From NCBI RefSeq assembly GCF_900100345.1, contig NZ_FMTT01000010.1, positions 62,001-126,000 on the forward strand: a DNA stretch of 64,000 nt, given 5' to 3'. The position numbers and the translations under genes are program-made. Positions 1-64,000 of this stretch are shown here, in pieces (the first letter of the stretch is position 1; each line of letters opens with the position of its first letter). The notes below the pieces were generated by a model. It made no database searches, had not been told where the DNA came from, and was given only the letters and a program-made list of their open reading frames with translations. The stretch is from Paenibacillus tianmuensis. GTDB taxonomy: Bacteria; Bacillota; Bacilli; Paenibacillales; NBRC-103111.

Positions 1-45
1 ATTCCCGTGGGAGAGCTGATCCACGGAGAGTGGAGGAGAACATGA
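1..45 (+). CDS. 3' end of an upstream gene (partial)
   Basis: Frame 1 is open from the window edge and ends at TGA 43-45, giving a tail that reads IPVGELIHGEWRRT. Its stop overlaps the ATG of the next gene (ATGA, 42-45), an arrangement typical of translational coupling inside an operon. Given the neighbours it is probably another gene of the polyketide beta-branching set (HMG-CoA synthase or first enoyl-CoA hydratase). Fourteen residues are too few to recognise, and this identity is inference only. Confidence 0.4.
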   Translation: MPVGELIHGEWRRT

Positions 46-791
46 CGAATCCAGTGGTGGAGTGCAGAGAGATCGAGACGGGGATCGTGCAAGTGACCTT
101 GCAGGATCGGGAACAGAAGAACACCTTTACCGAAGGGCTGGTGCGCGGCCTGATCGAAGCGTTCGAGGAGATCGCCGCGAATGAACGCTGCAAGGCGGTC
201 ATCCTCACCGGCTATGGCAATTATTTTTGCTCCGGCGGCACGATGGAAGGGCTGCTGGCGATTCATGAAGGAAGAGGCCGGTTCACCGATGCGAACGTCT
301 ACGCGCTCGCCTTGGAGTGCAAGGTTCCGGTGATCGCCGCGATGCAAGGGCACGCGATCGGCGGCGGGTTTGTCGTCGGGCTGTTTGCCGACTTTGTGAT
401 CTTGAGCCGTGAGAGCGTGTACACGACCAATTTTATGCGATTTGGATTCACACCCGGCATGGGGGCTACCTACATCGTGCTGAAGAAGTTGGGCTTCTCC
501 CTCGGAGAAGAGATGCTGATGAGCGCCAACAATTACAGAGGCGCCGATTTGGAAAAAAGGGGCGTGCCGTTCCCCGTCGTTCCGCGTGAAGACGTGATGA
601 ACCGGGCGCTGCAGCTGGCGCGCCAACTGGCAGAAAAACCGAGAGTGTCGCTGATCACCTTGAAGGACCATCTGGTCCGACCGATTCGGGAGGAACTGCC
701 TCGCGTGATCGAGCAAGAGATGGCCATGCATGAAAAGACATTCCATGAACCGGAAGTGAAAGACAGAATCATCTCCCTGTTCGGAAATTAA
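42..791 (+). CDS. pksI: PksI-type enoyl-CoA hydratase for polyketide beta-branching
   Basis: A crotonase-fold protein of 249 residues, close in length and sequence to Bacillus subtilis PksI. Visible landmarks are the oxyanion-hole region AVILTGYGNYFCSGG, the stretch AMQGHAIGGGFVVG, and RGADLEKRGVPF. In HMG-CoA-synthase cassettes this enzyme (ECH2) decarboxylates a glutaconyl-ACP intermediate, converting a beta-keto group into a beta-methyl branch on the acyl carrier protein. I chose ATG 42 rather than GTG 30 because GGAGG at 32-36 lies 5 bases upstream and the ATG overlaps the previous stop. It sits 53 bp upstream of the first PKS gene and is surely co-transcribed. The other cassette members (HMGS, donor ACP, decarboxylating KS, ECH1) must lie to the left of the window. 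Confidence 0.9.
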   Translation: MTNPVVECREIETGIVQVTLQDREQKNTFTEGLVRGLIEAFEEIAANERCKAVILTGYGNYFCSGGTMEGLLAIHEGRGRFTDANVYALALECKVPVIAAMQGHAIGGGFVVGLFADFVILSRESVYTTNFMRFGFTPGMGATYIVLKKLGFSLGEEMLMSANNYRGADLEKRGVPFPVVPREDVMNRALQLARQLAEKPRVSLITLKDHLVRPIREELPRVIEQEMAMHEKTFHEPEVKDRIISLFGN

Positions 792-844
792 CAAGCACTC
801 GCCGTGCTTGCGACCATACATTTTGCTGTAAAAGAGGGGTTCAG

Positions 845-3800
845 ATGAAGATACAAGAGATCTTACGTGCGCTTGAAGCCAAAGAGATCAGCCCTGAAGA
901 GGCCAAACAGGCCCTTGCACGGGCTCGATCCCACGAGTTGCAAATGTCTGCCCCCCTTGCGAATGCTGTGCGCGAACTGTCCGTTGATCCGGCGGTTCGC
1001 CTGCAGCCGGAATCGCTAGGCCATCCGCTGTTCCAAACGAGATACCGCACCATTTGGAGTTACTTTGCCGGCTCGATGTATCGAGGGATCGCATCTGAGG
1101 AGATGGTGGTGCGCATGGGGCAGGCCGGTCTGCTGGCCTTTTTCGGCAGCGCCGGTTTTCAGGTGCATGAACTGGAGCCCGTCCTGCAGCGCATTCAGGC
1201 GCGGCTGGGTTCGGACAAGCCGTATGGCATGTGCCTGATCGCCAACCTGAACGACCCGGACGAAGAGCGGCGCACAGCGGAACTGTACGTCGACTACGGC
1301 GTGAAGGCGATCGAAGTGTCCGCCTTCTCCGCTCCGACGCTCCCGCTGGTCTATCTGCGCCTCAAGGGCCTGTCCCGTCGAAACGGCCGGCTGATCTTCC
1401 CGCGCCGTCTGATCGCCAAATGCTCGCATCTGGACACGGCGCGCGTGTTTCTCTCGCCGCCGCCGGAGCCGCTCGTCCAGCAGCTGCTGCGCTACGGCCT
1501 GATCAGCGAGGAAGAAGCCGCCCTGTCGCAAACGATTCCGCTGGTCGACGACCTCGCGATCGAAGCGGACTCGGGCGGTCACACGAACCAAGGCGTATCG
1601 TTCTCCCTCCTGCCCGCCATCCGCGCGCTCAAAGACCAGCTCCAGCGGCAGTACCGCTACCAAGAGGAGATTCTCATCGGCTGCGGCGGAGGGATCGGCA
1701 CGCCGGAAGCGGTCGCGTCGGCCTTCATGCTCGGGGCTGATTTTATTTTCACAGGATCGATCAATCAATGCACGGTGGAGAGCGGGGCCCATCCGGTCGT
1801 CAAGGACCTGCTGCAGTCCGTTTCGATCCACGACATGGCGATCACGGTTGCAGGCGATATGTTTGAGATCGGCGCGAAGGTGCAGGTGGTGAAAAAACAC
1901 ACCCAGTTCGCCGCCCGCGCCAACAAGCTGCACCAGCTGTTCCACCAATACAACTCGATCGACGAGATTCCGCTGTCGATCCGGCATGAGATCGAAACGA
2001 AATATTTTAAGAAGACGTTTGAGGAAGTCTGGGATCTCGTCTGCGCCTACAAGCGCGCCAAACATCCGGAGCAGCTCGAAGAGGCGGCCGAGAACCCGCG
2101 TTTCAAGATGGGGCTGATCTTCAAGTGGTATTTTGCCGATTCCGCACAGGCGACCCTGCGAGGGGATGAGCAGGAGCGGGATAATTTTCAGATCTTCTGC
2201 GGCCCGGCGATGGGGGCGTTCAACAGGTGGGTACAAGGCACGCCGTATGAGTCTTGGCAGCAGCGCCATGTGAACACGGTGGCAGAAATGCTGATGCGCA
2301 AGGCGTGTGAACATCTGGAATCCCGTCAGTCCACGTCCGTTTCGGCAGCCGGCGCAGAAGCGGTGCCGAGTTTTGAAGGGGCGGCGATCGCGATCATCGG
2401 GCTGAGCGGTCAATTCCCGAAGTCCAAGAATGCAGACGAGTTCTGGAACAACCTCGCACAAGGCCGCGACTGCATCTCCGAGATTCCGGCGACGCGCTGG
2501 TCGCTCGACGAGCACTACTCGCCGGACCCGAGCGCACCGGGCAAAACCTACTCCAAGTGGATGGGCGTGCTGGAGGATGCGGACAAGTTCGACCCGCTGT
2601 TCTTCAACATCTCGCCTGCCGAAGCGGAGTTGATGGACCCGCAGCAGCGGCTGTTCTTGGAGAGCGCATGGCAGGCCATCGAAGACGCCGGCATCGCGCC
2701 GTCCTCTCTGTCCGGCAGCCGAACCGGCGTGTTCGTCGGCTGCGGCACGAACGACTACGGGCAGGCGCTGAACCATCAAGGCTTGAACGCACAAGGCCTG
2801 ATGGGGGCGGCTTCCTCGATCCTCAGCGCTCGCATCTCGTATCTGCTCAACCTCAAAGGCCCTTGCCTTGCGATCGACACCGCCTGCTCCTCCTCGCTGG
2901 TGGCGATGGCCGAAGCCTGCAACAGCCTGCTGCTCGGAACGAGCGACTTGGCATTGAGCGGCGGGGTGTACGCGGCGGCCGGGCCTTCCTTGCACATCAT
3001 GACGAGCAAGGCGGGCATGTTGTCGCCCGACGGACGCTGCTATTCGTTTGATACGCGCGCCAACGGCTTTGTGCCGGGGGAGGGCGTGGGCGTCTTGGTG
3101 CTCAAGCGCCTTGAAGATGCTGTGCGGGACGAAGACCCGATCTATGGCGTGATTCGCGGCTGGGGTGTCAACCAGGACGGCAAGACGAACGGGATCACCG
3201 CGCCGAGCGTCAATTCGCAGATCCTGCTGGAGCAGGACGTGTATGAACGATTTGGCATCGACCCGGAGACGATCTCCCTGATCGAAGCGCATGGAACGGG
3301 CACGAAGCTGGGCGACCCGATTGAAGTCGAGGCGCTGACCGAGTCCTTCCGGCACTTCACGGAGAAAACCGGCTATTGCGCTCTCGGTTCGGTGAAAAGC
3401 AACATCGGACACCTGCTGACGGCAGCCGGAGTGGCCGGGGTGATCAAGGTGCTGCTGGCCATGAAGCATCGACAGGTGCCGCCGACGGTGCATTTTAACC
3501 AATTGAACGAGCACATTCGGCTCGCGAAGAGTCCTTTTTACATCAATACCGACCTGATTCCATGGGAGGTGCCAGCCGGGATGCCGCGCCGTGCCGGGGT
3601 GAGCTCTTTCGGATTCAGCGGGACGAACGCGCATGTCGTCATCGAAGAGCATTTGGAAAAAGAGAGTCTGGCTTCGGCAGCGGGAGAAGCGGATGCGCCG
3701 TTGCTCTTTGTGTTGTCTGCCATGACCGAGGAACAGCTGCGGACGTATGCAGCCTCGATGGCGGGCTTCCTCGAACGGGAGCGCGACCTGAGCCTTGCGA

Positions 3801-6800
3801 GCATCGCGTACACCCTGCAGACGGGACGCGATGCAAGAGAGGTGCGGCTGGCGTTTGTGGCCCGTTCGAGAGACGAAGCGCGTCAGAATTTTGAAACCTA
3901 TGCAGAGGGGCGGACACTCCCCGGTCTCTTGACGTCGCAGTCGGGAACGGGGCAGGAGGAGGCGCAGGGCATTGCAAACAAGCCGCTGCAAGAGATCGCC
4001 GAACTCTGGGTGAAGGGCGTCCGACTCGACTGGTCGGAACTCTATGCCGATTCGAGACCGCGCCGTGCTCATCTGCCGACCTATCCGTTTGCCAGAGAGC
4101 GCTTCTGGGTGCCGGAGCCGGAGATGGAGGAAGGGGAGGCTTCGACGCTGACAGCCGCCCTGCATCCGCTGCTGCACAGCAATACCTCCAAACTGACGGA
4201 GCAACGCTTCTCCTCGACGTTTACCGGGCGAGAATTTTTCCTGTCCGATCATCAGGTGCAAGGGCGGAAGGTGCTGCCGGGTGTCGCCTATCTGGAAATG
4301 GCGCGCGCCGCGCTGGAGCAGGCCGCCGACATGCCGTCGATCTCTTTGAAAAATGTGGTCTGGGCGCGTCCGATCATCGCAGAAGAAGACGCGGTGTCGG
4401 TGCAGATCGGGCTGTTCCCGGAAGAGAACGGCGAGATCGGATTTGAAGTGTACAGCGGCTTGGACGGCGAGATCGTACACAGCCAAGGGCGCGCGGTACC
4501 GGCTCTGTCGGACGTCGAGGCTCTCGTGCTCGACCTTGCTTCTCTGCAAGCGCAGTGCGGGCAGCGCGAACGAGGCGCGGCGGAATGCTATGACTTGTAC
4601 CGCCGAGCGGGCCTTGAGTACGGGCCGGCTTTCCAAGGGATGGAGCACCTCTATGTCGGGCAGGAGATGATCTTGGCCCGCTTGTCGCTGCCAGCCGCCG
4701 TCGCGAGCACCGCGCGTCAGTTCATCCTGCACCCGAGCCTGCTGGACTCGGCTCTGCAGACGGCCATTGGCTTCCTGACTGACGAAACGACGCTCCAGCC
4801 GGCCCTGCCGTTCGCGCTGGAGGAGCTGGAGATCTTCGGGCCTTGCACCACTTCGATGTGGGCCTTCGTGCGCCGCAGTGAAGGTAACAAGCCAGGGGAC
4901 AAGGTACACAAGCTCGATCTCGACCTGTGCGACGAGAGCGGAAGCGTCCGCGTGCGGATGAAGGGCTATTCCTCCCGCATACTCGACCGCGAGCGAGGAG
5001 CCGAGGCGGGGACGCTGATGCTCAGACCGGACTGGACAGAGCGTCCGGTCAATCTGCAGGCTGTGCAGACGGTGTATGCGGACCATCTGGTGATGCTCTG
5101 CGAAGTGGACGCTGAGATCGAACAGAGCGGGATGCGGAGCCTGATCTTGCAGACAGAGGAAAAAGGGCTTGCCCAACGCTTCGAGGCCTATGCAGCACAT
5201 GCGTTTGAGGCGATCAAGTCGATTTTGCAAGAAAGACGCAAAGGGAAGGCGCTCGTGCAGATCGTCGTTCCGGCGCAAGGGGACGGGCAGGTCTTCGCCG
5301 GCCTCTCTGCACTGCTGAAGACCGCTCAGCTGGAGAATCCGAACCTTGTCGGGCAGCTGATCAAAGTTGACGATGCGAGCAACCTTGCGGAGACCTTGCG
5401 AGAAAATGCTCGCTGTGCAGGCGACGCACACGTCCGTTACCAAGGCGGCAAACGCTGGGGAACAGGATGGAGCGAAGTCGAGCCGGGCGAAGAGGTGTTG
5501 CGCATTCCGTGGAAGGACCAAGGCGTCTACCTGCTCACAGGGGGCGCAGGGGGCCTAGGCCGCATTTTTGCTGACGAAATCGCACGGCAAGTGAAAGGGG
5601 CGACGCTCGTCCTGACGGGACGGGGGCCGCTGAGCGCTGAGAAACAGGCAGAACTTCAGTCCTTGGACGCAAATGTTGTGTACAGGCAAGTGGACGTGAC
5701 CGACTTCGCGGGGGTCATGCAGCTGATCGAGAGCATTCAAGCTGAGCATGGCGCTCTGCACGGCATCCTGCACAGCGCAGGCGTGATTCGCGACAACTTG
5801 ATTCTCAAGAAGACGACAGCGGAGTTGCAGGACGTGCTGGCTCCCAAGGTGGCCGGTGCCGTGCATCTCGATGAGGCGACGCAACATCTGCCGCTCGACT
5901 TCTTCGTGACGTTCTCCTCGGTGGCCGGAGCCATCGGCAACCCGGGGCAAGCGGACTATGCGACGGCCAATGCCTTCCTCGATGCTTTTGCGGGGTATCG
6001 AAACGAGCGGGTCGCAAACGGCAAACGCTCCGGCCGGACGCTGTCGATCAATTGGCCGCTCTGGCAAGACGGCGGGATGCAGGTGGAGCAGGAGACGGAG
6101 CAGACGTTGCGAGAGACCCTCGGCATGATCCCGATGCAGACGGCAACCGGGATTCGCGCCTTGTATCAGGGCATGGCTTCCGAGCAAGACCAGATTCTTG
6201 TCGTCGAAGGCGATCTGGATCGCATCCGCGCCGTTTTTGCAAAAACAGCACCGACAGCCGCAGCTGGGCCAGTGTCTAGGCTGGAAGAAGAGCCGACTCT
6301 CATTTCGAGCGATTTTGAAGAGAGAGCGATCGAGTATTTCAAGACGTTGCTCTCTTCCGTCCTGAAGATGCCAGCCAGCCGGATTGAAGCCAATGCGCCT
6401 TTTGAAAAATACGGCATCGATTCGATTCTGGTCATGCAGCTGACCAACCAACTGGAAAAGACGTTTGGCTCCTTGCCGAAAACGCTGTTCTTTGAATATC
6501 AAAACCTCCGCGAGCTGACCGGATACTTCCTGGACGCCCATCGTGTTCTCTTGCAGCAGCTCTTGGGCATCGGGGAGCAGGAGCGGGTTTCGGAATCCGC
6601 TTCGGTGGCGGCCGCGTCCACTCCTGAGCCGTCGGCTGTCAGCAGCCGCAGACGTTCGAGGCTGGCCGCGAGTTCGACGGCTGTGCATGCAGCGTCGGTC
6701 GCGCAACCTGCGAAGGCGGCCAAGGGAGAACAGGACATCGCGATCCTCGGCGTCTCCGGCCGCTATCCGGGGGCGCGCAACCTTCAGGAGTTTTGGCAAA

Positions 6801-9800
6801 ATCTGCGGGATGGCAAGGACTGCATCACGGAGATTCCAAAAGACCGATGGGATCACAGCCTCTATTTTGACCCGGACAAAAGCAAGCCGGGCAAGACGAA
6901 CAGCAAATGGGGCGGATTTATTGACGGCGTGGATCAATTCGATCCGAAGTTCTTCAACATCTCCCCGCGCGAGGCGGAGATCATGGACCCGCAGGAGCGA
7001 CTGTTCCTGCAGACCGTCTACGAGGCGCTGGAAGATGCGGGGTATACGCGCGAGATGCTCGCCAAACATCGCGGGCTGGGGCTTGACGGCAACGTCGGGG
7101 TCTATGTCGGCGTGATGTACGAAGAGTATCAGCTGTACGGCGCAGAGGAGACGATCCTCGGCCGACCGCTTGCCCTGTCTGGCAACCCCTCGTCGATCGC
7201 CAACCGGGTGTCGTACTTCTTCAACCTGCACGGGCCGAGCCTTGCTGTCGATACGATGTGCTCGTCTTCGCTGACGTCGATTCATCTGGCCTGCCAGAGC
7301 TTGCAGCAAGGCGGCTGTGAACTGGCGATCGCCGGCGGTGTCAACGTCTCGATTCACCCGAACAAGTACCTGCTGCTCGGCCAAGGCAAGTTCGCGTCGA
7401 GCAAGGGCAGATGCGAGAGTTTTGGCGAAGGGGGCGACGGCTACGTGCCGGGCGAAGGCGTGGGCGCTGTGCTGCTCAAGCCTCTGTCCAAGGCGATTGA
7501 AGACGGAGATCAGATCCACGGCGTGATCAAGGCCACCGCGATCAACCACGGGGGCAAAACCAACGGGTACACCATCCCGAACCCGAATGCGCAGGCGAAT
7601 GTGATCGAGCAGGCGTTGCGCAAGGCAGGGCTTGACCCGAGCATGGTCTCTTACATCGAAGCGCACGGAACCGGCACCTCGCTTGGCGACCCGATTGAGA
7701 TCGCAGGCTTGACCAAGGCTTTCCAAGCAGGGAAAAACGCTAAACTGCAATCCTGTGCCATCGGCTCGGCCAAGTCGAACATCGGGCACTGTGAGAGCGC
7801 GGCGGGCATCGCCGGCGTTACGAAGGTGCTGCTGCAACTGAAGCATCGTCAACTCGCACCATCGCTGCACGCCAAGGTGCTCAACCCGAACATCGACTTT
7901 GACGCGACCCCGTTCGTCGTGCAGCAGGAGCTGGCGGAGTGGAAGCGCCCGCTGGTGGAGATCGGCGGTCAGGTTCGCGAAGTGCCGCGCATCGCTGGCA
8001 TCTCATCGTTTGGAGCGGGCGGTTCCAACGCGCACGTGATCATCGAAGAGTACGTACCGGCAGAGTCGCTGCGCACGCCTGTCGAGGTGACGCCGCAGAA
8101 TCCGGCCGTGATCGTGTTGTCGGCCAAGAACGAAGAACGGTTGCAGGAGCTGGCCGCGCGCCTGCTTCACGCCATCGAGACGCAGCCGTTCACAGATGCG
8201 GACCTCGCTGACATCGCCTACACCTTGCAGATCGGTCGAGAAGCGCACGATGCGCGCATGGCGCTGCTCGTCGACTCGCTTCAAGACCTCGCGACCAAGT
8301 TGCGCGCCTGCGTGTCCCGCCAAGAGGATGTCCCAACCCTCTATCGCGGCCATGTCAAAGCCAACCGAGACACCCTCTCGCTCTTCCTCGCCGATGAAGA
8401 GCTGCAGGAAGCGATTGAAAAATGGATTCAGCGCCGCAAGCACGTCAAGCTCGTCGACCTGTGGGTCAAAGGATTGGAGCTGGACTGGAACAAGCTCTAC
8501 GGCGAACACAAGCCGCGCCGCATCAGCCTGCCGACCTATCCGTTTGCCAAACAGCGCTACTGGGTGCCGGAAGGAACGGCGGGAGCGGCACGCACCCTGA
8601 TGTCTTCGAGCGTCGTGGAAAACCTTGAAGTGCTGGCCCCGGTCTCGACGAACCTGCAAGCAAGGGTGCAAGAGGGAAGCGATGGCACGCTCAACATCGA
8701 ACTGTGCGACGCCCAAGGGAACATCTGCGTTCGCCTGACTGGACTGCAGGCCGAACCTGCACAAGCGAAACTTGCACAAGCCAAGAAGCAGCCGGAATCC
8801 TTCGAGTTGATGACATTCCGAGAAATCTGGCAAGAGCAATCCCTGCCTTCTGTCACAGCCCGGAACGCTGGAACGCTCGTCTGCTTCCTGTCCGATCCGG
8901 CACTGCAGCAAACGGTGCGGGAGGCGCTCAAGTCCCTGAGCCCGAGCCTGCAAGTCGAGTTCATCGCACAGGGAAGCTCGATTCCAGAGTCCTTCCAACG
9001 CATGCAGGAGGAGCGTCGAGACGTCTTCGGGATGCTGTACCTGTGGCCGCTTGAAGACAAGGCTCTGATCCGAGAGTATTCCAGTATCGTGAACATCCTG
9101 AAGTTCCTCGACGCTTCCGGTCTGAAGCCCGAACGCCTGCTGCTGGCTGGGCAATTCGAGAACGGAGTGGAGCGAAGCTACTTCGAATCGTGGATCGGCT
9201 TTGAAAGATCTTTGGGCCTAGTGCTGCCTAACACGAAGGTGACGGCGGTCTTGCAGGCGGGCTCTTCCTCGCTTCAAGACTGGATGCCGCTGCTCTGGCG
9301 TGAACTCCATGCCCCGCAAGCGCAAAGCGTCCTGTACGAAGCGGGCAAGCGCCACATCTGCACCGTCCAGCCGACCCGCCTTGAAGCGGGCCAACGCACG
9401 GTGCGGGCAGGCGGCACCTACCTGATCACCGGCGGTCTCGGTGCGCTCGGCTACTTGTTCGCGGAGCATCTGGCCCAAAAACAGCCTGTGAACCTCATCC
9501 TCACCGGCCGCTCCGAGCTCGACGAAGAGAAGCGCAGCAAGCTGAGCGATCTGGAGACGCTGGGCAGCCAAGTCTTCTACCTGCAAGCGGACGTATGTGA
9601 CGAAGAGCAGATGCGAGCCGGGCTGGTTCGTGCACGCGATCGCTTCGGACCTCTGCACGGCGTGCTGCACGCAGCAGGATTGTCCGGGGACGAGAGCCTT
9701 TTTGCCAAGGACATCAAGGCGTTTGAACGGGTTCTGAGCCCGAAGATCGCAGGAACCCTGCTGCTCGACGAATTGCTGGCGGAGGAGACCAAGCTTGATT

Positions 9801-12394
9801 TTGTCTGCTACTTCTCCTCGTCATCCGCCGTGTTGGGCGATTTCGGTTCCTGCGACTACGCGATCGGCAATCGCTTCCAGATGGCCTACGCGCAACACCG
9901 TCACGAACAGCAGTTGCCGGGCCAGACGCTGGTGATCAACTGGCCGCTCTGGAAAGAAGGCGGAATGGGTCTTGATGAAGGAGAGATCACGGCGAACTAC
10001 CTGAAGTCGAGCGGACAGCGCTTCTTGGAAGCGGAAGAGGGAGTGGAGCTCTTTGACCTGATCCTCTCGCAGAACGACGTGCAGCAGCTGGTCCTCGTCG
10101 GGCAGCCAAGCCGCGTCGAACGCTTCCTCGGAATGGCTGCACAAGCGCCGACAGCGGTTCAACCCACTACGCCGCCGCCGACTGTCAGCGTCTCGTCGGG
10201 CACAGCGATGCGTCCGGAGTTGCAAGGATTCTCGCTTGAGCAATGCATCGAGTGGGATCTCAAAGAACAGGTCAGCCAGATCCTGAAAATCTCCCGCGAC
10301 GAACTCGATGTCGAGGAAAATCTGGTCGACTTCGGGTTTGACTCGATCAGCTTGGCCGAGCTTGGCAACCGTCTTTCCAGGCACTACGGCCTCGAAGTGA
10401 CGCCGGCCTTGTTCTTCAGCCACTCCACGTTGGAAAAATTGACCCTGCACTTCCTGCGCGAACACGAGGCGTTGATGACGCAGCACTACCTTGAACCGAC
10501 TGCCGAACCAGCCCCCGAACCGACACCCGTTCCGGTTGTCGCTCCGATTGTGGCTCCGGCCCGGCAAGAAGTCGCGGTGACAAAAGAGATTCTCGTGCCG
10601 CCGCCGACATCCGGCGTTCACGAACCGATCGCCGTGATCGGGATGAGCGGACGCTTCCCGCAAGCAGACAGCGTGCAGGACTTCTGGCAGAACCTCAAAG
10701 CGGGCAAGAACGCGATCACCGAGATTCCTTCGGATCGCTGGGACTGGCAAAGTGACTATGAAGAAGGCAAAATCACGTCCAAATGGGGCGGATTCGTAAA
10801 AGACGTCGACTGCTTCGATCCGCTGTTCTTCGAGATCTCGCCGAGAGAAGCGGAGTACATGGACCCGAAACAACGCCTGTTCTTGGAGGAAGCATGGCAC
10901 GCGCTCGAAGATGCCGGCTACATGGGCGATCAGATTCGCGGCAAGTTGTGCGGCGTCTACGTCGGTGTCGAAGAGGGTGAATACGGCTTCCTGACAGGGG
11001 ATGGCGGCCCGCTCAACGGCAATCAAAATGCGACGTTGGCCGCCCGCATCGCCTACACCCTCGACTTGAAGGGGCCGAATCTGGCGTTGACCGCCGCTTG
11101 CTCTTCCGGGCTGGTTGCGCTCCATCAAGCCTGCCAAGCCTTGCGCGCAGGGGACTGCGACGTGGCGCTGGCCGGCGGGGTCAATCTTTTGATCTCCCCG
11201 ATGATCTACCGAGGGATGAGCAAGATCGACATGCTGTCCCCGGACGGACACTCGTATGTGTTTGATTCGCGTGCGAACGGGTTGGTGCCGAGCGAAGCCG
11301 TTGCCGTCGTCGTGCTCAAGCCTCTGTCCAAAGCGATCGCCGATCGCGACCAGATCTACGGCTGCATCACAGCGACCGGAGTCAACTACAACGGCCAATC
11401 GAATGGTATCACATCGCCGAACCCGGACGCTCAAGCCGATCTGATCCGCAGCGTGTATGACCGTTATGGAATCGATTCGTCTGACATCCAGTTCGTCATG
11501 TCGCACAGCACCGGGTCGAAGCTAGGCGATCCGATGGAGATCCAAGCGCTGACCAGCGCCTTCCGCAAGCCTGGCGCTCAAACGCAGAACTGTGCGCTCT
11601 CCTCGATCAAGCCGCTCATCGGGCACACGTTTGCCGCATCGGGCATCGTCAGCCTGATCAGCATGCTGATGGCGATGCGCGAACGCACCCTGTTGGGCTT
11701 GCACGGATACGAATCGAGCAACGAGTACATCCGATTTGAGGAGAGTCCGTTCGTCGTCAGCACCGAGAACCGAGCGTGGACGACGCAGGAAGGCCGCCCG
11801 CGAGTCGGCGCGATCAGCACGACAGGGATCAGCGGCACGAATGCCCATGCCGTGATCGAAGAATACATTCCGACCGCGATGGCTGTGCAGGTAGAACGAC
11901 CGGGCGCAGCACAGCAACTGGTGATCCTCTCGGCCCGAAACCACGACCGCCTGCAGCACATGGCGGCTCGTCTGTCCGAGCATCTCGCGAGCGAAGCGGG
12001 CCGATCCCTGACGCTCGCCCAGATCGCCTACACGCTGCAAGTCGGTCGCGAGCCGATGAAAAAGCGCGCAGCCTTCATCGTCTCTTCCAAAGAAGAACTG
12101 CTGCAGCGCTTGCAGGAATACATCTCCTCGCCTGTTGTGGACGAGACCCGTCCTGCACCGGATCGCCACCAAGCCAGAGCCCTTGTGGAAACCGCGCTGC
12201 AAGAGCGCAATCTTGAGCAGCTGGCCGCCCTCTGGCTCTCCGGCAGCAAAGTGCCGTGGCAGCGACTACATGACGGCAAGAACGTGCAGCGCGTCTCGCT
12301 GCCGACCTATCCATTTGTGAAGCGTAGATGCTGGGTGGAGGCCAGGTCGCTACGACATGATGATCGGGATCGAAGTCAGTTGCCACATCCCTGA
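845..12394 (+). CDS. trans-AT polyketide synthase, ER-KS-DH-KR-ACP-KS-KR-ACP-KS
   Basis: A 3849-residue cytoplasmic megasynthase. ATG 845 follows GAGGGGT at 834-839. Order: a short helix (1-30); a PfaD/PksE-type FMN enoyl reductase (about 45-490, glycine motif near 279); KS1 (512-935; Cys681, His816, His856); an intact DH (about 1105-1390; HxxxGxxxxP from His1136, Asp1301, Gln1305); a KR (TGGAGGLG at 1565, Ser1692, Tyr1705) with an Asp in the B-type position; an ACP (Ser1860); KS2 (Cys2139 in DTMCSSS); a KR (TGGLGALG at 2862, Tyr3005); an ACP (Ser3167); and KS3 (Cys3419, His3554, His3594). There is no AT anywhere, as expected for trans-AT systems, so malonyl units must come from a discrete AT outside the window. 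The protein ends soon after the KS3 linker, in 17 residues of frame-shifted sequence (RSLRHDDRDRSQLPHP end). A methyltransferase fragment follows in the DNA. Confidence 0.92.
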   Translation: MKIQEILRALEAKEISPEEAKQALARARSHELQMSAPLANAVRELSVDPAVRLQPESLGHPLFQTRYRTIWSYFAGSMYRGIASEEMVVRMGQAGLLAFFGSAGFQVHELEPVLQRIQARLGSDKPYGMCLIANLNDPDEERRTAELYVDYGVKAIEVSAFSAPTLPLVYLRLKGLSRRNGRLIFPRRLIAKCSHLDTARVFLSPPPEPLVQQLLRYGLISEEEAALSQTIPLVDDLAIEADSGGHTNQGVSFSLLPAIRALKDQLQRQYRYQEEILIGCGGGIGTPEAVASAFMLGADFIFTGSINQCTVESGAHPVVKDLLQSVSIHDMAITVAGDMFEIGAKVQVVKKHTQFAARANKLHQLFHQYNSIDEIPLSIRHEIETKYFKKTFEEVWDLVCAYKRAKHPEQLEEAAENPRFKMGLIFKWYFADSAQATLRGDEQERDNFQIFCGPAMGAFNRWVQGTPYESWQQRHVNTVAEMLMRKACEHLESRQSTSVSAAGAEAVPSFEGAAIAIIGLSGQFPKSKNADEFWNNLAQGRDCISEIPATRWSLDEHYSPDPSAPGKTYSKWMGVLEDADKFDPLFFNISPAEAELMDPQQRLFLESAWQAIEDAGIAPSSLSGSRTGVFVGCGTNDYGQALNHQGLNAQGLMGAASSILSARISYLLNLKGPCLAIDTACSSSLVAMAEACNSLLLGTSDLALSGGVYAAAGPSLHIMTSKAGMLSPDGRCYSFDTRANGFVPGEGVGVLVLKRLEDAVRDEDPIYGVIRGWGVNQDGKTNGITAPSVNSQILLEQDVYERFGIDPETISLIEAHGTGTKLGDPIEVEALTESFRHFTEKTGYCALGSVKSNIGHLLTAAGVAGVIKVLLAMKHRQVPPTVHFNQLNEHIRLAKSPFYINTDLIPWEVPAGMPRRAGVSSFGFSGTNAHVVIEEHLEKESLASAAGEADAPLLFVLSAMTEEQLRTYAASMAGFLERERDLSLASIAYTLQTGRDAREVRLAFVARSRDEARQNFETYAEGRTLPGLLTSQSGTGQEEAQGIANKPLQEIAELWVKGVRLDWSELYADSRPRRAHLPTYPFARERFWVPEPEMEEGEASTLTAALHPLLHSNTSKLTEQRFSSTFTGREFFLSDHQVQGRKVLPGVAYLEMARAALEQAADMPSISLKNVVWARPIIAEEDAVSVQIGLFPEENGEIGFEVYSGLDGEIVHSQGRAVPALSDVEALVLDLASLQAQCGQRERGAAECYDLYRRAGLEYGPAFQGMEHLYVGQEMILARLSLPAAVASTARQFILHPSLLDSALQTAIGFLTDETTLQPALPFALEELEIFGPCTTSMWAFVRRSEGNKPGDKVHKLDLDLCDESGSVRVRMKGYSSRILDRERGAEAGTLMLRPDWTERPVNLQAVQTVYADHLVMLCEVDAEIEQSGMRSLILQTEEKGLAQRFEAYAAHAFEAIKSILQERRKGKALVQIVVPAQGDGQVFAGLSALLKTAQLENPNLVGQLIKVDDASNLAETLRENARCAGDAHVRYQGGKRWGTGWSEVEPGEEVLRIPWKDQGVYLLTGGAGGLGRIFADEIARQVKGATLVLTGRGPLSAEKQAELQSLDANVVYRQVDVTDFAGVMQLIESIQAEHGALHGILHSAGVIRDNLILKKTTAELQDVLAPKVAGAVHLDEATQHLPLDFFVTFSSVAGAIGNPGQADYATANAFLDAFAGYRNERVANGKRSGRTLSINWPLWQDGGMQVEQETEQTLRETLGMIPMQTATGIRALYQGMASEQDQILVVEGDLDRIRAVFAKTAPTAAAGPVSRLEEEPTLISSDFEERAIEYFKTLLSSVLKMPASRIEANAPFEKYGIDSILVMQLTNQLEKTFGSLPKTLFFEYQNLRELTGYFLDAHRVLLQQLLGIGEQERVSESASVAAASTPEPSAVSSRRRSRLAASSTAVHAASVAQPAKAAKGEQDIAILGVSGRYPGARNLQEFWQNLRDGKDCITEIPKDRWDHSLYFDPDKSKPGKTNSKWGGFIDGVDQFDPKFFNISPREAEIMDPQERLFLQTVYEALEDAGYTREMLAKHRGLGLDGNVGVYVGVMYEEYQLYGAEETILGRPLALSGNPSSIANRVSYFFNLHGPSLAVDTMCSSSLTSIHLACQSLQQGGCELAIAGGVNVSIHPNKYLLLGQGKFASSKGRCESFGEGGDGYVPGEGVGAVLLKPLSKAIEDGDQIHGVIKATAINHGGKTNGYTIPNPNAQANVIEQALRKAGLDPSMVSYIEAHGTGTSLGDPIEIAGLTKAFQAGKNAKLQSCAIGSAKSNIGHCESAAGIAGVTKVLLQLKHRQLAPSLHAKVLNPNIDFDATPFVVQQELAEWKRPLVEIGGQVREVPRIAGISSFGAGGSNAHVIIEEYVPAESLRTPVEVTPQNPAVIVLSAKNEERLQELAARLLHAIETQPFTDADLADIAYTLQIGREAHDARMALLVDSLQDLATKLRACVSRQEDVPTLYRGHVKANRDTLSLFLADEELQEAIEKWIQRRKHVKLVDLWVKGLELDWNKLYGEHKPRRISLPTYPFAKQRYWVPEGTAGAARTLMSSSVVENLEVLAPVSTNLQARVQEGSDGTLNIELCDAQGNICVRLTGLQAEPAQAKLAQAKKQPESFELMTFREIWQEQSLPSVTARNAGTLVCFLSDPALQQTVREALKSLSPSLQVEFIAQGSSIPESFQRMQEERRDVFGMLYLWPLEDKALIREYSSIVNILKFLDASGLKPERLLLAGQFENGVERSYFESWIGFERSLGLVLPNTKVTAVLQAGSSSLQDWMPLLWRELHAPQAQSVLYEAGKRHICTVQPTRLEAGQRTVRAGGTYLITGGLGALGYLFAEHLAQKQPVNLILTGRSELDEEKRSKLSDLETLGSQVFYLQADVCDEEQMRAGLVRARDRFGPLHGVLHAAGLSGDESLFAKDIKAFERVLSPKIAGTLLLDELLAEETKLDFVCYFSSSSAVLGDFGSCDYAIGNRFQMAYAQHRHEQQLPGQTLVINWPLWKEGGMGLDEGEITANYLKSSGQRFLEAEEGVELFDLILSQNDVQQLVLVGQPSRVERFLGMAAQAPTAVQPTTPPPTVSVSSGTAMRPELQGFSLEQCIEWDLKEQVSQILKISRDELDVEENLVDFGFDSISLAELGNRLSRHYGLEVTPALFFSHSTLEKLTLHFLREHEALMTQHYLEPTAEPAPEPTPVPVVAPIVAPARQEVAVTKEILVPPPTSGVHEPIAVIGMSGRFPQADSVQDFWQNLKAGKNAITEIPSDRWDWQSDYEEGKITSKWGGFVKDVDCFDPLFFEISPREAEYMDPKQRLFLEEAWHALEDAGYMGDQIRGKLCGVYVGVEEGEYGFLTGDGGPLNGNQNATLAARIAYTLDLKGPNLALTAACSSGLVALHQACQALRAGDCDVALAGGVNLLISPMIYRGMSKIDMLSPDGHSYVFDSRANGLVPSEAVAVVVLKPLSKAIADRDQIYGCITATGVNYNGQSNGITSPNPDAQADLIRSVYDRYGIDSSDIQFVMSHSTGSKLGDPMEIQALTSAFRKPGAQTQNCALSSIKPLIGHTFAASGIVSLISMLMAMRERTLLGLHGYESSNEYIRFEESPFVVSTENRAWTTQEGRPRVGAISTTGISGTNAHAVIEEYIPTAMAVQVERPGAAQQLVILSARNHDRLQHMAARLSEHLASEAGRSLTLAQIAYTLQVGREPMKKRAAFIVSSKEELLQRLQEYISSPVVDETRPAPDRHQARALVETALQERNLEQLAALWLSGSKVPWQRLHDGKNVQRVSLPTYPFVKRRCWVEARSLRHDDRDRSQLPHP
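8800..12330 (+). repeat. Ancestral KR-ACP-KS block, copy 1
   Basis: The segment KR2-ACP2-KS3 of the first PKS resembles the KR-ACP-KS5 segment of the second PKS (15660-19230) far more than the other domains do. Both KRs share GGTYLITGGLG, GYLFAEHLA, VFYLQADVCD and SSSSA...GDFGSCDYAI. Both ACPs share EQC(I/V)EWDLKEQ and DVEENL(V/A)DFGFDSISLAE. Both KS domains share the unusual ACSSGLVA and SHS(T/V)GS signatures. This looks like module duplication within the cluster. Boundaries are approximate and identity is at protein level. Confidence 0.6.
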
Positions 12395-12844
12395 CAAGCA
12401 GGGGCTGTTCCAGAACATGTCCTCGGCCCTCAACGAAGGGGGCAGGTGCTGATGATGGACTTCATCGCGAACCTGCGCGGAGCCATCGCCGATCCGAGCA
12501 TCGACATCTACATCCCGACTGTACAAGGCTGGATCGACCTGCTGGCGGAGCATCACCTCGTTCTTGACGAAGTGATTGACGTCTCCAAGCAGGTCGCCAA
12601 CTCTCTGCATGATCCTGAGCACGCGGAGAATACGAAAGGTCTGCCGGAAGTCGTGCAAAATTCCATTCGGAACTTTGCCAATAGCTCGATCTCGCTTGAG
12701 AAAGGCTGGATCAGCTACTGTCTGTTTGTCATCAGCAAAAATTCAGCTCTCAGCCCGGCAGAACTGCGAGAGCACAACGCAAAGCAGATGTCCAACAGGA
12801 CGCCGTATCCGGAAGCTCGGCGCAACATGTTGCAACAAATCTAA
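12345..12844 (+). pseudogene. Remnant (C-terminal half) of a PKS C-methyltransferase domain
   Basis: Two short overlapping frames join into one recognisable protein. From about 12345 one frame reads GRYDMMIGIEVSCHIPDK and continues to LNEGGR before a stop at 12450-12452. Another frame continues VLMMDFIANLRG and ends at 12844 (TAA). Together they match the second half of trans-AT PKS C-MT domains, including the VANSLHDP motif (usually IANFLHDPDF). One missing G near 12446 explains the break between the frames. The first half, with the glycine-rich SAM-binding motif, is absent: the KS3 linker (LPTYPFVKRRCWV) runs straight into the remnant in the wrong frame. So an out-of-frame deletion plus a one-base deletion destroyed the domain. 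The second part could be translated from ATG 12452 (GAAGGGGG upstream), but it would be inactive. I do not count it as a separate gene. Confidence 0.82.
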
Positions 12845-12858
12845 AGGAGTGAGGGAGC

Positions 12859-15800
12859 ATGAGTTCCGGGATGACCAGAACTGAGATCAAAGAGATCCTG
12901 TTCGAGATCTTCGAACAGACCTTGGGTTTGGAACGCACCGAACTGGAGCAATCGGATACCTTCAAGGAAATGGGGATCGGATCGCTCAATGCGGTTGAAC
13001 TGCTCGAAGCGATCAACGTCCGGTTCGACCTGAACCTGCCGACCAGCATTGTATTTGAATGTGCAGACCTCGAGTCTCTGGCGGTCTACATGGAAAAGCA
13101 GTTCCGTACCCTCGTACAACCTGCAAAACAAGCACAGCCGACGGTATCGGCACCAACGCCGACACCAACACCAGCACCGACACCCACTCCGCCCGCTCGC
13201 GAAGCACGGGTCGAGACCGATGAGATCGCCATCATCGGTCTCTCCGTCCGGAGTGCCGGGGCGAGCGATCAAGAAGAATTCTGGAACCTGATTCGCGACG
13301 GGAAAAAATGCATCAGCGAAGTGAGCGATCCGAAATGCCTGGAATACATCCAAGCCCATTCGTCCAATCCGTTTCCGATCAACTATGGCAAGATGGACGA
13401 CATCGACCGCTTCGACCCGCTCTTTTTTAACATCTCGGCCATCGAAGCTGAGAAGATGGACGTCACCCAGCGTATTTTGCTGGAAGAAACGTACAAGTCT
13501 TTAGAAGATGCCGGCTACACCCCGACGCAGCTGCGCGGGCAGCCCGCCGGCACCTTTATCGGCACCGCCGGTTCCTCGGCGCTCGCTCAAGATTTTTCCC
13601 ATTATTCCATGCTCGGATATGACATCAGCATCCTCGCGGCTCGCATGGCGTACTATCTGGATCTGAAAGGGCCGGCGCTGGCGGTGAACACGGCCTGCTC
13701 CTCGTCGATGGTGGCGATCGACCTGGCCTGCCAGCAGTTGAAGAGCGGGGAGATTAACCTCGCCATCGCAGGCGGAATCACGGTCTACAGCCATCCGGGC
13801 TCGTTCATCTCCATGCACAACGCCGGGATGCTGTCTCCCAATGGCGAGTGCCGTCCGTTTGACGATGGAGCGAACGGCATCGTCGTCGGCGACGGCGTCG
13901 GGGTCTTGATTCTCAAGCGCCTCTGCGATGCCGAGCGGGACAACGACCACATCTACGGCATCATCCGAGGCAGCGGCACCAACCAAGACGGCCAGACCTC
14001 CGGCATCACCGCGCCGAGCTTCCTCGCGCAGAGCCAGCTGCAAGAATCGATCTACCGCAAGTACGAGATCGACGTGGAAGACATTCAATACATCGAAGCG
14101 CATGGCACGGGCACCAAGCTTGGCGATCCGATCGAGATTCACGCCCTTAACAACACCTTCCGCAAGTTCACGACTCAGAAAGGCTTCTGCGGAATCGGTT
14201 CGCTCAAGGCGAACATTGGTCACACGACGGCTGCAGCAGGCGTGCTGGGCGTGATCAAAGTCTTGATGAGCATGAAGCATGGAGAGATGCCGCCCTCCAT
14301 CCAGTATGCACAGGGCAACAAGCACATCGACTTTGCCAACAGCCCGGTCTATGTCAACACAGCTCGTCGCGAGTGGACGCCCAATCGAAATGGCAAGCGC
14401 CTGGCTGCCGTCAACTCGTTCGGCTACAGCGGCACGAATGCCCATGTGGTGATCGAAGACTATCCCAATCCGTCGCGTACGGTTGCAGCGCCGATCAACG
14501 AAGCGATGCCAGGTCTGTTCGTGCTGTCGGCCCAAAGTGCAGAATCGCTGCAAGCCAATGCCGATGCCGCGCTCCGCTACCTCCGCTCTCACCCGGACGT
14601 CTCGCTCCCCGACTTCCTGTACACCTACCAAGTGGCGAGAGAGAGCATGGCACAACGGCTTGCCATCGTTGTCAAAGACCGGGACCAGCTGATCGGCCAG
14701 CTCGAACGCTACCTAGCAGGGGCCGGCAAGTCTGGAGAAGTCTTCGTGGGCACCGTCGGCAAGAACGGCAGCGTCAACGGGATCAATCTGGCCGACACCG
14801 AAGAGGGACAAGCGTTACTCCTGAGCCTGCTGCACAACCGCAAGCTCAAGACGGTTGCAGAACTGTGGGTCAACGGCAACCGGATCGACTGGGAAGGGCT
14901 CTACCCGGCGGGGACGGTCAAGCGACTGACCGGACTGCCGACCTATTCGTTTGCGCAAGAGCGCTACCCGTTGCCTGCGTTTGAAATCGTGCAGACAGGC
15001 TTCGGCAAGCAGGCAAAATCTGCCGTCAACGCCTTGCATCCGCTGCTCCATCGCAACACGTCAGACCTGACCGAAATGCGCTACAGCACCGTCTTTACCG
15101 GCGAGGAGACCTTCCTTCGCGATCGGATGGTGCCGGAATTCGCCCTGTTGGAGATGGCGCGCGCGGCTGTGGAACAGGCGTCCGGCGCTCTGAAGGAAGG
15201 TCGCACCCGCCTTCGTTTGCAAAATATCGTCTGGGAGTCGCCGCTCGCAGTGGGTGCTGACGGGTCGCAGGTGCACATCGCACTGTACCCGGCCGCTAAT
15301 GGCGAGATCTCCTTTGAGATCTACAACGACGAGGAAGAGCTGCACGCATCAGGAAGCGCCGTGCTGACAGAGGACGAAGCGCCACTCCTCGATGCGTCCA
15401 CCTTGCAGGAGCGGGGCGCGCGCGTCACGCTGCCGATGGTGCCTTCGCAGTTTCTGCTCCATCCGCACTTGCCGGATGCCGTGCTGCAAGGGAGTGTGCC
15501 CGCCACCTTGCAAGAGGTCGCGATCTATGCCCCTTGCCCCTCCTCCATGTGGGTTGTGGCAGACGACGGCAACTTCACGTTCTGCGACGAACAAGGCAAG
15601 GTCTGTCTGCAAATCAGCGGTCTGCAAACGCAGAAGAACCGCCCGCAAGCGGTCTCTCCATCCGCCGAGCCGTTTGCCTTGATGACCTTTGAGGAGATCT
15701 GGCAAGAACAAGCTCGAAACAACCACGCGCCGTCCAACTTGAACACGCTGCTCTGCTTCCTCTCGAATGCGGAGGCTCAGCGTGCGGTCGTGGAAGCGGT

Positions 15801-18800
15801 GCAGGCGCGAAGCCCGCAGACGCAGGTCCTTTTCGTCGCGCAAGGGACATCCTGCCAGCAGGCGCTCCGCAGCGTCCAAGAACAGCAGGGGGAAGTTGAT
15901 GCCTTGCTCTACCTCTGGCCGCTGGAAGACGCTTCGCTCGTGGAGGACACGAAACCGATCCTCGACATCGTACAAGCCCTTGCGACGACGAAGCTTAAAG
16001 CCAAGAGCCTGATGCTCGTCGGCCAGCACCGAAATGCGACCGAGCGTGCGTTCCTTGAATCATGGATCGGCTTTGAGCGCTCCTTGGGCTTGGTGCTCCC
16101 GGATACCCGAGCGGCTGTCGTGATGCAAGAAGCCGGGGCCGTTTCCTTGCAGGAGAACATGCATCTCCTTCTGGACGAGCTCAATGCTTCCAAAATCGAA
16201 AGCGTCCTCTACCGAAACGGCAAGCGCCACGTCTGCAAGGTACAGCCGACCCGCATCCAAGCCGGCTCTTCCACCTTGCTGAAATCGGGCGGCACTTACC
16301 TGATCACCGGCGGGCTCGGCGGTCTGGGCTACCTGTTCGCCGAGCATCTGGCTGGCAAACACCCGGTCAACCTGATCCTGACCGGGCGCTCGGCGCTCGA
16401 TGCTGCCAAACAGGCGAAGATCGAAGCGCTTGAAAAACGAGACAGCCGCGTCTTCTATCTGCAAGCGGACGTCTGTGACCGCACGCGTATGGAGGCGGGG
16501 CTTGCAGAAGCCCGGTCGCAGTTCGGCCGTGTTCACGGCGTCCTGCACGCAGCCGGCCTCGTCGGAGCCGAGAGCATTCTCGACAAGGATGACCGCCGGT
16601 TCCAGCAAGTGCTCGCCCCGAAGGTCAAAGGAACGCTTCTGCTCGACGAACTGCTGCAAGGGGAGCCGGAACTTGATTTTACCTGCTACTTCTCCTCTTC
16701 GTCGGCGATCATCGGGGACTTCGGCTCGTGCGACTATGCGATTGCCAACCGCTTCCAAATGGCCTATGGCGAGCTGCGCAACGGGACAACATTCGTCATC
16801 AACTGGCCGCTTTGGAAAGCCGGGGGCATGCATTTTGAGAAGAAAGAAAACACAGAAGCCTACTTCAAGACCAGCGGGCAACGCTTCTTGGAAGTGGAAG
16901 AGGGCCTTGCGATCTTTGACCGCATCCTGTCGCAGAACCGCACCCAGCATCTTGTGATGGTCGGCCAGCCGAGCCGCATCGAACGCATGCTGGGCCTCGC
17001 GAAGTCGGCAGCGCCCACTCCGGTGCCAGTGCATTCCGGCAGCAACACCTCTTCCGGCAAGGGAAGACGTCCGGAGATGAAAGGATTCACGCTCGAACAG
17101 TGCGTGGAGTGGGATCTCAAAGAGCAGATCAGCTCCGTTCTCAAGATTCCGCGCACCAAACTGGACGTCGAGGAGAACTTGGCCGATTTCGGGTTTGATT
17201 CGATCAGCTTGGCCGAGTTTGCCGGTTTCCTGTCGAAACACTACAGCATTGCCGTGACGCCCGCCTTGTTCTTTGAGCATTCCACGATCAGAGCTCTGTC
17301 CCAGTTTTACGCGGTCACACATGGGGAGGCAATGCGGGACTTCTACCAAGAGCAAGCGGCATCCGCACCGGCGATCGCGGCAGCACCTGTCGCTCCAATC
17401 GTCAGCACCCCGTCCAAGCGCCCTTCGCGCAAAAAGACCGGCAAGGCGCGATTCGCGGCCGGAGGAGCGGTGCGCAGTGCGCAGGAGCCGATTGCCATTG
17501 TCGGGATCAGCGGCAGATTCCCGCAGGCGAGCAACGTGCAGGAACTGTGGAAAAACATCCGAGACGGGAAGGAAGCGATCACGGTCGTCCCGTCTGACCG
17601 CTGGGACTGGCGGGAAGAGAAGGGCATGGGCAAATGGGGCGGATTTGTCCCGGACGTCGACCGCTTCGATCCCTTGTTCTTTAAGATCTCGCCCAAAGAA
17701 GCGGAGTACATCGATCCGAAACAGCGCCTGTTCCTGCAGGAAGCATGGCATGCGCTGGAAGATGCCGGCTATATGGGCGAGCGCATTCGCGGAACCGCAT
17801 GCGGCGTCTATGTCGGGGTGGAAGAGGGAGAGTACGGGTTCTTGGTCGGAGAGGACAGTCCGCTGAACAGCAACCAGAACGCCACGCTCGCGGCCCGCAT
17901 CTCCTATGCGCTCAACCTCAAGGGCCCGAACATGGCGATCACCGCCGCCTGCTCGTCCGGTCTCGTCGCGATTCACCAAGCCTGTCAAGCCCTGCGCCAA
18001 GGCGAATGCGACATGGCGCTGGCCGGCGGTGTCAGCCTGTTGATCTCGCCGATGATCCACAACGGCATGGGCAAGCTCGACATGCTCTCCCCGGATGGCA
18101 CCTGCTTTGTGTTCGACGGGCGTGCAAATGGCCTGGTGCCGAGCGAAGCGGTAGCTGTCGTCGTGCTCAAGCCGCTGAGCAAAGCGCTGGAGGATGGCGA
18201 TCAGATCTACGGCTGCATCAAGGGCAGCGCCGTCAACTACGACGGCCAGACCAACGGCATCACCGCGCCAAGCCCTGCGAGCCAAGCAGAGCTGCTTCAT
18301 CAAGTCTACAAGCGCTTCGGCATCAACCCGGCCGACATCCAGTATGTGCTCTCCCACAGCGTCGGTTCCAGATTGGGAGACCCCATCGAGGTGCAGGCGC
18401 TCACCAACGCCTTCCGCCGACACACCGACCGGACGCAATACTGCGCGCTCGGCTCGATCAAGCCGTTGATCGGGCATACGTTCGCCGCATCCGGCGTCGT
18501 CAGCTTGATCTCCATGCTGATGGCGATGAAAGAGCGGACGATTCCGGCTCTGCACAACTATGAGTCGAGCAACGACTACATCAACCTGACAGACAGCCCG
18601 TTCGTGTTTCATACCAAGAACAGATCGTGGACCACGGCCGATGAGCGCCCGCGCCTCGGTGCAGTCAGCACGACCGGCATCAGCGGCACGAACGCGCATC
18701 TTGTGGTCGAAGAATACATCCCGGCGCAGCAAGAGGCGGTCGATCACGAACCGACGGATGCACCGCAGATCATCGTCCTCTCCGCGAAGAATCGCGAGCG

Positions 18801-20643
18801 TCTGGACGAGGTTGCCGCACAGCTGCTCGCGTTCCTCGAAGCCGACGAGAGCTTGAAGCTGCCTGACATCGCGCACACGCTGCAAGTCGGCCGTGACGAG
18901 ATGGAGGCGCGACTTGCGATGGTGGTACAAAGCCGCGACGAGCTGATGCAAGGTCTGCGAGGCTATTTGAAAAAAGGCGACGTGCCCATCGCGCTCTATC
19001 TCGGCGACCTGAACGAGTCTCATTCCGAGATCCTCGATCTTCTGGCTGTGATCACCGGAGAGACCGTTCTTCGAGCCTTGCTGGCAGAGGGCAATCTTGG
19101 AAGATTAGCCCTCTACTGGGCGAAAGGCGGCAAGATTCCTTGGGAAGCGCTGCAAGGCGGAGCGTCCGCCCGTCGCATCTCCTTGCCGACCTATCCGTTT
19201 GAGCGCCGCCGCTGCTGGCTGACCGCTCCGACAATCGCAAGACGAGAGCTGACAACGCAGAGCCTGCCAGCAGTCGCTGCAGCTTCTGCTTCCGAGGCGG
19301 TTCCCGTTTGTGAGGAACAGGACCTCGCCATCGCGGAGGATCTGCAGGAGCGAGTCATCGGCATCATCTCCGAACTGGTGGGCCTCACGCCTGCGGAGCT
19401 GAAGGTGAACAAGCCGCTCGACCACTACGGGTTTGACTCGATTCTGTTCATGCAGCTGCTACAGCAGATACAAACGCAGATCGACCCGTCCTTCTCCTTC
19501 GTCAAACTGAGCGAATGCCGATCGATGGAAGACCTGATTCGAGAGCTGGTCCCCAATGGGGCGACCAGGGCGAAACCGAAAGCGGAGATCGTGAGCCAGA
19601 CTCCCGCACCGCCGCAAGCACCGCTCGCAGCACCGCCGGCCCACAAGCCCGTGCAGACCAGCTTGTCGCAGTTCCCGGAACTCATCCTGCTGAACCAAGC
19701 CACGGAAGGTCGTCCGATCTTCTGGATGCACGGGACGGCAGGCGGCGTCGGCATCTACTCGATGATCGCCAAAGTGAGCAACCGACCCTTCTACGGCATC
19801 CAAGCGCGTGGTTGGATGAGCAACCGCACCCCGATCCGAGGCATCTACGCGATGGCCGCGTATTACGTGCACATCATTCAGACCGTGCAGCCGGAAGGGC
19901 CGTATGACCTCGGCGGCTATTCGCTCGGCGGCCTCCTCGCCTACGAAGTGGCCCGTCAGTTGCAGGAACTGGGGCAAAAAGTGAACTCCATCGTGTTCCT
20001 CGACACCTTGTATTCGGACAAAATCTACACCAAGACCATGTTGCCGGAAGCGATGTTCAATAGAAAAACCGCGATCCTGCAATCGCTCAACATGACCCTG
20101 CTCACCGAGATTCAGCACGAGCCGGAGAAGATTCCGACCACATTGATTCACCGTGATGATCTGGACCCGACGCTCTCGGATGAGGAATATTCCAAGCAGT
20201 TGCTGACCCTGGCCCGCGAGCGCGGCTACAAGCGCACGGAAGACTACCTGAACACCATGATTCAGAGTAGTTCTGACGTGCAGGAAGCGTTCGACCGCAG
20301 CGGATTTACCATCTTGCCGTTGCCCAATCCGCAAGAGGTCAGCGCCTATTTCTTCCGCAACAAAAGCGGCTCGTTCCTCGGGGCGCTGGAACCGTACTTC
20401 AAAGTCAAGACGAGCCCCGTATTCGACCAAGGGGATTATTGGACCGAATTTGAACGTCAGATCGACGATTTCCACCTGTTCGACATCGACTCGTCCAACC
20501 ACATGATGCTGCTCTCGGAACCAAAAGCAGCTGCGTCGATCCTTGCCTTCTGCCAAGAGCTCTACTCCGCATTCGGCCTGGAACCGACGTTCCTTGAAAC
20601 GTTTGCCCACGAGCATCGCAGTCTCGTCGGCACCACTTCATAA
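12859..20643 (+). CDS. trans-AT polyketide synthase, ACP-KS-DH(dead)-KR-ACP-KS-ACP-TE
   Basis: A 2594-residue terminal PKS. ATG 12859 follows AAAGGAG/GGGAG at 12843-12856. Order: an ACP (10-90, Ser42 in MGIGSLNAVEL) that completes the split module begun by KS3 of the previous protein; a Pro/Thr-rich linker; KS4 (about 120-540, Cys280 in NTACSSSM, intact His residues); a degenerate DH (about 715-920) that has lost the HxxxGxxxxP motif but keeps Asp873; a KR (TGGLGGLG at 1150, Tyr1293); an ACP (Ser1448); KS5 (1545-1960, Cys1698); an ACP (Ser2194); and a thioesterase (2270-2594; Ser2355 in GYSLGG, Asp2382, His2548). The TE should release the finished polyketide as an acid or lactone. KS5 has SHSVGS where most KS domains read AHGTGT, but Cys and both His are kept. 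No AT is present. This is the last gene of the left cluster. Confidence 0.92.
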   Translation: MSSGMTRTEIKEILFEIFEQTLGLERTELEQSDTFKEMGIGSLNAVELLEAINVRFDLNLPTSIVFECADLESLAVYMEKQFRTLVQPAKQAQPTVSAPTPTPTPAPTPTPPAREARVETDEIAIIGLSVRSAGASDQEEFWNLIRDGKKCISEVSDPKCLEYIQAHSSNPFPINYGKMDDIDRFDPLFFNISAIEAEKMDVTQRILLEETYKSLEDAGYTPTQLRGQPAGTFIGTAGSSALAQDFSHYSMLGYDISILAARMAYYLDLKGPALAVNTACSSSMVAIDLACQQLKSGEINLAIAGGITVYSHPGSFISMHNAGMLSPNGECRPFDDGANGIVVGDGVGVLILKRLCDAERDNDHIYGIIRGSGTNQDGQTSGITAPSFLAQSQLQESIYRKYEIDVEDIQYIEAHGTGTKLGDPIEIHALNNTFRKFTTQKGFCGIGSLKANIGHTTAAAGVLGVIKVLMSMKHGEMPPSIQYAQGNKHIDFANSPVYVNTARREWTPNRNGKRLAAVNSFGYSGTNAHVVIEDYPNPSRTVAAPINEAMPGLFVLSAQSAESLQANADAALRYLRSHPDVSLPDFLYTYQVARESMAQRLAIVVKDRDQLIGQLERYLAGAGKSGEVFVGTVGKNGSVNGINLADTEEGQALLLSLLHNRKLKTVAELWVNGNRIDWEGLYPAGTVKRLTGLPTYSFAQERYPLPAFEIVQTGFGKQAKSAVNALHPLLHRNTSDLTEMRYSTVFTGEETFLRDRMVPEFALLEMARAAVEQASGALKEGRTRLRLQNIVWESPLAVGADGSQVHIALYPAANGEISFEIYNDEEELHASGSAVLTEDEAPLLDASTLQERGARVTLPMVPSQFLLHPHLPDAVLQGSVPATLQEVAIYAPCPSSMWVVADDGNFTFCDEQGKVCLQISGLQTQKNRPQAVSPSAEPFALMTFEEIWQEQARNNHAPSNLNTLLCFLSNAEAQRAVVEAVQARSPQTQVLFVAQGTSCQQALRSVQEQQGEVDALLYLWPLEDASLVEDTKPILDIVQALATTKLKAKSLMLVGQHRNATERAFLESWIGFERSLGLVLPDTRAAVVMQEAGAVSLQENMHLLLDELNASKIESVLYRNGKRHVCKVQPTRIQAGSSTLLKSGGTYLITGGLGGLGYLFAEHLAGKHPVNLILTGRSALDAAKQAKIEALEKRDSRVFYLQADVCDRTRMEAGLAEARSQFGRVHGVLHAAGLVGAESILDKDDRRFQQVLAPKVKGTLLLDELLQGEPELDFTCYFSSSSAIIGDFGSCDYAIANRFQMAYGELRNGTTFVINWPLWKAGGMHFEKKENTEAYFKTSGQRFLEVEEGLAIFDRILSQNRTQHLVMVGQPSRIERMLGLAKSAAPTPVPVHSGSNTSSGKGRRPEMKGFTLEQCVEWDLKEQISSVLKIPRTKLDVEENLADFGFDSISLAEFAGFLSKHYSIAVTPALFFEHSTIRALSQFYAVTHGEAMRDFYQEQAASAPAIAAAPVAPIVSTPSKRPSRKKTGKARFAAGGAVRSAQEPIAIVGISGRFPQASNVQELWKNIRDGKEAITVVPSDRWDWREEKGMGKWGGFVPDVDRFDPLFFKISPKEAEYIDPKQRLFLQEAWHALEDAGYMGERIRGTACGVYVGVEEGEYGFLVGEDSPLNSNQNATLAARISYALNLKGPNMAITAACSSGLVAIHQACQALRQGECDMALAGGVSLLISPMIHNGMGKLDMLSPDGTCFVFDGRANGLVPSEAVAVVVLKPLSKALEDGDQIYGCIKGSAVNYDGQTNGITAPSPASQAELLHQVYKRFGINPADIQYVLSHSVGSRLGDPIEVQALTNAFRRHTDRTQYCALGSIKPLIGHTFAASGVVSLISMLMAMKERTIPALHNYESSNDYINLTDSPFVFHTKNRSWTTADERPRLGAVSTTGISGTNAHLVVEEYIPAQQEAVDHEPTDAPQIIVLSAKNRERLDEVAAQLLAFLEADESLKLPDIAHTLQVGRDEMEARLAMVVQSRDELMQGLRGYLKKGDVPIALYLGDLNESHSEILDLLAVITGETVLRALLAEGNLGRLALYWAKGGKIPWEALQGGASARRISLPTYPFERRRCWLTAPTIARRELTTQSLPAVAAASASEAVPVCEEQDLAIAEDLQERVIGIISELVGLTPAELKVNKPLDHYGFDSILFMQLLQQIQTQIDPSFSFVKLSECRSMEDLIRELVPNGATRAKPKAEIVSQTPAPPQAPLAAPPAHKPVQTSLSQFPELILLNQATEGRPIFWMHGTAGGVGIYSMIAKVSNRPFYGIQARGWMSNRTPIRGIYAMAAYYVHIIQTVQPEGPYDLGGYSLGGLLAYEVARQLQELGQKVNSIVFLDTLYSDKIYTKTMLPEAMFNRKTAILQSLNMTLLTEIQHEPEKIPTTLIHRDDLDPTLSDEEYSKQLLTLARERGYKRTEDYLNTMIQSSSDVQEAFDRSGFTILPLPNPQEVSAYFFRNKSGSFLGALEPYFKVKTSPVFDQGDYWTEFERQIDDFHLFDIDSSNHMMLLSEPKAAASILAFCQELYSAFGLEPTFLETFAHEHRSLVGTTS
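15660..19230 (+). repeat. Ancestral KR-ACP-KS block, copy 2
   Basis: Second copy of the KR-ACP-KS block described at 8800-12330, here inside the terminal PKS. The two copies differ in the DH stretch before the KR. This module keeps a longer but dead DH, while copy 1 keeps only a short tail of one (IELCDAQGNICVRLTGLQ compared with FTFCDEQGKVCLQISGLQ here). Confidence 0.6.
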
Positions 20644-20647
20644 CGCC

Positions 20648-20688
20648 AAAAAGGGATTCTCACGCGGGTCGTGAGAATCCCTTTTTTT
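20648..20688 (+). terminator. Rho-independent terminator of the left PKS cluster
   Basis: An inverted repeat pairs AAAAAGGGATTCTCAC (20648-20663) with GTGAGAATCCCTTTTT (20671-20686) around the loop GCGGGTC, followed by a T run. It lies 5 bases after the PKS stop. Because the stem is flanked by A and T runs on both sides, it can also end transcripts of the convergent fabZ gene. Confidence 0.9.
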
Positions 20689-20698
20689 GTCTTCAAAA

Positions 20699-21124
20699 TT
20701 AGTCTTTTTTGATCGCGAAGGTCAGTTCCGCTTCAGCGGCCAGCTCGCCGTCGACATAAGCAACGGCCTGTCCTTTGCCGATGACGCCTTTGAGTTTCGT
20801 GATCGAGACTTCGATGCGCAGTTGGTCGCCCGGAACGACTTGGCGGCGGAAGCGAGCACCGTCAATCCCGGCCAGGAAGGCGATCTTGCCTTTAAAGTCC
20901 GGCACGCTCAACATCGCGACGGCTCCAACCTGTGCCATCGCCTCGACGATCAGCACCCCCGGCATCACCGGAAATCCTGGGAAATGCCCTTGGAAAAACG
21001 GTTCGTTGATGCTGACATTCTTGATCCCGACCGCCTTTTGACCTTCCTCAACCGATTCAATTCGATCGACAAGCAGGAACGGATAGCGATGCGGCAACGT
21101 TTCGAGAATTTGGTTCGCGTTCAT
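20699..21124 (-). CDS. fabZ: 3-hydroxyacyl-ACP dehydratase FabZ
   Basis: A 141-residue hot-dog-fold dehydratase that removes water from 3-hydroxyacyl-ACP in fatty acid synthesis, in the cytoplasm. [10 protein letters not shown] and [19 protein letters not shown] hold the catalytic His and Glu. I chose the ATG at 21124 because AAGGAGGG lies just upstream on the minus strand; a longer reading frame upstream has no support. The gene faces the PKS cluster and shares its terminator region. It is a housekeeping-type enzyme, and whether it serves the PKS is unknown. Confidence 0.93.
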
Positions 21125-21235
21125 GAACGGATGCCCTCCTTTACGATATCTGGTAATGGATATGAGTATTATAGCATTCACAAGAAGAGAAAAGAAGGCA
21201 TGAGGGAGGACAGGCCCGCGTTCAGGTCTTTAGGC

Positions 21236-22102
21236 TTAGATCGTCCGAAAGTACCGTCCCCAATGAGGTCTCCGTCCGTCGAGATCCACAAAATCATAGA
21301 CCTCCGACAGCCCCCACGAACTCAGCGTTTGCCCGGCAAACCGCCCGACATCGGGGTCGCAGATGAGCGCCCGAATCGCGCGCGCCACATAATAAGGCGT
21401 TTCCGACGCGATAAAATGCGGGTCTTTCGCCGCCCCTTCCCGCCAGTTCTCCTCCGTGACACCAAAGAGGTCGAGCATCGCTTCCGATCTCAGAAAACCG
21501 GGCGTGACCGCAACCGCTGTGATCGGCAGCCCGCGAGATGCAAAATCGGCGGCCATGCCCACGGCCAGATGCACGCCTGCCGTTTTGGCGAGCGAATAGA
21601 AGAGGTTGCCCCGATACTGATAATTTTCCCCGTCCGTCACCTCGATCACGATCCCTGCGCCTCGGTTGACCATCAAGGGCACGCCATAGCGGCTCGTCAA
21701 GATATGCGACCAGACGGCGCGTTCGAGCAGAAGGCGACCTTTTTCAAGAGAAGCCTCCCAGAACTTCAGCGGCCACTCGGTCAGCATGTCGCCGCCCCAC
21801 ACGTCATTGATCAAAATGTCCAGTCGCCCGTCCTGCTCGGCCTCAATCCGTGCAAACAGCGCCCGCACCTGTTCTTCCTCCGTATGATCGACCTGCACCG
21901 CAATCCCGAGGCCGCCGGCCTGGGTGACCATCTCCGCCGTCTCCTCAATCGTTTCCGTACGCCCGAGGTCTGAGCTCTGCCCGCGCACGCTGCGACCCGT
22001 GCAATACACAGTCGCCCCCACTTCCCCGAGCGTCACCGCAATCGCCCGCCCTGCGCCACGGGTGGCCCCGGCGACGACTGCGACTTTGCCTTGTAGATCC
22101 AT
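21236..22102 (-). CDS. Short-chain dehydrogenase/reductase
   Basis: A 288-residue SDR with a Rossmann nucleotide site (AGATRGAGRA) near the N-terminus, NDVWGG after the central strand, and the catalytic YSLAK. The substrate cannot be told from sequence. I chose the ATG at 22102 because GGAGGTGG precedes it on the minus strand; the frame stays open further upstream, but that part overlaps the divergent regulator and is not protein-like. It is transcribed divergently from a WYL-type regulator gene across a 78-bp region with an inverted repeat. This is the classic layout of a regulator and its target. The regulator is now broken, so the SDR may be deregulated. Confidence 0.85.
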   Translation of the reverse strand: MDLQGKVAVVAGATRGAGRAIAVTLGEVGATVYCTGRSVRGQSSDLGRTETIEETAEMVTQAGGLGIAVQVDHTEEEQVRALFARIEAEQDGRLDILINDVWGGDMLTEWPLKFWEASLEKGRLLLERAVWSHILTSRYGVPLMVNRGAGIVIEVTDGENYQYRGNLFYSLAKTAGVHLAVGMAADFASRGLPITAVAVTPGFLRSEAMLDLFGVTEENWREGAAKDPHFIASETPYYVARAIRALICDPDVGRFAGQTLSSWGLSEVYDFVDLDGRRPHWGRYFRTI

Positions 22103-22141
22103 CTTGTTCCACCTCCATCTTCTACAGTACAGTAGAAATAA

Positions 22142-22154
22142 GACATCTAGTGTC
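22142..22154. promoter_or_regulatory. Inverted repeat, possible operator of the WYL regulator
   Basis: GACATCTAGTGTC is an inverted repeat (GACA / TGTC arms) between the divergent SDR and regulator genes. A second, weaker one (TCTAC / GTAGA) lies at about 22121-22136. The position suggests a binding site for the adjacent HTH-WYL protein. No binding data can be read from the sequence. Confidence 0.4.
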
Positions 22155-22180
22155 CTATTTGAAGGAAGAAGGTGCGTTTT

Positions 22181-23058
22181 GATGCGTGCAGACCGACTCA
22201 TTTCGATCATCATGCTCTTGCAGCTCCATAAAAGCATGACTGCCAAAGACCCCGCCGAACGCCTCGAAGTCTCCATCCGCACGATCCAGCGCGACATGGA
22301 AGCCCTCTCCACAGCGGGGCCTCCCCGTCGTCGCGGACCGTGGCACCGGGGGAGGCTGGCGACTGCTGGACGACTACAATCCCCGAACGCTGCTAAACGG
22401 ACTCTCCGAACAAGAACGCCTCCTCCTGCTCCTCCCCCCGCCTCCAAACGTCCTGCGCGACTTGGGATTGGAAAGCGTGGCGCAGATGGCGTCCCATAAA
22501 CTGCTGAACACCCTGCCCGCCCCTGCGAGGGAAAAGGCTCGTGCGATGCAGCAATGGCTTCACATCGACACCACCGGCTGGCGACACTCCGAATCCCCAT
22601 CCGCCACCCTGTCCCTTTTTCAAGAAAGCATCTGGTCCTGTCAAAAAGTCACGATCACCTACGCTGCCAAAACCCGCCTGATCTCCCCACTTGGTCTGGT
22701 CGTAAAAGGGAAGACGTGGTACCTCGTCGCCCTTAACAGCGAAGGGGAGCCCCGCACGTTCCGACTGGACCGCATCGAAGACGCGCAAACCACTCAAGAG
22801 CGCTTCACCCGCCCACCCGATTTTGATCTTGCCGCTTACTGGACCGAATCCACTTCTACATTCCGCGAGCGCCTGCCCCAGTATGTCGTGACGGTGAAAG
22901 TGTCGCCCAAAGGACAGGCGCAGATGAGGCTGTGGAGCCACGCGACGGTGCTGGAGCGATCAGAGCCGGACGAGGACGGCTGGGTGACGATGCGAGTGGA
23001 TTTTGAAGGGGAGGAGAATGCCCGGTTTCATGTGCGGGGGATGGGGGGGAATCGAATT
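22181..23058 (+). pseudogene. HTH-WYL transcriptional regulator, frameshifted and 3'-truncated
   Basis: The first frame from ATG 22181 gives a DeoR/YafY-like helix-turn-helix (MRADRLISIIMLLQLHKSM, then VSIRTIQRDMEALSTAG). After the run GGGGCCTCCCC near 22317-22327 the frame is lost. Removing one C restores LPVVADRGTGGGWRLLDDY and joins it to the second frame. That frame carries the WYL-type effector domain (for example ITYAAKTRLISPLGLVVKGK and RTFRLDRIEDA) up to FHVRGMGGN near 23052. The usual C-terminal tail of this family is then replaced by unrelated sequence that belongs to a CBASS E2-like gene. So the gene has both a frameshift and a deletion breakpoint. Originally it would have been a repressor or activator of the divergent SDR. 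Confidence 0.8.
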
Positions 23059-23059
23059 C

Positions 23060-23353
23060 TCCGGCGAGAGGAATATTTCGGTAAAAGTACAATCACCGAA
23101 GCTACAACGTCGTGGGAAAGAAAAGATACCGCACATGTATAATCAAGAGCGGCTCTGTCTTTTTTATCCTAGAGCTGGGGAGTGGAATAACACGAAGTAC
23201 ATCGCTCAGACGATTGTGCCGTGGACGAGTGCTTGGTTGTATTTCTACGAAATGTGGCATGCAACGGGAAAGTGGCTCGGTGGAGGTAGACATCCAAGAA
23301 TTCCAACCAGGAGAATCACTGTCAAGAAGTTGAAAAAGGCAGAGTTAGGTTAA
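23060..23353 (+). pseudogene. C-terminal half of a CBASS-type E2-like protein (Cap2, short type II)
   Basis: This frame reads ISVKVQSPKLQRRG, IPHMYNQERLCLFYPRAGEW, then AQTIVPWTSAWLYFYEMWH and TGKWLGGGRHP. This is the signature of the bacterial E2-like proteins found in short type II CBASS operons, which conjugate the cyclase to targets. The PHMY...C arrangement is what one expects around the E2 catalytic Cys. The N-terminal half is missing: upstream it fuses at about 23055-23070 to the truncated WYL regulator, in frame. No CD-NTase gene remains. The identification rests on my recall of the family motif. The next gene, an HNH-SAVED effector, supports it strongly. Confidence 0.7.
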
Positions 23354-23519
23354 TCCGAAGCAGTTGAATTGTTTGACAAAAGCACAGGGAATTCACTCAG
23401 ACGAGCCTAACTGAGTGGCGAACACAGGGGGATACGCCTTCACAACAGATTGCGCAAGCAAGAAGGAGAATGCCCTTGTGTTTTTATTTAGGGAATTTTT
23501 CAAATGGAGGTGTAATAGC

Positions 23520-24661
23520 ATGTCTGTCTCAAATATTCCTGACAAAGTAAAAGTTCGGTTATGGGGAAAGGCTGCGGGCCGTTGTCAATATGAGGGATGC
23601 AACAAGCCGCTGTGGTTAGATCCTCTTACAAAGGTTGAGTTCAACATCTCCTACATCGCACATATCGTAGCAGACAAACCCAATGGTCCTCGTGGAGATA
23701 GTGTTCTTTCGGAAAAACTAAAGAACGATATTGAGAACCTAATGCTGGCATGTGATGAACATCACCGACTAATAGATAAAGTGGATGTAGAGGGGCACCC
23801 GGTAACCCGTTTGAAAGAGATGAAACGAAAGCACGAACAAAGAATTGAAATGCTCACTTCAATCACAGAAGATTATCAAAGTCATGTGCTTCTATATGGA
23901 GCGAATGTCGGCCAGCATCATTCTCCGGTTAGTTGGGACAAGGCAGTGTATGCAATGCATCCGGAGCGATATCCTGCAGAAAAGCCAGCCGTAGAGTTAG
24001 GTATTGGCAACAGTCCTTTTAAAGACAACGAGTCTTTTTATTGGGAGATGGAACGTCAGAATCTCAATTTGCCGACAAGATTAAACCGAGATTAGGATCG
24101 GGAGATATGAAGCATTTGTCAGTATTCGCCTTAGCGCCTCAGCCACTGTTGATTGAACTGGGGAGATTGCTATCGGACATTCCTGCTGCTGATGTGTATC
24201 AGCTTCATCGTGAACCTCCTGATTGGAAGTGGCAAGATCATCCGGATGGGTTTGATTTCATGGTGAAAAAGCCGGAAATAACTTATCCGACTGTGGCACT
24301 CAACCTTTCGTTGAGTGCGATTGTTGATAACAGTCGCATCACAAGCGTTTTGGGGGATGATACTTCGATCTGGACAATGACGATCGATACCCCCTACAAT
24401 GATTTTCTTAAAAGCAAGGAGCAACTGAGTTTGTTCCGTCAGAAGTTCAGGATTCTGATGGACCAAATTAAATCTGTCCACGGCCATGACAACGAGCTGC
24501 ATCTGTTCTTGGCTGCCCCTGTTGCTATTGCCGTAGAAATTGGTCGCGTATGGATGCCGAAGGCGGATCTTCCTTTAATTGTTTACGATGAGAATCGTCA
24601 GAATGGAGGATTCTCCAAGGCGATTGTGATTACTTCGGTGGGGCAATCCCTGACCGCATAG
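23520..24661 (+). pseudogene. cap5: HNH-SAVED CBASS effector (Cap5 type), frameshifted
   Basis: Frame 1 starts at ATG 23520, with GGAGG at 23506-23510. It encodes an HNH nuclease domain: CQYEGC, HIVADKPNGPRGD, and NLMLACDEHHRLID with the metal-binding His residues. It stops at 24095. From about 24068 a second frame continues with FADKIKPRLGSGDMKHL and a SAVED domain ending AAPVAIAVEIGRVWMPK, then LPLIVYDEN, to TAG 24661. One missing base in CTCAATTT near 24066 explains the break. In intact Cap5, binding of a cyclic nucleotide to SAVED switches on DNA degradation by HNH. As sequenced, only a truncated HNH protein would be made. With the cyclase missing and the E2 halved, the system cannot work. 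Confidence 0.85.
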
Positions 24662-24675
24662 TGTGAAGCGTGTAG

Positions 24676-24709
24676 AAAAGAACCGTCAGATTCCTGACGG
24701 TTCTTTTTT
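24676..24709 (+). terminator. Rho-independent terminator after the CBASS effector
   Basis: AAAAGAACCGTCAG (24676-24689) pairs with CTGACGGTTCTTTT (24694-24707) around the loop ATTC, followed by T residues. It ends the CBASS transcript. It is also the kind of site that group IIC introns use as an insertion target, and one begins 5 bases downstream. Confidence 0.9.
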
Positions 24710-24713
24710 GTAG

Positions 24714-26020
24714 GTGCGCCCAGCATGGGCGCCATCTCTAGGGTGAAAGTCCCGAACGGGGGCTGGCGAGCGCCTACCGTTAGCCAAGAGCAAGGGTGTC
24801 CATCGTGAGGTGGAATCTGAAGGAAGCTGGAGGCAAACGCTTGGCCTAAGGTACACGAACCCAATTTGAGGCTAGGATAGTCGGATGAGCCTGCTTAACA
24901 AGGCAAAGTCCAGAGCCGCCAAAGGCTATTCTAGTATACTTGGGTAGGCACATGAGCGGAAAGATGGTGCCCTTACATGGGGAGGCCTGTGTGGAACGCC
25001 ATCTGAAGATGGTAAGCGGAATCGAAAGGCTCCGTTGAGCGCACAGGAGTCAGCAGAAGCCATAGTACGCAAGTATGGGACGCCGGAAAGCGGAAGGGCG
25101 AACGTCAATTCAAGGATGAATCAGAACCTTTCGAGAAGCGATGTGAAGAATGCAGAATTCCGAAAAAAAAAAAAGGAACTACTTTGGGAGAGTAGGGGTG
25201 AAGCCCCGAGGGTACCCGAGAGGGCAGAGCATCGACCGGCAAAATCTGAAGCTCATCCTGCGAAAGGAAGAAGTATCGAAGATGGATTTGATGGAACAAA
25301 TCATATCGCGGCAGAATCTACTGTATGCCCTACATCGGGTGGATCCAACAAAGGGGCGGCAGGTATCGACGGAGTGAGAATAGAGCAACTCCGAGAATAT
25401 ATCAAGGAGCACTGGGGAAAGATTCGCCAGCAATTGCTGGAGGGAACCTACAAACCAACTGGGATCCGGAGGGTCGAAATCCCGAAACCCGATGGCGGAG
25501 TGAGATTGCTAGGGATCCCAACCGTGATGGATCGACTCATTCAACAAGCCATCCTCCAAGTGCTAACGCCAATATTCGATCCGGAATTTTCAGAAAGTAG
25601 CTACGGATTTCGACCGAAGCGTCGCGGACATGATGCGGTACGACAAGCACAACGATATATCCGACAAGGCTATCGAATGGTGGTAGATATTGACCTTTTG
25701 CAATTCTTTGATCGAGTCAATCACGATATCCTATTAAGCAGAATAGCGAGAAAGGTGAAGGATAAGCGAGCATTGAAGCTTATTCGAACTTACCTAAAAG
25801 CAGGGATGATGATCGGCGGAGTGTGTATAAGCAGCGAGGAAGGAACGCCACAAGGAGGCCCTTTGAGTCCGTTGTTGGGAAACATTCTGTTGGATGATGT
25901 AGATAAGGAATTGGAAAGAAGAGGACTTCGATTCTGTCGCTACGCGGATGACTGTAACATCTATGTGAAAACGAAACGAGCCGGAGAAAGAGTAAAGGCA
26001 AGCGTCACAAGATTTTTTAA
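24714..26020 (+). mobile_element. Group IIC (bacterial class C) intron, 3'-truncated
   Basis: The 5' end GTGCGCCCAGCATGGGCGCC, then CTAGGGTGAAAGTCCCGAAC, GTTAGCCAAGAGCAAGGGTGTCC, GGAATCTGAAGGAAGC and GGCAAAGTCCAGAGCCG follow the Oceanobacillus iheyensis group IIC intron almost step by step. The start lies directly after a terminator stem-loop, which is the hallmark insertion site of this class. The ribozyme part fills 24714-25281 and no other gene lies there. The encoded reverse transcriptase is cut off at about 26017. The 3' ribozyme part (domains V-VI) is absent, so the intron can neither splice nor move. Confidence 0.88.
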
Positions 26021-26036
26021 ACAGGGGTTTTATTAA
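25282..26036 (+). pseudogene. Group II intron reverse transcriptase/maturase, frameshifted and truncated
   Basis: From ATG 25282 the frame reads MDLMEQIISRQNLLYALHRV and stops at 25377. The continuation NKGAAGIDGVRIEQLREYI lies in another frame; one extra A near 25341 would join them. Reverse transcriptase blocks follow: KPDGGVRLLGIPTVMDR, SYGFRPKRRGHDAV, VVDIDLLQFFDRVNHD, EGTPQGGPLSPLL and the catalytic RYADD. After ASVTRF the reading runs into foreign sequence and stops at 26036. The maturase (X) and DNA-binding domains are lost. The last 20 bases overlap the broken gerB-family gene on the other strand, marking the junction. Confidence 0.88.
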
Positions 26037-26394
26037 ACAGCGCGAGGTATACGAATTCGGAGGAGTCGCGTAATATCATGCCATCTAACGAATACCACAA
26101 CGCAAAATAAGGAACGATGATGATTTTGCCTAACCACTTTCCCAGTATCTGTTGGCTATATTGGACAAAGGTTTGATCCGGGTATAGGAGGCTTAACTTC
26201 ACGGCGAGAAAAACAATGCATAGACCGACCACTCCACCGAATGCGGCAGATATCCAAGCATCCTGCTTGACCTCGATAATCGTTGGAGACAACGTAAACA
26301 GCATGCCTGAGCCGGTTACAAGACTGAACATCAGCCAAAGAGCTGCAGTCCGGATATTTTCATGTAAGAGCGCTCCTATCCAATAAATAAACAT
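26017..26394 (-). pseudogene. GerB-family spore germinant permease, N-terminal fragment
   Basis: About 120 residues of a protein family that is normally near 365 residues with ten or more membrane helices. Recognisable parts are SGMLFTLSPTIIEVKQDAW, then LLYPDQTFVQYSQQILG and a third hydrophobic segment. The start ATG at 26394 follows GGAGGA on the minus strand and lies 16 bp after the gerA-family stop, so both formed one operon (gerA-gerB, with gerC expected next). The gene is cut at about 26020, where the truncated intron begins, and gerC is gone. The receptor of this operon is therefore incomplete. Confidence 0.85.
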
Positions 26395-26410
26395 GCCGGT
26401 CCTCCAACGT

Positions 26411-28006
26411 CTACTTGGTTTTCCCGCGTTGCGGGCCGGGTTTTTGACCTTCCGGAATACGTTTTTTGTCCCTTCCTACAAAAAATGTCGGACGCCCAAC
26501 CATCGCCCATCGCGGCGCTCGTATGAGAATATCCTTTAAATTTCCGGGAATCTGAGGGGAAACCGGAGACATATAGGGTACGCCAAACGAACGAAGATTG
26601 ACTAAATGAATAAGCAGCGCAATCAATCCGAGGCCAATTCCGTAAAAACCGAGCGTGCCCCCCAAGATCAGGAGGGGAAACCGAAGGACGCGAAAAGCCA
26701 GTCCCAAATTATATCGTGGTAGAGCAAATGAGGCGATACCCGTAAAAGCGACAACAATTACAACAGGCGCCGAAACGATGCCGGCACGTACTGCTGATTC
26801 TCCAATGACCAGCGCCCCTACCATACTTACCGCTGAACCGACCGGTTTAGGTAAACGAATGCCGGCTTCCCGCAAAGCCTCGAACATCACTTCCATCAAG
26901 ATCGCTTCGACAACAGCCGGAAAAGGAACACCTTCGCGGGCTGCCGCGATACTTAGCAATAATTCCGTTGGAATTAACTGCGGATGGAACGTCGTAGATG
27001 CAACATACAGGGAAGGAAGCAGAAAAGAAGCGCAGAGCAATATGAATCGCAACCATCGAATGGATGTTGTATAGATGAAATGCTCGTAATAATCCTCCGC
27101 TGCCTGGATGACCGACCAAAACGTCATGGGAACGATGAGCACAAATGGAGAACCGTCAACAATAATGGCGATCTTGCCTTCCAGCAAGTTCGCGAGCACA
27201 ACGTCCGGACGTTCCGTGTTTTGCACGGTCGGAAACACGGAAAACGGAGCGTCTTCGATAAATTCTTCAATATATTCCGAATCCAGCACGGCATCGATCT
27301 GAATGCGGCTAACCCTCTTTCGAACTTCTTCCAAAATGGAGTCTTGCGCGATACCTTCAATGTAGGCAAGGGCCACATCCGTCCGCGATACTTCGCCAAG
27401 GGTTACCGATTCGATTTTTAACCTGGAACTCCGCACCTTTCGGCGCAGCAAACTCGTATTCGTTCGCAGCGATTCCGTAAACCCCTCCCGGGGGCCGCGT
27501 ACCACGGATTCGGTTTCCGGTTCTGTAATTTGCCGTTTTTCAAAGCCTTGGAGATCGGCGAGTAAAACTTGGTTCTCCCCCGCAGCAAAAATGGCGACGT
27601 GACCATTTAAGACCTCTTGTACGGCTTCCCATACAAAGCTTGTCAGTTTGGTTTGCCGAGTAGCGATAGCTTGATTGTGGATGAATTCTTCGAACGATTC
27701 CAGTTGATTCAACTCTTGTGGCAATCCTTCGATCAATAGCGGCTTAAGAACGTTTTCTTCAAGCTTGACCGTATCAACCATTCCATCGATATAGATCAAT
27801 AGTGCTTTCATTTGCCCTTGAAGTTGAATGGGCCGGTATGTAACATCCGAACAATTTCGAAACCGTTCTTTCATGGCTTGCCTATTTTGATCTAAATTTC
27901 CTACGAATTGTTGAGTCTGAAGGTCCTGGTTTTCTTGCAGCAGCACTTCTCCTTCAGTCTGTTTTTTATGTGCTGACTTCAATAATCGGTTTAGGATACG
28001 GATCAT
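26411..28006 (-). CDS. GerA-family spore germination receptor subunit
   Basis: A full-length 531-residue GerA-type protein. It has a hydrophilic N-terminal half (for example the YIEGIAQDSILEEVRKRV region), then several membrane helices with conserved PTELLLSIAAAREGVPFP and VGALVIGESAVRAGIVSAP, and a basic C-terminal tail. In the spore inner membrane the A subunit works with B and C subunits to sense germinants. ATG 28006 follows CGGAGG on the minus strand. The partner B gene is truncated and the C gene is lost, so this subunit is an orphan here. The organism must be a spore former. Expression is expected in the forespore, but I could not identify a sigma-G promoter with confidence. Confidence 0.93.
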   Translation of the reverse strand: MIRILNRLLKSAHKKQTEGEVLLQENQDLQTQQFVGNLDQNRQAMKERFRNCSDVTYRPIQLQGQMKALLIYIDGMVDTVKLEENVLKPLLIEGLPQELNQLESFEEFIHNQAIATRQTKLTSFVWEAVQEVLNGHVAIFAAGENQVLLADLQGFEKRQITEPETESVVRGPREGFTESLRTNTSLLRRKVRSSRLKIESVTLGEVSRTDVALAYIEGIAQDSILEEVRKRVSRIQIDAVLDSEYIEEFIEDAPFSVFPTVQNTERPDVVLANLLEGKIAIIVDGSPFVLIVPMTFWSVIQAAEDYYEHFIYTTSIRWLRFILLCASFLLPSLYVASTTFHPQLIPTELLLSIAAAREGVPFPAVVEAILMEVMFEALREAGIRLPKPVGSAVSMVGALVIGESAVRAGIVSAPVVIVVAFTGIASFALPRYNLGLAFRVLRFPLLILGGTLGFYGIGLGLIALLIHLVNLRSFGVPYMSPVSPQIPGNLKDILIRAPRWAMVGRPTFFVGRDKKRIPEGQKPGPQRGKTK

Positions 28007-28124
28007 GAGGAAGCCTCCGAATCGGGAGTTTATACAAAATTATTCCCAATTCAGGGGTATTCATGCAAAAGGAATCATGCGAAGCGGCTCGGGCATTCAT
28101 TGTCGCTTTTTCGCGAAACGGGCG

Positions 28125-28153
28125 TTGTTATTTCCTCAGAAAAGTGATATGAT
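28125..28153 (+). promoter_or_regulatory. Promoter of the right NRPS-PKS cluster
   Basis: TTGTTA (28125-28130) and TATGAT (28148-28153) are separated by 17 bases, a good sigma-A-type promoter, in an AT-rich 257-bp gap between the divergent gerA-family gene and the first gene of the right cluster. The predicted start is near 28160, giving a leader of about 100 bases. No riboswitch-like fold was evident to me in the leader. Confidence 0.6.
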
Positions 28154-28263
28154 TATAAAAGTTAATTACTGGAATATAAATTATTTTTAAGTAAATTTAT
28201 CAATCTATTCTATTAGAGATAAATCCTTCATTCATCCGAGGAGGTTGGTCCGGTGAATCCGAC

Positions 28264-28941
28264 ATGAGTCCGACATATTTCATGGAACAGCTCAGAGTCC
28301 GTTTTATGAACTTCGTGAATTACATATACTTTGTCGTGGATAAGAAAACAAGAGATATAGCCATTATTGACCCGTCCTGGAACTTATCCGAAGTAGAATC
28401 TTGCCTTCAACGATTGAATGGCCAGCTTAAAGCAATATGGCTAACTCACTCCCATTTTGATCACATCAACTTAGTGAACCCCCTTCTGGAGCGATACAAC
28501 CCGCAAGTCTTCATGTCCAAGGAAGAGATCGATTACTACAACTTCAGATGCCGCAATTTACATCCTATTCAAGGCGACGACTCCATCCAGCTTGGCGAAA
28601 CAGAAATCATCACTCTATCGACTCCCGGACATACCGCGGGAAGCTGCTGCTATCTTTTGTCGGATCATTTATTTAGCGGAGATACCTTATTCATTGAAGG
28701 CTGTGGCTTCTGTGATCCGAATGGAGGCGATCCCGAGAAGCTATATGACAGCCTGCAAAAAATAAAACGGGAGCTTGAAGCTTACGTTAAAATTTACCCT
28801 GCTCATGCCTTCGAACAAGCGCCCGGGCTTTCGTTCGGTCACGTTTTGAAGCAAAATATATATTATCAAATTGCGGATAAGGAGCTTTTTGTTACCTTCC
28901 GGATGCGCCCGAATCAAACGGGGTTATTTGACTTTAAATAA
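28264..28941 (+). CDS. pksB: PksB/BaeB-like metallo-beta-lactamase-fold hydrolase
   Basis: A 225-residue zinc hydrolase of the glyoxalase II type with THSHFDH, GHTAGS and GDTLF. Length and sequence fit Bacillus PksB/BaeB, encoded beside trans-AT PKS genes and thought to hydrolyse thioesters, perhaps clearing stalled acyl-carrier intermediates. It is the first gene of the right cluster and lies 51 bp before the starter NRPS gene. The GGAGG at about 28240-28245 is rather far (18 bases) from ATG 28264. ATG 28282 is an alternative, and a five-codon frame GTG 28253-TGA 28267 overlaps the first ATG. Confidence 0.85.
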   Translation: MSPTYFMEQLRVRFMNFVNYIYFVVDKKTRDIAIIDPSWNLSEVESCLQRLNGQLKAIWLTHSHFDHINLVNPLLERYNPQVFMSKEEIDYYNFRCRNLHPIQGDDSIQLGETEIITLSTPGHTAGSCCYLLSDHLFSGDTLFIEGCGFCDPNGGDPEKLYDSLQKIKRELEAYVKIYPAHAFEQAPGLSFGHVLKQNIYYQIADKELFVTFRMRPNQTGLFDFK

Positions 28942-28992
28942 TTTTATTTTGAAAGGGTTTTCAAAGAGGCGTAAATTTGGAAAAAGCGAGGG

Positions 28993-31900
28993 ATGATTGT
29001 GAATTTACAAGCAAACCTAAAAGGGAGTCTTACGCTGAAAGACATGTTAGCCGAGTTGCAGGACACCAGGGATCAGGGAGTGACTTTGGTAAACGGCGAG
29101 CATGACGACGCTTTTATATCCTACGCGGAGCTGTATGATCAATCGCTGCGTGCCTTGGCTTTTTTGCAAGCAAGAGGGATAAAACCGGGGACGGAGGCGA
29201 TCTTCCAGCTAGCCGATATCCGGGAATTTGTGACGATGTGCTGGGCCTGCTTCTTGGGAGGTATTGTGCCGGTTGTTGTTAGCGTTGCGGCTAACTATGA
29301 GCAGAGAATGCAATTGATGCGAATCTGGAGTCAGCTCGATCATCCAGTCTTATTTACCAATCGCGTCACGGGGAATAAGATCCACGATTTTTTCGAAAAG
29401 AATGCCGCCGAAGAAATCGCGCGGGAAATTCGCTTGCAGACGGTTGATGTCGAAGATATCGATCATTCGACCTCAGGTCAGTCTGCGATCTATGACTCGA
29501 AGCCGGAAGATACGGTATTGCTCATGTTTTCATCAGGTTCCACGGGCGACCCTAAGGCTGTTATTCTTACGCAAGCCAATTTAATGATTAATATGCGTTC
29601 CGTGAACGAAAGATGGAGGTTTGATGCCGATAACGATTGCTTATTGAATTGGATGCCTCTTACCCATGTGGTGGGCCTCCTTCTTCACCATCTCATGGCA
29701 GCCTATGCACAGGTGAAGCAGATTCTTATGCCGCCTTCGTTATTCGCTTCCGATCCGCTCTCGGTCTTGAAAAAAGCGGATCAGTATAAGGCCAGCTTTA
29801 TTTTCTTGCCGAATTTTGCAATGAACGTTCTTAACGAAGCGATGGCGGACAAGCCGTTTGAAGGCGCTCTGGATTTATCAAGCGTCAAGATCATTGTCAA
29901 TGCCGCCGAACCCATTTCAATCGACGTATGCAATCGATTTCTGGATCATTTCGCAGGGTATAACCTGGCAAGAAATACGATTGTCCCCTTGTTCGGCATG
30001 ACCGAGTCTACAACGGGCATAACGATCTCCGAAGTCGGACAAGAGATGAAGACCGTATATATCGACCGCCGGCGTATTGAAGTAGGCAGCGAGGTGATTC
30101 TGCTGGACCCTGCCGATCCACATGCAACCGGATTTGTGGAATTGGGCACGACGATTTCTTGCTGCACGCTTAGAATAGGGGATGAAAACCATCATCCGCT
30201 GGAGGAAGGCAAGGTGGGTTATGTCCAGATTGCCGGAGAATCGCTGACCCAGGGCTACTATAAAAATGAAGAGGCTACGCGCGCGGCCATTTCGCAGGAC
30301 GGATGGCTGACGACAGGCGACCTCGGTTTCCTGCACAACGGCAGTCTGGTCATAACGGGAAGAGTGAAGGATGTCATTTTTGTAAACGGCCGCAATTATT
30401 ATCCGTATGATATTGAAAGAATTGCGGAAACGGCGGCAGGCGTGGAAGGAAGAAAAATCCTTGCTTGCGGAGTTAAATATGATGGCAACAAAAAGGAAGG
30501 CGTAGGCATTTTTGTTCATTACGAGGACGAGATCAGCGGTTTTATCGATATCATCAAAAATATCAGGAGAACCGTAAGCGAAAAGATGGGATTGGAAGTT
30601 TACGATGTTGTGCCGATTAGGACCATCCCAAGAAATGGGCCGGGGAAGATCAACCGGCATAAATTAGGACGAATGTACAACGAAGGCGAGTTTGCAGATG
30701 AGCTTCATCAGATCACGCTTGCTTTCATGCGACAGCACATGGAATTGGAAAGACCTGCAAGCGACTTGGAGAGCGATACGGAAAAACGCCTCTTGCGTAT
30801 ATGGCAGGATACGATTCATTCCAAGGCCATCGACGTGACGGCTAATTATTTCGAATACGAGTTTAATTCGCTTCAAATGATGAAGATATCCGGAAAGATT
30901 AAGTCTGAATTCAAAGTACATATGGAACTGGGGACCCTCTTTGAATGCCGCACGATCAGGGATTTGGCAAGCGTGATTGATCAACAGACCGGTCTTGAAG
31001 AAGAGAACGTCTACCCCAGCGTGCAGGCGGATACGGCGAACAAGCATGAAAAATTTCCGCTTACGGATGTACAGATGGCGTACTTATTGGGACGTAACGA
31101 AGGGTATGAATTGGGCGGCATCGCTACACACGCATACATTGAATTGAAGACATCGATGGATATCCCCAGACTGAACCGGGCGCTTCATAAATTGATCCGG
31201 AAGCATGCCATGATGCGGGCGGTTTTTGCAGACAACCAGCAGCAAATACTTGAGCAGGTGCCGGAATATGTGATCGAAGTGGAAGACTTGAGTCACAGGA
31301 AGGCAGATGAAATTCAGGAAAGGCTGTTGGCCGAGCGGGACAGAATGTCGCATCATGTATTTTCACCGGAGCAATGGCCGCTCTTCGAATTTAAAGCTCT
31401 TAAATATAGTCCTGACAGCCATTATTTATGCATTGGCCTTGATATGTTAATTATTGATGCCGCCAGCTTTGAGAATATCGCTAACGACTTGGTACAGTTT
31501 TATCACAACGAGGAGCTGGAAGCGAAAGAAAGCGCATTTTCTTTTAGAGATTATGTGTTGGCCTATAGAGAGCTGAAAAAGTCGGAAATGTACGAGAATG
31601 ACAAGAAGTATTGGCTGGGGAAATTAAGCGACTTTCCTGCTGCCCCCAACTTACCTGCCAAAGCCGATTTATTTGAAATTAAAAAGCCCTGTTTCAAGAG
31701 GGTGCAAAGGCTGATTGAACCCGGAAGCTGGGAACGCATTAAAAAAGAAGCGCAAGCTCATCAAGTGACTCCGTCTTCGGTGCTATGTACGATCTTCCTA
31801 GAGGTGCTGGCCGTCTGGAGCAATCAGCCTCGATTAGCCATTAGTCTGACGCATGTGAACCGGTTTCCATTCCATGAAGAAGTGGATGCTCTGCTTGGAG

Positions 31901-34900
31901 ATTTTACCTCTGTCATTCCGGTCGATGCCGATTTGCGCCGGGCAGACGGATTCTGGAACCGCGTGAAGACGATTCAGGACACGATTATGGCGGGGCTTGA
32001 GCATAGACATTATGACGGTGTCGAATTCATCCGGGAATTGGCTAAGTTCAATCATTACGGCAATAAGGCGGTTCTCCCCGTTGTCTTTACAAGTCTGTTG
32101 ACCAATGAAATATGGGGCAAATGGAATCAAATTGGCGATATTCATTACATGATTGGCCAAACCTCGCAGGTGTATCTGGATTACCAGGTGTCGCAGATGG
32201 ACGGGCAGCTGCTCCTGAACTGGGATTATGTCTCCAACGTTCTGGATGACGAAATGGTACAGGATATGTTTCACCAGTATATCGACATGCTCTTGTCCAT
32301 CGGAAGCCCGGCCGGTATAGATCGCTCCGGACTGACGGCGCTCACGGCCAGAGAACGGCCGATCATCGAGCAATACAACAGGACGGAGGAGGAAATCAAA
32401 CCGGCCTTGCTGCATCAGCTGTTCGAGAGACAGGTTGAGAAAAGCGCCGATCATATTGCCATTATTGAAGGTACTTATCGAATGACGTACCGGGAGCTGA
32501 ATGAAAGGGCCAATCGAGTGGCAAGAAAGCTTGTCGAGCTTGGGGTAAAAAGCGAGGATTCGATCGGCGTCTATGCGGAAAGACGAAAAGAATCCATCGT
32601 CAACATCATGGGAATTCTTAAAGCGGGCGGCGTTTATGTTCCTATTGATCCTCAATACCCTCGGGCACGAATGGACTATATTTTGGAGCATAGCAACTGC
32701 AAGTTCATGCTTGAGCCCGATTTTTATAGCCAGCATGGGCTGGAAAGCTATTCCGGAGAAAATCTGGAAACCGGGGTTTCCTTAGAACAATTGGCTTACG
32801 TCATCTATACGTCGGGAAGTACAGGAACACCCAAAGGGGTCATGGTGACTCATCGCGCGGTTGTCAACACCATTCTGGATATCAACCGCAAATTCAAGGT
32901 CAACGAACAGGACAGAATTCTGGGAATTTCCTCCTTGTGCTTTGATCTGTCCGTTTACGACATTTTCGGAGCGCTGTTCTCCGGGGCGGCGTTGGTGCAG
33001 ATTCCGGATCATCGGGATACTCCGCACTTACTTGAGGTCATCCGGCGGGAAAAAGTAACCATATGGAATTCCGTTCCCGCAATTATGGATATGTTGATTC
33101 AGCATAAGCAGGACATCTCCTCTGAAGAACAAGAGATCGGCATTCCAACAACTCAGCGTAAAGAAGTAAAATATTTCTGGTCGCCGGTTGTCGTATGGGA
33201 TGAAGAACATCATATCGACGATGATGTCCAAGTGGACCCGGAGCTGTTGACTCTATTCCCCGGATTTTATTTCTTTATGCAAAAGGGGCGCTTCCCGGAG
33301 GAAATCTGCGATCGCTTTACGGACATTCCCAAGGAGAAGCTGACGGCATTTGTACAAGAGTTAATTCAAAGCGGAGTGCTCGTCACCTCGATGAATCGCC
33401 CACATGACGTATTCAAGGCTCAGGAGAAGCTGTTTGACAATCCTTATGATGAGGACATCAGGTATAATCCCGAATCGTATGAGAGGTTTAAGAAAGAGCA
33501 ATTGAATCGAAGGTTTGCCGGAGCGGCAGGCGAAACCGTCTATTTAGAAGCGGGTTATCCGCTTTCGGACGCATGGGAGAACAGGTCGACTCACCGGAGA
33601 TTTAACGAGAAGGAAATCATCCCATTCGCTTATCTTTCGCAGTTTTTGTCAGTCTTCAAGCAAAGGAAGAGCGGCGGCCAGATCAAATACTATTATCCTT
33701 CTGCAGGCGGGTTATACCCGATTGATGTATTTCTCTACGTAAAGAAGAACAGGGTAGAGCATCTTAAGCAGGGGATTTACTACTATAGTCCTGTAGATCA
33801 TAGTCTTCGCATGGTAAATGAACACTGCACGATCCCGAATGACGCGCACGCTTATATCAATAGGGGAATTTTCAACTCTTCCGCCGTCTCCGTCTACTTG
33901 GTCTATAATGCGGAAGCCAATATGCCCCAATATGGGGGCTCCGGTTATTTGTATGCTTGCCTTGATACGGGAATCATGGTGGGCGCCATGGTACATGCTG
34001 CAGAAAAGCTGAACCTTGGCACCTGCTCGATCGGGGATATGAATTTTGACAGCATTAAGGATTACTTTAAGCTTGGCCCCAATCAGCTGTTCATCCATGC
34101 CGTTGAAATGGGCTTGAAAGAGCATGTCGATGTCAAGCGGCCCGAATATGCGGCGGGAGAGACCGTGCGAGAAACGGCGGCGGCTGTAACGGCAGCAAGC
34201 GGGAATCGGCACAAGGAGCGACTGAGCCTGCGTCTGGTGCTGCTCAGCGGCGATTGGATTCCGCTCCGTCTTCCCCAAAACATAAAGCATCACTTTGCCG
34301 GTGCTGAGGTGATTAGTTTAGGCGGTGCGACGGAAGCATCCATCTGGTCGATCTATTATCCCATTGCTTATGAAGACCCGAAGTGGAAAAGCATTCCTTA
34401 CGGGAAACCGCTGGCGAACCAGAAATTTTATGTGCTGGATCAGAAGGGGAACCCGTGCCATCTTGGCGTTACCGGCGAGCTGTACATCGGGGGTGTCGGA
34501 CTGGCTAAAGGTTATAGGAACGACCCGGAGAAAACCGGCAAAGCCTTTATCACCCATCCCGTGCTTGGAAGCCTGTATCGAACAGGCGACTATGGAAGAA
34601 TGAAGGAAGACGGGCTGATCGAGTTTCTGGGGAGAATGGATCATCAGGTGAAGATTCGCGGGCATCGAATCGAGCTTGGGGAAATCGAACATGGTCTGTT
34701 GAAGCATCCGGTGGTCAAAGGTGCGGCTGTCGTTGATGTTACGGAAACTGACGGGAAAACCTATTTGTGCGCTTATATCGTGTCGGATCAACAAATGATT
34801 GCCGGCGAATTAAAGGAGCATATATTAAAAGAGCTGCCCGACTATATGCTGCCGGCCTATTTCATTCAAGTCAGCGCGATCCCTTTGACCTCCAACGGCA

Positions 34901-35793
34901 AGGTGGATAAAAAATCTCTGCCCAAGCCGGATGTGAGCCAAACTAGTCATCGGGATCATGTGAAGCCGAGAAATGAATTGGAACAACAGCTGTTCGATTT
35001 GTGGAAGGCTGTGCTGAACAGGGACGATTTCGGAGTAAATGATAATTTCTTCGAAGCAGGCGGTGATTCCATGCAGCTGTCCCACGTTTATTCCAAGCTC
35101 AATGAACTATATCCCAAGCTGCTGAAAGTCACAGATTTGTTTGCTCATACGTCCATATCGGCTGCAACTGAATTTCTGAATAAAAAGCTCGCGCTGAGGA
35201 AGAAAGTGGAGATCGGCGCGGTCACATTTCCTCCGGATTATTACGCCGATCCGGGAAATGCGGCAGAAAGCGCGCCTGCGTTCCTGTTTACTTTGGAACC
35301 CATGATGACGAAGCGGCTGAAAGGGATAGCGGCAACCCGACATCTGTCTCTGGATGAATTGCTGGCCGCTTTGTATATGTACGTTATTCATCAGGTTACC
35401 GGGGAGAACAGGGTAACTATTCAAGCCGTGCTGGATCGTAGAAATACCGCATGTTCCGTGAAAGTGGACTTTAACCGGCTTGCCCGTTTCGATGACTTGC
35501 TCCGCAGCCTCCAGGAGAGAAGTCATGGGGATCACTATGATATCCGCGACATTCGTTCTGTGAATATGACGAAGGAGCAGACATCCGTCGTGCCTGCATT
35601 TGTAAAGAAAGGTTTGTGCGCGAGTTCAATCGAGCTTCACGGATTTTACGATTTGATATTGGAGATGGAAGAGGACGAGGGTCAGCTCAATTTTACTTGC
35701 GAATACAATGGAACGAAGCTGAGAGCCGATAAAGCCAAAGCTTTGATTCAGGATTATGTCAGGACAGTCAGAGCCTATATGGAAAATAACTAA
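28993..35793 (+). CDS. Starter NRPS: acyl ligase-CP-Cy-A(Cys)/oxidase-PCP-half C domain
   Basis: A 2266-residue protein that likely starts the right pathway. Order: an acyl-AMP ligase (1-575; SSGSTGDPKAV, GKINRHKL); a carrier (Ser626); a heterocyclisation domain (690-1115) with D817xxxxD822xxS825 in place of HHxxxDG and PVVFTS; an adenylation domain split by an SagB/nitroreductase-type FMN oxidase (YPSAGGLYP at 1568-1576); a PCP (Ser2026); and about 190 C-terminal residues resembling the second lobe of a C domain. The A-domain residues read D, L, Y, N, L, S, L, I, W, the cysteine code. Together these predict coupling of the starter acyl group to Cys, cyclisation to thiazoline and oxidation to thiazole. 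The oxidase lies between motifs A4 (FDLS, 1317) and A5 (GGATEAS, 1777). GTG 28999 has better ribosome-site spacing than ATG 28993; either start is possible. Confidence 0.9.
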   Translation: MIVNLQANLKGSLTLKDMLAELQDTRDQGVTLVNGEHDDAFISYAELYDQSLRALAFLQARGIKPGTEAIFQLADIREFVTMCWACFLGGIVPVVVSVAANYEQRMQLMRIWSQLDHPVLFTNRVTGNKIHDFFEKNAAEEIAREIRLQTVDVEDIDHSTSGQSAIYDSKPEDTVLLMFSSGSTGDPKAVILTQANLMINMRSVNERWRFDADNDCLLNWMPLTHVVGLLLHHLMAAYAQVKQILMPPSLFASDPLSVLKKADQYKASFIFLPNFAMNVLNEAMADKPFEGALDLSSVKIIVNAAEPISIDVCNRFLDHFAGYNLARNTIVPLFGMTESTTGITISEVGQEMKTVYIDRRRIEVGSEVILLDPADPHATGFVELGTTISCCTLRIGDENHHPLEEGKVGYVQIAGESLTQGYYKNEEATRAAISQDGWLTTGDLGFLHNGSLVITGRVKDVIFVNGRNYYPYDIERIAETAAGVEGRKILACGVKYDGNKKEGVGIFVHYEDEISGFIDIIKNIRRTVSEKMGLEVYDVVPIRTIPRNGPGKINRHKLGRMYNEGEFADELHQITLAFMRQHMELERPASDLESDTEKRLLRIWQDTIHSKAIDVTANYFEYEFNSLQMMKISGKIKSEFKVHMELGTLFECRTIRDLASVIDQQTGLEEENVYPSVQADTANKHEKFPLTDVQMAYLLGRNEGYELGGIATHAYIELKTSMDIPRLNRALHKLIRKHAMMRAVFADNQQQILEQVPEYVIEVEDLSHRKADEIQERLLAERDRMSHHVFSPEQWPLFEFKALKYSPDSHYLCIGLDMLIIDAASFENIANDLVQFYHNEELEAKESAFSFRDYVLAYRELKKSEMYENDKKYWLGKLSDFPAAPNLPAKADLFEIKKPCFKRVQRLIEPGSWERIKKEAQAHQVTPSSVLCTIFLEVLAVWSNQPRLAISLTHVNRFPFHEEVDALLGDFTSVIPVDADLRRADGFWNRVKTIQDTIMAGLEHRHYDGVEFIRELAKFNHYGNKAVLPVVFTSLLTNEIWGKWNQIGDIHYMIGQTSQVYLDYQVSQMDGQLLLNWDYVSNVLDDEMVQDMFHQYIDMLLSIGSPAGIDRSGLTALTARERPIIEQYNRTEEEIKPALLHQLFERQVEKSADHIAIIEGTYRMTYRELNERANRVARKLVELGVKSEDSIGVYAERRKESIVNIMGILKAGGVYVPIDPQYPRARMDYILEHSNCKFMLEPDFYSQHGLESYSGENLETGVSLEQLAYVIYTSGSTGTPKGVMVTHRAVVNTILDINRKFKVNEQDRILGISSLCFDLSVYDIFGALFSGAALVQIPDHRDTPHLLEVIRREKVTIWNSVPAIMDMLIQHKQDISSEEQEIGIPTTQRKEVKYFWSPVVVWDEEHHIDDDVQVDPELLTLFPGFYFFMQKGRFPEEICDRFTDIPKEKLTAFVQELIQSGVLVTSMNRPHDVFKAQEKLFDNPYDEDIRYNPESYERFKKEQLNRRFAGAAGETVYLEAGYPLSDAWENRSTHRRFNEKEIIPFAYLSQFLSVFKQRKSGGQIKYYYPSAGGLYPIDVFLYVKKNRVEHLKQGIYYYSPVDHSLRMVNEHCTIPNDAHAYINRGIFNSSAVSVYLVYNAEANMPQYGGSGYLYACLDTGIMVGAMVHAAEKLNLGTCSIGDMNFDSIKDYFKLGPNQLFIHAVEMGLKEHVDVKRPEYAAGETVRETAAAVTAASGNRHKERLSLRLVLLSGDWIPLRLPQNIKHHFAGAEVISLGGATEASIWSIYYPIAYEDPKWKSIPYGKPLANQKFYVLDQKGNPCHLGVTGELYIGGVGLAKGYRNDPEKTGKAFITHPVLGSLYRTGDYGRMKEDGLIEFLGRMDHQVKIRGHRIELGEIEHGLLKHPVVKGAAVVDVTETDGKTYLCAYIVSDQQMIAGELKEHILKELPDYMLPAYFIQVSAIPLTSNGKVDKKSLPKPDVSQTSHRDHVKPRNELEQQLFDLWKAVLNRDDFGVNDNFFEAGGDSMQLSHVYSKLNELYPKLLKVTDLFAHTSISAATEFLNKKLALRKKVEIGAVTFPPDYYADPGNAAESAPAFLFTLEPMMTKRLKGIAATRHLSLDELLAALYMYVIHQVTGENRVTIQAVLDRRNTACSVKVDFNRLARFDDLLRSLQERSHGDHYDIRDIRSVNMTKEQTSVVPAFVKKGLCASSIELHGFYDLILEMEEDEGQLNFTCEYNGTKLRADKAKALIQDYVRTVRAYMENN

Positions 35794-35820
35794 CTATAAC
35801 GTTCATGGAGGTTGACGAGA

Positions 35821-37179
35821 TTGGGCAGCGTAGCGTTTGTATTTCCCGGACAAGGTTCGCAGTATCCGGGCATGGCCAAGGATCTTTATGATCGTGATAA
35901 AGTTGCGCGCCACGTATTTGAGGAAGCGAGCGACATGATTCATTTGGATCTGAAGAAGCTTTGTTTCGATACGGATATGAATGAACTGACAAGAACCGAA
36001 AACGCGCAGCCTGCCATATTGACAGCTTCCTATGCAGCCTATCGGGTATTCATGAAGGAAGGCTTGAAGCCTTCTTTCATGGCCGGACACAGCTTGGGTG
36101 AAATCACTGCGTTGACATGCGCCGGAGCGATTTCCTTCAAAGATGCGATCCGGCTGGTAAGGGCCAGAGGATTGCTGATGCAGCGGGTGGCAGAGAAATC
36201 GCTGGGAAATATGGTTGCGATCAGGGGGGCCGGGGTTGAGGCGATTCAACAATTATGCGAAGCCTATTCCGTGAATGGCAAAATAGCGGTGATCTCCAAC
36301 TATAATTCGACCGATCAGATTGTCATCTCCGGTGACAAAGAAGCCGTGGTGCAGGTAGGCGAGGCGGTCGAACGCCAGAATGGCAAATATACGGCTTTAC
36401 AGGTCAGTGCGCCTTTTCATAGCCCCTTGCTTCAAGAGGCCGTGGGACAATTCAGGAATGAATTAATCAAGTATACTTATCGCGACCTGCAATGTCCTGT
36501 CATTTCCAATAGGACAGCCCGACCGTATCATGGGCCGGAGCAGATTGTACCCAGCTTATCCGAGCATCTGGTCCGTCCGGTGCTGTGGAAAACGACCGTA
36601 GATTATTTCGTTGATCATGATGTCGGGTTTGTCGTTGAACTGGGGCCCAAAAACATACTGAGAAATTTGGTGACCCATTGTACGGACCGGATCGAGGCCT
36701 TTTCGTATGATGACCGCAATGATTCGTTCTATCGTTTCATGGACGAGATAACCGGAAAATCGGCAGCGGCGCTTGAAGCGCAAAAGGAACTGGAAAGCTC
36801 GCTAAGAACTCATATCAACCTATTGAAGGAATTATCCCGCTATCATCAGACGGGATGGCGGACGATGAAGGAGACCGGAGCGGATTTGAACAGAGTGACT
36901 CCGGTGACGTTATGTCTTGCCGGCGCGGTTTGTGTTCCCAATCAAAATCCGAATGAACAGGAATATCAAACGGGTGTCGTAGAGCCCTACCGAAAAGTGC
37001 GGAAGATGCAGGCGGTCATTGAACAGGAGGAAAGGATGCCCAGGGAAGAAGAGATTGAAGAAGCGTTTCAAATGCTGCTTTCCGTATTCAAGACCAAGAA
37101 GGTTCCCATTTGCGAGCAGCAACTGCAAATGGAGCTGATCTGCGAGCGGCTGATCCCGAAGGAAGAGGCATTGTACTAG
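35821..37179 (+). CDS. Discrete malonyl-type acyltransferase (trans-AT 1)
   Basis: A FabD-like acyltransferase of 452 residues. It has FPGQGSQYPG at the start, the nucleophile in GHSLGE, an Arg in VRARGLL that holds the malonyl carboxylate, and SAPFHSP, which favours malonyl units. About 130 residues beyond the usual AT fold follow and look helical and charged; I do not recognise them. It should load malonyl onto the carriers of the AT-less KS modules encoded next. I start it at TTG 35821, 8 bases after GGAGGT (35807-35812). The gap to the NRPS upstream is 27 bp, so the genes are one operon. Confidence 0.88.
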   Translation: MGSVAFVFPGQGSQYPGMAKDLYDRDKVARHVFEEASDMIHLDLKKLCFDTDMNELTRTENAQPAILTASYAAYRVFMKEGLKPSFMAGHSLGEITALTCAGAISFKDAIRLVRARGLLMQRVAEKSLGNMVAIRGAGVEAIQQLCEAYSVNGKIAVISNYNSTDQIVISGDKEAVVQVGEAVERQNGKYTALQVSAPFHSPLLQEAVGQFRNELIKYTYRDLQCPVISNRTARPYHGPEQIVPSLSEHLVRPVLWKTTVDYFVDHDVGFVVELGPKNILRNLVTHCTDRIEAFSYDDRNDSFYRFMDEITGKSAAALEAQKELESSLRTHINLLKELSRYHQTGWRTMKETGADLNRVTPVTLCLAGAVCVPNQNPNEQEYQTGVVEPYRKVRKMQAVIEQEERMPREEEIEEAFQMLLSVFKTKKVPICEQQLQMELICERLIPKEEALY

Positions 37180-37240
37180 GAATGCCGATCGTAACAGCGT
37201 TATTATCTGCTCATGATTGAAGAGAGGGGTCGGATCGATA

Positions 37241-40200
37241 ATGGATTTTATGCGTCTCTCCAGTATTCGAAATTCGGATGAACCGGATATCGAGATCAAG
37301 GAAGCGAATTCCAAAGATATTGCGGTCATCGGGATATCCGGGCAGATGTCCATGGCAGATCATCTCGATCAATACTGGGAAAATATCCTGAATAAAATCG
37401 AATGTGTAAAAGAATTTTCTGCCACAAGAAAACAAGATGCCGATCGATATTTAACGTTTAAGGGCATGGCGGCAGAAGAGCTGAGCTATTACGATGCCGC
37501 TTTTTTGGATCGTATCGATCAATTCGACCCCAGGCTGTTTCACCTTACGCCCAAGGAAGCGAAGGTGATGGACCCGAAACAGAAGCTCTTCTTAATGCAT
37601 ACGTGGAATGCGATTGAGGATGCCGGATACAGCCTGAAGGAAATAACGGGACAAAGAATCGGAGTGTACACGGGACTTAGCGATTTCGGCAGTGAAACTT
37701 ATTTTGATATGTTGACCCATGTCGATCCCGGCTCCATCGAGATCGGGAGCACAGGGAATTTTCAGGCCATTATTCCGACCAGAATCTCCTACCTCCTTGA
37801 TTTAAAAGGTCCGAGCATGGTAGTTGATACGGCTTGCTCTTCTTCGCTTGTCACGGTTCACTTGGCTTGTCGGGCTCTACGCAACAAGGAATGCGACGCA
37901 GCCATCGTAGGGAGCGTACGTCTGCACTTATTGCCACTTCAGACCAATTACCGCATCGGATTCGAGTCCAAAGATGGAAGAACGAAGGCATTCGATGATA
38001 CGGCTACCGGAACCGGGGTCGGCGAGGGCGCGGTCGTCGTCATGTTGAAACCGCTGCAAAAAGCGAAAGCAGACGGCGATCACATTTACGCGGTGATTAA
38101 GGGAACAGCCATCAATCAAGACGGCAATTCGATTGGCATCACAGCTCCCAATGCCGACGCTCAAGCGGATGTGATCGAAAGGGCGTGGAAGGATGCGGGG
38201 GTTTCAGCGGAAGATATCTCTTATATGGAAACTCACGGAACGGGGACCCGATTGGGCGATCCGATTGAAATTGACGGGATCAATAAAGTATTTTCCAGAT
38301 ATACATCGAAAAAACAATTTTGCGCGATCGGGTCGGTTAAAAGCAACATCGGCCATTTATATGAAGCGGCTGGGCTCGCGTCTTTGGTGAAATGCATATA
38401 TGCCTTAAACGAGCGGATCATTCCGCCGTCGATCAACTATCATATTCCGAATCGGGCGATCGATTTTCATGACTCTCCCGTGTACGTCAATGTCAAGACA
38501 AGAGAATGGAACCACGCGGGCGGGAAACGAATTTGCGGGGTGAGTTCGTTCGGCCTGAGCGGGACCAACTGTCATCTTATTCTGGAAGAACCAGAGACGC
38601 GCGAGCGCCCGGCTATAGAAGAGCAAGGCCCTTCGGTGCTGACGTTGTCGGGAAAAGCGGAAGGCATTGTCAAGGAGCTTGTGGATCGGTATTTGACGCA
38701 GTTTCAACGCATTCGAGCGCAGCATCCGAAAGATGTTTGTTATACGGCAGCGGTAGGAAGACATCATTACAAGCATCGAGTGGCGATTGTGTTCTCTACC
38801 TATGATCAATTATTCGAAGCTTTAAGGGAAATCTCCGAAACTCCGCTGGCCGAATTGAATCACGCAAGCATCTACTACAATGACATCGAAGGAAACCATG
38901 AGCCCGACCTTGTCGGAAAAATAAACACCCTCGACTTGAACGCACCGAATCAAGAAGAAGACCTGCGGCAGCTGGCCCTTGCCTATGTCCATCATCTTGA
39001 AATACAATGGGCTGATTTGTACGGCTCCGCCAAAAGAAAAAGAGCAAGATTGCCATCCTGGGTCTTTGAGCTGGAAAGGTACTGGATTGATGTTCCTCAA
39101 GCTGGAAGAAGGCCTGAGCGAGCGGACCACGTGGAAGAATGGGCCGAGGAACACCGCGAAATTGTGCTTGACGGACGTACGGACGGCAGCTATTCGGCTA
39201 CGGAGAGAAAGCTTGGAGCCATCGTAAAAGAAGTCATGGGTTATGACCAAATCAATATTTATGAGAATTTCTATGAGCTTGGCGGCGATTCGTTGCTCGC
39301 CATGAAAGCCTATACCAAAATTAACGAATGGTTCCAAGTGAATATTTCAGCGGCGGACATCTTTTCCTATCCATCCATTGCGCTGCTGTCCCAATATATC
39401 GATAAATGTTTATCGAAGAGCGAAGCAAGCGAATGGACCGTTCCGGCAGACCGCACGCCGGCGCAGGATGCACATGATGAATTTGCAATCATCGGTATGG
39501 CAGGCAAGTTTCCGCTGGCCGATCATATTGAGCAGTATTGGGAAAACATTTGTGGCAAAGTGAACTGTGTCAGAGACATTCCCGCGAATAGAAGAGAAGA
39601 TTTGAAAAACTATATTCGACAGCTGGGGTATGACGAGAACGACATCCAATTTGCCAAAGCAGGGTATTTGCAGGAGATTGACAAGTTTGATTATGAGTTT
39701 TTCGGATTGACCTTGAAAGAAGCAACCCTTATGGACCCTGCCCAACGCTGCTTCCTGGAGGTTGTGTACGAAATGGCGGAAGAGGCCGGCTATGGCGGTA
39801 ACCGGCTGGTTGGCAGCAATACGGGCGTTTTTGTCGGCTACATCGACGAGTATCTATATAATTACCGGAGATTTATATACGATTCCGACCCTTCGTTAAC
39901 CAAGTATTCGTTGTCGGGGAACCTGAGCGCGAATATATCGGCCAGAATATCGTACTCGCTTGATTTAAGAGGCCCCAGCGTTGTCTTGGATACCTCTTGC
40001 TCTTCATCTTTAGTCGCTCTGAATGCGGCCTTAAAAAGCCTAAAAACAGGCGAATGCGATACTGCCATTGTAGGCAGCGCCAAAATCAAGCTGATTCCGA
40101 TTCATAATCCGGAAAGCCGTGTCGGCGTGGAATCGGAGCATGCGATGATCCGGGCATTCGATGACGATGCGGATGGCATTGCGGAAGGTGAAGCTGTCGC

Positions 40201-43021
40201 TGCGATCATGATCAAGCCGCTCAAGAAGGCCATGGCAGACGGCGATTATATCCGTGCGGTGATCAAGGGAAGCGCCGTGAATCAAGACGGCACCGGTATG
40301 GGGATCATGGCGCCCAGGTCCGAAACGCAGACGCAAGTCATTCTGGATGCCTGGAAAGACGCCGGAATTGACCCGGCCTCCATCACTTATATCGAGACGC
40401 ATGGAACGGGCACGAAATTAGGTGACCTGGTAGAATATGACGGGCTGAAAAAAGCGTTCGGGAAATATACGAACGAGAAGCAGTATATTGCGCTAGGTTC
40501 CGTTAAAACCAATTTGGGGCACGTTTACCAAGCCTCCGGACTCGCCAGCGTCATCAAGGCGGTTTTATCGCTGCAGCACAAAAAGCTGGTTCCCAGCTTG
40601 CACTTCGACCGGCCCAACCGGCTCATCGATTTCGAAGAATCTCCCTTTTATTTCAACAATATATTGAGGGATTGGGAGACCCATGGCATTCCAAGGCGGT
40701 GCGGTGTAAGCTCGTTTGGATTCAGCGGAACGAACGGCCACGTCGTCCTTGAAGAATATGACGAGAACGATCAAGAGCAGCAGGGAGCCACGGGGCCATA
40801 TATTGTAACATTGTCCGGGAAAAGCAAAGAGGTGCTGCACAATCTGGTTCGCAGTTACCTGGAATTTTTGGAGCAGCGACCGGATATCGACATGGGGCGA
40901 TTGAGTTTTACAACCAATGCAGGCAGAGGTCATTATAATGAAAGACTGGCGTTAATCGTGAAGGATCAAGACGACCTGAAACATAAATTAAACCAGTTAT
41001 TATTGCATCATGGGGAAAACATCCGGCTGGAAGACATTTATTACGGAACATCAGCGTCGATTCCCAGAGGAAGCGTCAGGGAAGAAAGCCGCATCCACGA
41101 AATGACAAGGAGTCCGGCGGGCTTAAAACAGATTTGCTTATCCTATGCGGCAGGCGCCGATATTCCCTGGGACAAGCTGTACGAAGAGCATGAGAAGCAT
41201 GTCCTGCCGCTGCCGACCTATCCGTTTATGCGCAAGAGATGCTGGTTTCAGCCAAAAGCCAGAAACAGAAGCTTCTCCATTGTGGAAGAGGATGTAGTGA
41301 ACGACTATGAGCTCCTTGAATTGGAACAACAACATCGGAGGCGGATGGAGACCGAGGTCGCCGCTGCCGGCGCAGAGGCGATGAGCGGTCTTACGGAGAT
41401 TGAGCATGCGGTCATTCAAGCCTTTAAGGAAGTTCTGGGAATCAAGCAGGTAAGATTGGAGGATCATTTCTTCGAGCTTGGGGGAAATTCCCTGAAAGCG
41501 ACGAAGCTGGCTTCCAAGATTTATCAGCTGCTGGAAGTGCTGATGCCGTTGAGCGATATTTTGATCTATCCGTCGGTTCGGGATTTTGTGAATCACATCG
41601 AACAGCTGGTTAAAGACAATAAGACCATGACAAGGATACCGGTACTGCCGGAGCAGGAATTTTACGACTTAACCGTTAAGCAAAAGGATCTCTGGTTGTC
41701 GACACAGCTGTATGAAGACACCAGCGCCATGAATATAACCTCCGGCTGGCTGCTGGAGAAGGTGGACATCGCCTTGCTGCTCCAAGCGTTCTGGGCTGTC
41801 GTGGAACGTCATCCCATCTTGAAAACACGCGTCGTTATCGAAGACGGAGAGCCCCGGCAGACCCTTGATTCCGGCGACACGATAGCGAGGGCATATCATT
41901 ATCTTGATCTTAGCGGCAGTGAAGGGATCGAAGAATCGTTAGAAAGGCTGAAGAGGACCGAGGTCAAGAAACCGATTCATCTGGAGCGTGATCCGCTAAT
42001 TCGTCTGACGATGGCCAACATCGGTCAGGAGCGCCATTTTCTGGTGTTTGTCATTCACCATATCATCTCCGACTGGTGGTCCATCGATTTGATCATGAAT
42101 GATTTGGTCAAGTATTATAACGCGTTCAGTTCGAATACGGCGCCGCAGTTGGAACCGTTGTCGGTCAAATTCTCGGATATTGTAGCGTGGCATAAAGAAA
42201 AAATGGAGACCGACAAAGAAAAGCTGGAGTGCTACTGGAACGGCATTCTTCAAGGTCCGCTGCCAGTGATGAACCTCAGGACCGACTTTGAGCGCCCCCT
42301 TCAAAAAGATCTGGGCGGCAAAAGACTGGATGCAAAATTCGATATGGATGTGATGGGCCGTCTGAAACATATGGCGGACGTGAATCAAGGAACCATGTTT
42401 ATGACCGTGTTATCGGGAGTATTTTCGCTCTTGCATTTGTACTCCGGGCAGAACGATATGATTGTGGGGATCAATTCATCGGGAAGAGAGCACTATCAGT
42501 TGCAGGATCAAGTCGGCTATTTCGTCAATGTGCTGCCTCTGAGAATCCAAATCGACAGCAAGGATACCTACATCCAATTGTTCGGCAGAGTCAGGCAGCA
42601 GTCACTGGGGGCGCTTGAACATCAAGATTATCCGTTAGTGCTGATGATGGACAACGAACATGTTGTGCGGGACCAGAGCCGGTCCCCGATATTCGATGTC
42701 TTGGCGCAGTTTATCATTGATCCGTCGAATGACGATAGCATGCGGGTAAATCATGGCTGCATCCGCGAAATCCCGATCGAATCCTTGGAAAGCAAATATG
42801 ATCTGGTCTTCAACTTCTTCGAGAGACGCGGAGAAATTACATTGGAGTTGGAGTATAGCGATAGCTTGTTTAAAGAGGAAACGATGGAACGAATGATCGC
42901 AAGATTAAAACGGATCTTTGAACAATACTCCAATAACGCACAATTGACGGTTCGTGAATTGCAAACGGAAGAGAGCCCGTATAGCCGTATTTCGCCCATT
43001 CAAAAGAGGAAAAGAGGGTAG
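37241..43021 (+). CDS. AT-less PKS-NRPS hybrid, KS-CP-KS-CP-C
   Basis: A 1926-residue protein. Order: KS1 (about 30-450, Cys199, intact HGTG and NIGH His residues); a carrier (Ser684 in GGDSL); KS2 (about 745-1165, Cys920 in DTSCSSS); a carrier (Ser1417 in GGNSL); and a condensation domain (about 1470-1900) with His1606-His1607-xxx-Asp1611, where the usual Gly after Asp is Trp. There is no AT, KR, DH, ER or MT, so both extensions should leave beta-keto groups and depend on the discrete ATs. Both carriers have the GG(D/N)S signature of peptide carriers rather than the GxDSI of the left cluster's ACPs. The C domain at the end should join the ketide to the first amino acid. ATG 37241 follows GAGAGGGGT. 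The next gene begins 6 bp after the stop. Confidence 0.9.
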   Translation: MDFMRLSSIRNSDEPDIEIKEANSKDIAVIGISGQMSMADHLDQYWENILNKIECVKEFSATRKQDADRYLTFKGMAAEELSYYDAAFLDRIDQFDPRLFHLTPKEAKVMDPKQKLFLMHTWNAIEDAGYSLKEITGQRIGVYTGLSDFGSETYFDMLTHVDPGSIEIGSTGNFQAIIPTRISYLLDLKGPSMVVDTACSSSLVTVHLACRALRNKECDAAIVGSVRLHLLPLQTNYRIGFESKDGRTKAFDDTATGTGVGEGAVVVMLKPLQKAKADGDHIYAVIKGTAINQDGNSIGITAPNADAQADVIERAWKDAGVSAEDISYMETHGTGTRLGDPIEIDGINKVFSRYTSKKQFCAIGSVKSNIGHLYEAAGLASLVKCIYALNERIIPPSINYHIPNRAIDFHDSPVYVNVKTREWNHAGGKRICGVSSFGLSGTNCHLILEEPETRERPAIEEQGPSVLTLSGKAEGIVKELVDRYLTQFQRIRAQHPKDVCYTAAVGRHHYKHRVAIVFSTYDQLFEALREISETPLAELNHASIYYNDIEGNHEPDLVGKINTLDLNAPNQEEDLRQLALAYVHHLEIQWADLYGSAKRKRARLPSWVFELERYWIDVPQAGRRPERADHVEEWAEEHREIVLDGRTDGSYSATERKLGAIVKEVMGYDQINIYENFYELGGDSLLAMKAYTKINEWFQVNISAADIFSYPSIALLSQYIDKCLSKSEASEWTVPADRTPAQDAHDEFAIIGMAGKFPLADHIEQYWENICGKVNCVRDIPANRREDLKNYIRQLGYDENDIQFAKAGYLQEIDKFDYEFFGLTLKEATLMDPAQRCFLEVVYEMAEEAGYGGNRLVGSNTGVFVGYIDEYLYNYRRFIYDSDPSLTKYSLSGNLSANISARISYSLDLRGPSVVLDTSCSSSLVALNAALKSLKTGECDTAIVGSAKIKLIPIHNPESRVGVESEHAMIRAFDDDADGIAEGEAVAAIMIKPLKKAMADGDYIRAVIKGSAVNQDGTGMGIMAPRSETQTQVILDAWKDAGIDPASITYIETHGTGTKLGDLVEYDGLKKAFGKYTNEKQYIALGSVKTNLGHVYQASGLASVIKAVLSLQHKKLVPSLHFDRPNRLIDFEESPFYFNNILRDWETHGIPRRCGVSSFGFSGTNGHVVLEEYDENDQEQQGATGPYIVTLSGKSKEVLHNLVRSYLEFLEQRPDIDMGRLSFTTNAGRGHYNERLALIVKDQDDLKHKLNQLLLHHGENIRLEDIYYGTSASIPRGSVREESRIHEMTRSPAGLKQICLSYAAGADIPWDKLYEEHEKHVLPLPTYPFMRKRCWFQPKARNRSFSIVEEDVVNDYELLELEQQHRRRMETEVAAAGAEAMSGLTEIEHAVIQAFKEVLGIKQVRLEDHFFELGGNSLKATKLASKIYQLLEVLMPLSDILIYPSVRDFVNHIEQLVKDNKTMTRIPVLPEQEFYDLTVKQKDLWLSTQLYEDTSAMNITSGWLLEKVDIALLLQAFWAVVERHPILKTRVVIEDGEPRQTLDSGDTIARAYHYLDLSGSEGIEESLERLKRTEVKKPIHLERDPLIRLTMANIGQERHFLVFVIHHIISDWWSIDLIMNDLVKYYNAFSSNTAPQLEPLSVKFSDIVAWHKEKMETDKEKLECYWNGILQGPLPVMNLRTDFERPLQKDLGGKRLDAKFDMDVMGRLKHMADVNQGTMFMTVLSGVFSLLHLYSGQNDMIVGINSSGREHYQLQDQVGYFVNVLPLRIQIDSKDTYIQLFGRVRQQSLGALEHQDYPLVLMMDNEHVVRDQSRSPIFDVLAQFIIDPSNDDSMRVNHGCIREIPIESLESKYDLVFNFFERRGEITLELEYSDSLFKEETMERMIARLKRIFEQYSNNAQLTVRELQTEESPYSRISPIQKRKRG

Positions 43022-43027
43022 AAGAAC

Positions 43028-46000
43028 ATGGAATATCAAAGTTCGGCTTTTCAGGAACAGCTTTGGCTGCATGATGCATTCGAAAGAAAGCGTTTATCGG
43101 CTTATGGCGCCGATTATTACAACATTCCAATCATCTTTCGAATCAATGGCATCGTTCATGAGCATGAGATACGCGAAGCATTAACAAGGCTGCTGGAAAA
43201 GCACGAAGCGCTGAGAACATCGCTTCTGATGAGCAACGGAGCGGTCACGCAGCACATTCGCGAGCAAGCGGAGCCCGTCTTGATCACTCTGGACTGGTCT
43301 GGCGAGAATCGAACGGAGATCGAAGCGTTAGCTGTTCTCAAGGAACTCAACGCGCAGGCTTTTCTGGACGGGTTAGAGGCTCCGCTGGTCAAAAGCGTCT
43401 TTCTGCCCTTAAATCGGGAAATCTCCTACCTCTTGCTTACGATCCATCGTGCGATCTGTGATGAGCGGTCAGTCAAAATCCTGAAAAGAGACTTTATTCG
43501 ACGGTTTACCGCTTATGCCAACGATGAACAACCGGATGATGCGGCGGAGCTTCCTTTGCAGTATGCCGACTTCTCGGAGTGGCAACACGAATTGCCCGAT
43601 GAAATTCTCGAAACTCATCTCATGTATTGGAAAAGAAAGCTGAATAAAGAGCTTCGGCCGATCGTATTGCCGATGCAGAGGAAAAAAACGGAAGCCCCTG
43701 CGTATCAACCTGCGGAGTACCGGCTTGTATTCCAGCCGGAGCTGATGGAGAAAGTGGAGCGGCTGCGAATTCAAGCCGGTCTGGAAAAAAGAATCATCTT
43801 CCTGACGGTGCTTAAGATACTGCTGCTGAAATTCACGGGGGAGAAAGAGATCCATATCGGCACAACCGTATCCGAGGGGATGAGTGAGGAATTATTGGAT
43901 ACGGTGGGCCCGATTTCGAATCCGTTGATTCTCCATGACGAATTGTACGACAGCAAGCCGTTTCTGGACATCGCGAGGCAGATCGCTCAAACCTGTCAAG
44001 AGGCCAAGGACCACAGTATCATTCCTTTTGAAAGAATTGCAAAGGAAATGAAGTTGCGGAATAGCGGCGATGCGGCTCCGCTCTTCGATATTTTGTTCCA
44101 TTATTGGGATGCCGACGAAGATATGCCCGTATCCCGAATTCAGGTCATAGAGTCGAATATCGGATGGGGCAAGGCTGATTATCACGTTCTGGTTCAGGAA
44201 GAGGAGTCGGAGACCAGGCTGTATGTTACTTACGATTCCTGTTGTTATTCCGGGCAGCAGGCCGCGCAGCTGGCGCATAGCTTCATGACGTTATGCGAGG
44301 CGTTATGCGGGGACCCGGATCAACCGGTTCTTCATGCCGAGTTTATTGACGAAGACGAGAAAAATCTTCTGCTATCTCAATGGACGAATACGAATGTCGA
44401 GGCCATGACCGAGGAATGCGTGCATCATCTCTTTTCGCGGCAAGCCCTCAAAACTCCCGATCATATTGCCGTGCAGTATGATGAACAAACGATGACCTAT
44501 GGGGAATTGGAGGAATCGTCGAATCAAATTGCGAATTGGCTCAAGCGTCACGGGATCGAAAGCGAAGACATCATTGCCATTGTCATGGATCGAAATATTC
44601 ACACCGTGGAACTGATGCTCGGTATTTTGAAGGCCGGCGCATGCTATTTGACGATCGAGCCGGATGCCCCGGTGGAGAGGCGGCGGTATATTTTAGAGGA
44701 TAGCCGTCCCAAGCTCGTCATTGTTGAAGAGCGTTATGCCGACGCGGCCCACGGGGAACAGGCTGTGATTCTGGAGTCTCTCTTGCAGAACAAGGCCGGC
44801 GAGCCGAAGGAAGTTACAAGCCCATGCCATCATGCGAATCTGGCTTACGTGATTTATACGTCCGGTACGACCGGCAAGCCTAAAGGCGTCCTCCTTGAGC
44901 ATCGAAACCTGGCGAGAATCGTCTGCCACAGTCAACACTTGTTTGACTATACGGCAGACGATGTATGGTCCATGTCCCACCCTTACAGCTTTGATTTTTC
45001 GGTATGGGAAATGTACTGCGCACTACTGACAGGGGGAAGGGTTGTCATTGTTCCGCGAAGTGTTGTCAAGGATACGGCGCGCTTTAGACATTATTTAAGC
45101 GAATACGGCGTGACGGTGCTGTGCCAGACCCCGACGGCATGCAACGCCCTTATCCATGAGGAAATCAAGCATCCCGGGGCTGACCTGAAAGTCAGAACGA
45201 TCATTTTCGGCGGAGAAGCTTTGAGTGTAGGGGATTTACGGGAGCTAAGAGAGAAATATCCGGAAATGACATTTGTGAATAGTTATGGGATTACGGAAAC
45301 AACCATACTCGCAACGTTCAAGAAGGTGACGGACGAAGAAATCGCATCCCATGTGAATTCGATCGGCGTACCGCTTCCCAATTATCAAGTCTATGTGCTG
45401 AATTCCCGGCAGCAAATCGTTCCCATCGGCGTCGAGGGCGAACTATACGTGGGCGGAAGCGGTGTGGCAAGAGCGTATTTGAATCGACCGGAGCTCACTC
45501 AGGAAAAATTCGTTCCAAACCCGTTTGGGGAAGGAAGATTGTATCGTTCCGGCGACTTGGCCAGATGGAAGCCTAACGGCGAGCTGGAGTATATCGGGAG
45601 AATCGATGATCAAGTTAAAATACGGGGCTATCGCATGGAGCTTGGCGAAATCGAAACGATCCTCAAGCGTCAGCCCGGAATTCGGAACGCCGCTGTCATG
45701 GCAAGAGAAAAGGCCGGAGAATCCTGCTTGTGCGCCTACCTTGTTTCAGATCATTCCATCGGCTTGAGCGCCTTGCGCAGTGCCCTAGCGGAGCATTTGC
45801 CCGAGTATATGATCCCTGCCTATATGCAGCAGATCGGGGAAATACCGATGACCGTTAACGGGAAGGTCGATAAAAAAGCGCTGCCCGAGATCGAGGCAAG
45901 CAGCGAGATGGAATACGTGCCTCCCGGAACCTACATCGAGAAGTCCTTTGCGCGAATTTTCGAAGAAGTGCTGGATGTCGAGCGGATAGGGATCTATGAC

Positions 46001-49000
46001 AATTTTTTTGAGGCCGGAGGCCACTCTTTAAAGGCGACGAAGGTAATCAACCGGATCGAAGAAGTGACGGGGATCCGATTATCGCTGATCGAAATGCTCA
46101 AAGAACCAACGGTTGAAGCTTTAAGCAGGAAGATCAAAAATAAAGAAAAACCGTATGTCCAGATTCCCAAAGCGGAATCGAAGCCCTGCTATCCAATGTC
46201 GTCTTCACAAAAGCGAATATTTGTCATTTCCAGCATGGACAACACGGGCGTCGTTTACAATATGTACAAAGGCATGGAAATCAACGGAAAATTGGATGTC
46301 TCTAAAGTGAAGCATGCTTACCTTCAACTGGTGAGCCGTCACGAAATTTTGAGAACCGGCTTTTTCATGAAGGATGGGGAAGCTGTGCAGCAGGTACTCG
46401 ACGAAGTTAGCGCCGAGATCGAATACGATGAGGCGGAGGAGGTCGGCGAAGCCGACAAGATCAGGCTGCTGTCCGAATTTGTGCGGCCATTTGACTTGGG
46501 CAAGGCTCCGCTTCTTCGCATCAAGGTCATTCGTGTCGGGCAAGGGAACGACCTGTTGTTCTTTGATATGCATCATATTATTTCGGACGGAATGTCCATC
46601 AATATTCTCGCTGAGGATTTTACAAGGTTGTACTCAGGCGAGACATTAGAGGAGCCCGGTATCCAGTATAAAGATTATAGCGAATGGATGCGGACAAGGG
46701 ATCTTTCCGGTCAACGGGCCTATTGGATTCATGAATTTAAGGACAGCGTTCCTGTCCTTCATCTGCCGCTTGATTATAAGCGGCCGCCAATCCAAAGCTT
46801 TCTCGGAAACAGCGTGGAATGCTTTGTTGATCAAGAGCTGAAGACGAAGGTGATGGCTTTATGCAGAAAAACAGGAACCACGGAATATATGGTGCTTCTC
46901 TCCATACTGATGGTGCTGCTTAGCAAGTACAGCAGGCAGGAGGATATTGTCGTCGGGAGCCCGATTTCGGGAAGAACACACCGGGACACGGAGAACATAC
47001 TGGGCATGTTTGTAAACACCATGGCTTTGAGGGGAAAGCCCGAAGCGGACAAAACCTTTGGCTCCTTCTTGAATGAGATGAAGGATACATGCCTCCATGC
47101 GCAGGAAAACCAGGAGTATCCGTTCGACGAACTTGTAGAAGAGGTCGAAGTGAATCGGGATCTGTCACGAAATCCGTTGTTTGACGTCCTGTTCAGTTTG
47201 GAGAATCCTGCCGATGATGTGGAGCTTGATCTGGACGGATTTCAATTCAAGGAAATTTTTATCGAGCATGCCATCGCCAAATTTGATTTGACCGTAACCG
47301 TATCGAACAGGGATACAGGTTACGGAGTCACTTTCGAGTACGGCCGCGAGCTGTTTGCTGAAAGCAGCATACGTCAAATGATGGCTCACTTTTGCAAAAT
47401 CTTGAAGGAGGTCACGTTCGACCCCGAACAGCGGATCGCGGAGCTTGAGGTGCTCGAAGAGGAGGAACAAGCGAGAATTTTGGGAGCGTTCAACAACACG
47501 GATGCGGCCATGCCGCAAGAGAAGTCCGTCGCGCAGCTGTTCAACGAGCAGGCAGCCAAAGTGCCGGATCATATCGCCGTCAGCTGCGAGGATCAAGCGC
47601 TCACGTATCGGGAGCTGAGCCGCAAGGCCAACCGGCTTGCCGCGCAATTGAGGAAGCTGGGAGTCCGCCGCGACGACTATGTGGCGGTCATGGCCGAGCG
47701 GCGAATCGAGACAATCGTCGCTATCTGCGGCATTGTTCAGGCGGGCGGCGCTTACGTGCCGATCGATCCGGCCAACCCCGGGGAAAGAATCGAGTACATC
47801 CTGAAGGACTGCAAGCCGAAGGCGATGCTGGCCTATGATGCGGACGATCGGGCCGGTGTGCCGGTCATCAATCTGTCCGAAGCGGACCCGTGGGAAGCTG
47901 CGGAGGAGGAGCCGGTCAGTCGGCCGAACGACTTGATCTATGTCATCTATACGTCGGGAACGACAGGAAGGCCGAAGGGCGTCATGGTCGAGCACAAGAA
48001 CGTGATCCGGCTGGTGAAGAACGCTGGCTATGCGAAGCTGGATGAACGGACAGTGATCCTGCAGACGGGAGCCCTCAGCTTCGATGCCTCGACCTTCGAA
48101 ATCTGGGGAGCGCTGCTTAACGGGGGGCACGTGCATCTGGCCGACCGCGATGTCATCCTCGATGCCCGGAGACTGAAAGGAGTCATACAAGAGAAGTCGA
48201 TCACGACCATGTTTACCACGACGGCTTTGTTTAATCAACTGATGAGTACGGACGAGACGGTATTTGACGGTCTGGGCACCCTGTTGTTCGGCGGGGAGAA
48301 GACGTCCGAGATGCATGTCCGAAAGCTGGTGGAGCGGAACCGGCGGATCGATTTTGCGAACATTTACGGACCGACGGAAACGACGACGTTTGCCGTCTGG
48401 TATCCGATTGAGGAGCGTACGCTTCGAGCGAAGACGCCGATCGGAAAGCCCATCTCCAATACGAGGGCCTATGTAGTGAACGAAGGGAAGCTTTGCGGAA
48501 TCGGGATGATCGGGGAGCTGTGCATCGCGGGAGACGGCGTAGCGAGAGGCTATCTGAATCTTCCGGAGCAGACGGCGGAGAAATTCGTGGCCAACCCGTT
48601 CGGGGAAGGGCGGATGTATCGCACCGGGGACTTGGTCCGATGGCTGCCGGACGGCAATCTGGAGTATGTGGGGCGGATGGACGAGCAGATCAAGCTCCGA
48701 GGCTTCCGCATCGAATTGGGAGAGATCGAAAGCGCGCTCCGGAAGCTGAGTGGCGTGCGGGATGCGGTTGTGACCGTACATGAAGAGCGGGAAGAAAAGC
48801 ATCTTTGCGCTTATCTGGTGGCGGAAGAAGCGGATGTGTCGATCAGCCGCATCCGGGAAGAGCTTCGCAAGGAGCTGCCGGAGTACATGATCCCTGTATA
48901 TATGATGACCATCGGGAGTATTCCGGTGAACCGAAACGGCAAAATCGATAAAAAAGCGCTGTCCCCAATCGAGATCAAGAGCGAGCGCGCCTATGCGGCG

Positions 49001-50620
49001 CCAAGGAATGAGACGGAGCGGGCGATCGTGCAGGTGTTTGAGGACATCCTCGGAATCGATCAAGTGGGGATGAGGGACAGTTTTTATGAACTTGGCGGCG
49101 ATTCCATTAAGGCGATCCGGATTATATCGCGGCTTAGAGAATTGAATTTTGAGCTGACGGTCAAAGAAATGCTGCAGCTGCAAGTGATCGAGGACATGAT
49201 ATCCCGTGTCCGAAAGGACGCAGACAGGGTGGAGTACGAGCAGGGGGAGGTTACGGGAGAAGTTCCTTTGACACCGATACAGCATTTGTTTTTTCAATGG
49301 AACTTAAAGAAGCCCGATCATTTCAATCAGGCTGTGACCCTGCAATCAAGAGACCGGTTGGAGGAAGAGGCACTAAGGGAAGCGTTGCGAGCCTTGGCCG
49401 CGCATCATGACCTTTTGAGGGCTGTGTTTACCGATGGCAGGCAGGAAATACGGAAGGTGGACGGGAGTTGCTTGTTTCATCTGGAGAGCTTTGATTACAG
49501 CGGCATCATGGATGAAAGTCTGCTGGAGTCAGCGATGTTTGAGCAAAGCACCGCGATTCAGCGAAGTATGGACTTATCGAAGGGGCCGCTGCTGAGAACC
49601 GCTCTGTATCGGGCGCCGGCATACGATTATTTGATGATTTGTATACATCACCTCGTTGTCGATGGCATTTCGTGGAGAATCCTGCTTGAAGACCTTGTAG
49701 CGGGATATTTCCAAGCAAGGAGGGGGACGCCGATTCTATTTCCCGGGAAAACCGCATCGTATCTCGACTGGTCGAAAGCTTTATTGGCCTACAGCGAATC
49801 CGGGGAGCTGAAACGTGAAATCCAGTATTGGGAAGGCATTCATGCCCAAATGAACACCGGGATCATCGAAGCCGATGCGGACGGTACGGAGCAGGGGTAT
49901 GAGAGCCTAACTTTTGAATTCGGCGAAGAACTGACAAGTCAACTGCTGTATGAAGCTGGTAAAGCCTTCAATACGGCAATAAACGATATCCTGCTTTCGG
50001 CGCTGGGCATGGCGGTGAATTCGTGGAAGCGTCAGAATAAAGTCGCAATCTACTTGGAAGGGCATGGCCGGGAAGAAATTAATCAAGCGATCGATATTCA
50101 TCGAACGGTGGGCTGGTTTACCAGCATTTACCCGGTTATTCTGGAAGCCTCGGAGAAGATGGAAGACGTTATTGTTCAAACGAAGGAGATGCTGAGGCAT
50201 ATTCCTAACCGCGGGATGGGCTATGGGGTGATTCGTTACGGCGGAAAATACGAAATTCCCGAAACGGTACCGGATATCGGATTTAATTATTTGGGCCAGT
50301 GGAATATGGAATCCAATGAGGGGACGGGAATAACCGCCTCGACACTGTCCAGCGGAGTGAATATAGCAGAAGAGAATCAACGAACGAACAGCATATCGCT
50401 GAACGGAAGCATCTATAACGGAAAGCTCGCGATGACCATCGAATATGACAAGAGCAAATTCAGCCACTCATCCATTCAAACGCTCAACATGGATTATCAA
50501 AAGGCTTTGACGAATGTCGTCCAATTCTGCATTTCGCGGAAAGAAACGGTAAAAACAGCCTCTGATTATCATGAGGAATTAACAGATGACGTCTTGAAGG
50601 ATATTATCAATAGTTTCTAA
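43028..50620 (+). CDS. NRPS, C(dead)-A-PCP-C-A-PCP-E
   Basis: A 2530-residue NRPS. C1 (1-440) has His140-Arg141-xxx-Asp145-Glu146 instead of HHxxxDG, so the catalytic His is lost. A1 (about 455-950) reads D, F, W, C, I, G, S, I, L at the selectivity positions; the DFW/IG frame recalls threonine-type pockets, but I cannot assign it. PCP1 has Ser1000. C2 (1055-1480) is intact (His1182-His1183, Asp1187). A2 (about 1490-1965) reads D, A, F, F, L, G, I, T, F, close to an isoleucine pocket of bacitracin synthetase. PCP2 (Ser2026, GGDSIKAI) precedes an epimerisation domain (2045-2500; His2207-His2208, [20 protein letters not shown]). So residue two should become D-configured. The C-terminal tail probably docks to the next protein. 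Confidence 0.92.
47431..49044 (+). repeat. Near-identical A-domain repeat, copy 1
   Basis: From CGGATCGCGGAG through the whole A2 domain to GTGTTTGAGGA at its end, this segment matches 51977-53603 almost base for base. Differences are scattered substitutions and one 12-bp difference in the linker before [10 protein letters not shown]. Similarity falls off sharply at both ends (C domain upstream, PCP downstream). This points to recent duplication or gene conversion limited to the A domain. Confidence 0.93.
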
Positions 50621-50652
50621 ATGACGATCGGCAGGAAAGGAGCAGTTGCTGG

Positions 50653-53600
50653 ATGGACCATAAGATTGATTCGATTTATCCGCTAAGCCCGATGCAGGAA
50701 GGGATGCTGTTCCACAAATTATTTAACGAACAATCAACCGAATATGTTGTCCGGCATGTCCTCCAATGGACCGGAGAGTTTGAAGTCAAGCGGGTCAGAG
50801 AAGCTTTGGACCTGCTCGCGGAAAAATATGAAGTGCTGCGCACGGCCATCGTCATGCCCAAAAAGGGGGGGCGGCCGTGGCAGGTCGTATTGAAAGCCCG
50901 GCCGATCGAGTTGAACGTCGTGGATGTATCGGGAGAGCCCTCGGCGGCGGAGCGGGTCGAAGCCATCAAACAGGAGGATCTCCGGCGCGGATTTGATCTG
51001 GAGAAGGACACCCTGCTCAGAATGACGATCATCAAGCTGTCCGCTGAGGAAAGCATTGCGTTGTGGAGCCTGCATCATATCATTTTGGATGGATGGTGCA
51101 GCTCTACGGTGTTAATTCAGTTTATGCAGTACTATGCGGCTTTGGGCAAAGGGAGAACGTATGGCGAGCTGAAGCATGCCATCAGCGCTTCGGCAGCCGA
51201 TACGGCTTCCTATAAAGAATATATACATTGGCTGGAAAAGCAGGATAAGCAGGCGGCAATGACCTATTGGGAGGCGCTGCTCGGAGATTATTCGGGCTCT
51301 ACAGCCCTGCTGCCTATCGGGCCAAGTGCGGAAACCAAAGAGGAAATGGAACGAATAACGCTTCGTACGAGCCGCGAATTTACAGATCAGGTGAAGCGGG
51401 CCGCCAAGCGCAAGAGCATCACGATCAATACAATTCTGGAAAGCGCCTTAGGCATCCTTCTTCAAAAATACAACAGGAGCAGCGACGCGGTGTTCGGAAA
51501 AGTCGTGTCCGGAAGGAACGCGGATTTGTCGGGGATTGACCGGATTGTCGGCTTGTTTATCAATACGATTCCCGTGCGGGTAAAAACGGATGCGGAAACG
51601 ACCTGCGAGCAATTGCTGAAGGCCATGCATCATCAAGCGCTGGATAGCTCTTGTTACGATTATTGCCCGTTATCCGATATTCAGCAGCTAAACGGCCGTG
51701 GCGGCGGATTAATCGATGTGCTCTTTGTTTATGAAAACTATTTTATCGATAGAGAGGCATTCACTCAAGGCTTGGAGGATTTGGACGGCCGGCTGAAGAT
51801 CGAGCTGGGCGAAAGCAGAGAACAAACGAATTATCCGGTTAATGTGAGCGTCTCGATGGAAGAAACCTTGAATTTGGATATTTTGTACGATCCCAGGCGC
51901 TATGGCAAGGAAGAAATGCAAATGCTGCTCGAAAGGTACCGCATCGTTTTGAAGCAAATGGTTGAATTTCCCGAACGGCGGATCGCGGAGGTTGAGGTGC
52001 TCGAAGAGGAGGAACAAGCGAGAATCCTGGGAACGTTCAATGACACGGATGCGGCCATGCCGCAAGAAAAGTCTGTCGCGCAGCTGTTCAACGAGCAGGC
52101 AGCCAAAGTGCCGGATCATATCGCCGTTAGCTGCGAGGATCAAGCGCTCACGTATCGGGAGCTAAGCCGCAAGGCCAACCGGCTTGCCGCGCAATTGAGG
52201 AAGCTGGGAGTCCGCCGCGACGACTATGTGGCGGTCATGGCCGAGCGGCGGATCGAGACGATCGTCGCCATCTGCGGCATTGTTCAGGCGGGCGGTGCCT
52301 ACGTGCCGATCGATCCGGCCAACCCCAGGGAAAGAATCGAGTACATCCTGAAGGACTGCAAGCCGAAGGCGATGCTGACCTATGATGCGGACGATCAGGC
52401 CGGTGTGCCGGTCATCAACCTGTCCGAGGCGGACCGGCGGGAAGCCGAGGATGAGGAGTCGGAGCTGGAGCCGGTCAGTCGGCCGAACGACTTGATCTAT
52501 GTCATCTATACGTCGGGAACGACAGGAAGGCCGAAGGGCGTCATGGTCGAGCACAAAAACGTGATCCGCCTGGTGAAGAACGCTGGCTATGCGAAGCTGG
52601 ATGAACGGACGGTGATTCTGCAGACGGGAGCTCTCAGCTTCGATGCCTCGACCTTTGAAATCTGGGGAGCGCTGCTTCATGGGGGACACGTGCATCTGGC
52701 TGACCGCGATGTTATCCTCGATGCCCGGAGACTGAAAGGAGTCATACAAGAGAAGACGATCACGACCATGTTTACCACGACGGTTTTGTTTAACCAGCTG
52801 ATGAGCATGAATGAGACGGTATTTGACGGTCTGGGCACCCTGTTATTCGGCGGGGAGAAGACGTCCGAGACGCATGTCCGAAAGCTGGTGGAGCGGAACC
52901 TGCGGATCGATTTTGCGAATATCTATGGGCCGACAGAGACGACGACGTTTGCCGTCTGGTATCCGATTGAGGACCGCACGCTCCGAGCGAAGACGCCGAT
53001 CGGAAAGCCCATCTCCAATACGAGGGCCTATGTAGTGAACGAAGGGAAGCTTTGTGGAATCGGGATGATCGGGGAGCTGTGTATCGCAGGAGACGGAGTA
53101 GCGAGAGGATATCTGAATCTTCCGGAGCAGACGGCGGAGAAATTCGTAGCCGACCCGTTCGGGGAAGGGCGGATGTATCGCACCGGGGACTTGGTCCGAT
53201 GGCTGCCGGACGGCAATCTGCAGTATGTGGGGCGGATGGACGAGCAGATCAAGCTCCGAGGCTTCCGCATCGAATTGGGAGAGATCGAAAGCGCGCTCCG
53301 GAAGCTGAGTGGCGTGCGGGATGCGGTTGTGACCGTACATGAAGAGCGGGAAGAAAAGCATCTTTGCGCCTATCTGGTGGCGGAAGAAGCGGATGTGTCG
53401 ATCAGTCGCATCCGGGAAGAGCTTCGCAAGGAGCTGCCGGAGTACATGATCCCTGTATATATGATGACCATCGGGAGTATTCCGGTGAACCGAAACGGCA
53501 AAATCGATAAAAAAGCGCTGCCCCCAATCGAGATCAAGAGCGAGCGCGCCTATGCGGCGCCAAGGAATGAGACGGAGCGGGCGATCGTGCAGGTGTTTGA

Positions 53601-55140
53601 GGAAGTATTGGGCATCGGGAGGGTCGGTCTGCAGGACAACTTCTTTGAACTGGGAGGAGACTCCCTCAAGGCTATCCGTATTGTCGCCAAGCTAAGAGGG
53701 CTGGATTATGGCTTGACGATGCGGGAACTGGTCCAGCAGCGCACGATCGCAGAGGTTATTGCCAAGATCGACGGCAAGGAATCGGCGACCCCGCTGAATG
53801 AAGCGCTCAGGGAAGTATCCGCCGCTTCTTCTGCCGATCATACGACAGCCGTGAATGCTTCCATGACGCGCGGCAGCGAGCTGGAAGTAAGAACGGCGGC
53901 CGTATTGGAGGATACCCGGTTGGATCCGGATCAGTTCAAGAAGACAAGATGGGTTGAAGAACTGGCGAACTATGACTGTAATACAAGAGAAGCCGCGATA
54001 TCGGATTGTTTTGAACCATTTGCCTATCAAAAGTTCTTCTTGCTCCAGCAGCCGGAGACGATATGCACCAAGACGGAAATTGTTGGCTCGATGACGAAAA
54101 AGCACATGGTGCAAATCGTCAGAGAGATCGTTCATGAGCAAAATGGTTGCCGATATTTCTATCAAAGCGAAGAGGATATGATCCAGGAGTGCGAGTTTAC
54201 AGACCGCTGGCATGTGCCGTACATCGACCTGAGCGATGAACCGGATTCCGACGCAAAGCTTGCTCCGCTGGAATCGATCTCCAACCTGGCTGCGCTGTTT
54301 AAGCACGGAAGTCTGTTGGTGAAGATCATGATCGTAAAAACAGCACACAACCGGCATGTCGTTTATTTTTACGCGCAGCATGCCGTATGGGATTTTGTAT
54401 CTACGGAAGTACTAGGAAATCTGGTTAGAAACAAATGTTTGGGAATGGACGGCGGCCTGGACAAAAACGGGTATACCCGGTATTCGAAAGCGAGACAGCA
54501 AAGAGAAGCGGATTTACGGCAGGATGCGCCCCGCTTCTTTGGAAGCATCGCAGATCAGATCAATCATTACCAAGCCCTGACGAATGGCCGGACGTTCCGC
54601 TACCTCATCGATATGACAAGAAAAGTGGACCCGGAAACGGCGGAGAACATCCTTCGGAATCCGATTCAATGGGTCCTTCGATTGTTCGCTTTGATTAATA
54701 TCAGGCCGTTGGACGACGGTACGAAACATTCAAGCTTTCCTTTCGCATTAATCCAATCTGGCCGAACGGATGCCGGTCACATGACCTTAGGCTTGTATTT
54801 GGATTCCGTCGTACAGACATTTGATGCCGCCCGGGGGACGATCGAAGCCTCCGAAGTTGGCGATTGCGCCTTTCTGTTATTTGGAGCGGAGTATTTGAGC
54901 GACATTATATCCATCAACTTTGTGTCATCATTCGATCCCTCCTACACGTTCGAGGAGTGCGGAGATTTGAGGATTGGCATGCAAGCTATGAATGAAAACG
55001 CGGTGTCCAAAGGGCATATGACGATCAGGCTCTTTAACGACAGCTTGCAGCTGCTTATCCCGAGCTTTCATCACGATCTGGATCGGATCGCCGAAATGAC
55101 AGAGGAGCACTTGAGACAAGGCCAAGCAAGCCGAATCTAA
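50653..55140 (+). CDS. NRPS, C-A-PCP with divergent C-like terminal domain
   Basis: A 1495-residue protein. The C domain (1-430, His141-His142, Asp146-Gly147; start motif [12 protein letters not shown]) is of the type that accepts a D-configured donor, fitting the E domain encoded just before. The A domain (about 445-930, Asp664 in FDASTFEIW) is nearly identical to A2 of the preceding protein and has the same pocket residues, so Ile/Val-like. The PCP has Ser1004. After it come about 400 residues (1095-1495) that I can only describe as condensation-like: Gln1242-His1243-xxx-Asp1247-xx-Ser1250 stands where HHxxxDG would be. There is no thioesterase or reductase. This domain may release the chain or pass it to an acceptor. 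AAAGGAG lies 11 bases before ATG 50653, and the gap to the preceding NRPS is 32 bp. Confidence 0.9.
51977..53603 (+). repeat. Near-identical A-domain repeat, copy 2
   Basis: Partner of the repeat at 47431-49044. This copy has four extra codons in the stretch before [10 protein letters not shown] (EDEESELEP here against a shorter EEEP there). Both copies use the same selectivity residues, so both A domains should activate the same amino acid. Confidence 0.93.
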
Positions 55141-55162
55141 ACATCGGAAGGAGAAATGAGCC

Positions 55163-55414
55163 ATGGAGGTAAAAGAAACGATCAGAAAATTTTTAAGCCG
55201 ATATGTGGGCGACAAGCCATTTGACGATGCCGACAATATTTTTGAGAAGGGGTATGTGAACTCGTTATTTTTCATGCAGCTTGTCTTATTTATTGAAAAG
55301 CAGTTTCAAATCACCATTGAAAATGAAGATTTGGCGATGGGAAATTTTCAAGATGTGAACTCGATTGCGGCTTTCGTAAACTCCAGGCTATTAAACGCGC
55401 ATGGCCTGAAATAA
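55163..55414 (+). CDS. Discrete acyl carrier protein for extender-unit synthesis
   Basis: An 83-residue carrier with the attachment site Ser34 in GYVNSLFFMQLVLFIEKQF. This NSLF(A/F)MQLV form is typical of the free ACPs that carry methoxymalonyl, hydroxymalonyl or aminomalonyl units (FkbJ/ZmaD-like), not of assembly-line carriers. It should hold an amino acid (inferred serine) while the two dehydrogenases at 60115 and 62530 oxidise it to an aminomalonyl unit. GGAAGGAG precedes ATG 55163. It sits directly between the last NRPS and the second AT. Confidence 0.88.
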   Translation: MEVKETIRKFLSRYVGDKPFDDADNIFEKGYVNSLFFMQLVLFIEKQFQITIENEDLAMGNFQDVNSIAAFVNSRLLNAHGLK

Positions 55415-55436
55415 TCAGGGGAAGGAGACGAATCAT

Positions 55437-56684
55437 GTGCCTAAAATTGCCGTTGTTTTTCCGGGCTCGGATAGTCATTTTATAGGGATGTACAAGGCTT
55501 TGTATGACGAATACAGCATTGTCAGAGATACGATCCATGAGGCTGAACAGGCTACGGGCATACCTCTGGGCGAATTGTGCTTTAAGGGACCGCTTTCCGT
55601 ATTGTCAAGACCTGAAAATGCCCATGCGGCCATTGTTGCATTCGGCGTAGCCGCCTTTCGCGTGTTTGTGAGCGAAACGGGAATCACACCGCAGTTCTGT
55701 GCGGGACACAGCCTGGGAGAATACACAGCGCTGGTATGCGCAGGCGCAATGAAGCTGTCCGATACATTGAAGCTGGTTCAACTGCGCACGGAAATCAGCA
55801 AAGAAATCCAGACGGCTGTCGACGGCGGTATGACGATCGTTGATGGAATTGATGCCGAAGCTGTGGAGAAGATCTGCAAGCAGCAGCAAAGGAACGGGAG
55901 ACATGTCTATGTCTCCTGCTACAATTCCTCAACTCAGGTTGCGATTTCCGGCTTGCAAGAGGATGTAGAGGAGACGGAAAAAATCATCGGCAAAGAACAT
56001 GGTTCCGTCACTCCTTTGTTCGACAGCGCTCCTTTTCATTGCCCCGTCATGGAGCGAGGAGCGGAGAAGTTGCAGAAGGCCATTGCACGCTTGCCATTGG
56101 GCGAGTTCCGGTATCCGGTAATGTCCAACTATACCGGAAAACCGTACGTTCGCATACAGGACGTAGAAGAAAATTTGGTCCGGCATTTATCGAATCCGGT
56201 TCGCTGGGAGGAGATTATCCGTTACTTTGAGAGCAAAGGCGTCCGGCTGGTCATTGATTTCAGTGCCAGAAACATATTTGAAGGCATGATTCAGCACAAG
56301 CCGTCTCTCCGGACCATATGCTTTGGAGTAAGGGAGGAGAGAGAAAAACTGTTCCAATTGTTGAACAGCTCCGATGACGACGGCAGCAGGTCCACTTTTA
56401 TTTCGAAAAGCCTACTTGCGGCGCTATCCACTCCCAATCAACATGTGGAACGATACGTCAACGGCGCCGATGTCGCGGACCATTATCATAAGCTTTCCGA
56501 AATCAGCATGGAGCTGGAACAGGGGAGGATCGCTTTGTCGAACGAAGTCAAGCGGAGTATTCTTCTTCTGTTGAAACGCATCTTTGACGCGAAGAAGCTT
56601 GGCCGGGATGAGCAAACCCAATGGTTTCAGCAAATTTTGGATGAAACCTCCTCTACATACCTCAATTTGATTGAAATTGAATAA
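55437..56684 (+). CDS. Atypical discrete acyltransferase (trans-AT 2)
   Basis: A 415-residue acyltransferase with GHSLGEYTA, the carboxylate-binding Arg in VQLRTEI and SAPFHCP. The N-terminal GQGSQ of normal ATs is changed to GSDSH, which sets it apart from AT 1 of the same cluster. It starts at GTG 55437, 9 bases after GGGAAGGAG, and is encoded right after the free ACP. By analogy with ZmaF of zwittermicin, it probably moves the ACP-bound special extender unit onto a KS-module carrier. That substrate is inference. The last 110 or so residues are a helical extension of unknown role. Confidence 0.85.
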   Translation: MPKIAVVFPGSDSHFIGMYKALYDEYSIVRDTIHEAEQATGIPLGELCFKGPLSVLSRPENAHAAIVAFGVAAFRVFVSETGITPQFCAGHSLGEYTALVCAGAMKLSDTLKLVQLRTEISKEIQTAVDGGMTIVDGIDAEAVEKICKQQQRNGRHVYVSCYNSSTQVAISGLQEDVEETEKIIGKEHGSVTPLFDSAPFHCPVMERGAEKLQKAIARLPLGEFRYPVMSNYTGKPYVRIQDVEENLVRHLSNPVRWEEIIRYFESKGVRLVIDFSARNIFEGMIQHKPSLRTICFGVREEREKLFQLLNSSDDDGSRSTFISKSLLAALSTPNQHVERYVNGADVADHYHKLSEISMELEQGRIALSNEVKRSILLLLKRIFDAKKLGRDEQTQWFQQILDETSSTYLNLIEIE

Positions 56685-56694
56685 ATATAACCGA

Positions 56695-56723
56695 TTGACA
56701 AAAATATACTGCTCTGATACCTT
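56695..56723 (+). promoter_or_regulatory. Promoter of marR and the transporter/extender-unit genes
   Basis: A perfect TTGACA (56695-56700) is followed after 17 bases by TACCTT (56718-56723), a weak -10 box strengthened by an upstream TGN (56715-56717). The predicted start of transcription is near 56731, exactly where a palindrome begins. Confidence 0.55.
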
Positions 56724-56730
56724 AAATATA

Positions 56731-56742
56731 ACAGCATGCTGT
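56731..56742. promoter_or_regulatory. Perfect palindrome, likely MarR operator
   Basis: ACAGCATGCTGT is a perfect 12-bp palindrome. It overlaps the predicted transcription start and lies 20 bp before the MarR start codon, the expected place for autoregulation by a dimeric MarR protein. It is short for a MarR site, but its position supports the call. Confidence 0.55.
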
Positions 56743-56762
56743 CTAAATTGAGGTGAGCAACA

Positions 56763-57326
56763 TTGAATAATCAGGAAGAGCTATTTTTGATTCAGCAAAT
56801 TTACGGAACACTTTTCGCGCTCGCCAACAAAATCCAGTCCAAAGGCGATACTTATTTTGAGGACATCACATCCAGACAGTTCATGATTATGATGGCCATT
56901 ATTCACCTGCCGGAAGAAGAGGCCACCATCATCAATATCGCCAAAAAGTTAGGGACCACCAAGCAGAGCGCCAGACATCTGCTCTCCTCGATCGAGAGCA
57001 AAGGGTATGTGGTTGCCATTCCAAGCCCCGTGGACCGGCGCGCCGTGAACGTCAAAATTACGGAATCCGGGAAAAAGGTTTTGCTGAAATGCGGGGGAAA
57101 ATCGATCCACTTCCTGGCCGATCTTTCGGGAAACTTCACCAAGGAAGAGCTGGAGCAGATATGGACTCTGCTGAAAAAGCTGTATCAGTTTGACGGCGAA
57201 AAGCAGGATGGGTTTGAGGAAAGTATTTCGATCCAAATGGGAGATGAGCAGGATGAGATGACGAAGAAGGCATTGGAAGAATTCTCAAGACGACGAAATG
57301 CCCAAGTGCCCGAGTCCAATCCTTAA
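56763..57326 (+). CDS. MarR-family transcriptional regulator
   Basis: A 187-residue winged-helix regulator. The DNA-binding part reads ATIINIAKKLGTTKQSARHLL, then IESKGYVVAIPSPVDRRAVNVKITESG, the standard MarR recognition helix and wing. It probably represses the ABC exporter behind it until the product or another ligand binds. I start it at TTG 56763, after GAGGTGA at 56750-56756. The C-terminal 35 residues are an acidic extension not needed for the fold. It reads in the same direction as the exporter, 67 bp before the ATPase gene. Confidence 0.92.
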   Translation: MNNQEELFLIQQIYGTLFALANKIQSKGDTYFEDITSRQFMIMMAIIHLPEEEATIINIAKKLGTTKQSARHLLSSIESKGYVVAIPSPVDRRAVNVKITESGKKVLLKCGGKSIHFLADLSGNFTKEELEQIWTLLKKLYQFDGEKQDGFEESISIQMGDEQDEMTKKALEEFSRRRNAQVPESNP

Positions 57327-57393
57327 GCGCGGACCATAGCGGGACTTCACAGGGTGAGGCAGTACTTTGGAGAGGAATCTGGGAGGGAAGAGC

Positions 57394-58332
57394 ATGGAAC
57401 ATGCTGTAGTTGTCAAAAATTTGCATAAAAGCTACCGGGATAAAAAAGCGGTGAATGGGATCGACTTTGTCGTCAATAAAGGGGAAATCCTGGGGTTTCT
57501 AGGTCCGAACGGGGCGGGCAAAAGCACCATCATGAATATTTTGTCGACCATTTTATCGGCGGATGAGGGCGAAATCACGATCCTGGGCGTTCCTTTGAAG
57601 AAAAATGCGAAGTCCATCAAGCTTCGCATTGGAATTGTGCCTCAGGATCTCGCGATCTACGAAGAGATTTCCGCCGAGAAAAATGTGCGATTTTTTGCAA
57701 GCCTGTATCATCTGAAAGGCCAAATGCTGGAAGACAAGGTGAAGGCTGCGCTGGAGCTGGTAGGCCTGTACGATAAGAAAGACCATAAGCCCAAAACCTT
57801 TTCGGGCGGCATGAAGAGAAGATTGAATATTGCTTGCGGCATTGCTCATCAGCCTCAGCTTATTATTTTGGATGAACCGACCGTCGGCATCGATCCCCAA
57901 TCCAGAAATCATATTCTGGAGTCCATCAAAATTTTGAAGCAGCATGGCGCAACGGTGATTTACTCGACTCACTATATGGAAGAGGTAGAAGCCATATCCG
58001 ACCGGATTCTGATCATTAACGAAGGGAAGATTATTGCGGAAGGCACCAAAGAAGAATTGAACCGGAAGGTGAGCGATGAAATCACCTATACGTTCTCTGT
58101 GAAGAACACGGAGCGGTTAACCGTTGAGGCTTTCCACGAAATAGACGGTGTAACGAAGGTACGCCTGTCTGCGGATACGATTGAGGTCACCTCCGGAAAG
58201 TCCGAAGACAATCTCAACGGAATCATCGGCGTCATCACCTCAAGCGGCTGCAAAATCCATAATATGAGCCGGACGGAAGCCTCGTTGGAAACGACATTCC
58301 TTGAGCTGACCGGAAGAAATTTAAGAGATTAG
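57394..58332 (+). CDS. ABC transporter ATP-binding protein
   Basis: A 312-residue ATPase of the drug-exporter type (CcmA/DrrA-like). It has Walker A GPNGAGKST, a Q-loop in IVPQDLAIYEE, signature FSGGMKRR, Walker B LIILDEPTVGIDPQ and a switch His in STHYMEE. The C-terminal 80 residues form the domain usual for this subfamily. With the two membrane proteins behind it, it should export the product and give self-resistance. ATG 57394 follows GGGAGGG. Confidence 0.94.
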   Translation: MEHAVVVKNLHKSYRDKKAVNGIDFVVNKGEILGFLGPNGAGKSTIMNILSTILSADEGEITILGVPLKKNAKSIKLRIGIVPQDLAIYEEISAEKNVRFFASLYHLKGQMLEDKVKAALELVGLYDKKDHKPKTFSGGMKRRLNIACGIAHQPQLIILDEPTVGIDPQSRNHILESIKILKQHGATVIYSTHYMEEVEAISDRILIINEGKIIAEGTKEELNRKVSDEITYTFSVKNTERLTVEAFHEIDGVTKVRLSADTIEVTSGKSEDNLNGIIGVITSSGCKIHNMSRTEASLETTFLELTGRNLRD

Positions 58333-58345
58333 GAGCATGCTACCC

Positions 58346-59089
58346 ATGAATTTCTTAAAAATCGTATGGTTCGATTTCATGAATATATGCAGGACGCCGA
58401 TGCTGGTCATCGTCAATACGATTGGTCAGTTAATCATATGGGCCGGCTTTGGTATGGTGACAAGCAGCCATTTTGGAGGAGGGATTGTCAATTCCTATGA
58501 TTACTATGGGATTGCGACCATGATTTTGTCTTCCATCATGATCTCCATGACCGTAACGAATACCTTCATGGAGGAGAAGGTGAAGAGGGGGAACCTGCGT
58601 ATTGCCTACGCTCCGGTCTCCAAAACCGAGATTTATTTATCCAAGCTGCTCTCCACTTACATCTTCGGGGTTATCGCCTTCACCTTGTTATGCTTGCTTG
58701 AACAAATGGTGTTTCAGAGCAACTTTGGCGGCGCTAATATCGGTTACATTATGATATTGATCCATATGCTCACTTTGTTCGGATGCTGCATAGGCACTTT
58801 GGTGGTCGTCATGTTTAAAAGCGAGGAACGGGCGAATGCGGTCATGCCGATCATCTCCATCCTTTTTATCTTCTTCGGAGGCGTGTTCAGCCCCGTTGGC
58901 CATTTTGGAGAAGTGATGCAGGCGATTGCGCAAATCTCGCCTGCCAAATGGGTCACCCAAGCGGCCTTCCAGATCATCTATGACAACAACTTCAGCTTAT
59001 TCCTCCCCGTTATCGCTTTCCTGCTGCTCTTCTCCATCGTCTTCACCGTCATCAGTCAATTTATTTTTAAACCGGAGGAGTATCTGTAA
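58346..59089 (+). CDS. ABC-2 type exporter permease 1
   Basis: A 247-residue membrane protein with about six hydrophobic segments and the ABC-2 permease pattern (IFFGGVFSPVGHFGEVMQ, then ISPAKWVTQAAF). I prefer ATG 58346, ten bases after AGGAG, over ATG 58337, which is too near. The stop codon overlaps the next start by one base (TAATG), so both permeases are translated together. Confidence 0.9.
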   Translation: MNFLKIVWFDFMNICRTPMLVIVNTIGQLIIWAGFGMVTSSHFGGGIVNSYDYYGIATMILSSIMISMTVTNTFMEEKVKRGNLRIAYAPVSKTEIYLSKLLSTYIFGVIAFTLLCLLEQMVFQSNFGGANIGYIMILIHMLTLFGCCIGTLVVVMFKSEERANAVMPIISILFIFFGGVFSPVGHFGEVMQAIAQISPAKWVTQAAFQIIYDNNFSLFLPVIAFLLLFSIVFTVISQFIFKPEEYL

Positions 59090-60084
59090 TGAACTTCATG
59101 CCGTTATTCAAAAATAAGCTGGACCGGATTAAATACAAAAAGGAAATCTTCGTCGTCGCGCTCATCATTATCCCCATTACCATTCTGGCTACGATATTAT
59201 TGTCCAACCGGCAGGAATTGAGGTCCAACATTGCGCTGGTTACCCAAGATGCGCAGAGCGTACAGGAGTTCCCGGAAAATAATAAATTTACGATTATTCC
59301 CGTCAAAGAAAAACCCACGCTCTCGAATCTGATTTTGGGATATTATGATGCTATTGTGGAAAAAAACAACGAAGGCACCTATCTGGTCATGACAGTGATC
59401 AAAAGTAAAAAGGACACCGATATCATCTCCAATTACTTTAACAAGAAGGAAAGCCCTGTCGATTACGAAAGTCAAGACCTTGAGCGTGGCGTTGGGACGA
59501 AGGTCTTGGGCTTTATTATCATGATTATTTTGATGCAGGGTGTTGCTATAACGATGCTTTATACCGAGGACAGAACCCTCAGAACCTTCGGAAGGATCAT
59601 GATGGCGCCGGTAAGCGAACAGCTGTACATTGCTTCACAGGGGATTTTTACCTTCATATGCTTGTATTTCCCCACTTATTTGGCCCTGGTCATAACGAAG
59701 GAAGTTTTCGGAGTTGAACTCGGGTTCGGGCTCGGGCTGCTGGCCCTGTTGATCGGTATGGTGACTGCTCTTGGAACGGCGTTTGGTTTGTTTATGTCAT
59801 CGATTCTGAAGCAGAACGTTTCCTTGACCGCAAGCTTGTTTGCCATTATCACCTCCCTGCTGGGTACGTGTCTGGTTCCCTTCAAGGTGAACAACAGCGT
59901 CATTGACGGGATGATCAGCCTTATTCCGCAAAAGGCTTTTATGGAGATTCTGGAAGGAGCGGAAAAGGGGAAGGAACTTCTGCAATTCAAGGGCCAGCTT
60001 ATCGATTTGGCGGTTTGGATTCTTGTGCTCTGGTTTTTCGGAAGCTATGTCATTCAGCGGAAAGTAAGCTCGGGAAATTATTGA
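59089..60084 (+). CDS. ABC-2 type exporter permease 2
   Basis: A 331-residue membrane protein. One N-terminal helix (about 20-38) is followed by an extracytoplasmic domain of about 120 residues, then five or six helices, the standard ABC-2 membrane component layout. It starts at ATG 59089, overlapping the stop of permease 1, with GGAGGAG upstream. The two different permeases should form a heterodimer with the ATPase. Confidence 0.9.
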   Translation: MNFMPLFKNKLDRIKYKKEIFVVALIIIPITILATILLSNRQELRSNIALVTQDAQSVQEFPENNKFTIIPVKEKPTLSNLILGYYDAIVEKNNEGTYLVMTVIKSKKDTDIISNYFNKKESPVDYESQDLERGVGTKVLGFIIMIILMQGVAITMLYTEDRTLRTFGRIMMAPVSEQLYIASQGIFTFICLYFPTYLALVITKEVFGVELGFGLGLLALLIGMVTALGTAFGLFMSSILKQNVSLTASLFAIITSLLGTCLVPFKVNNSVIDGMISLIPQKAFMEILEGAEKGKELLQFKGQLIDLAVWILVLWFFGSYVIQRKVSSGNY

Positions 60085-60114
60085 TTCCACTTGCAACGGA
60101 AAGGAGACCGGCTC

Positions 60115-61287
60115 TTGTCCATTCAAAATATCGAACTAACAGAACAGCAAAAGAAGAAGCAGGAGGAGTTCAAGCATTTTGTGGATAGCGAAATTGTACC
60201 GATTGCCGGCAGCATCGATCAGGAAGAAAACATGCCCAGAGCCGTTATCGACAAGTTGATTGCCAGAGGGTATTGGGGGGCGGAGCTGCCTCCCGAATAT
60301 GGCGGCGCCGGTATGGATCAAATTACGTACGGTTTGCTCCATGAAGAAATTGGCCGGGGCTGCGCGAATCTTCGCAATGTGATGGGCGTGCAGGGGATGG
60401 TCACTTCGTCCATTCTGCGCTGGGGTACACAGGAGCAGAAGAAAAAATGGCTGCCCCGGTTGAGCTCGGGCGAATGGACGGCTGCCTTCGCCTTGACCGA
60501 ACCGGAAGTCGGCAGCGATGCCAAAAGTATGCATACCCTCGCCCGATCGGATGGCTCGGAATATGTGATTACCGGCCGGAAAAAATGGATCACCTTCGGG
60601 CAAAATGCGGACCTTTTCCTGGTGTTCGCGCAAATGGACGGCAAAGTCAGCGCCTTTATCGTGGAAAGGGATACGCCCGGATTTTCCAGTCTGCCCACTG
60701 TCGGCCTGCTCGGCTTTCGAGGCTCTATGCTGGCCGAATTGATATTGGAAGAATGCAGGGTTCCGGCTAATCATGTCGTGGGCAAGACGGGCTTCGGCTT
60801 GACGCTTGTAGCGAATCATGGCTTGACTCACGGCCGTTACAGCACGGCCTGGGGAGCGGTCGGATTGGCTCAAGCCTGCTTGGAGGCATGCCTGACTTAT
60901 GCCAGCGAAAGAAAACAGTTTAACGTTTATCTGAAAGAGCATCAATTGGTTCAGCAAATGATTGCGGATATGGTAGTGAACATCATGGCTGCCAGGCTGC
61001 TCTGCCATCGGGTGGGACAATTAAGAGACAAGGGGGATTTGCAGTCCATACCGGAAACCTCGGTGGCTAAATATTTTGCCGCAACCATGGCCTCTAAAGC
61101 CGCCAAAGATGCCGTTCAGCTTCATGGAGCCAACGGCTGCGGTCCGGAATACCCGGTGCAAAGATACATGCGGGATGCCAAAATCATGGAAATTGTAGAG
61201 GGCAGCACTCAAATTCAGCAGCTCTTGATTGCGAACGATGCCTTCAGCAGCTTGAATATGCGAAGCTTGACGCATGAAACGGTTTAG
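60115..61287 (+). CDS. Acyl-CoA dehydrogenase-like flavoprotein for extender-unit synthesis
   Basis: A 390-residue FAD enzyme of the acyl-CoA dehydrogenase family: FALTEPEVGSDA and WITFGQNADLFLV (flavin site), GRYSTAWGAVG, LHGANGCGPEYPVQRYMRDA and IVEGSTQIQ. Together with a 3-hydroxyacyl-CoA dehydrogenase and a free ACP, such enzymes oxidise an ACP-bound 3-hydroxyacyl group (glyceryl or seryl) to a malonyl-type extender. I start it at TTG 60115, 8 bases after AAGGAG (60101-60106). The upstream part of the frame lacks a ribosome site. Confidence 0.9.
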   Translation: MSIQNIELTEQQKKKQEEFKHFVDSEIVPIAGSIDQEENMPRAVIDKLIARGYWGAELPPEYGGAGMDQITYGLLHEEIGRGCANLRNVMGVQGMVTSSILRWGTQEQKKKWLPRLSSGEWTAAFALTEPEVGSDAKSMHTLARSDGSEYVITGRKKWITFGQNADLFLVFAQMDGKVSAFIVERDTPGFSSLPTVGLLGFRGSMLAELILEECRVPANHVVGKTGFGLTLVANHGLTHGRYSTAWGAVGLAQACLEACLTYASERKQFNVYLKEHQLVQQMIADMVVNIMAARLLCHRVGQLRDKGDLQSIPETSVAKYFAATMASKAAKDAVQLHGANGCGPEYPVQRYMRDAKIMEIVEGSTQIQQLLIANDAFSSLNMRSLTHETV

Positions 61288-61297
61288 GAGGGATTCG

Positions 61298-62503
61298 ATG
61301 ATCGGGCAAACACATTATATCGAACTCAATCCGGCTATCGCTATCGGTTATTCGGAGGAGCTTGAAAAACGGCTGTTTTTTATTACAGCGGACATTACGC
61401 AATTTCAACTGGTTACGGATGATCAACAAATCAAGGGAATCGAGCTCCATCTGCTACCGTCAGCCGACCCTCTGGACATTGAGCGAAAAGTTCAATCTGT
61501 AATCGAGAATGAAATTATACTTCAGAAGCTTATCCCTCCCCGGGTCATCTGGCAGTCCAGCCAAAAACACCATAGCTATCAGGACGACCTGTACGATCAA
61601 CTACTTGAACGGGGCATGGTTCATGAGATGGGCGAAGGCCAGGTATGCTTTGGCGAGCAGCTAATCCGCTTGATGGAAAGCCTGGATGCCAGGATTAAAG
61701 AGATGACGGTCGCTTCTTTTGGCGCCAAGGAATACCGCTACCCCACATTGATTTCTACCCAATCTCTGGAGAAATGCGGCTACTTCTCTTCCTTTCCGCA
61801 CATGCTGATGTTTGTGACACGGCTGCATAACGATATTGATACGTACCGTAATTTCCTGGATGAATATCAAGCCAATCAAAAGGTGGGTCCGTATCTTTTT
61901 TCCTATAGCAACAATGTAGATTACTGCTTGCCGCCGACGATGTGCTACCATACGTATCATCAACTGCAGGACACCGAATTTTCCGAGGCGCAGAATCAGG
62001 TTATTACCTCCATAGGCAAATCATTCCGATATGAATCCAACTATCATCGTACGCTGGAACGACTCTGGGATTTTACGATTCGGGAAATTGTTTTTTTGGG
62101 TTCCAAGGATTTCGTGCTGGACAGCCGTCAACAGTATATGGAGGCTTCATTTGCCCTTATGGAAAGCTTGGGCTTGGAGGGGCACAGCGAGGTGGCCAGC
62201 GACCCGTTCTTCTGCAATGCCGATACGGCTGCGAAACTACTGAATCAACGAATGCAGGAACTCAAGTACGAGCTCCGCTTGAATATTACCGGGGAACGCA
62301 CGATTGCGGCGGCTTCATTTAATTTTCACGATCACTTTTTCGGCGAGCGGTTTAACATCAAGCGGGGGGAGACGGAATGGATGAAGAGCGGCTGCGTCGG
62401 CTTTGGAATGGAAAGACTGGCCTATGCGTTTATCAGCCAGCATGGTTTGGAGGAAAGAAACTGGTCGAGGTTTCTTGGCGGTTATCGAATCGGCCATCGA
62501 TAA
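61298..62503 (+). CDS. Seryl-tRNA-synthetase-like amino acid:carrier protein ligase
   Basis: A 401-residue class II aminoacyl-tRNA-synthetase-like protein. Motif 2 is FRYESNYHRTLERLWDFTIRE and motif 3 GCVGFGMERLAYAF. Cys residues in PPTMCYHTYH and GCVGFG may bind zinc, as in atypical SerRS proteins. The N-terminal tRNA-binding arm of true SerRS is missing. This is the layout of the enzymes that charge carrier proteins instead of tRNA. It should activate an amino acid with ATP and place it on the free ACP (55163). Characterised relatives use Gly or Ala; serine is inferred here from the flanking dehydrogenases. ATG 61298 follows AGGAGGG; an in-frame ATG at 61274 lies inside the previous gene. 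Confidence 0.88.
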   Translation: MIGQTHYIELNPAIAIGYSEELEKRLFFITADITQFQLVTDDQQIKGIELHLLPSADPLDIERKVQSVIENEIILQKLIPPRVIWQSSQKHHSYQDDLYDQLLERGMVHEMGEGQVCFGEQLIRLMESLDARIKEMTVASFGAKEYRYPTLISTQSLEKCGYFSSFPHMLMFVTRLHNDIDTYRNFLDEYQANQKVGPYLFSYSNNVDYCLPPTMCYHTYHQLQDTEFSEAQNQVITSIGKSFRYESNYHRTLERLWDFTIREIVFLGSKDFVLDSRQQYMEASFALMESLGLEGHSEVASDPFFCNADTAAKLLNQRMQELKYELRLNITGERTIAAASFNFHDHFFGERFNIKRGETEWMKSGCVGFGMERLAYAFISQHGLEERNWSRFLGGYRIGHR

Positions 62504-62529
62504 ATCATCCGGAAAAGGAGTATGAGACG

Positions 62530-63390
62530 ATGCGCATCCTAGGCGTGATTGGAGCGGGGGTCATTGGTACAGGAGTGGCCCAAAACTTTGCGGAGTATGG
62601 ATTTCCGGTAGTGCTGGTGGACATTTGCGAGGAGAGGCTGGCTCAATCAAGGGCCGAGATGGCCAAGCATCTCCGGTTTCAGGCTTTATATAAGAAGAGC
62701 GATCAGATTCGGAAGCCGGATGAAGTCATCGGCCGGATTACGTTTACGACGGATTATCAGCTGCTGCAGGACGTCGATTGGGTTGTAGAGAATGTTACCG
62801 AAAATTTTGAGATCAAAAAGGAAGTATATAAAAAGCTGGATGCGATCTGCAAGCCGGACTGCATGTTTTTGGTCAATACCTCTTGTATTTCCATCACCAA
62901 AATCGCCTCGCTGACCAAGCGCCCCTCCCAAATCATGGGGGCTCACTTCATGAACCCGGTACCGATGAAAACTTTTGTCGAATGCATCCGGGGGCACCAC
63001 ACTTCGGATGAAACGATTCGCGCAGCGCGAGAGCTGTTAACTTCGATTGGAAAAGACGGTGTGGTCGTGAGCGATTACCCCGGATTTGTCTCGAATCGCA
63101 TCTCGCACTTATTCATGAACGAGGCGGCTTTTGTCGTTCAAGATCAGGTGGCGAATCCGCAAGAGGTTGATGAAATTTTTAAGCATTGCTTCAGCCACAA
63201 AATGGGTCCGCTTGAAACCGCGGACCTAATCGGCATTGACACGGTAGTTCATTCGCTGGATGTGTTGTATGAGAGCTACCAGGACCCGAAATTTCGCTGC
63301 TGCCCGCTGCTTCGCAAAATGGTGGACGCCAATTTGCTTGGGCGTAAAACAGGTCAAGGCTTTTACAATTATCAGTATGAGCTTGTTTAG
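62530..63390 (+). CDS. 3-hydroxyacyl-CoA dehydrogenase-like enzyme for extender-unit synthesis
   Basis: A 286-residue NAD-dependent dehydrogenase with the nucleotide site GVIGAGVIGTGVAQ, NTSCISIT, the catalytic His in GAHFMNPVP, and the C-terminal GFVSNRI...MGPLETADLIGID and RKTGQGFYNY. In the model for hydroxymalonyl- and aminomalonyl-ACP it oxidises the beta-hydroxyl of the carrier-bound unit to the aldehyde. The acyl-CoA dehydrogenase homologue then completes oxidation to the acid. ATG 62530 follows AAAGGAG (62514-62520). The gene lies 26 bp after the ligase and is clearly in the same operon. Confidence 0.92.
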   Translation: MRILGVIGAGVIGTGVAQNFAEYGFPVVLVDICEERLAQSRAEMAKHLRFQALYKKSDQIRKPDEVIGRITFTTDYQLLQDVDWVVENVTENFEIKKEVYKKLDAICKPDCMFLVNTSCISITKIASLTKRPSQIMGAHFMNPVPMKTFVECIRGHHTSDETIRAARELLTSIGKDGVVVSDYPGFVSNRISHLFMNEAAFVVQDQVANPQEVDEIFKHCFSHKMGPLETADLIGIDTVVHSLDVLYESYQDPKFRCCPLLRKMVDANLLGRKTGQGFYNYQYELV

Positions 63391-63406
63391 CGGGAGGTTC
63401 AGCCGC

Positions 63407-64000
63407 ATGGAGCGAATATCCGATGAACGCTACACTCCGGTTTTGATTGTCGGTACGGGCATCTCGGGGCTTGCGGTTGCTTACCATTTGTCCAAAAGAA
63501 AGATCGGGTATACGATCGTCACCAAAAACAATGCGCCGAAGCAAAGCAATTCCTTTCTGTCGGCTGCCAACACGCGTGTCCCCCCAGAGGATGAAATTCA
63601 TACGATCATTAATCTGACCATTGCTAAATGTGGCGCCGATCGCCCGGTAATTGAAGCGTTGTATAGGAATTCCAGTCACGTCTTGGAGTTCTTCGAGGAA
63701 TTGGGATTGCCCTTTGAGAAAACAGCATTGGGGTTCATGCCCGAAAGCCCGATTAAATCACATGGGGGGAAAAAATTAATCAACCGCTTATTGGAAAAGA
63801 TTGAACCCCCGTTGTGCAACAACATCTTGATTCATTTGGAAAAGTCTCAGGATGGGGTTAGCGCGTTATTTTATGATACGGTATCCGATCGGTTTGCCAG
63901 AATCAACGCGAATTATTTAGTTCTGGCTACCGGCGGATATGCGGCACAATTCAATTACAACGATAATTCGCCTGGTTCTACGGGCGAAGCGCTTATTCTG
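63407..64000 (+). CDS. FAD-dependent oxidoreductase, N-terminal part (runs off the window)
   Basis: The first 198 residues of a flavoprotein of the FAD-binding-2 family (fumarate reductase / L-aspartate oxidase type). It has the Rossmann motif VGTGISGLAVAYHL at the N-terminus and LVLATGGYAAQFNYNDNSPG, then STGEALIL near the break. It starts at ATG 63407, eight bases after GGGAGGT, 16 bp behind the dehydrogenase, so it belongs to the same operon. L-aspartate oxidase (NadB) is the closest well-known relative I recognise, but a tailoring role is more likely in this context. The substrate-binding half is outside the window. Confidence 0.82.
   Translation, partial: MERISDERYTPVLIVGTGISGLAVAYHLSKRKIGYTIVTKNNAPKQSNSFLSAANTRVPPEDEIHTIINLTIAKCGADRPVIEALYRNSSHVLEFFEELGLPFEKTALGFMPESPIKSHGGKKLINRLLEKIEPPLCNNILIHLEKSQDGVSALFYDTVSDRFARINANYLVLATGGYAAQFNYNDNSPGSTGEALIL

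Follow-up and report, generated by a model that had tools for sequence, protein, structure and literature searches.

A cassette encoding a free-standing ACP, a discrete acyltransferase (AT2), an acyl-CoA-dehydrogenase-type flavoenzyme (ACAD), a SerRS-like ligase (LIG) and a 3-hydroxyacyl-CoA dehydrogenase-type enzyme (HAD) was found in the 64,000-nucleotide stretch of Paenibacillus tianmuensis DNA analysed here (the window). Judged by its gene families, it was considered probable that the cassette makes aminomalonyl-ACP for an AT-less PKS, an alpha-amino group entering the chain. ACP-linked extender units are known as a kind; the SerRS-like ligase is new as a variant of the loader.

All five genes named in a previous sequence-only reading were present in one run on the plus strand (Table 1). 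As a correction to that reading, genes for a MarR-family regulator, an ABC ATPase and two permeases sit between AT2 and ACAD. The open frames of ACAD and LIG overlapped by 14 bases, or were separated by 10 bases if LIG starts at 61298, as suggested by the AGGAGGG upstream of the ligase. The starter line carried a Condensation motif, DxxxxDxxS, which we take to be of the cyclisation type. The claimed absence of FkbH and an O-methyltransferase held locally: neither these nor a free-standing A enzyme were found among the genes at 28264-64000 (profile scan; 50653-55140 by translation reading only), but one FkbH was encoded elsewhere in the genome.

Table 1. Genes of the cluster, with positions in the window
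Feature	Position	Strand	Remarks
Metallo-beta-lactamase-fold hydrolase, opens cluster	28264..28941	+	
Starter line: AMP-ligase, PCP, cyclisation-type Condensation, A with inserted nitroreductase-type domain, PCP	28993..35793	+	
AT1, discrete acyltransferase, malonyl-CoA type by motif (K at RXR site)	35812..37179	+	
PKS KS-ACP-KS-ACP-C, without AT domain	37217..43021	+	
NRPS: three Condensation, two AMP-binding and two PP-binding stretches	43028..50620	+	
NRPS	50653..55140	+	translation reading only
ACP, free-standing, NSLF phosphopantetheine motif, extender-cassette type	55163..55414	+	Pfam PP-binding 24.2 bits
AT2, discrete acyltransferase, putative aminomalonyl-ACP:ACP transferase	55437..56684	+	Acyl_transf_1 95.2 bits; TIGR00128 222.4 bits (below cut-off 260.9)
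MarR-family regulator	56763..57326	+	profile scan
ABC transporter ATPase, DrrA-like	57367..58332	+	TIGR01188 289.5 bits (cut-off 312.45)
ABC-2 permease	58337..59089	+	profile scan
ABC-2 permease	59089..60084	+	profile scan
ACAD, acyl-CoA-dehydrogenase-type flavoenzyme, extender-unit clade	60091..61287	+	TTG start uncertain
LIG, SerRS-like class II amino acid:[carrier protein] ligase	61274..62503	+	probable start 61298
HAD, 3-hydroxyacyl-CoA dehydrogenase-type	62530..63390	+	3HCDH_N and 3HCDH; start corrected from 62377
FAD enzyme, distantly L-aspartate oxidase-like	63407..64000, on past window edge to L003:1874	+	

The LIG protein matched the structures PDB 4h2w (E 3.4e-33) and 3mey (E 4.8e-33), and the type-2 SerRS 3w3s with an E value of 8.2e-23. 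A class II core was present, and C224, E271 and C374, which are presumably the zinc ligands, were invariant across the eight sequences aligned. The core, the zinc-ligand positions and a free ACP partner were common to LIG and the amino acid:[carrier protein] ligases of family NF005479 (Bradyrhizobium Bll0957, PDB 3mey and 4h2w), whereas the LIG score of 170.3 bits was under the family cut-off of 357. Gly or Ala is the amino acid that its characterised relatives load, which counts against serine as the substrate of LIG. The catalytic core also aligned with that of type-2 (methanogen) SerRS (PDB 3w3s and 2cim); however, LIG reached only 154.6 and 116.8 bits with SerRS profiles having cut-offs of 611 and 489.55, respectively. 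An ordinary SerRS was ruled out by these scores and by the two ordinary SerRS genes of the genome. The family-wide ligase paralogue was ruled out as well, as the own-genome copy was 37% identical and fell in another clade; a branch with 89/89 support separated the 19 LIGs from 30 ligases of the family-wide paralogue. The ACP partner suggests that LIG acts as a carrier-protein aminoacylating ligase. Ser and Gly could not be told apart by the pocket columns when these were compared with the Gly ligase and type-2 SerRS. The motif-3 Gly (Ala in Bll0957) was dropped as a mark of Ser specificity, because the rhizobial-type loci L065 and L066 have Gly too.

Further, 15 loci were collected by LIG alone, with LIG identities of 45-71%. 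The contig carrying LIG also encoded ACP in 14 loci and HAD and ACAD in 13 each. The genes were contiguous in the order HAD-ACP-ACAD-LIG-AT in two of the three Streptomyces plasmid loci opened; the third, L061, had LIG without HAD, ACP or ACAD. Both L061 and the Xenorhabdus locus L062 were scored as misses. A chance neighbourhood was ruled out by the recurrence of the set in phyla far apart. In the control, made up of 30 loci that surround the family-wide paralogue of the ligase, LIG was the only one of 13 cluster queries to match (E 1e-10), 29 of these loci being just ~4 kb long. The larger paralogue loci, four of 19 kb (L079-L082) and the 20-kb L004 of the same genome, gave no HAD or ACAD match. 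The genome itself aside, the class sample yielded one close LIG and the order sample three. The cassette is rare in the samples searched, and it has probably spread horizontally.

The cassette shared its HAD, ACP and ACAD families with the ACP-linked extender cassettes of glycerate type, which use FkbH as the loader. The order HAD-ACP-ACAD-FkbH was recorded in five of the six plasmid regions opened, which were those with a HAD or ACAD match. In the FkbH cassettes L058 and L069-L072, HAD was 56-61% and ACAD 44-58% identical to the window's enzymes. The ACADs of 14 LIG and five FkbH cassettes (plus L057, outside both counts) grouped with support of 100/100 against five own-genome ACADs; a second ACAD tree omitted L055, L056 and L059_2449, which the first had included. 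The two Streptomyces LIG cassettes had an ACAD from another subfamily, which counts against the aminomalonyl reading. The HADs of the LIG and FkbH cassettes interleaved in their tree, and one motif was common to 11 LIG-cassette and five FkbH-cassette ACPs. By its PP-binding profile and motif, the window ACP was of the free-standing extender type. The window HAD and ACAD formed an extender-family pair by kinship to the FkbH-cassette enzymes, ZmaG and ZmaI being outside the comparison. The earlier proposal was upheld in part. The aminoacyl-tRNA-synthetase-like ligase does belong, together with HAD and ACAD, to a cassette of the ACP-linked extender type, which recurs across phyla and has its HAD, ACP and ACAD families in common with FkbH cassettes; serine loading and the aminomalonyl-ACP product are predictions of that proposal.

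Since the same three families accompany an FkbH loader in five plasmid loci, where FkbH stands in place of LIG, it was concluded that LIG occupies the slot of FkbH or of the zwittermicin A enzyme ZmaJ. Such a position points to a seryl-ACP that is oxidised to aminomalonyl-ACP. We infer the substrate serine, the oxidation sequence, the aminomalonyl product and the module using it as follows. LIG would activate serine to seryl-AMP and load the seryl group onto the free ACP through its thiol. The C3 hydroxyl of seryl-ACP would be oxidised by HAD to an aldehyde, and the aldehyde by ACAD to a carboxylate, resulting in aminomalonyl-ACP. Of the two KS modules that have no AT, one would receive this unit from AT2 and the other malonyl from AT1, and the alpha-amino group would thereby enter the polyketide chain.

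It is unlikely, though the best of the alternatives, that LIG loads Gly or Ala like the rhizobial-type amino acid:carrier-protein ligases, with ACAD giving a dehydrogenated aminoacyl-ACP and HAD having a separate job. The nearest solved relatives of LIG are Bradyrhizobium-type ligases of this kind, and the two NF005479-type operons opened (Mycetohabitans and Shinella, ACP-ACAD-LIG-DUF1839-GH2) likewise hold ACP and ACAD beside the ligase. However, tblastn did not match the ACADs of these operons with that of the window (E 1e-3, L065 and L066), their ACPs were without the extender motif, and HAD, which is expected to need a 3-hydroxyl, shares the LIG contig in 13 of the 15 loci.

Somewhat less probable still, serine may be loaded and aminomalonyl never completed, AT2 transferring seryl- or formylglycyl-ACP as an aminoacyl or starter unit. 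The transfer of an aminoacyl unit by an AT has a model in VinK of vicenistatin, and sets of ACP, ligase and AT also serve amino acid starters, which was counted in favour of this explanation. The discrete AT was without the carboxylate Arg in the six Paenibacillus/Brevibacillus clusters, which counts against the aminomalonyl reading; its lack in the discrete ATs of L049-L054 was taken as favouring the present alternative. Against it, the window AT2 retains this Arg, and HAD and ACAD belong to families paired with FkbH.

The motifs of AT2 were mixed: the retained carboxylate Arg and the SVT at the RXR site, without the positive charge (K) that AT1 has there, counted for the aminomalonyl reading, and GHSLG counted against it. 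The published rule for ATs of ACP-linked substrates is GYSxG with an uncharged RXR site, and GYSxG occurs in ZmaF and ZmaA-AT (PMC4207774). The RXR rule was not clean: none of the three residues was positively charged in the in-PKS ATs of L035, L038 and L040 either, and the third was Arg in ATs that do have GYSxG, those of L059, L060 and the FkbH loci L069-L072. As no zma record was recognised among the plasmid matches listed (best 40 of 77; 7 of 7; 5 of 5), the motifs were set against published tables only, the Zma proteins themselves being outside the comparison; by these tables ZmaF has GYSLG, in contrast to GHSLG of AT2.

The zwittermicin A pathway resembles the window in its free ACP (ZmaH), HAD (which we take to be ZmaG), ACAD (ZmaI) and discrete AT (ZmaF), and in building the extender on the ACP. 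It differs in the loader, which is the Ser-adenylating, NRPS-type ZmaJ instead of the SerRS-like LIG. Colibactin also uses an aminomalonyl extender from serine, like the putative one of the window, but there an NRPS-type A domain loads the serine. According to PMC6395733, ZmaJ loads Ser onto ZmaH, and ZmaI and a shared dehydrogenase take part. Passages of PMC5318452, PMC10204066, PMC11253843 and PMC6594144 had nothing on such a ligase, and PMC10204066 states that the solanimycin cluster lacks the genes for the aminomalonyl unit.

With only slightly less confidence than for the aminomalonyl role of the cassette, we proposed that the SerRS-like ligase is likely a third kind of loader giving aminomalonyl-ACP in ACP-linked extender cassettes, beside FkbH and NRPS A enzymes. 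On this reading the cassette would have spread through Bacillota, Actinomycetota, Acidobacteriota and Chloroflexota, reaching PKSs with AT domains as well as those without, and would mark a family of unexplored amino-polyketides. If true, an aminoacyl-tRNA-synthetase fold would be tied to polyketide extender-unit supply, and the combination of LIG, HAD, ACAD and an NSLF-type ACP would be a sequence handle for amino-polyketides missed by FkbH/ZmaJ mining. Additionally, polyketides could be engineered to bear amino groups by means of a compact Ser-to-ACP loader.

The previous reading had named a glycerate route with FkbH outside the window as what would refute it, and this came true by half. The genome gave one FkbH match, on contig C27 (TIGR01686, 245.5 bits), adjoined by its own ACP, which was not of the cassette type; no HAD, ACAD, AT or LIG homologue was found around it in C27:1-20000 (of 81973). 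It is therefore very improbable that HAD and ACAD act on glyceryl-ACP from this FkbH to give hydroxymalonyl, with another role for LIG, whose gene directly follows that of ACAD. The next HAD of the genome was 43% identical to the window HAD.

The FAD enzyme behind HAD lies outside the recurring cassette, having no match in L034-L048 (E 1e-4). A DJ-1/PfpI protein was encoded downstream of it, and the genes past this protein, as read from their translations, presumably form a bacillibactin-like cluster.

A single hybrid cluster begins at 28264 on the forward strand of the window, and the genes of the proposed cassette were located at its far end (see table). The sequence-only reading had proposed an aminomalonyl-ACP cassette served by an aminoacyl-tRNA-synthetase (aaRS)-like ligase. 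Its gene set (ACP, AT, ACAD, SerRS-like ligase and HAD) was present in the window and recurred around the ligase in other genomes, whereas the substrate, chemistry and product are what we infer. The genes read as a cassette for ACP-linked extender units whose loader is aaRS-like, and it is considered fairly probable that aminomalonyl-ACP is made from serine.

Features of the hybrid cluster and the cassette (window positions)
Feature	Position	Strand	Remarks
Metallo-beta-lactamase-fold hydrolase	28264 onward	+	First gene of the cluster
Starter line: AMP-ligase, PCP, Condensation with DxxxxDxxS, A with inserted nitroreductase-type domain, PCP		+	After the hydrolase
AT1	35812..37179	+	After the starter line; RXR site KYT; GHSLG; carboxylate Arg present
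KS-ACP-KS-ACP-C protein without AT		+	After AT1
Two NRPSs		+	Between the preceding protein and the cassette genes; second from reading of the translation
ACP	55163-55414	+	Free acyl carrier protein
AT2	55437-56684	+	RXR site SVT; GHSLG; carboxylate Arg present
ACAD	60091-61287	+	Acyl-CoA-dehydrogenase-type enzyme
LIG	61274-62503	+	SerRS-like amino acid:carrier-protein ligase
HAD	62530-63390	+	3-hydroxyacyl dehydrogenase
FAD enzyme and DJ-1/PfpI protein			Downstream of the cassette

The genome containing the window (G000:C41:62001-126000) was 6.03 Mb in size and 99.64% complete. In 2-kb steps, the ten values preceding position 20000 gave a G+C content of 57-62%, against 45-57% for the twenty beyond 24000, where 18 did not exceed 51.4%. 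In the starter line, the A domain presumably takes Cys by its specificity code, and the inserted oxidase-type domain together with the cyclisation-type Condensation domain fits a thiazole. The A-domain DNA of the two NRPS genes (47423-49044 and 51970-53603) was 95.2% identical across 1634 columns, which suggests recent duplication or conversion. The region downstream of the DJ-1/PfpI gene reads as a probable siderophore cluster. The DJ-1/PfpI protein (L003:1978-2616) was 82% identical to that of a Brevibacillus LIG locus (L034:2596-3231), above the 71% of LIG.

The best PDB match of LIG was a Bradyrhizobium-type amino acid:[acyl-carrier-protein] ligase (E 3.4e-33), followed by a type-2 SerRS (E 8.2e-23). 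The protein scored under both NCBIfam cut-offs, with 170.3 against 357 bits for the ligase family and 154.6 against 611 bits for SerRS; two ordinary SerRS genes were found elsewhere in the genome. Residues C224, E271 and C374 were invariant across 8 aligned sequences and aligned with what we take to be the zinc ligands of amino acid:ACP ligases and SerRS. In a tree of 54 ligases, in which the position of distant rows was unsure owing to long branches, a branch with support 89/89 separated the 19 members of the cassette clade from the 30 copies of a family-wide paralogue, which grouped at 100/99.

A close LIG was detected in 1 of 104 genomes of the GTDB family (the own genome), in 4 of 392 of the order-wide sample and in 2 of 398 of the class-wide sample, own genome included. 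Such sparseness suggests horizontal spread. Some ligase match (E 1e-20) occurred in 96 of the 104 family genomes, at most 42% identical outside the own genome.

A query with LIG only retrieved 15 loci from Brevibacillus, Paenibacillus, a Lachnospiraceae MAG, Actinokineospora, Acidobacteriia, Chloroflexi and Aminicenantes. A cassette-type ACAD was encoded in 13 (all except L040 and L041) and a PKS AT in 14. HAD lay on the LIG contig in 13, inside the locus in six and in adjoining stretches in seven; the genome of L044 carried it on a different contig, and that of L041 had no HAD match at E 1e-60. ACP shared the LIG contig in 14 loci, that of L044 being on another contig. The order was HAD-ACP-LIG-ACAD in L043 and L045-L048, ACAD-LIG-HAD-ACP in L037, and ACAD-LIG, a PKS gene, then ACP-HAD in L034-L036, L038 and L039; L040 resembled the last group without ACAD. 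Three Streptomyces plasmids also matched LIG (94% coverage, 42-45% identity). HAD-ACP-ACAD-LIG-AT were five adjacent genes in two of them, and the third (L061) had LIG without HAD, ACP, ACAD or AT in 31 kb. Recurrence of the set in differing gene orders makes a chance neighbourhood unlikely.

Six plasmid regions encoding a relative of the HAD or ACAD from the window were opened. Five (L058, L069-L072) contained HAD, ACP, ACAD and a HAD-IIIC phosphatase in that order, the last of which we take as a putative FkbH; the sixth, Xenorhabdus L062, had HAD only. The ACADs of 14 LIG cassettes, five FkbH cassettes and L057 grouped at 100/100, with five own-genome and two Streptomyces LIG-cassette ACADs outside; the 14 formed a sub-group (96/96). 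The HADs of both cassette types interleaved. The motif [NSRT]S[LM]F..[QN][LM]V was common to the 11 LIG-cassette and five FkbH-cassette ACPs aligned and absent from two rhizobial-type ACPs, the ACP of the own paralogue and that beside the own FkbH. According to excerpts of PMC6395733, FkbH puts a glyceryl group onto the carrier, and ZmaJ is the loader in zwittermicin. Given the shared families, LIG occupies the slot held by FkbH in those cassettes and by ZmaJ in zwittermicin. Serine would be the matching substrate, as the amino acid with a hydroxyl corresponding to that on C3 of the glyceryl group.

An FkbH glycerate route beyond the window would speak against this assignment. One FkbH (245.5 bits, L064:2101-3419) was found on contig C27, adjoined by an ACP that differs in type. 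Homologues of HAD, ACAD, AT and LIG were absent at E 0.01 from C27:1-20000, the contig being 81973 long, and the next-best HADs of the genome reached no more than 43% identity. A glycerate route in this genome is conceivable, with no dedicated oxidation genes in C27:1-20000.

The AT motifs were supportive of the ACP-linked extender reading for the window, yet mixed overall. In PMC4207774, use of ACP-tethered extenders is tied to an RXR motif that has lost its positive charge; Tyr replaces His of GHSXG in ZmaF and ZmaA-AT. The RXR rule was not clean among relatives, because charged ATs occurred in FkbH and Streptomyces LIG loci and uncharged in-PKS ATs in L035, L038 and L040. The Streptomyces LIG-cassette ATs had GYS[VI]G, the carboxylate Arg and ACR at the RXR site; ATs in or near L069-L072 had GYSLG and Arg at the third RXR place, a further AT in L071 had GSSQG, and the AT of L058 had GHSIG and MVT. 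Six discrete AT-like genes (L049-L054) lay shortly before the cassette ACP in Paenibacillus and Brevibacillus clusters. Their products had GYSMG, and with Ile instead of the carboxylate Arg, binding of a malonate-type carboxylate in the usual manner is unlikely. They are perhaps acyl hydrolases or aminoacyl transferases. A further in-PKS AT (GHSIG, Arg, F[YF]N in 6/6) could be the extender AT there.

Among the open-access papers searched, subscription journals being mostly outside the scope, none joined aminomalonyl with a tRNA synthetase or an acyl carrier protein with an aminoacyl-tRNA synthetase-like enzyme, and none brought SerRS together with ACP, ACAD and PKS. No such combination appeared in titles and abstract openings among the related matches listed. 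Since mainly open-access literature was covered, this absence is weak evidence for novelty.

Ligase genes were also observed in other settings. The locus of the own paralogue (five-gene run at L004:5841-13050, G000:C106) and four loci of the same GTDB family (L079-L082) shared one run: an FG-GAP-repeat protein, ACP, SerRS-like amino acid:ACP ligase, a 330-aa protein without family match and an MBOAT protein resembling DltB. The arrangement resembles a D-alanylation-type (dlt) system in which the aaRS-like ligase may replace DltA; the operon was checked in these five loci, the ligase match in the 96 family genomes. In Paenibacillus sp. NAIST15-1 (L057:6707-8726), an extender-family HAD-ACAD pair adjoined an NRPS, and LIG gave no match across the 15 kb covered. 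By the Alkalihalophilus FkbH cassette (L058:15647-17899), a second amino acid:ACP-ligase-like gene was accompanied by a separate ACP and a protein with a BtrH domain. Mycetohabitans and Shinella plasmids (L065, L066) carried the run ACP, ACAD, amino acid:ACP ligase, DUF1839 and GH2.
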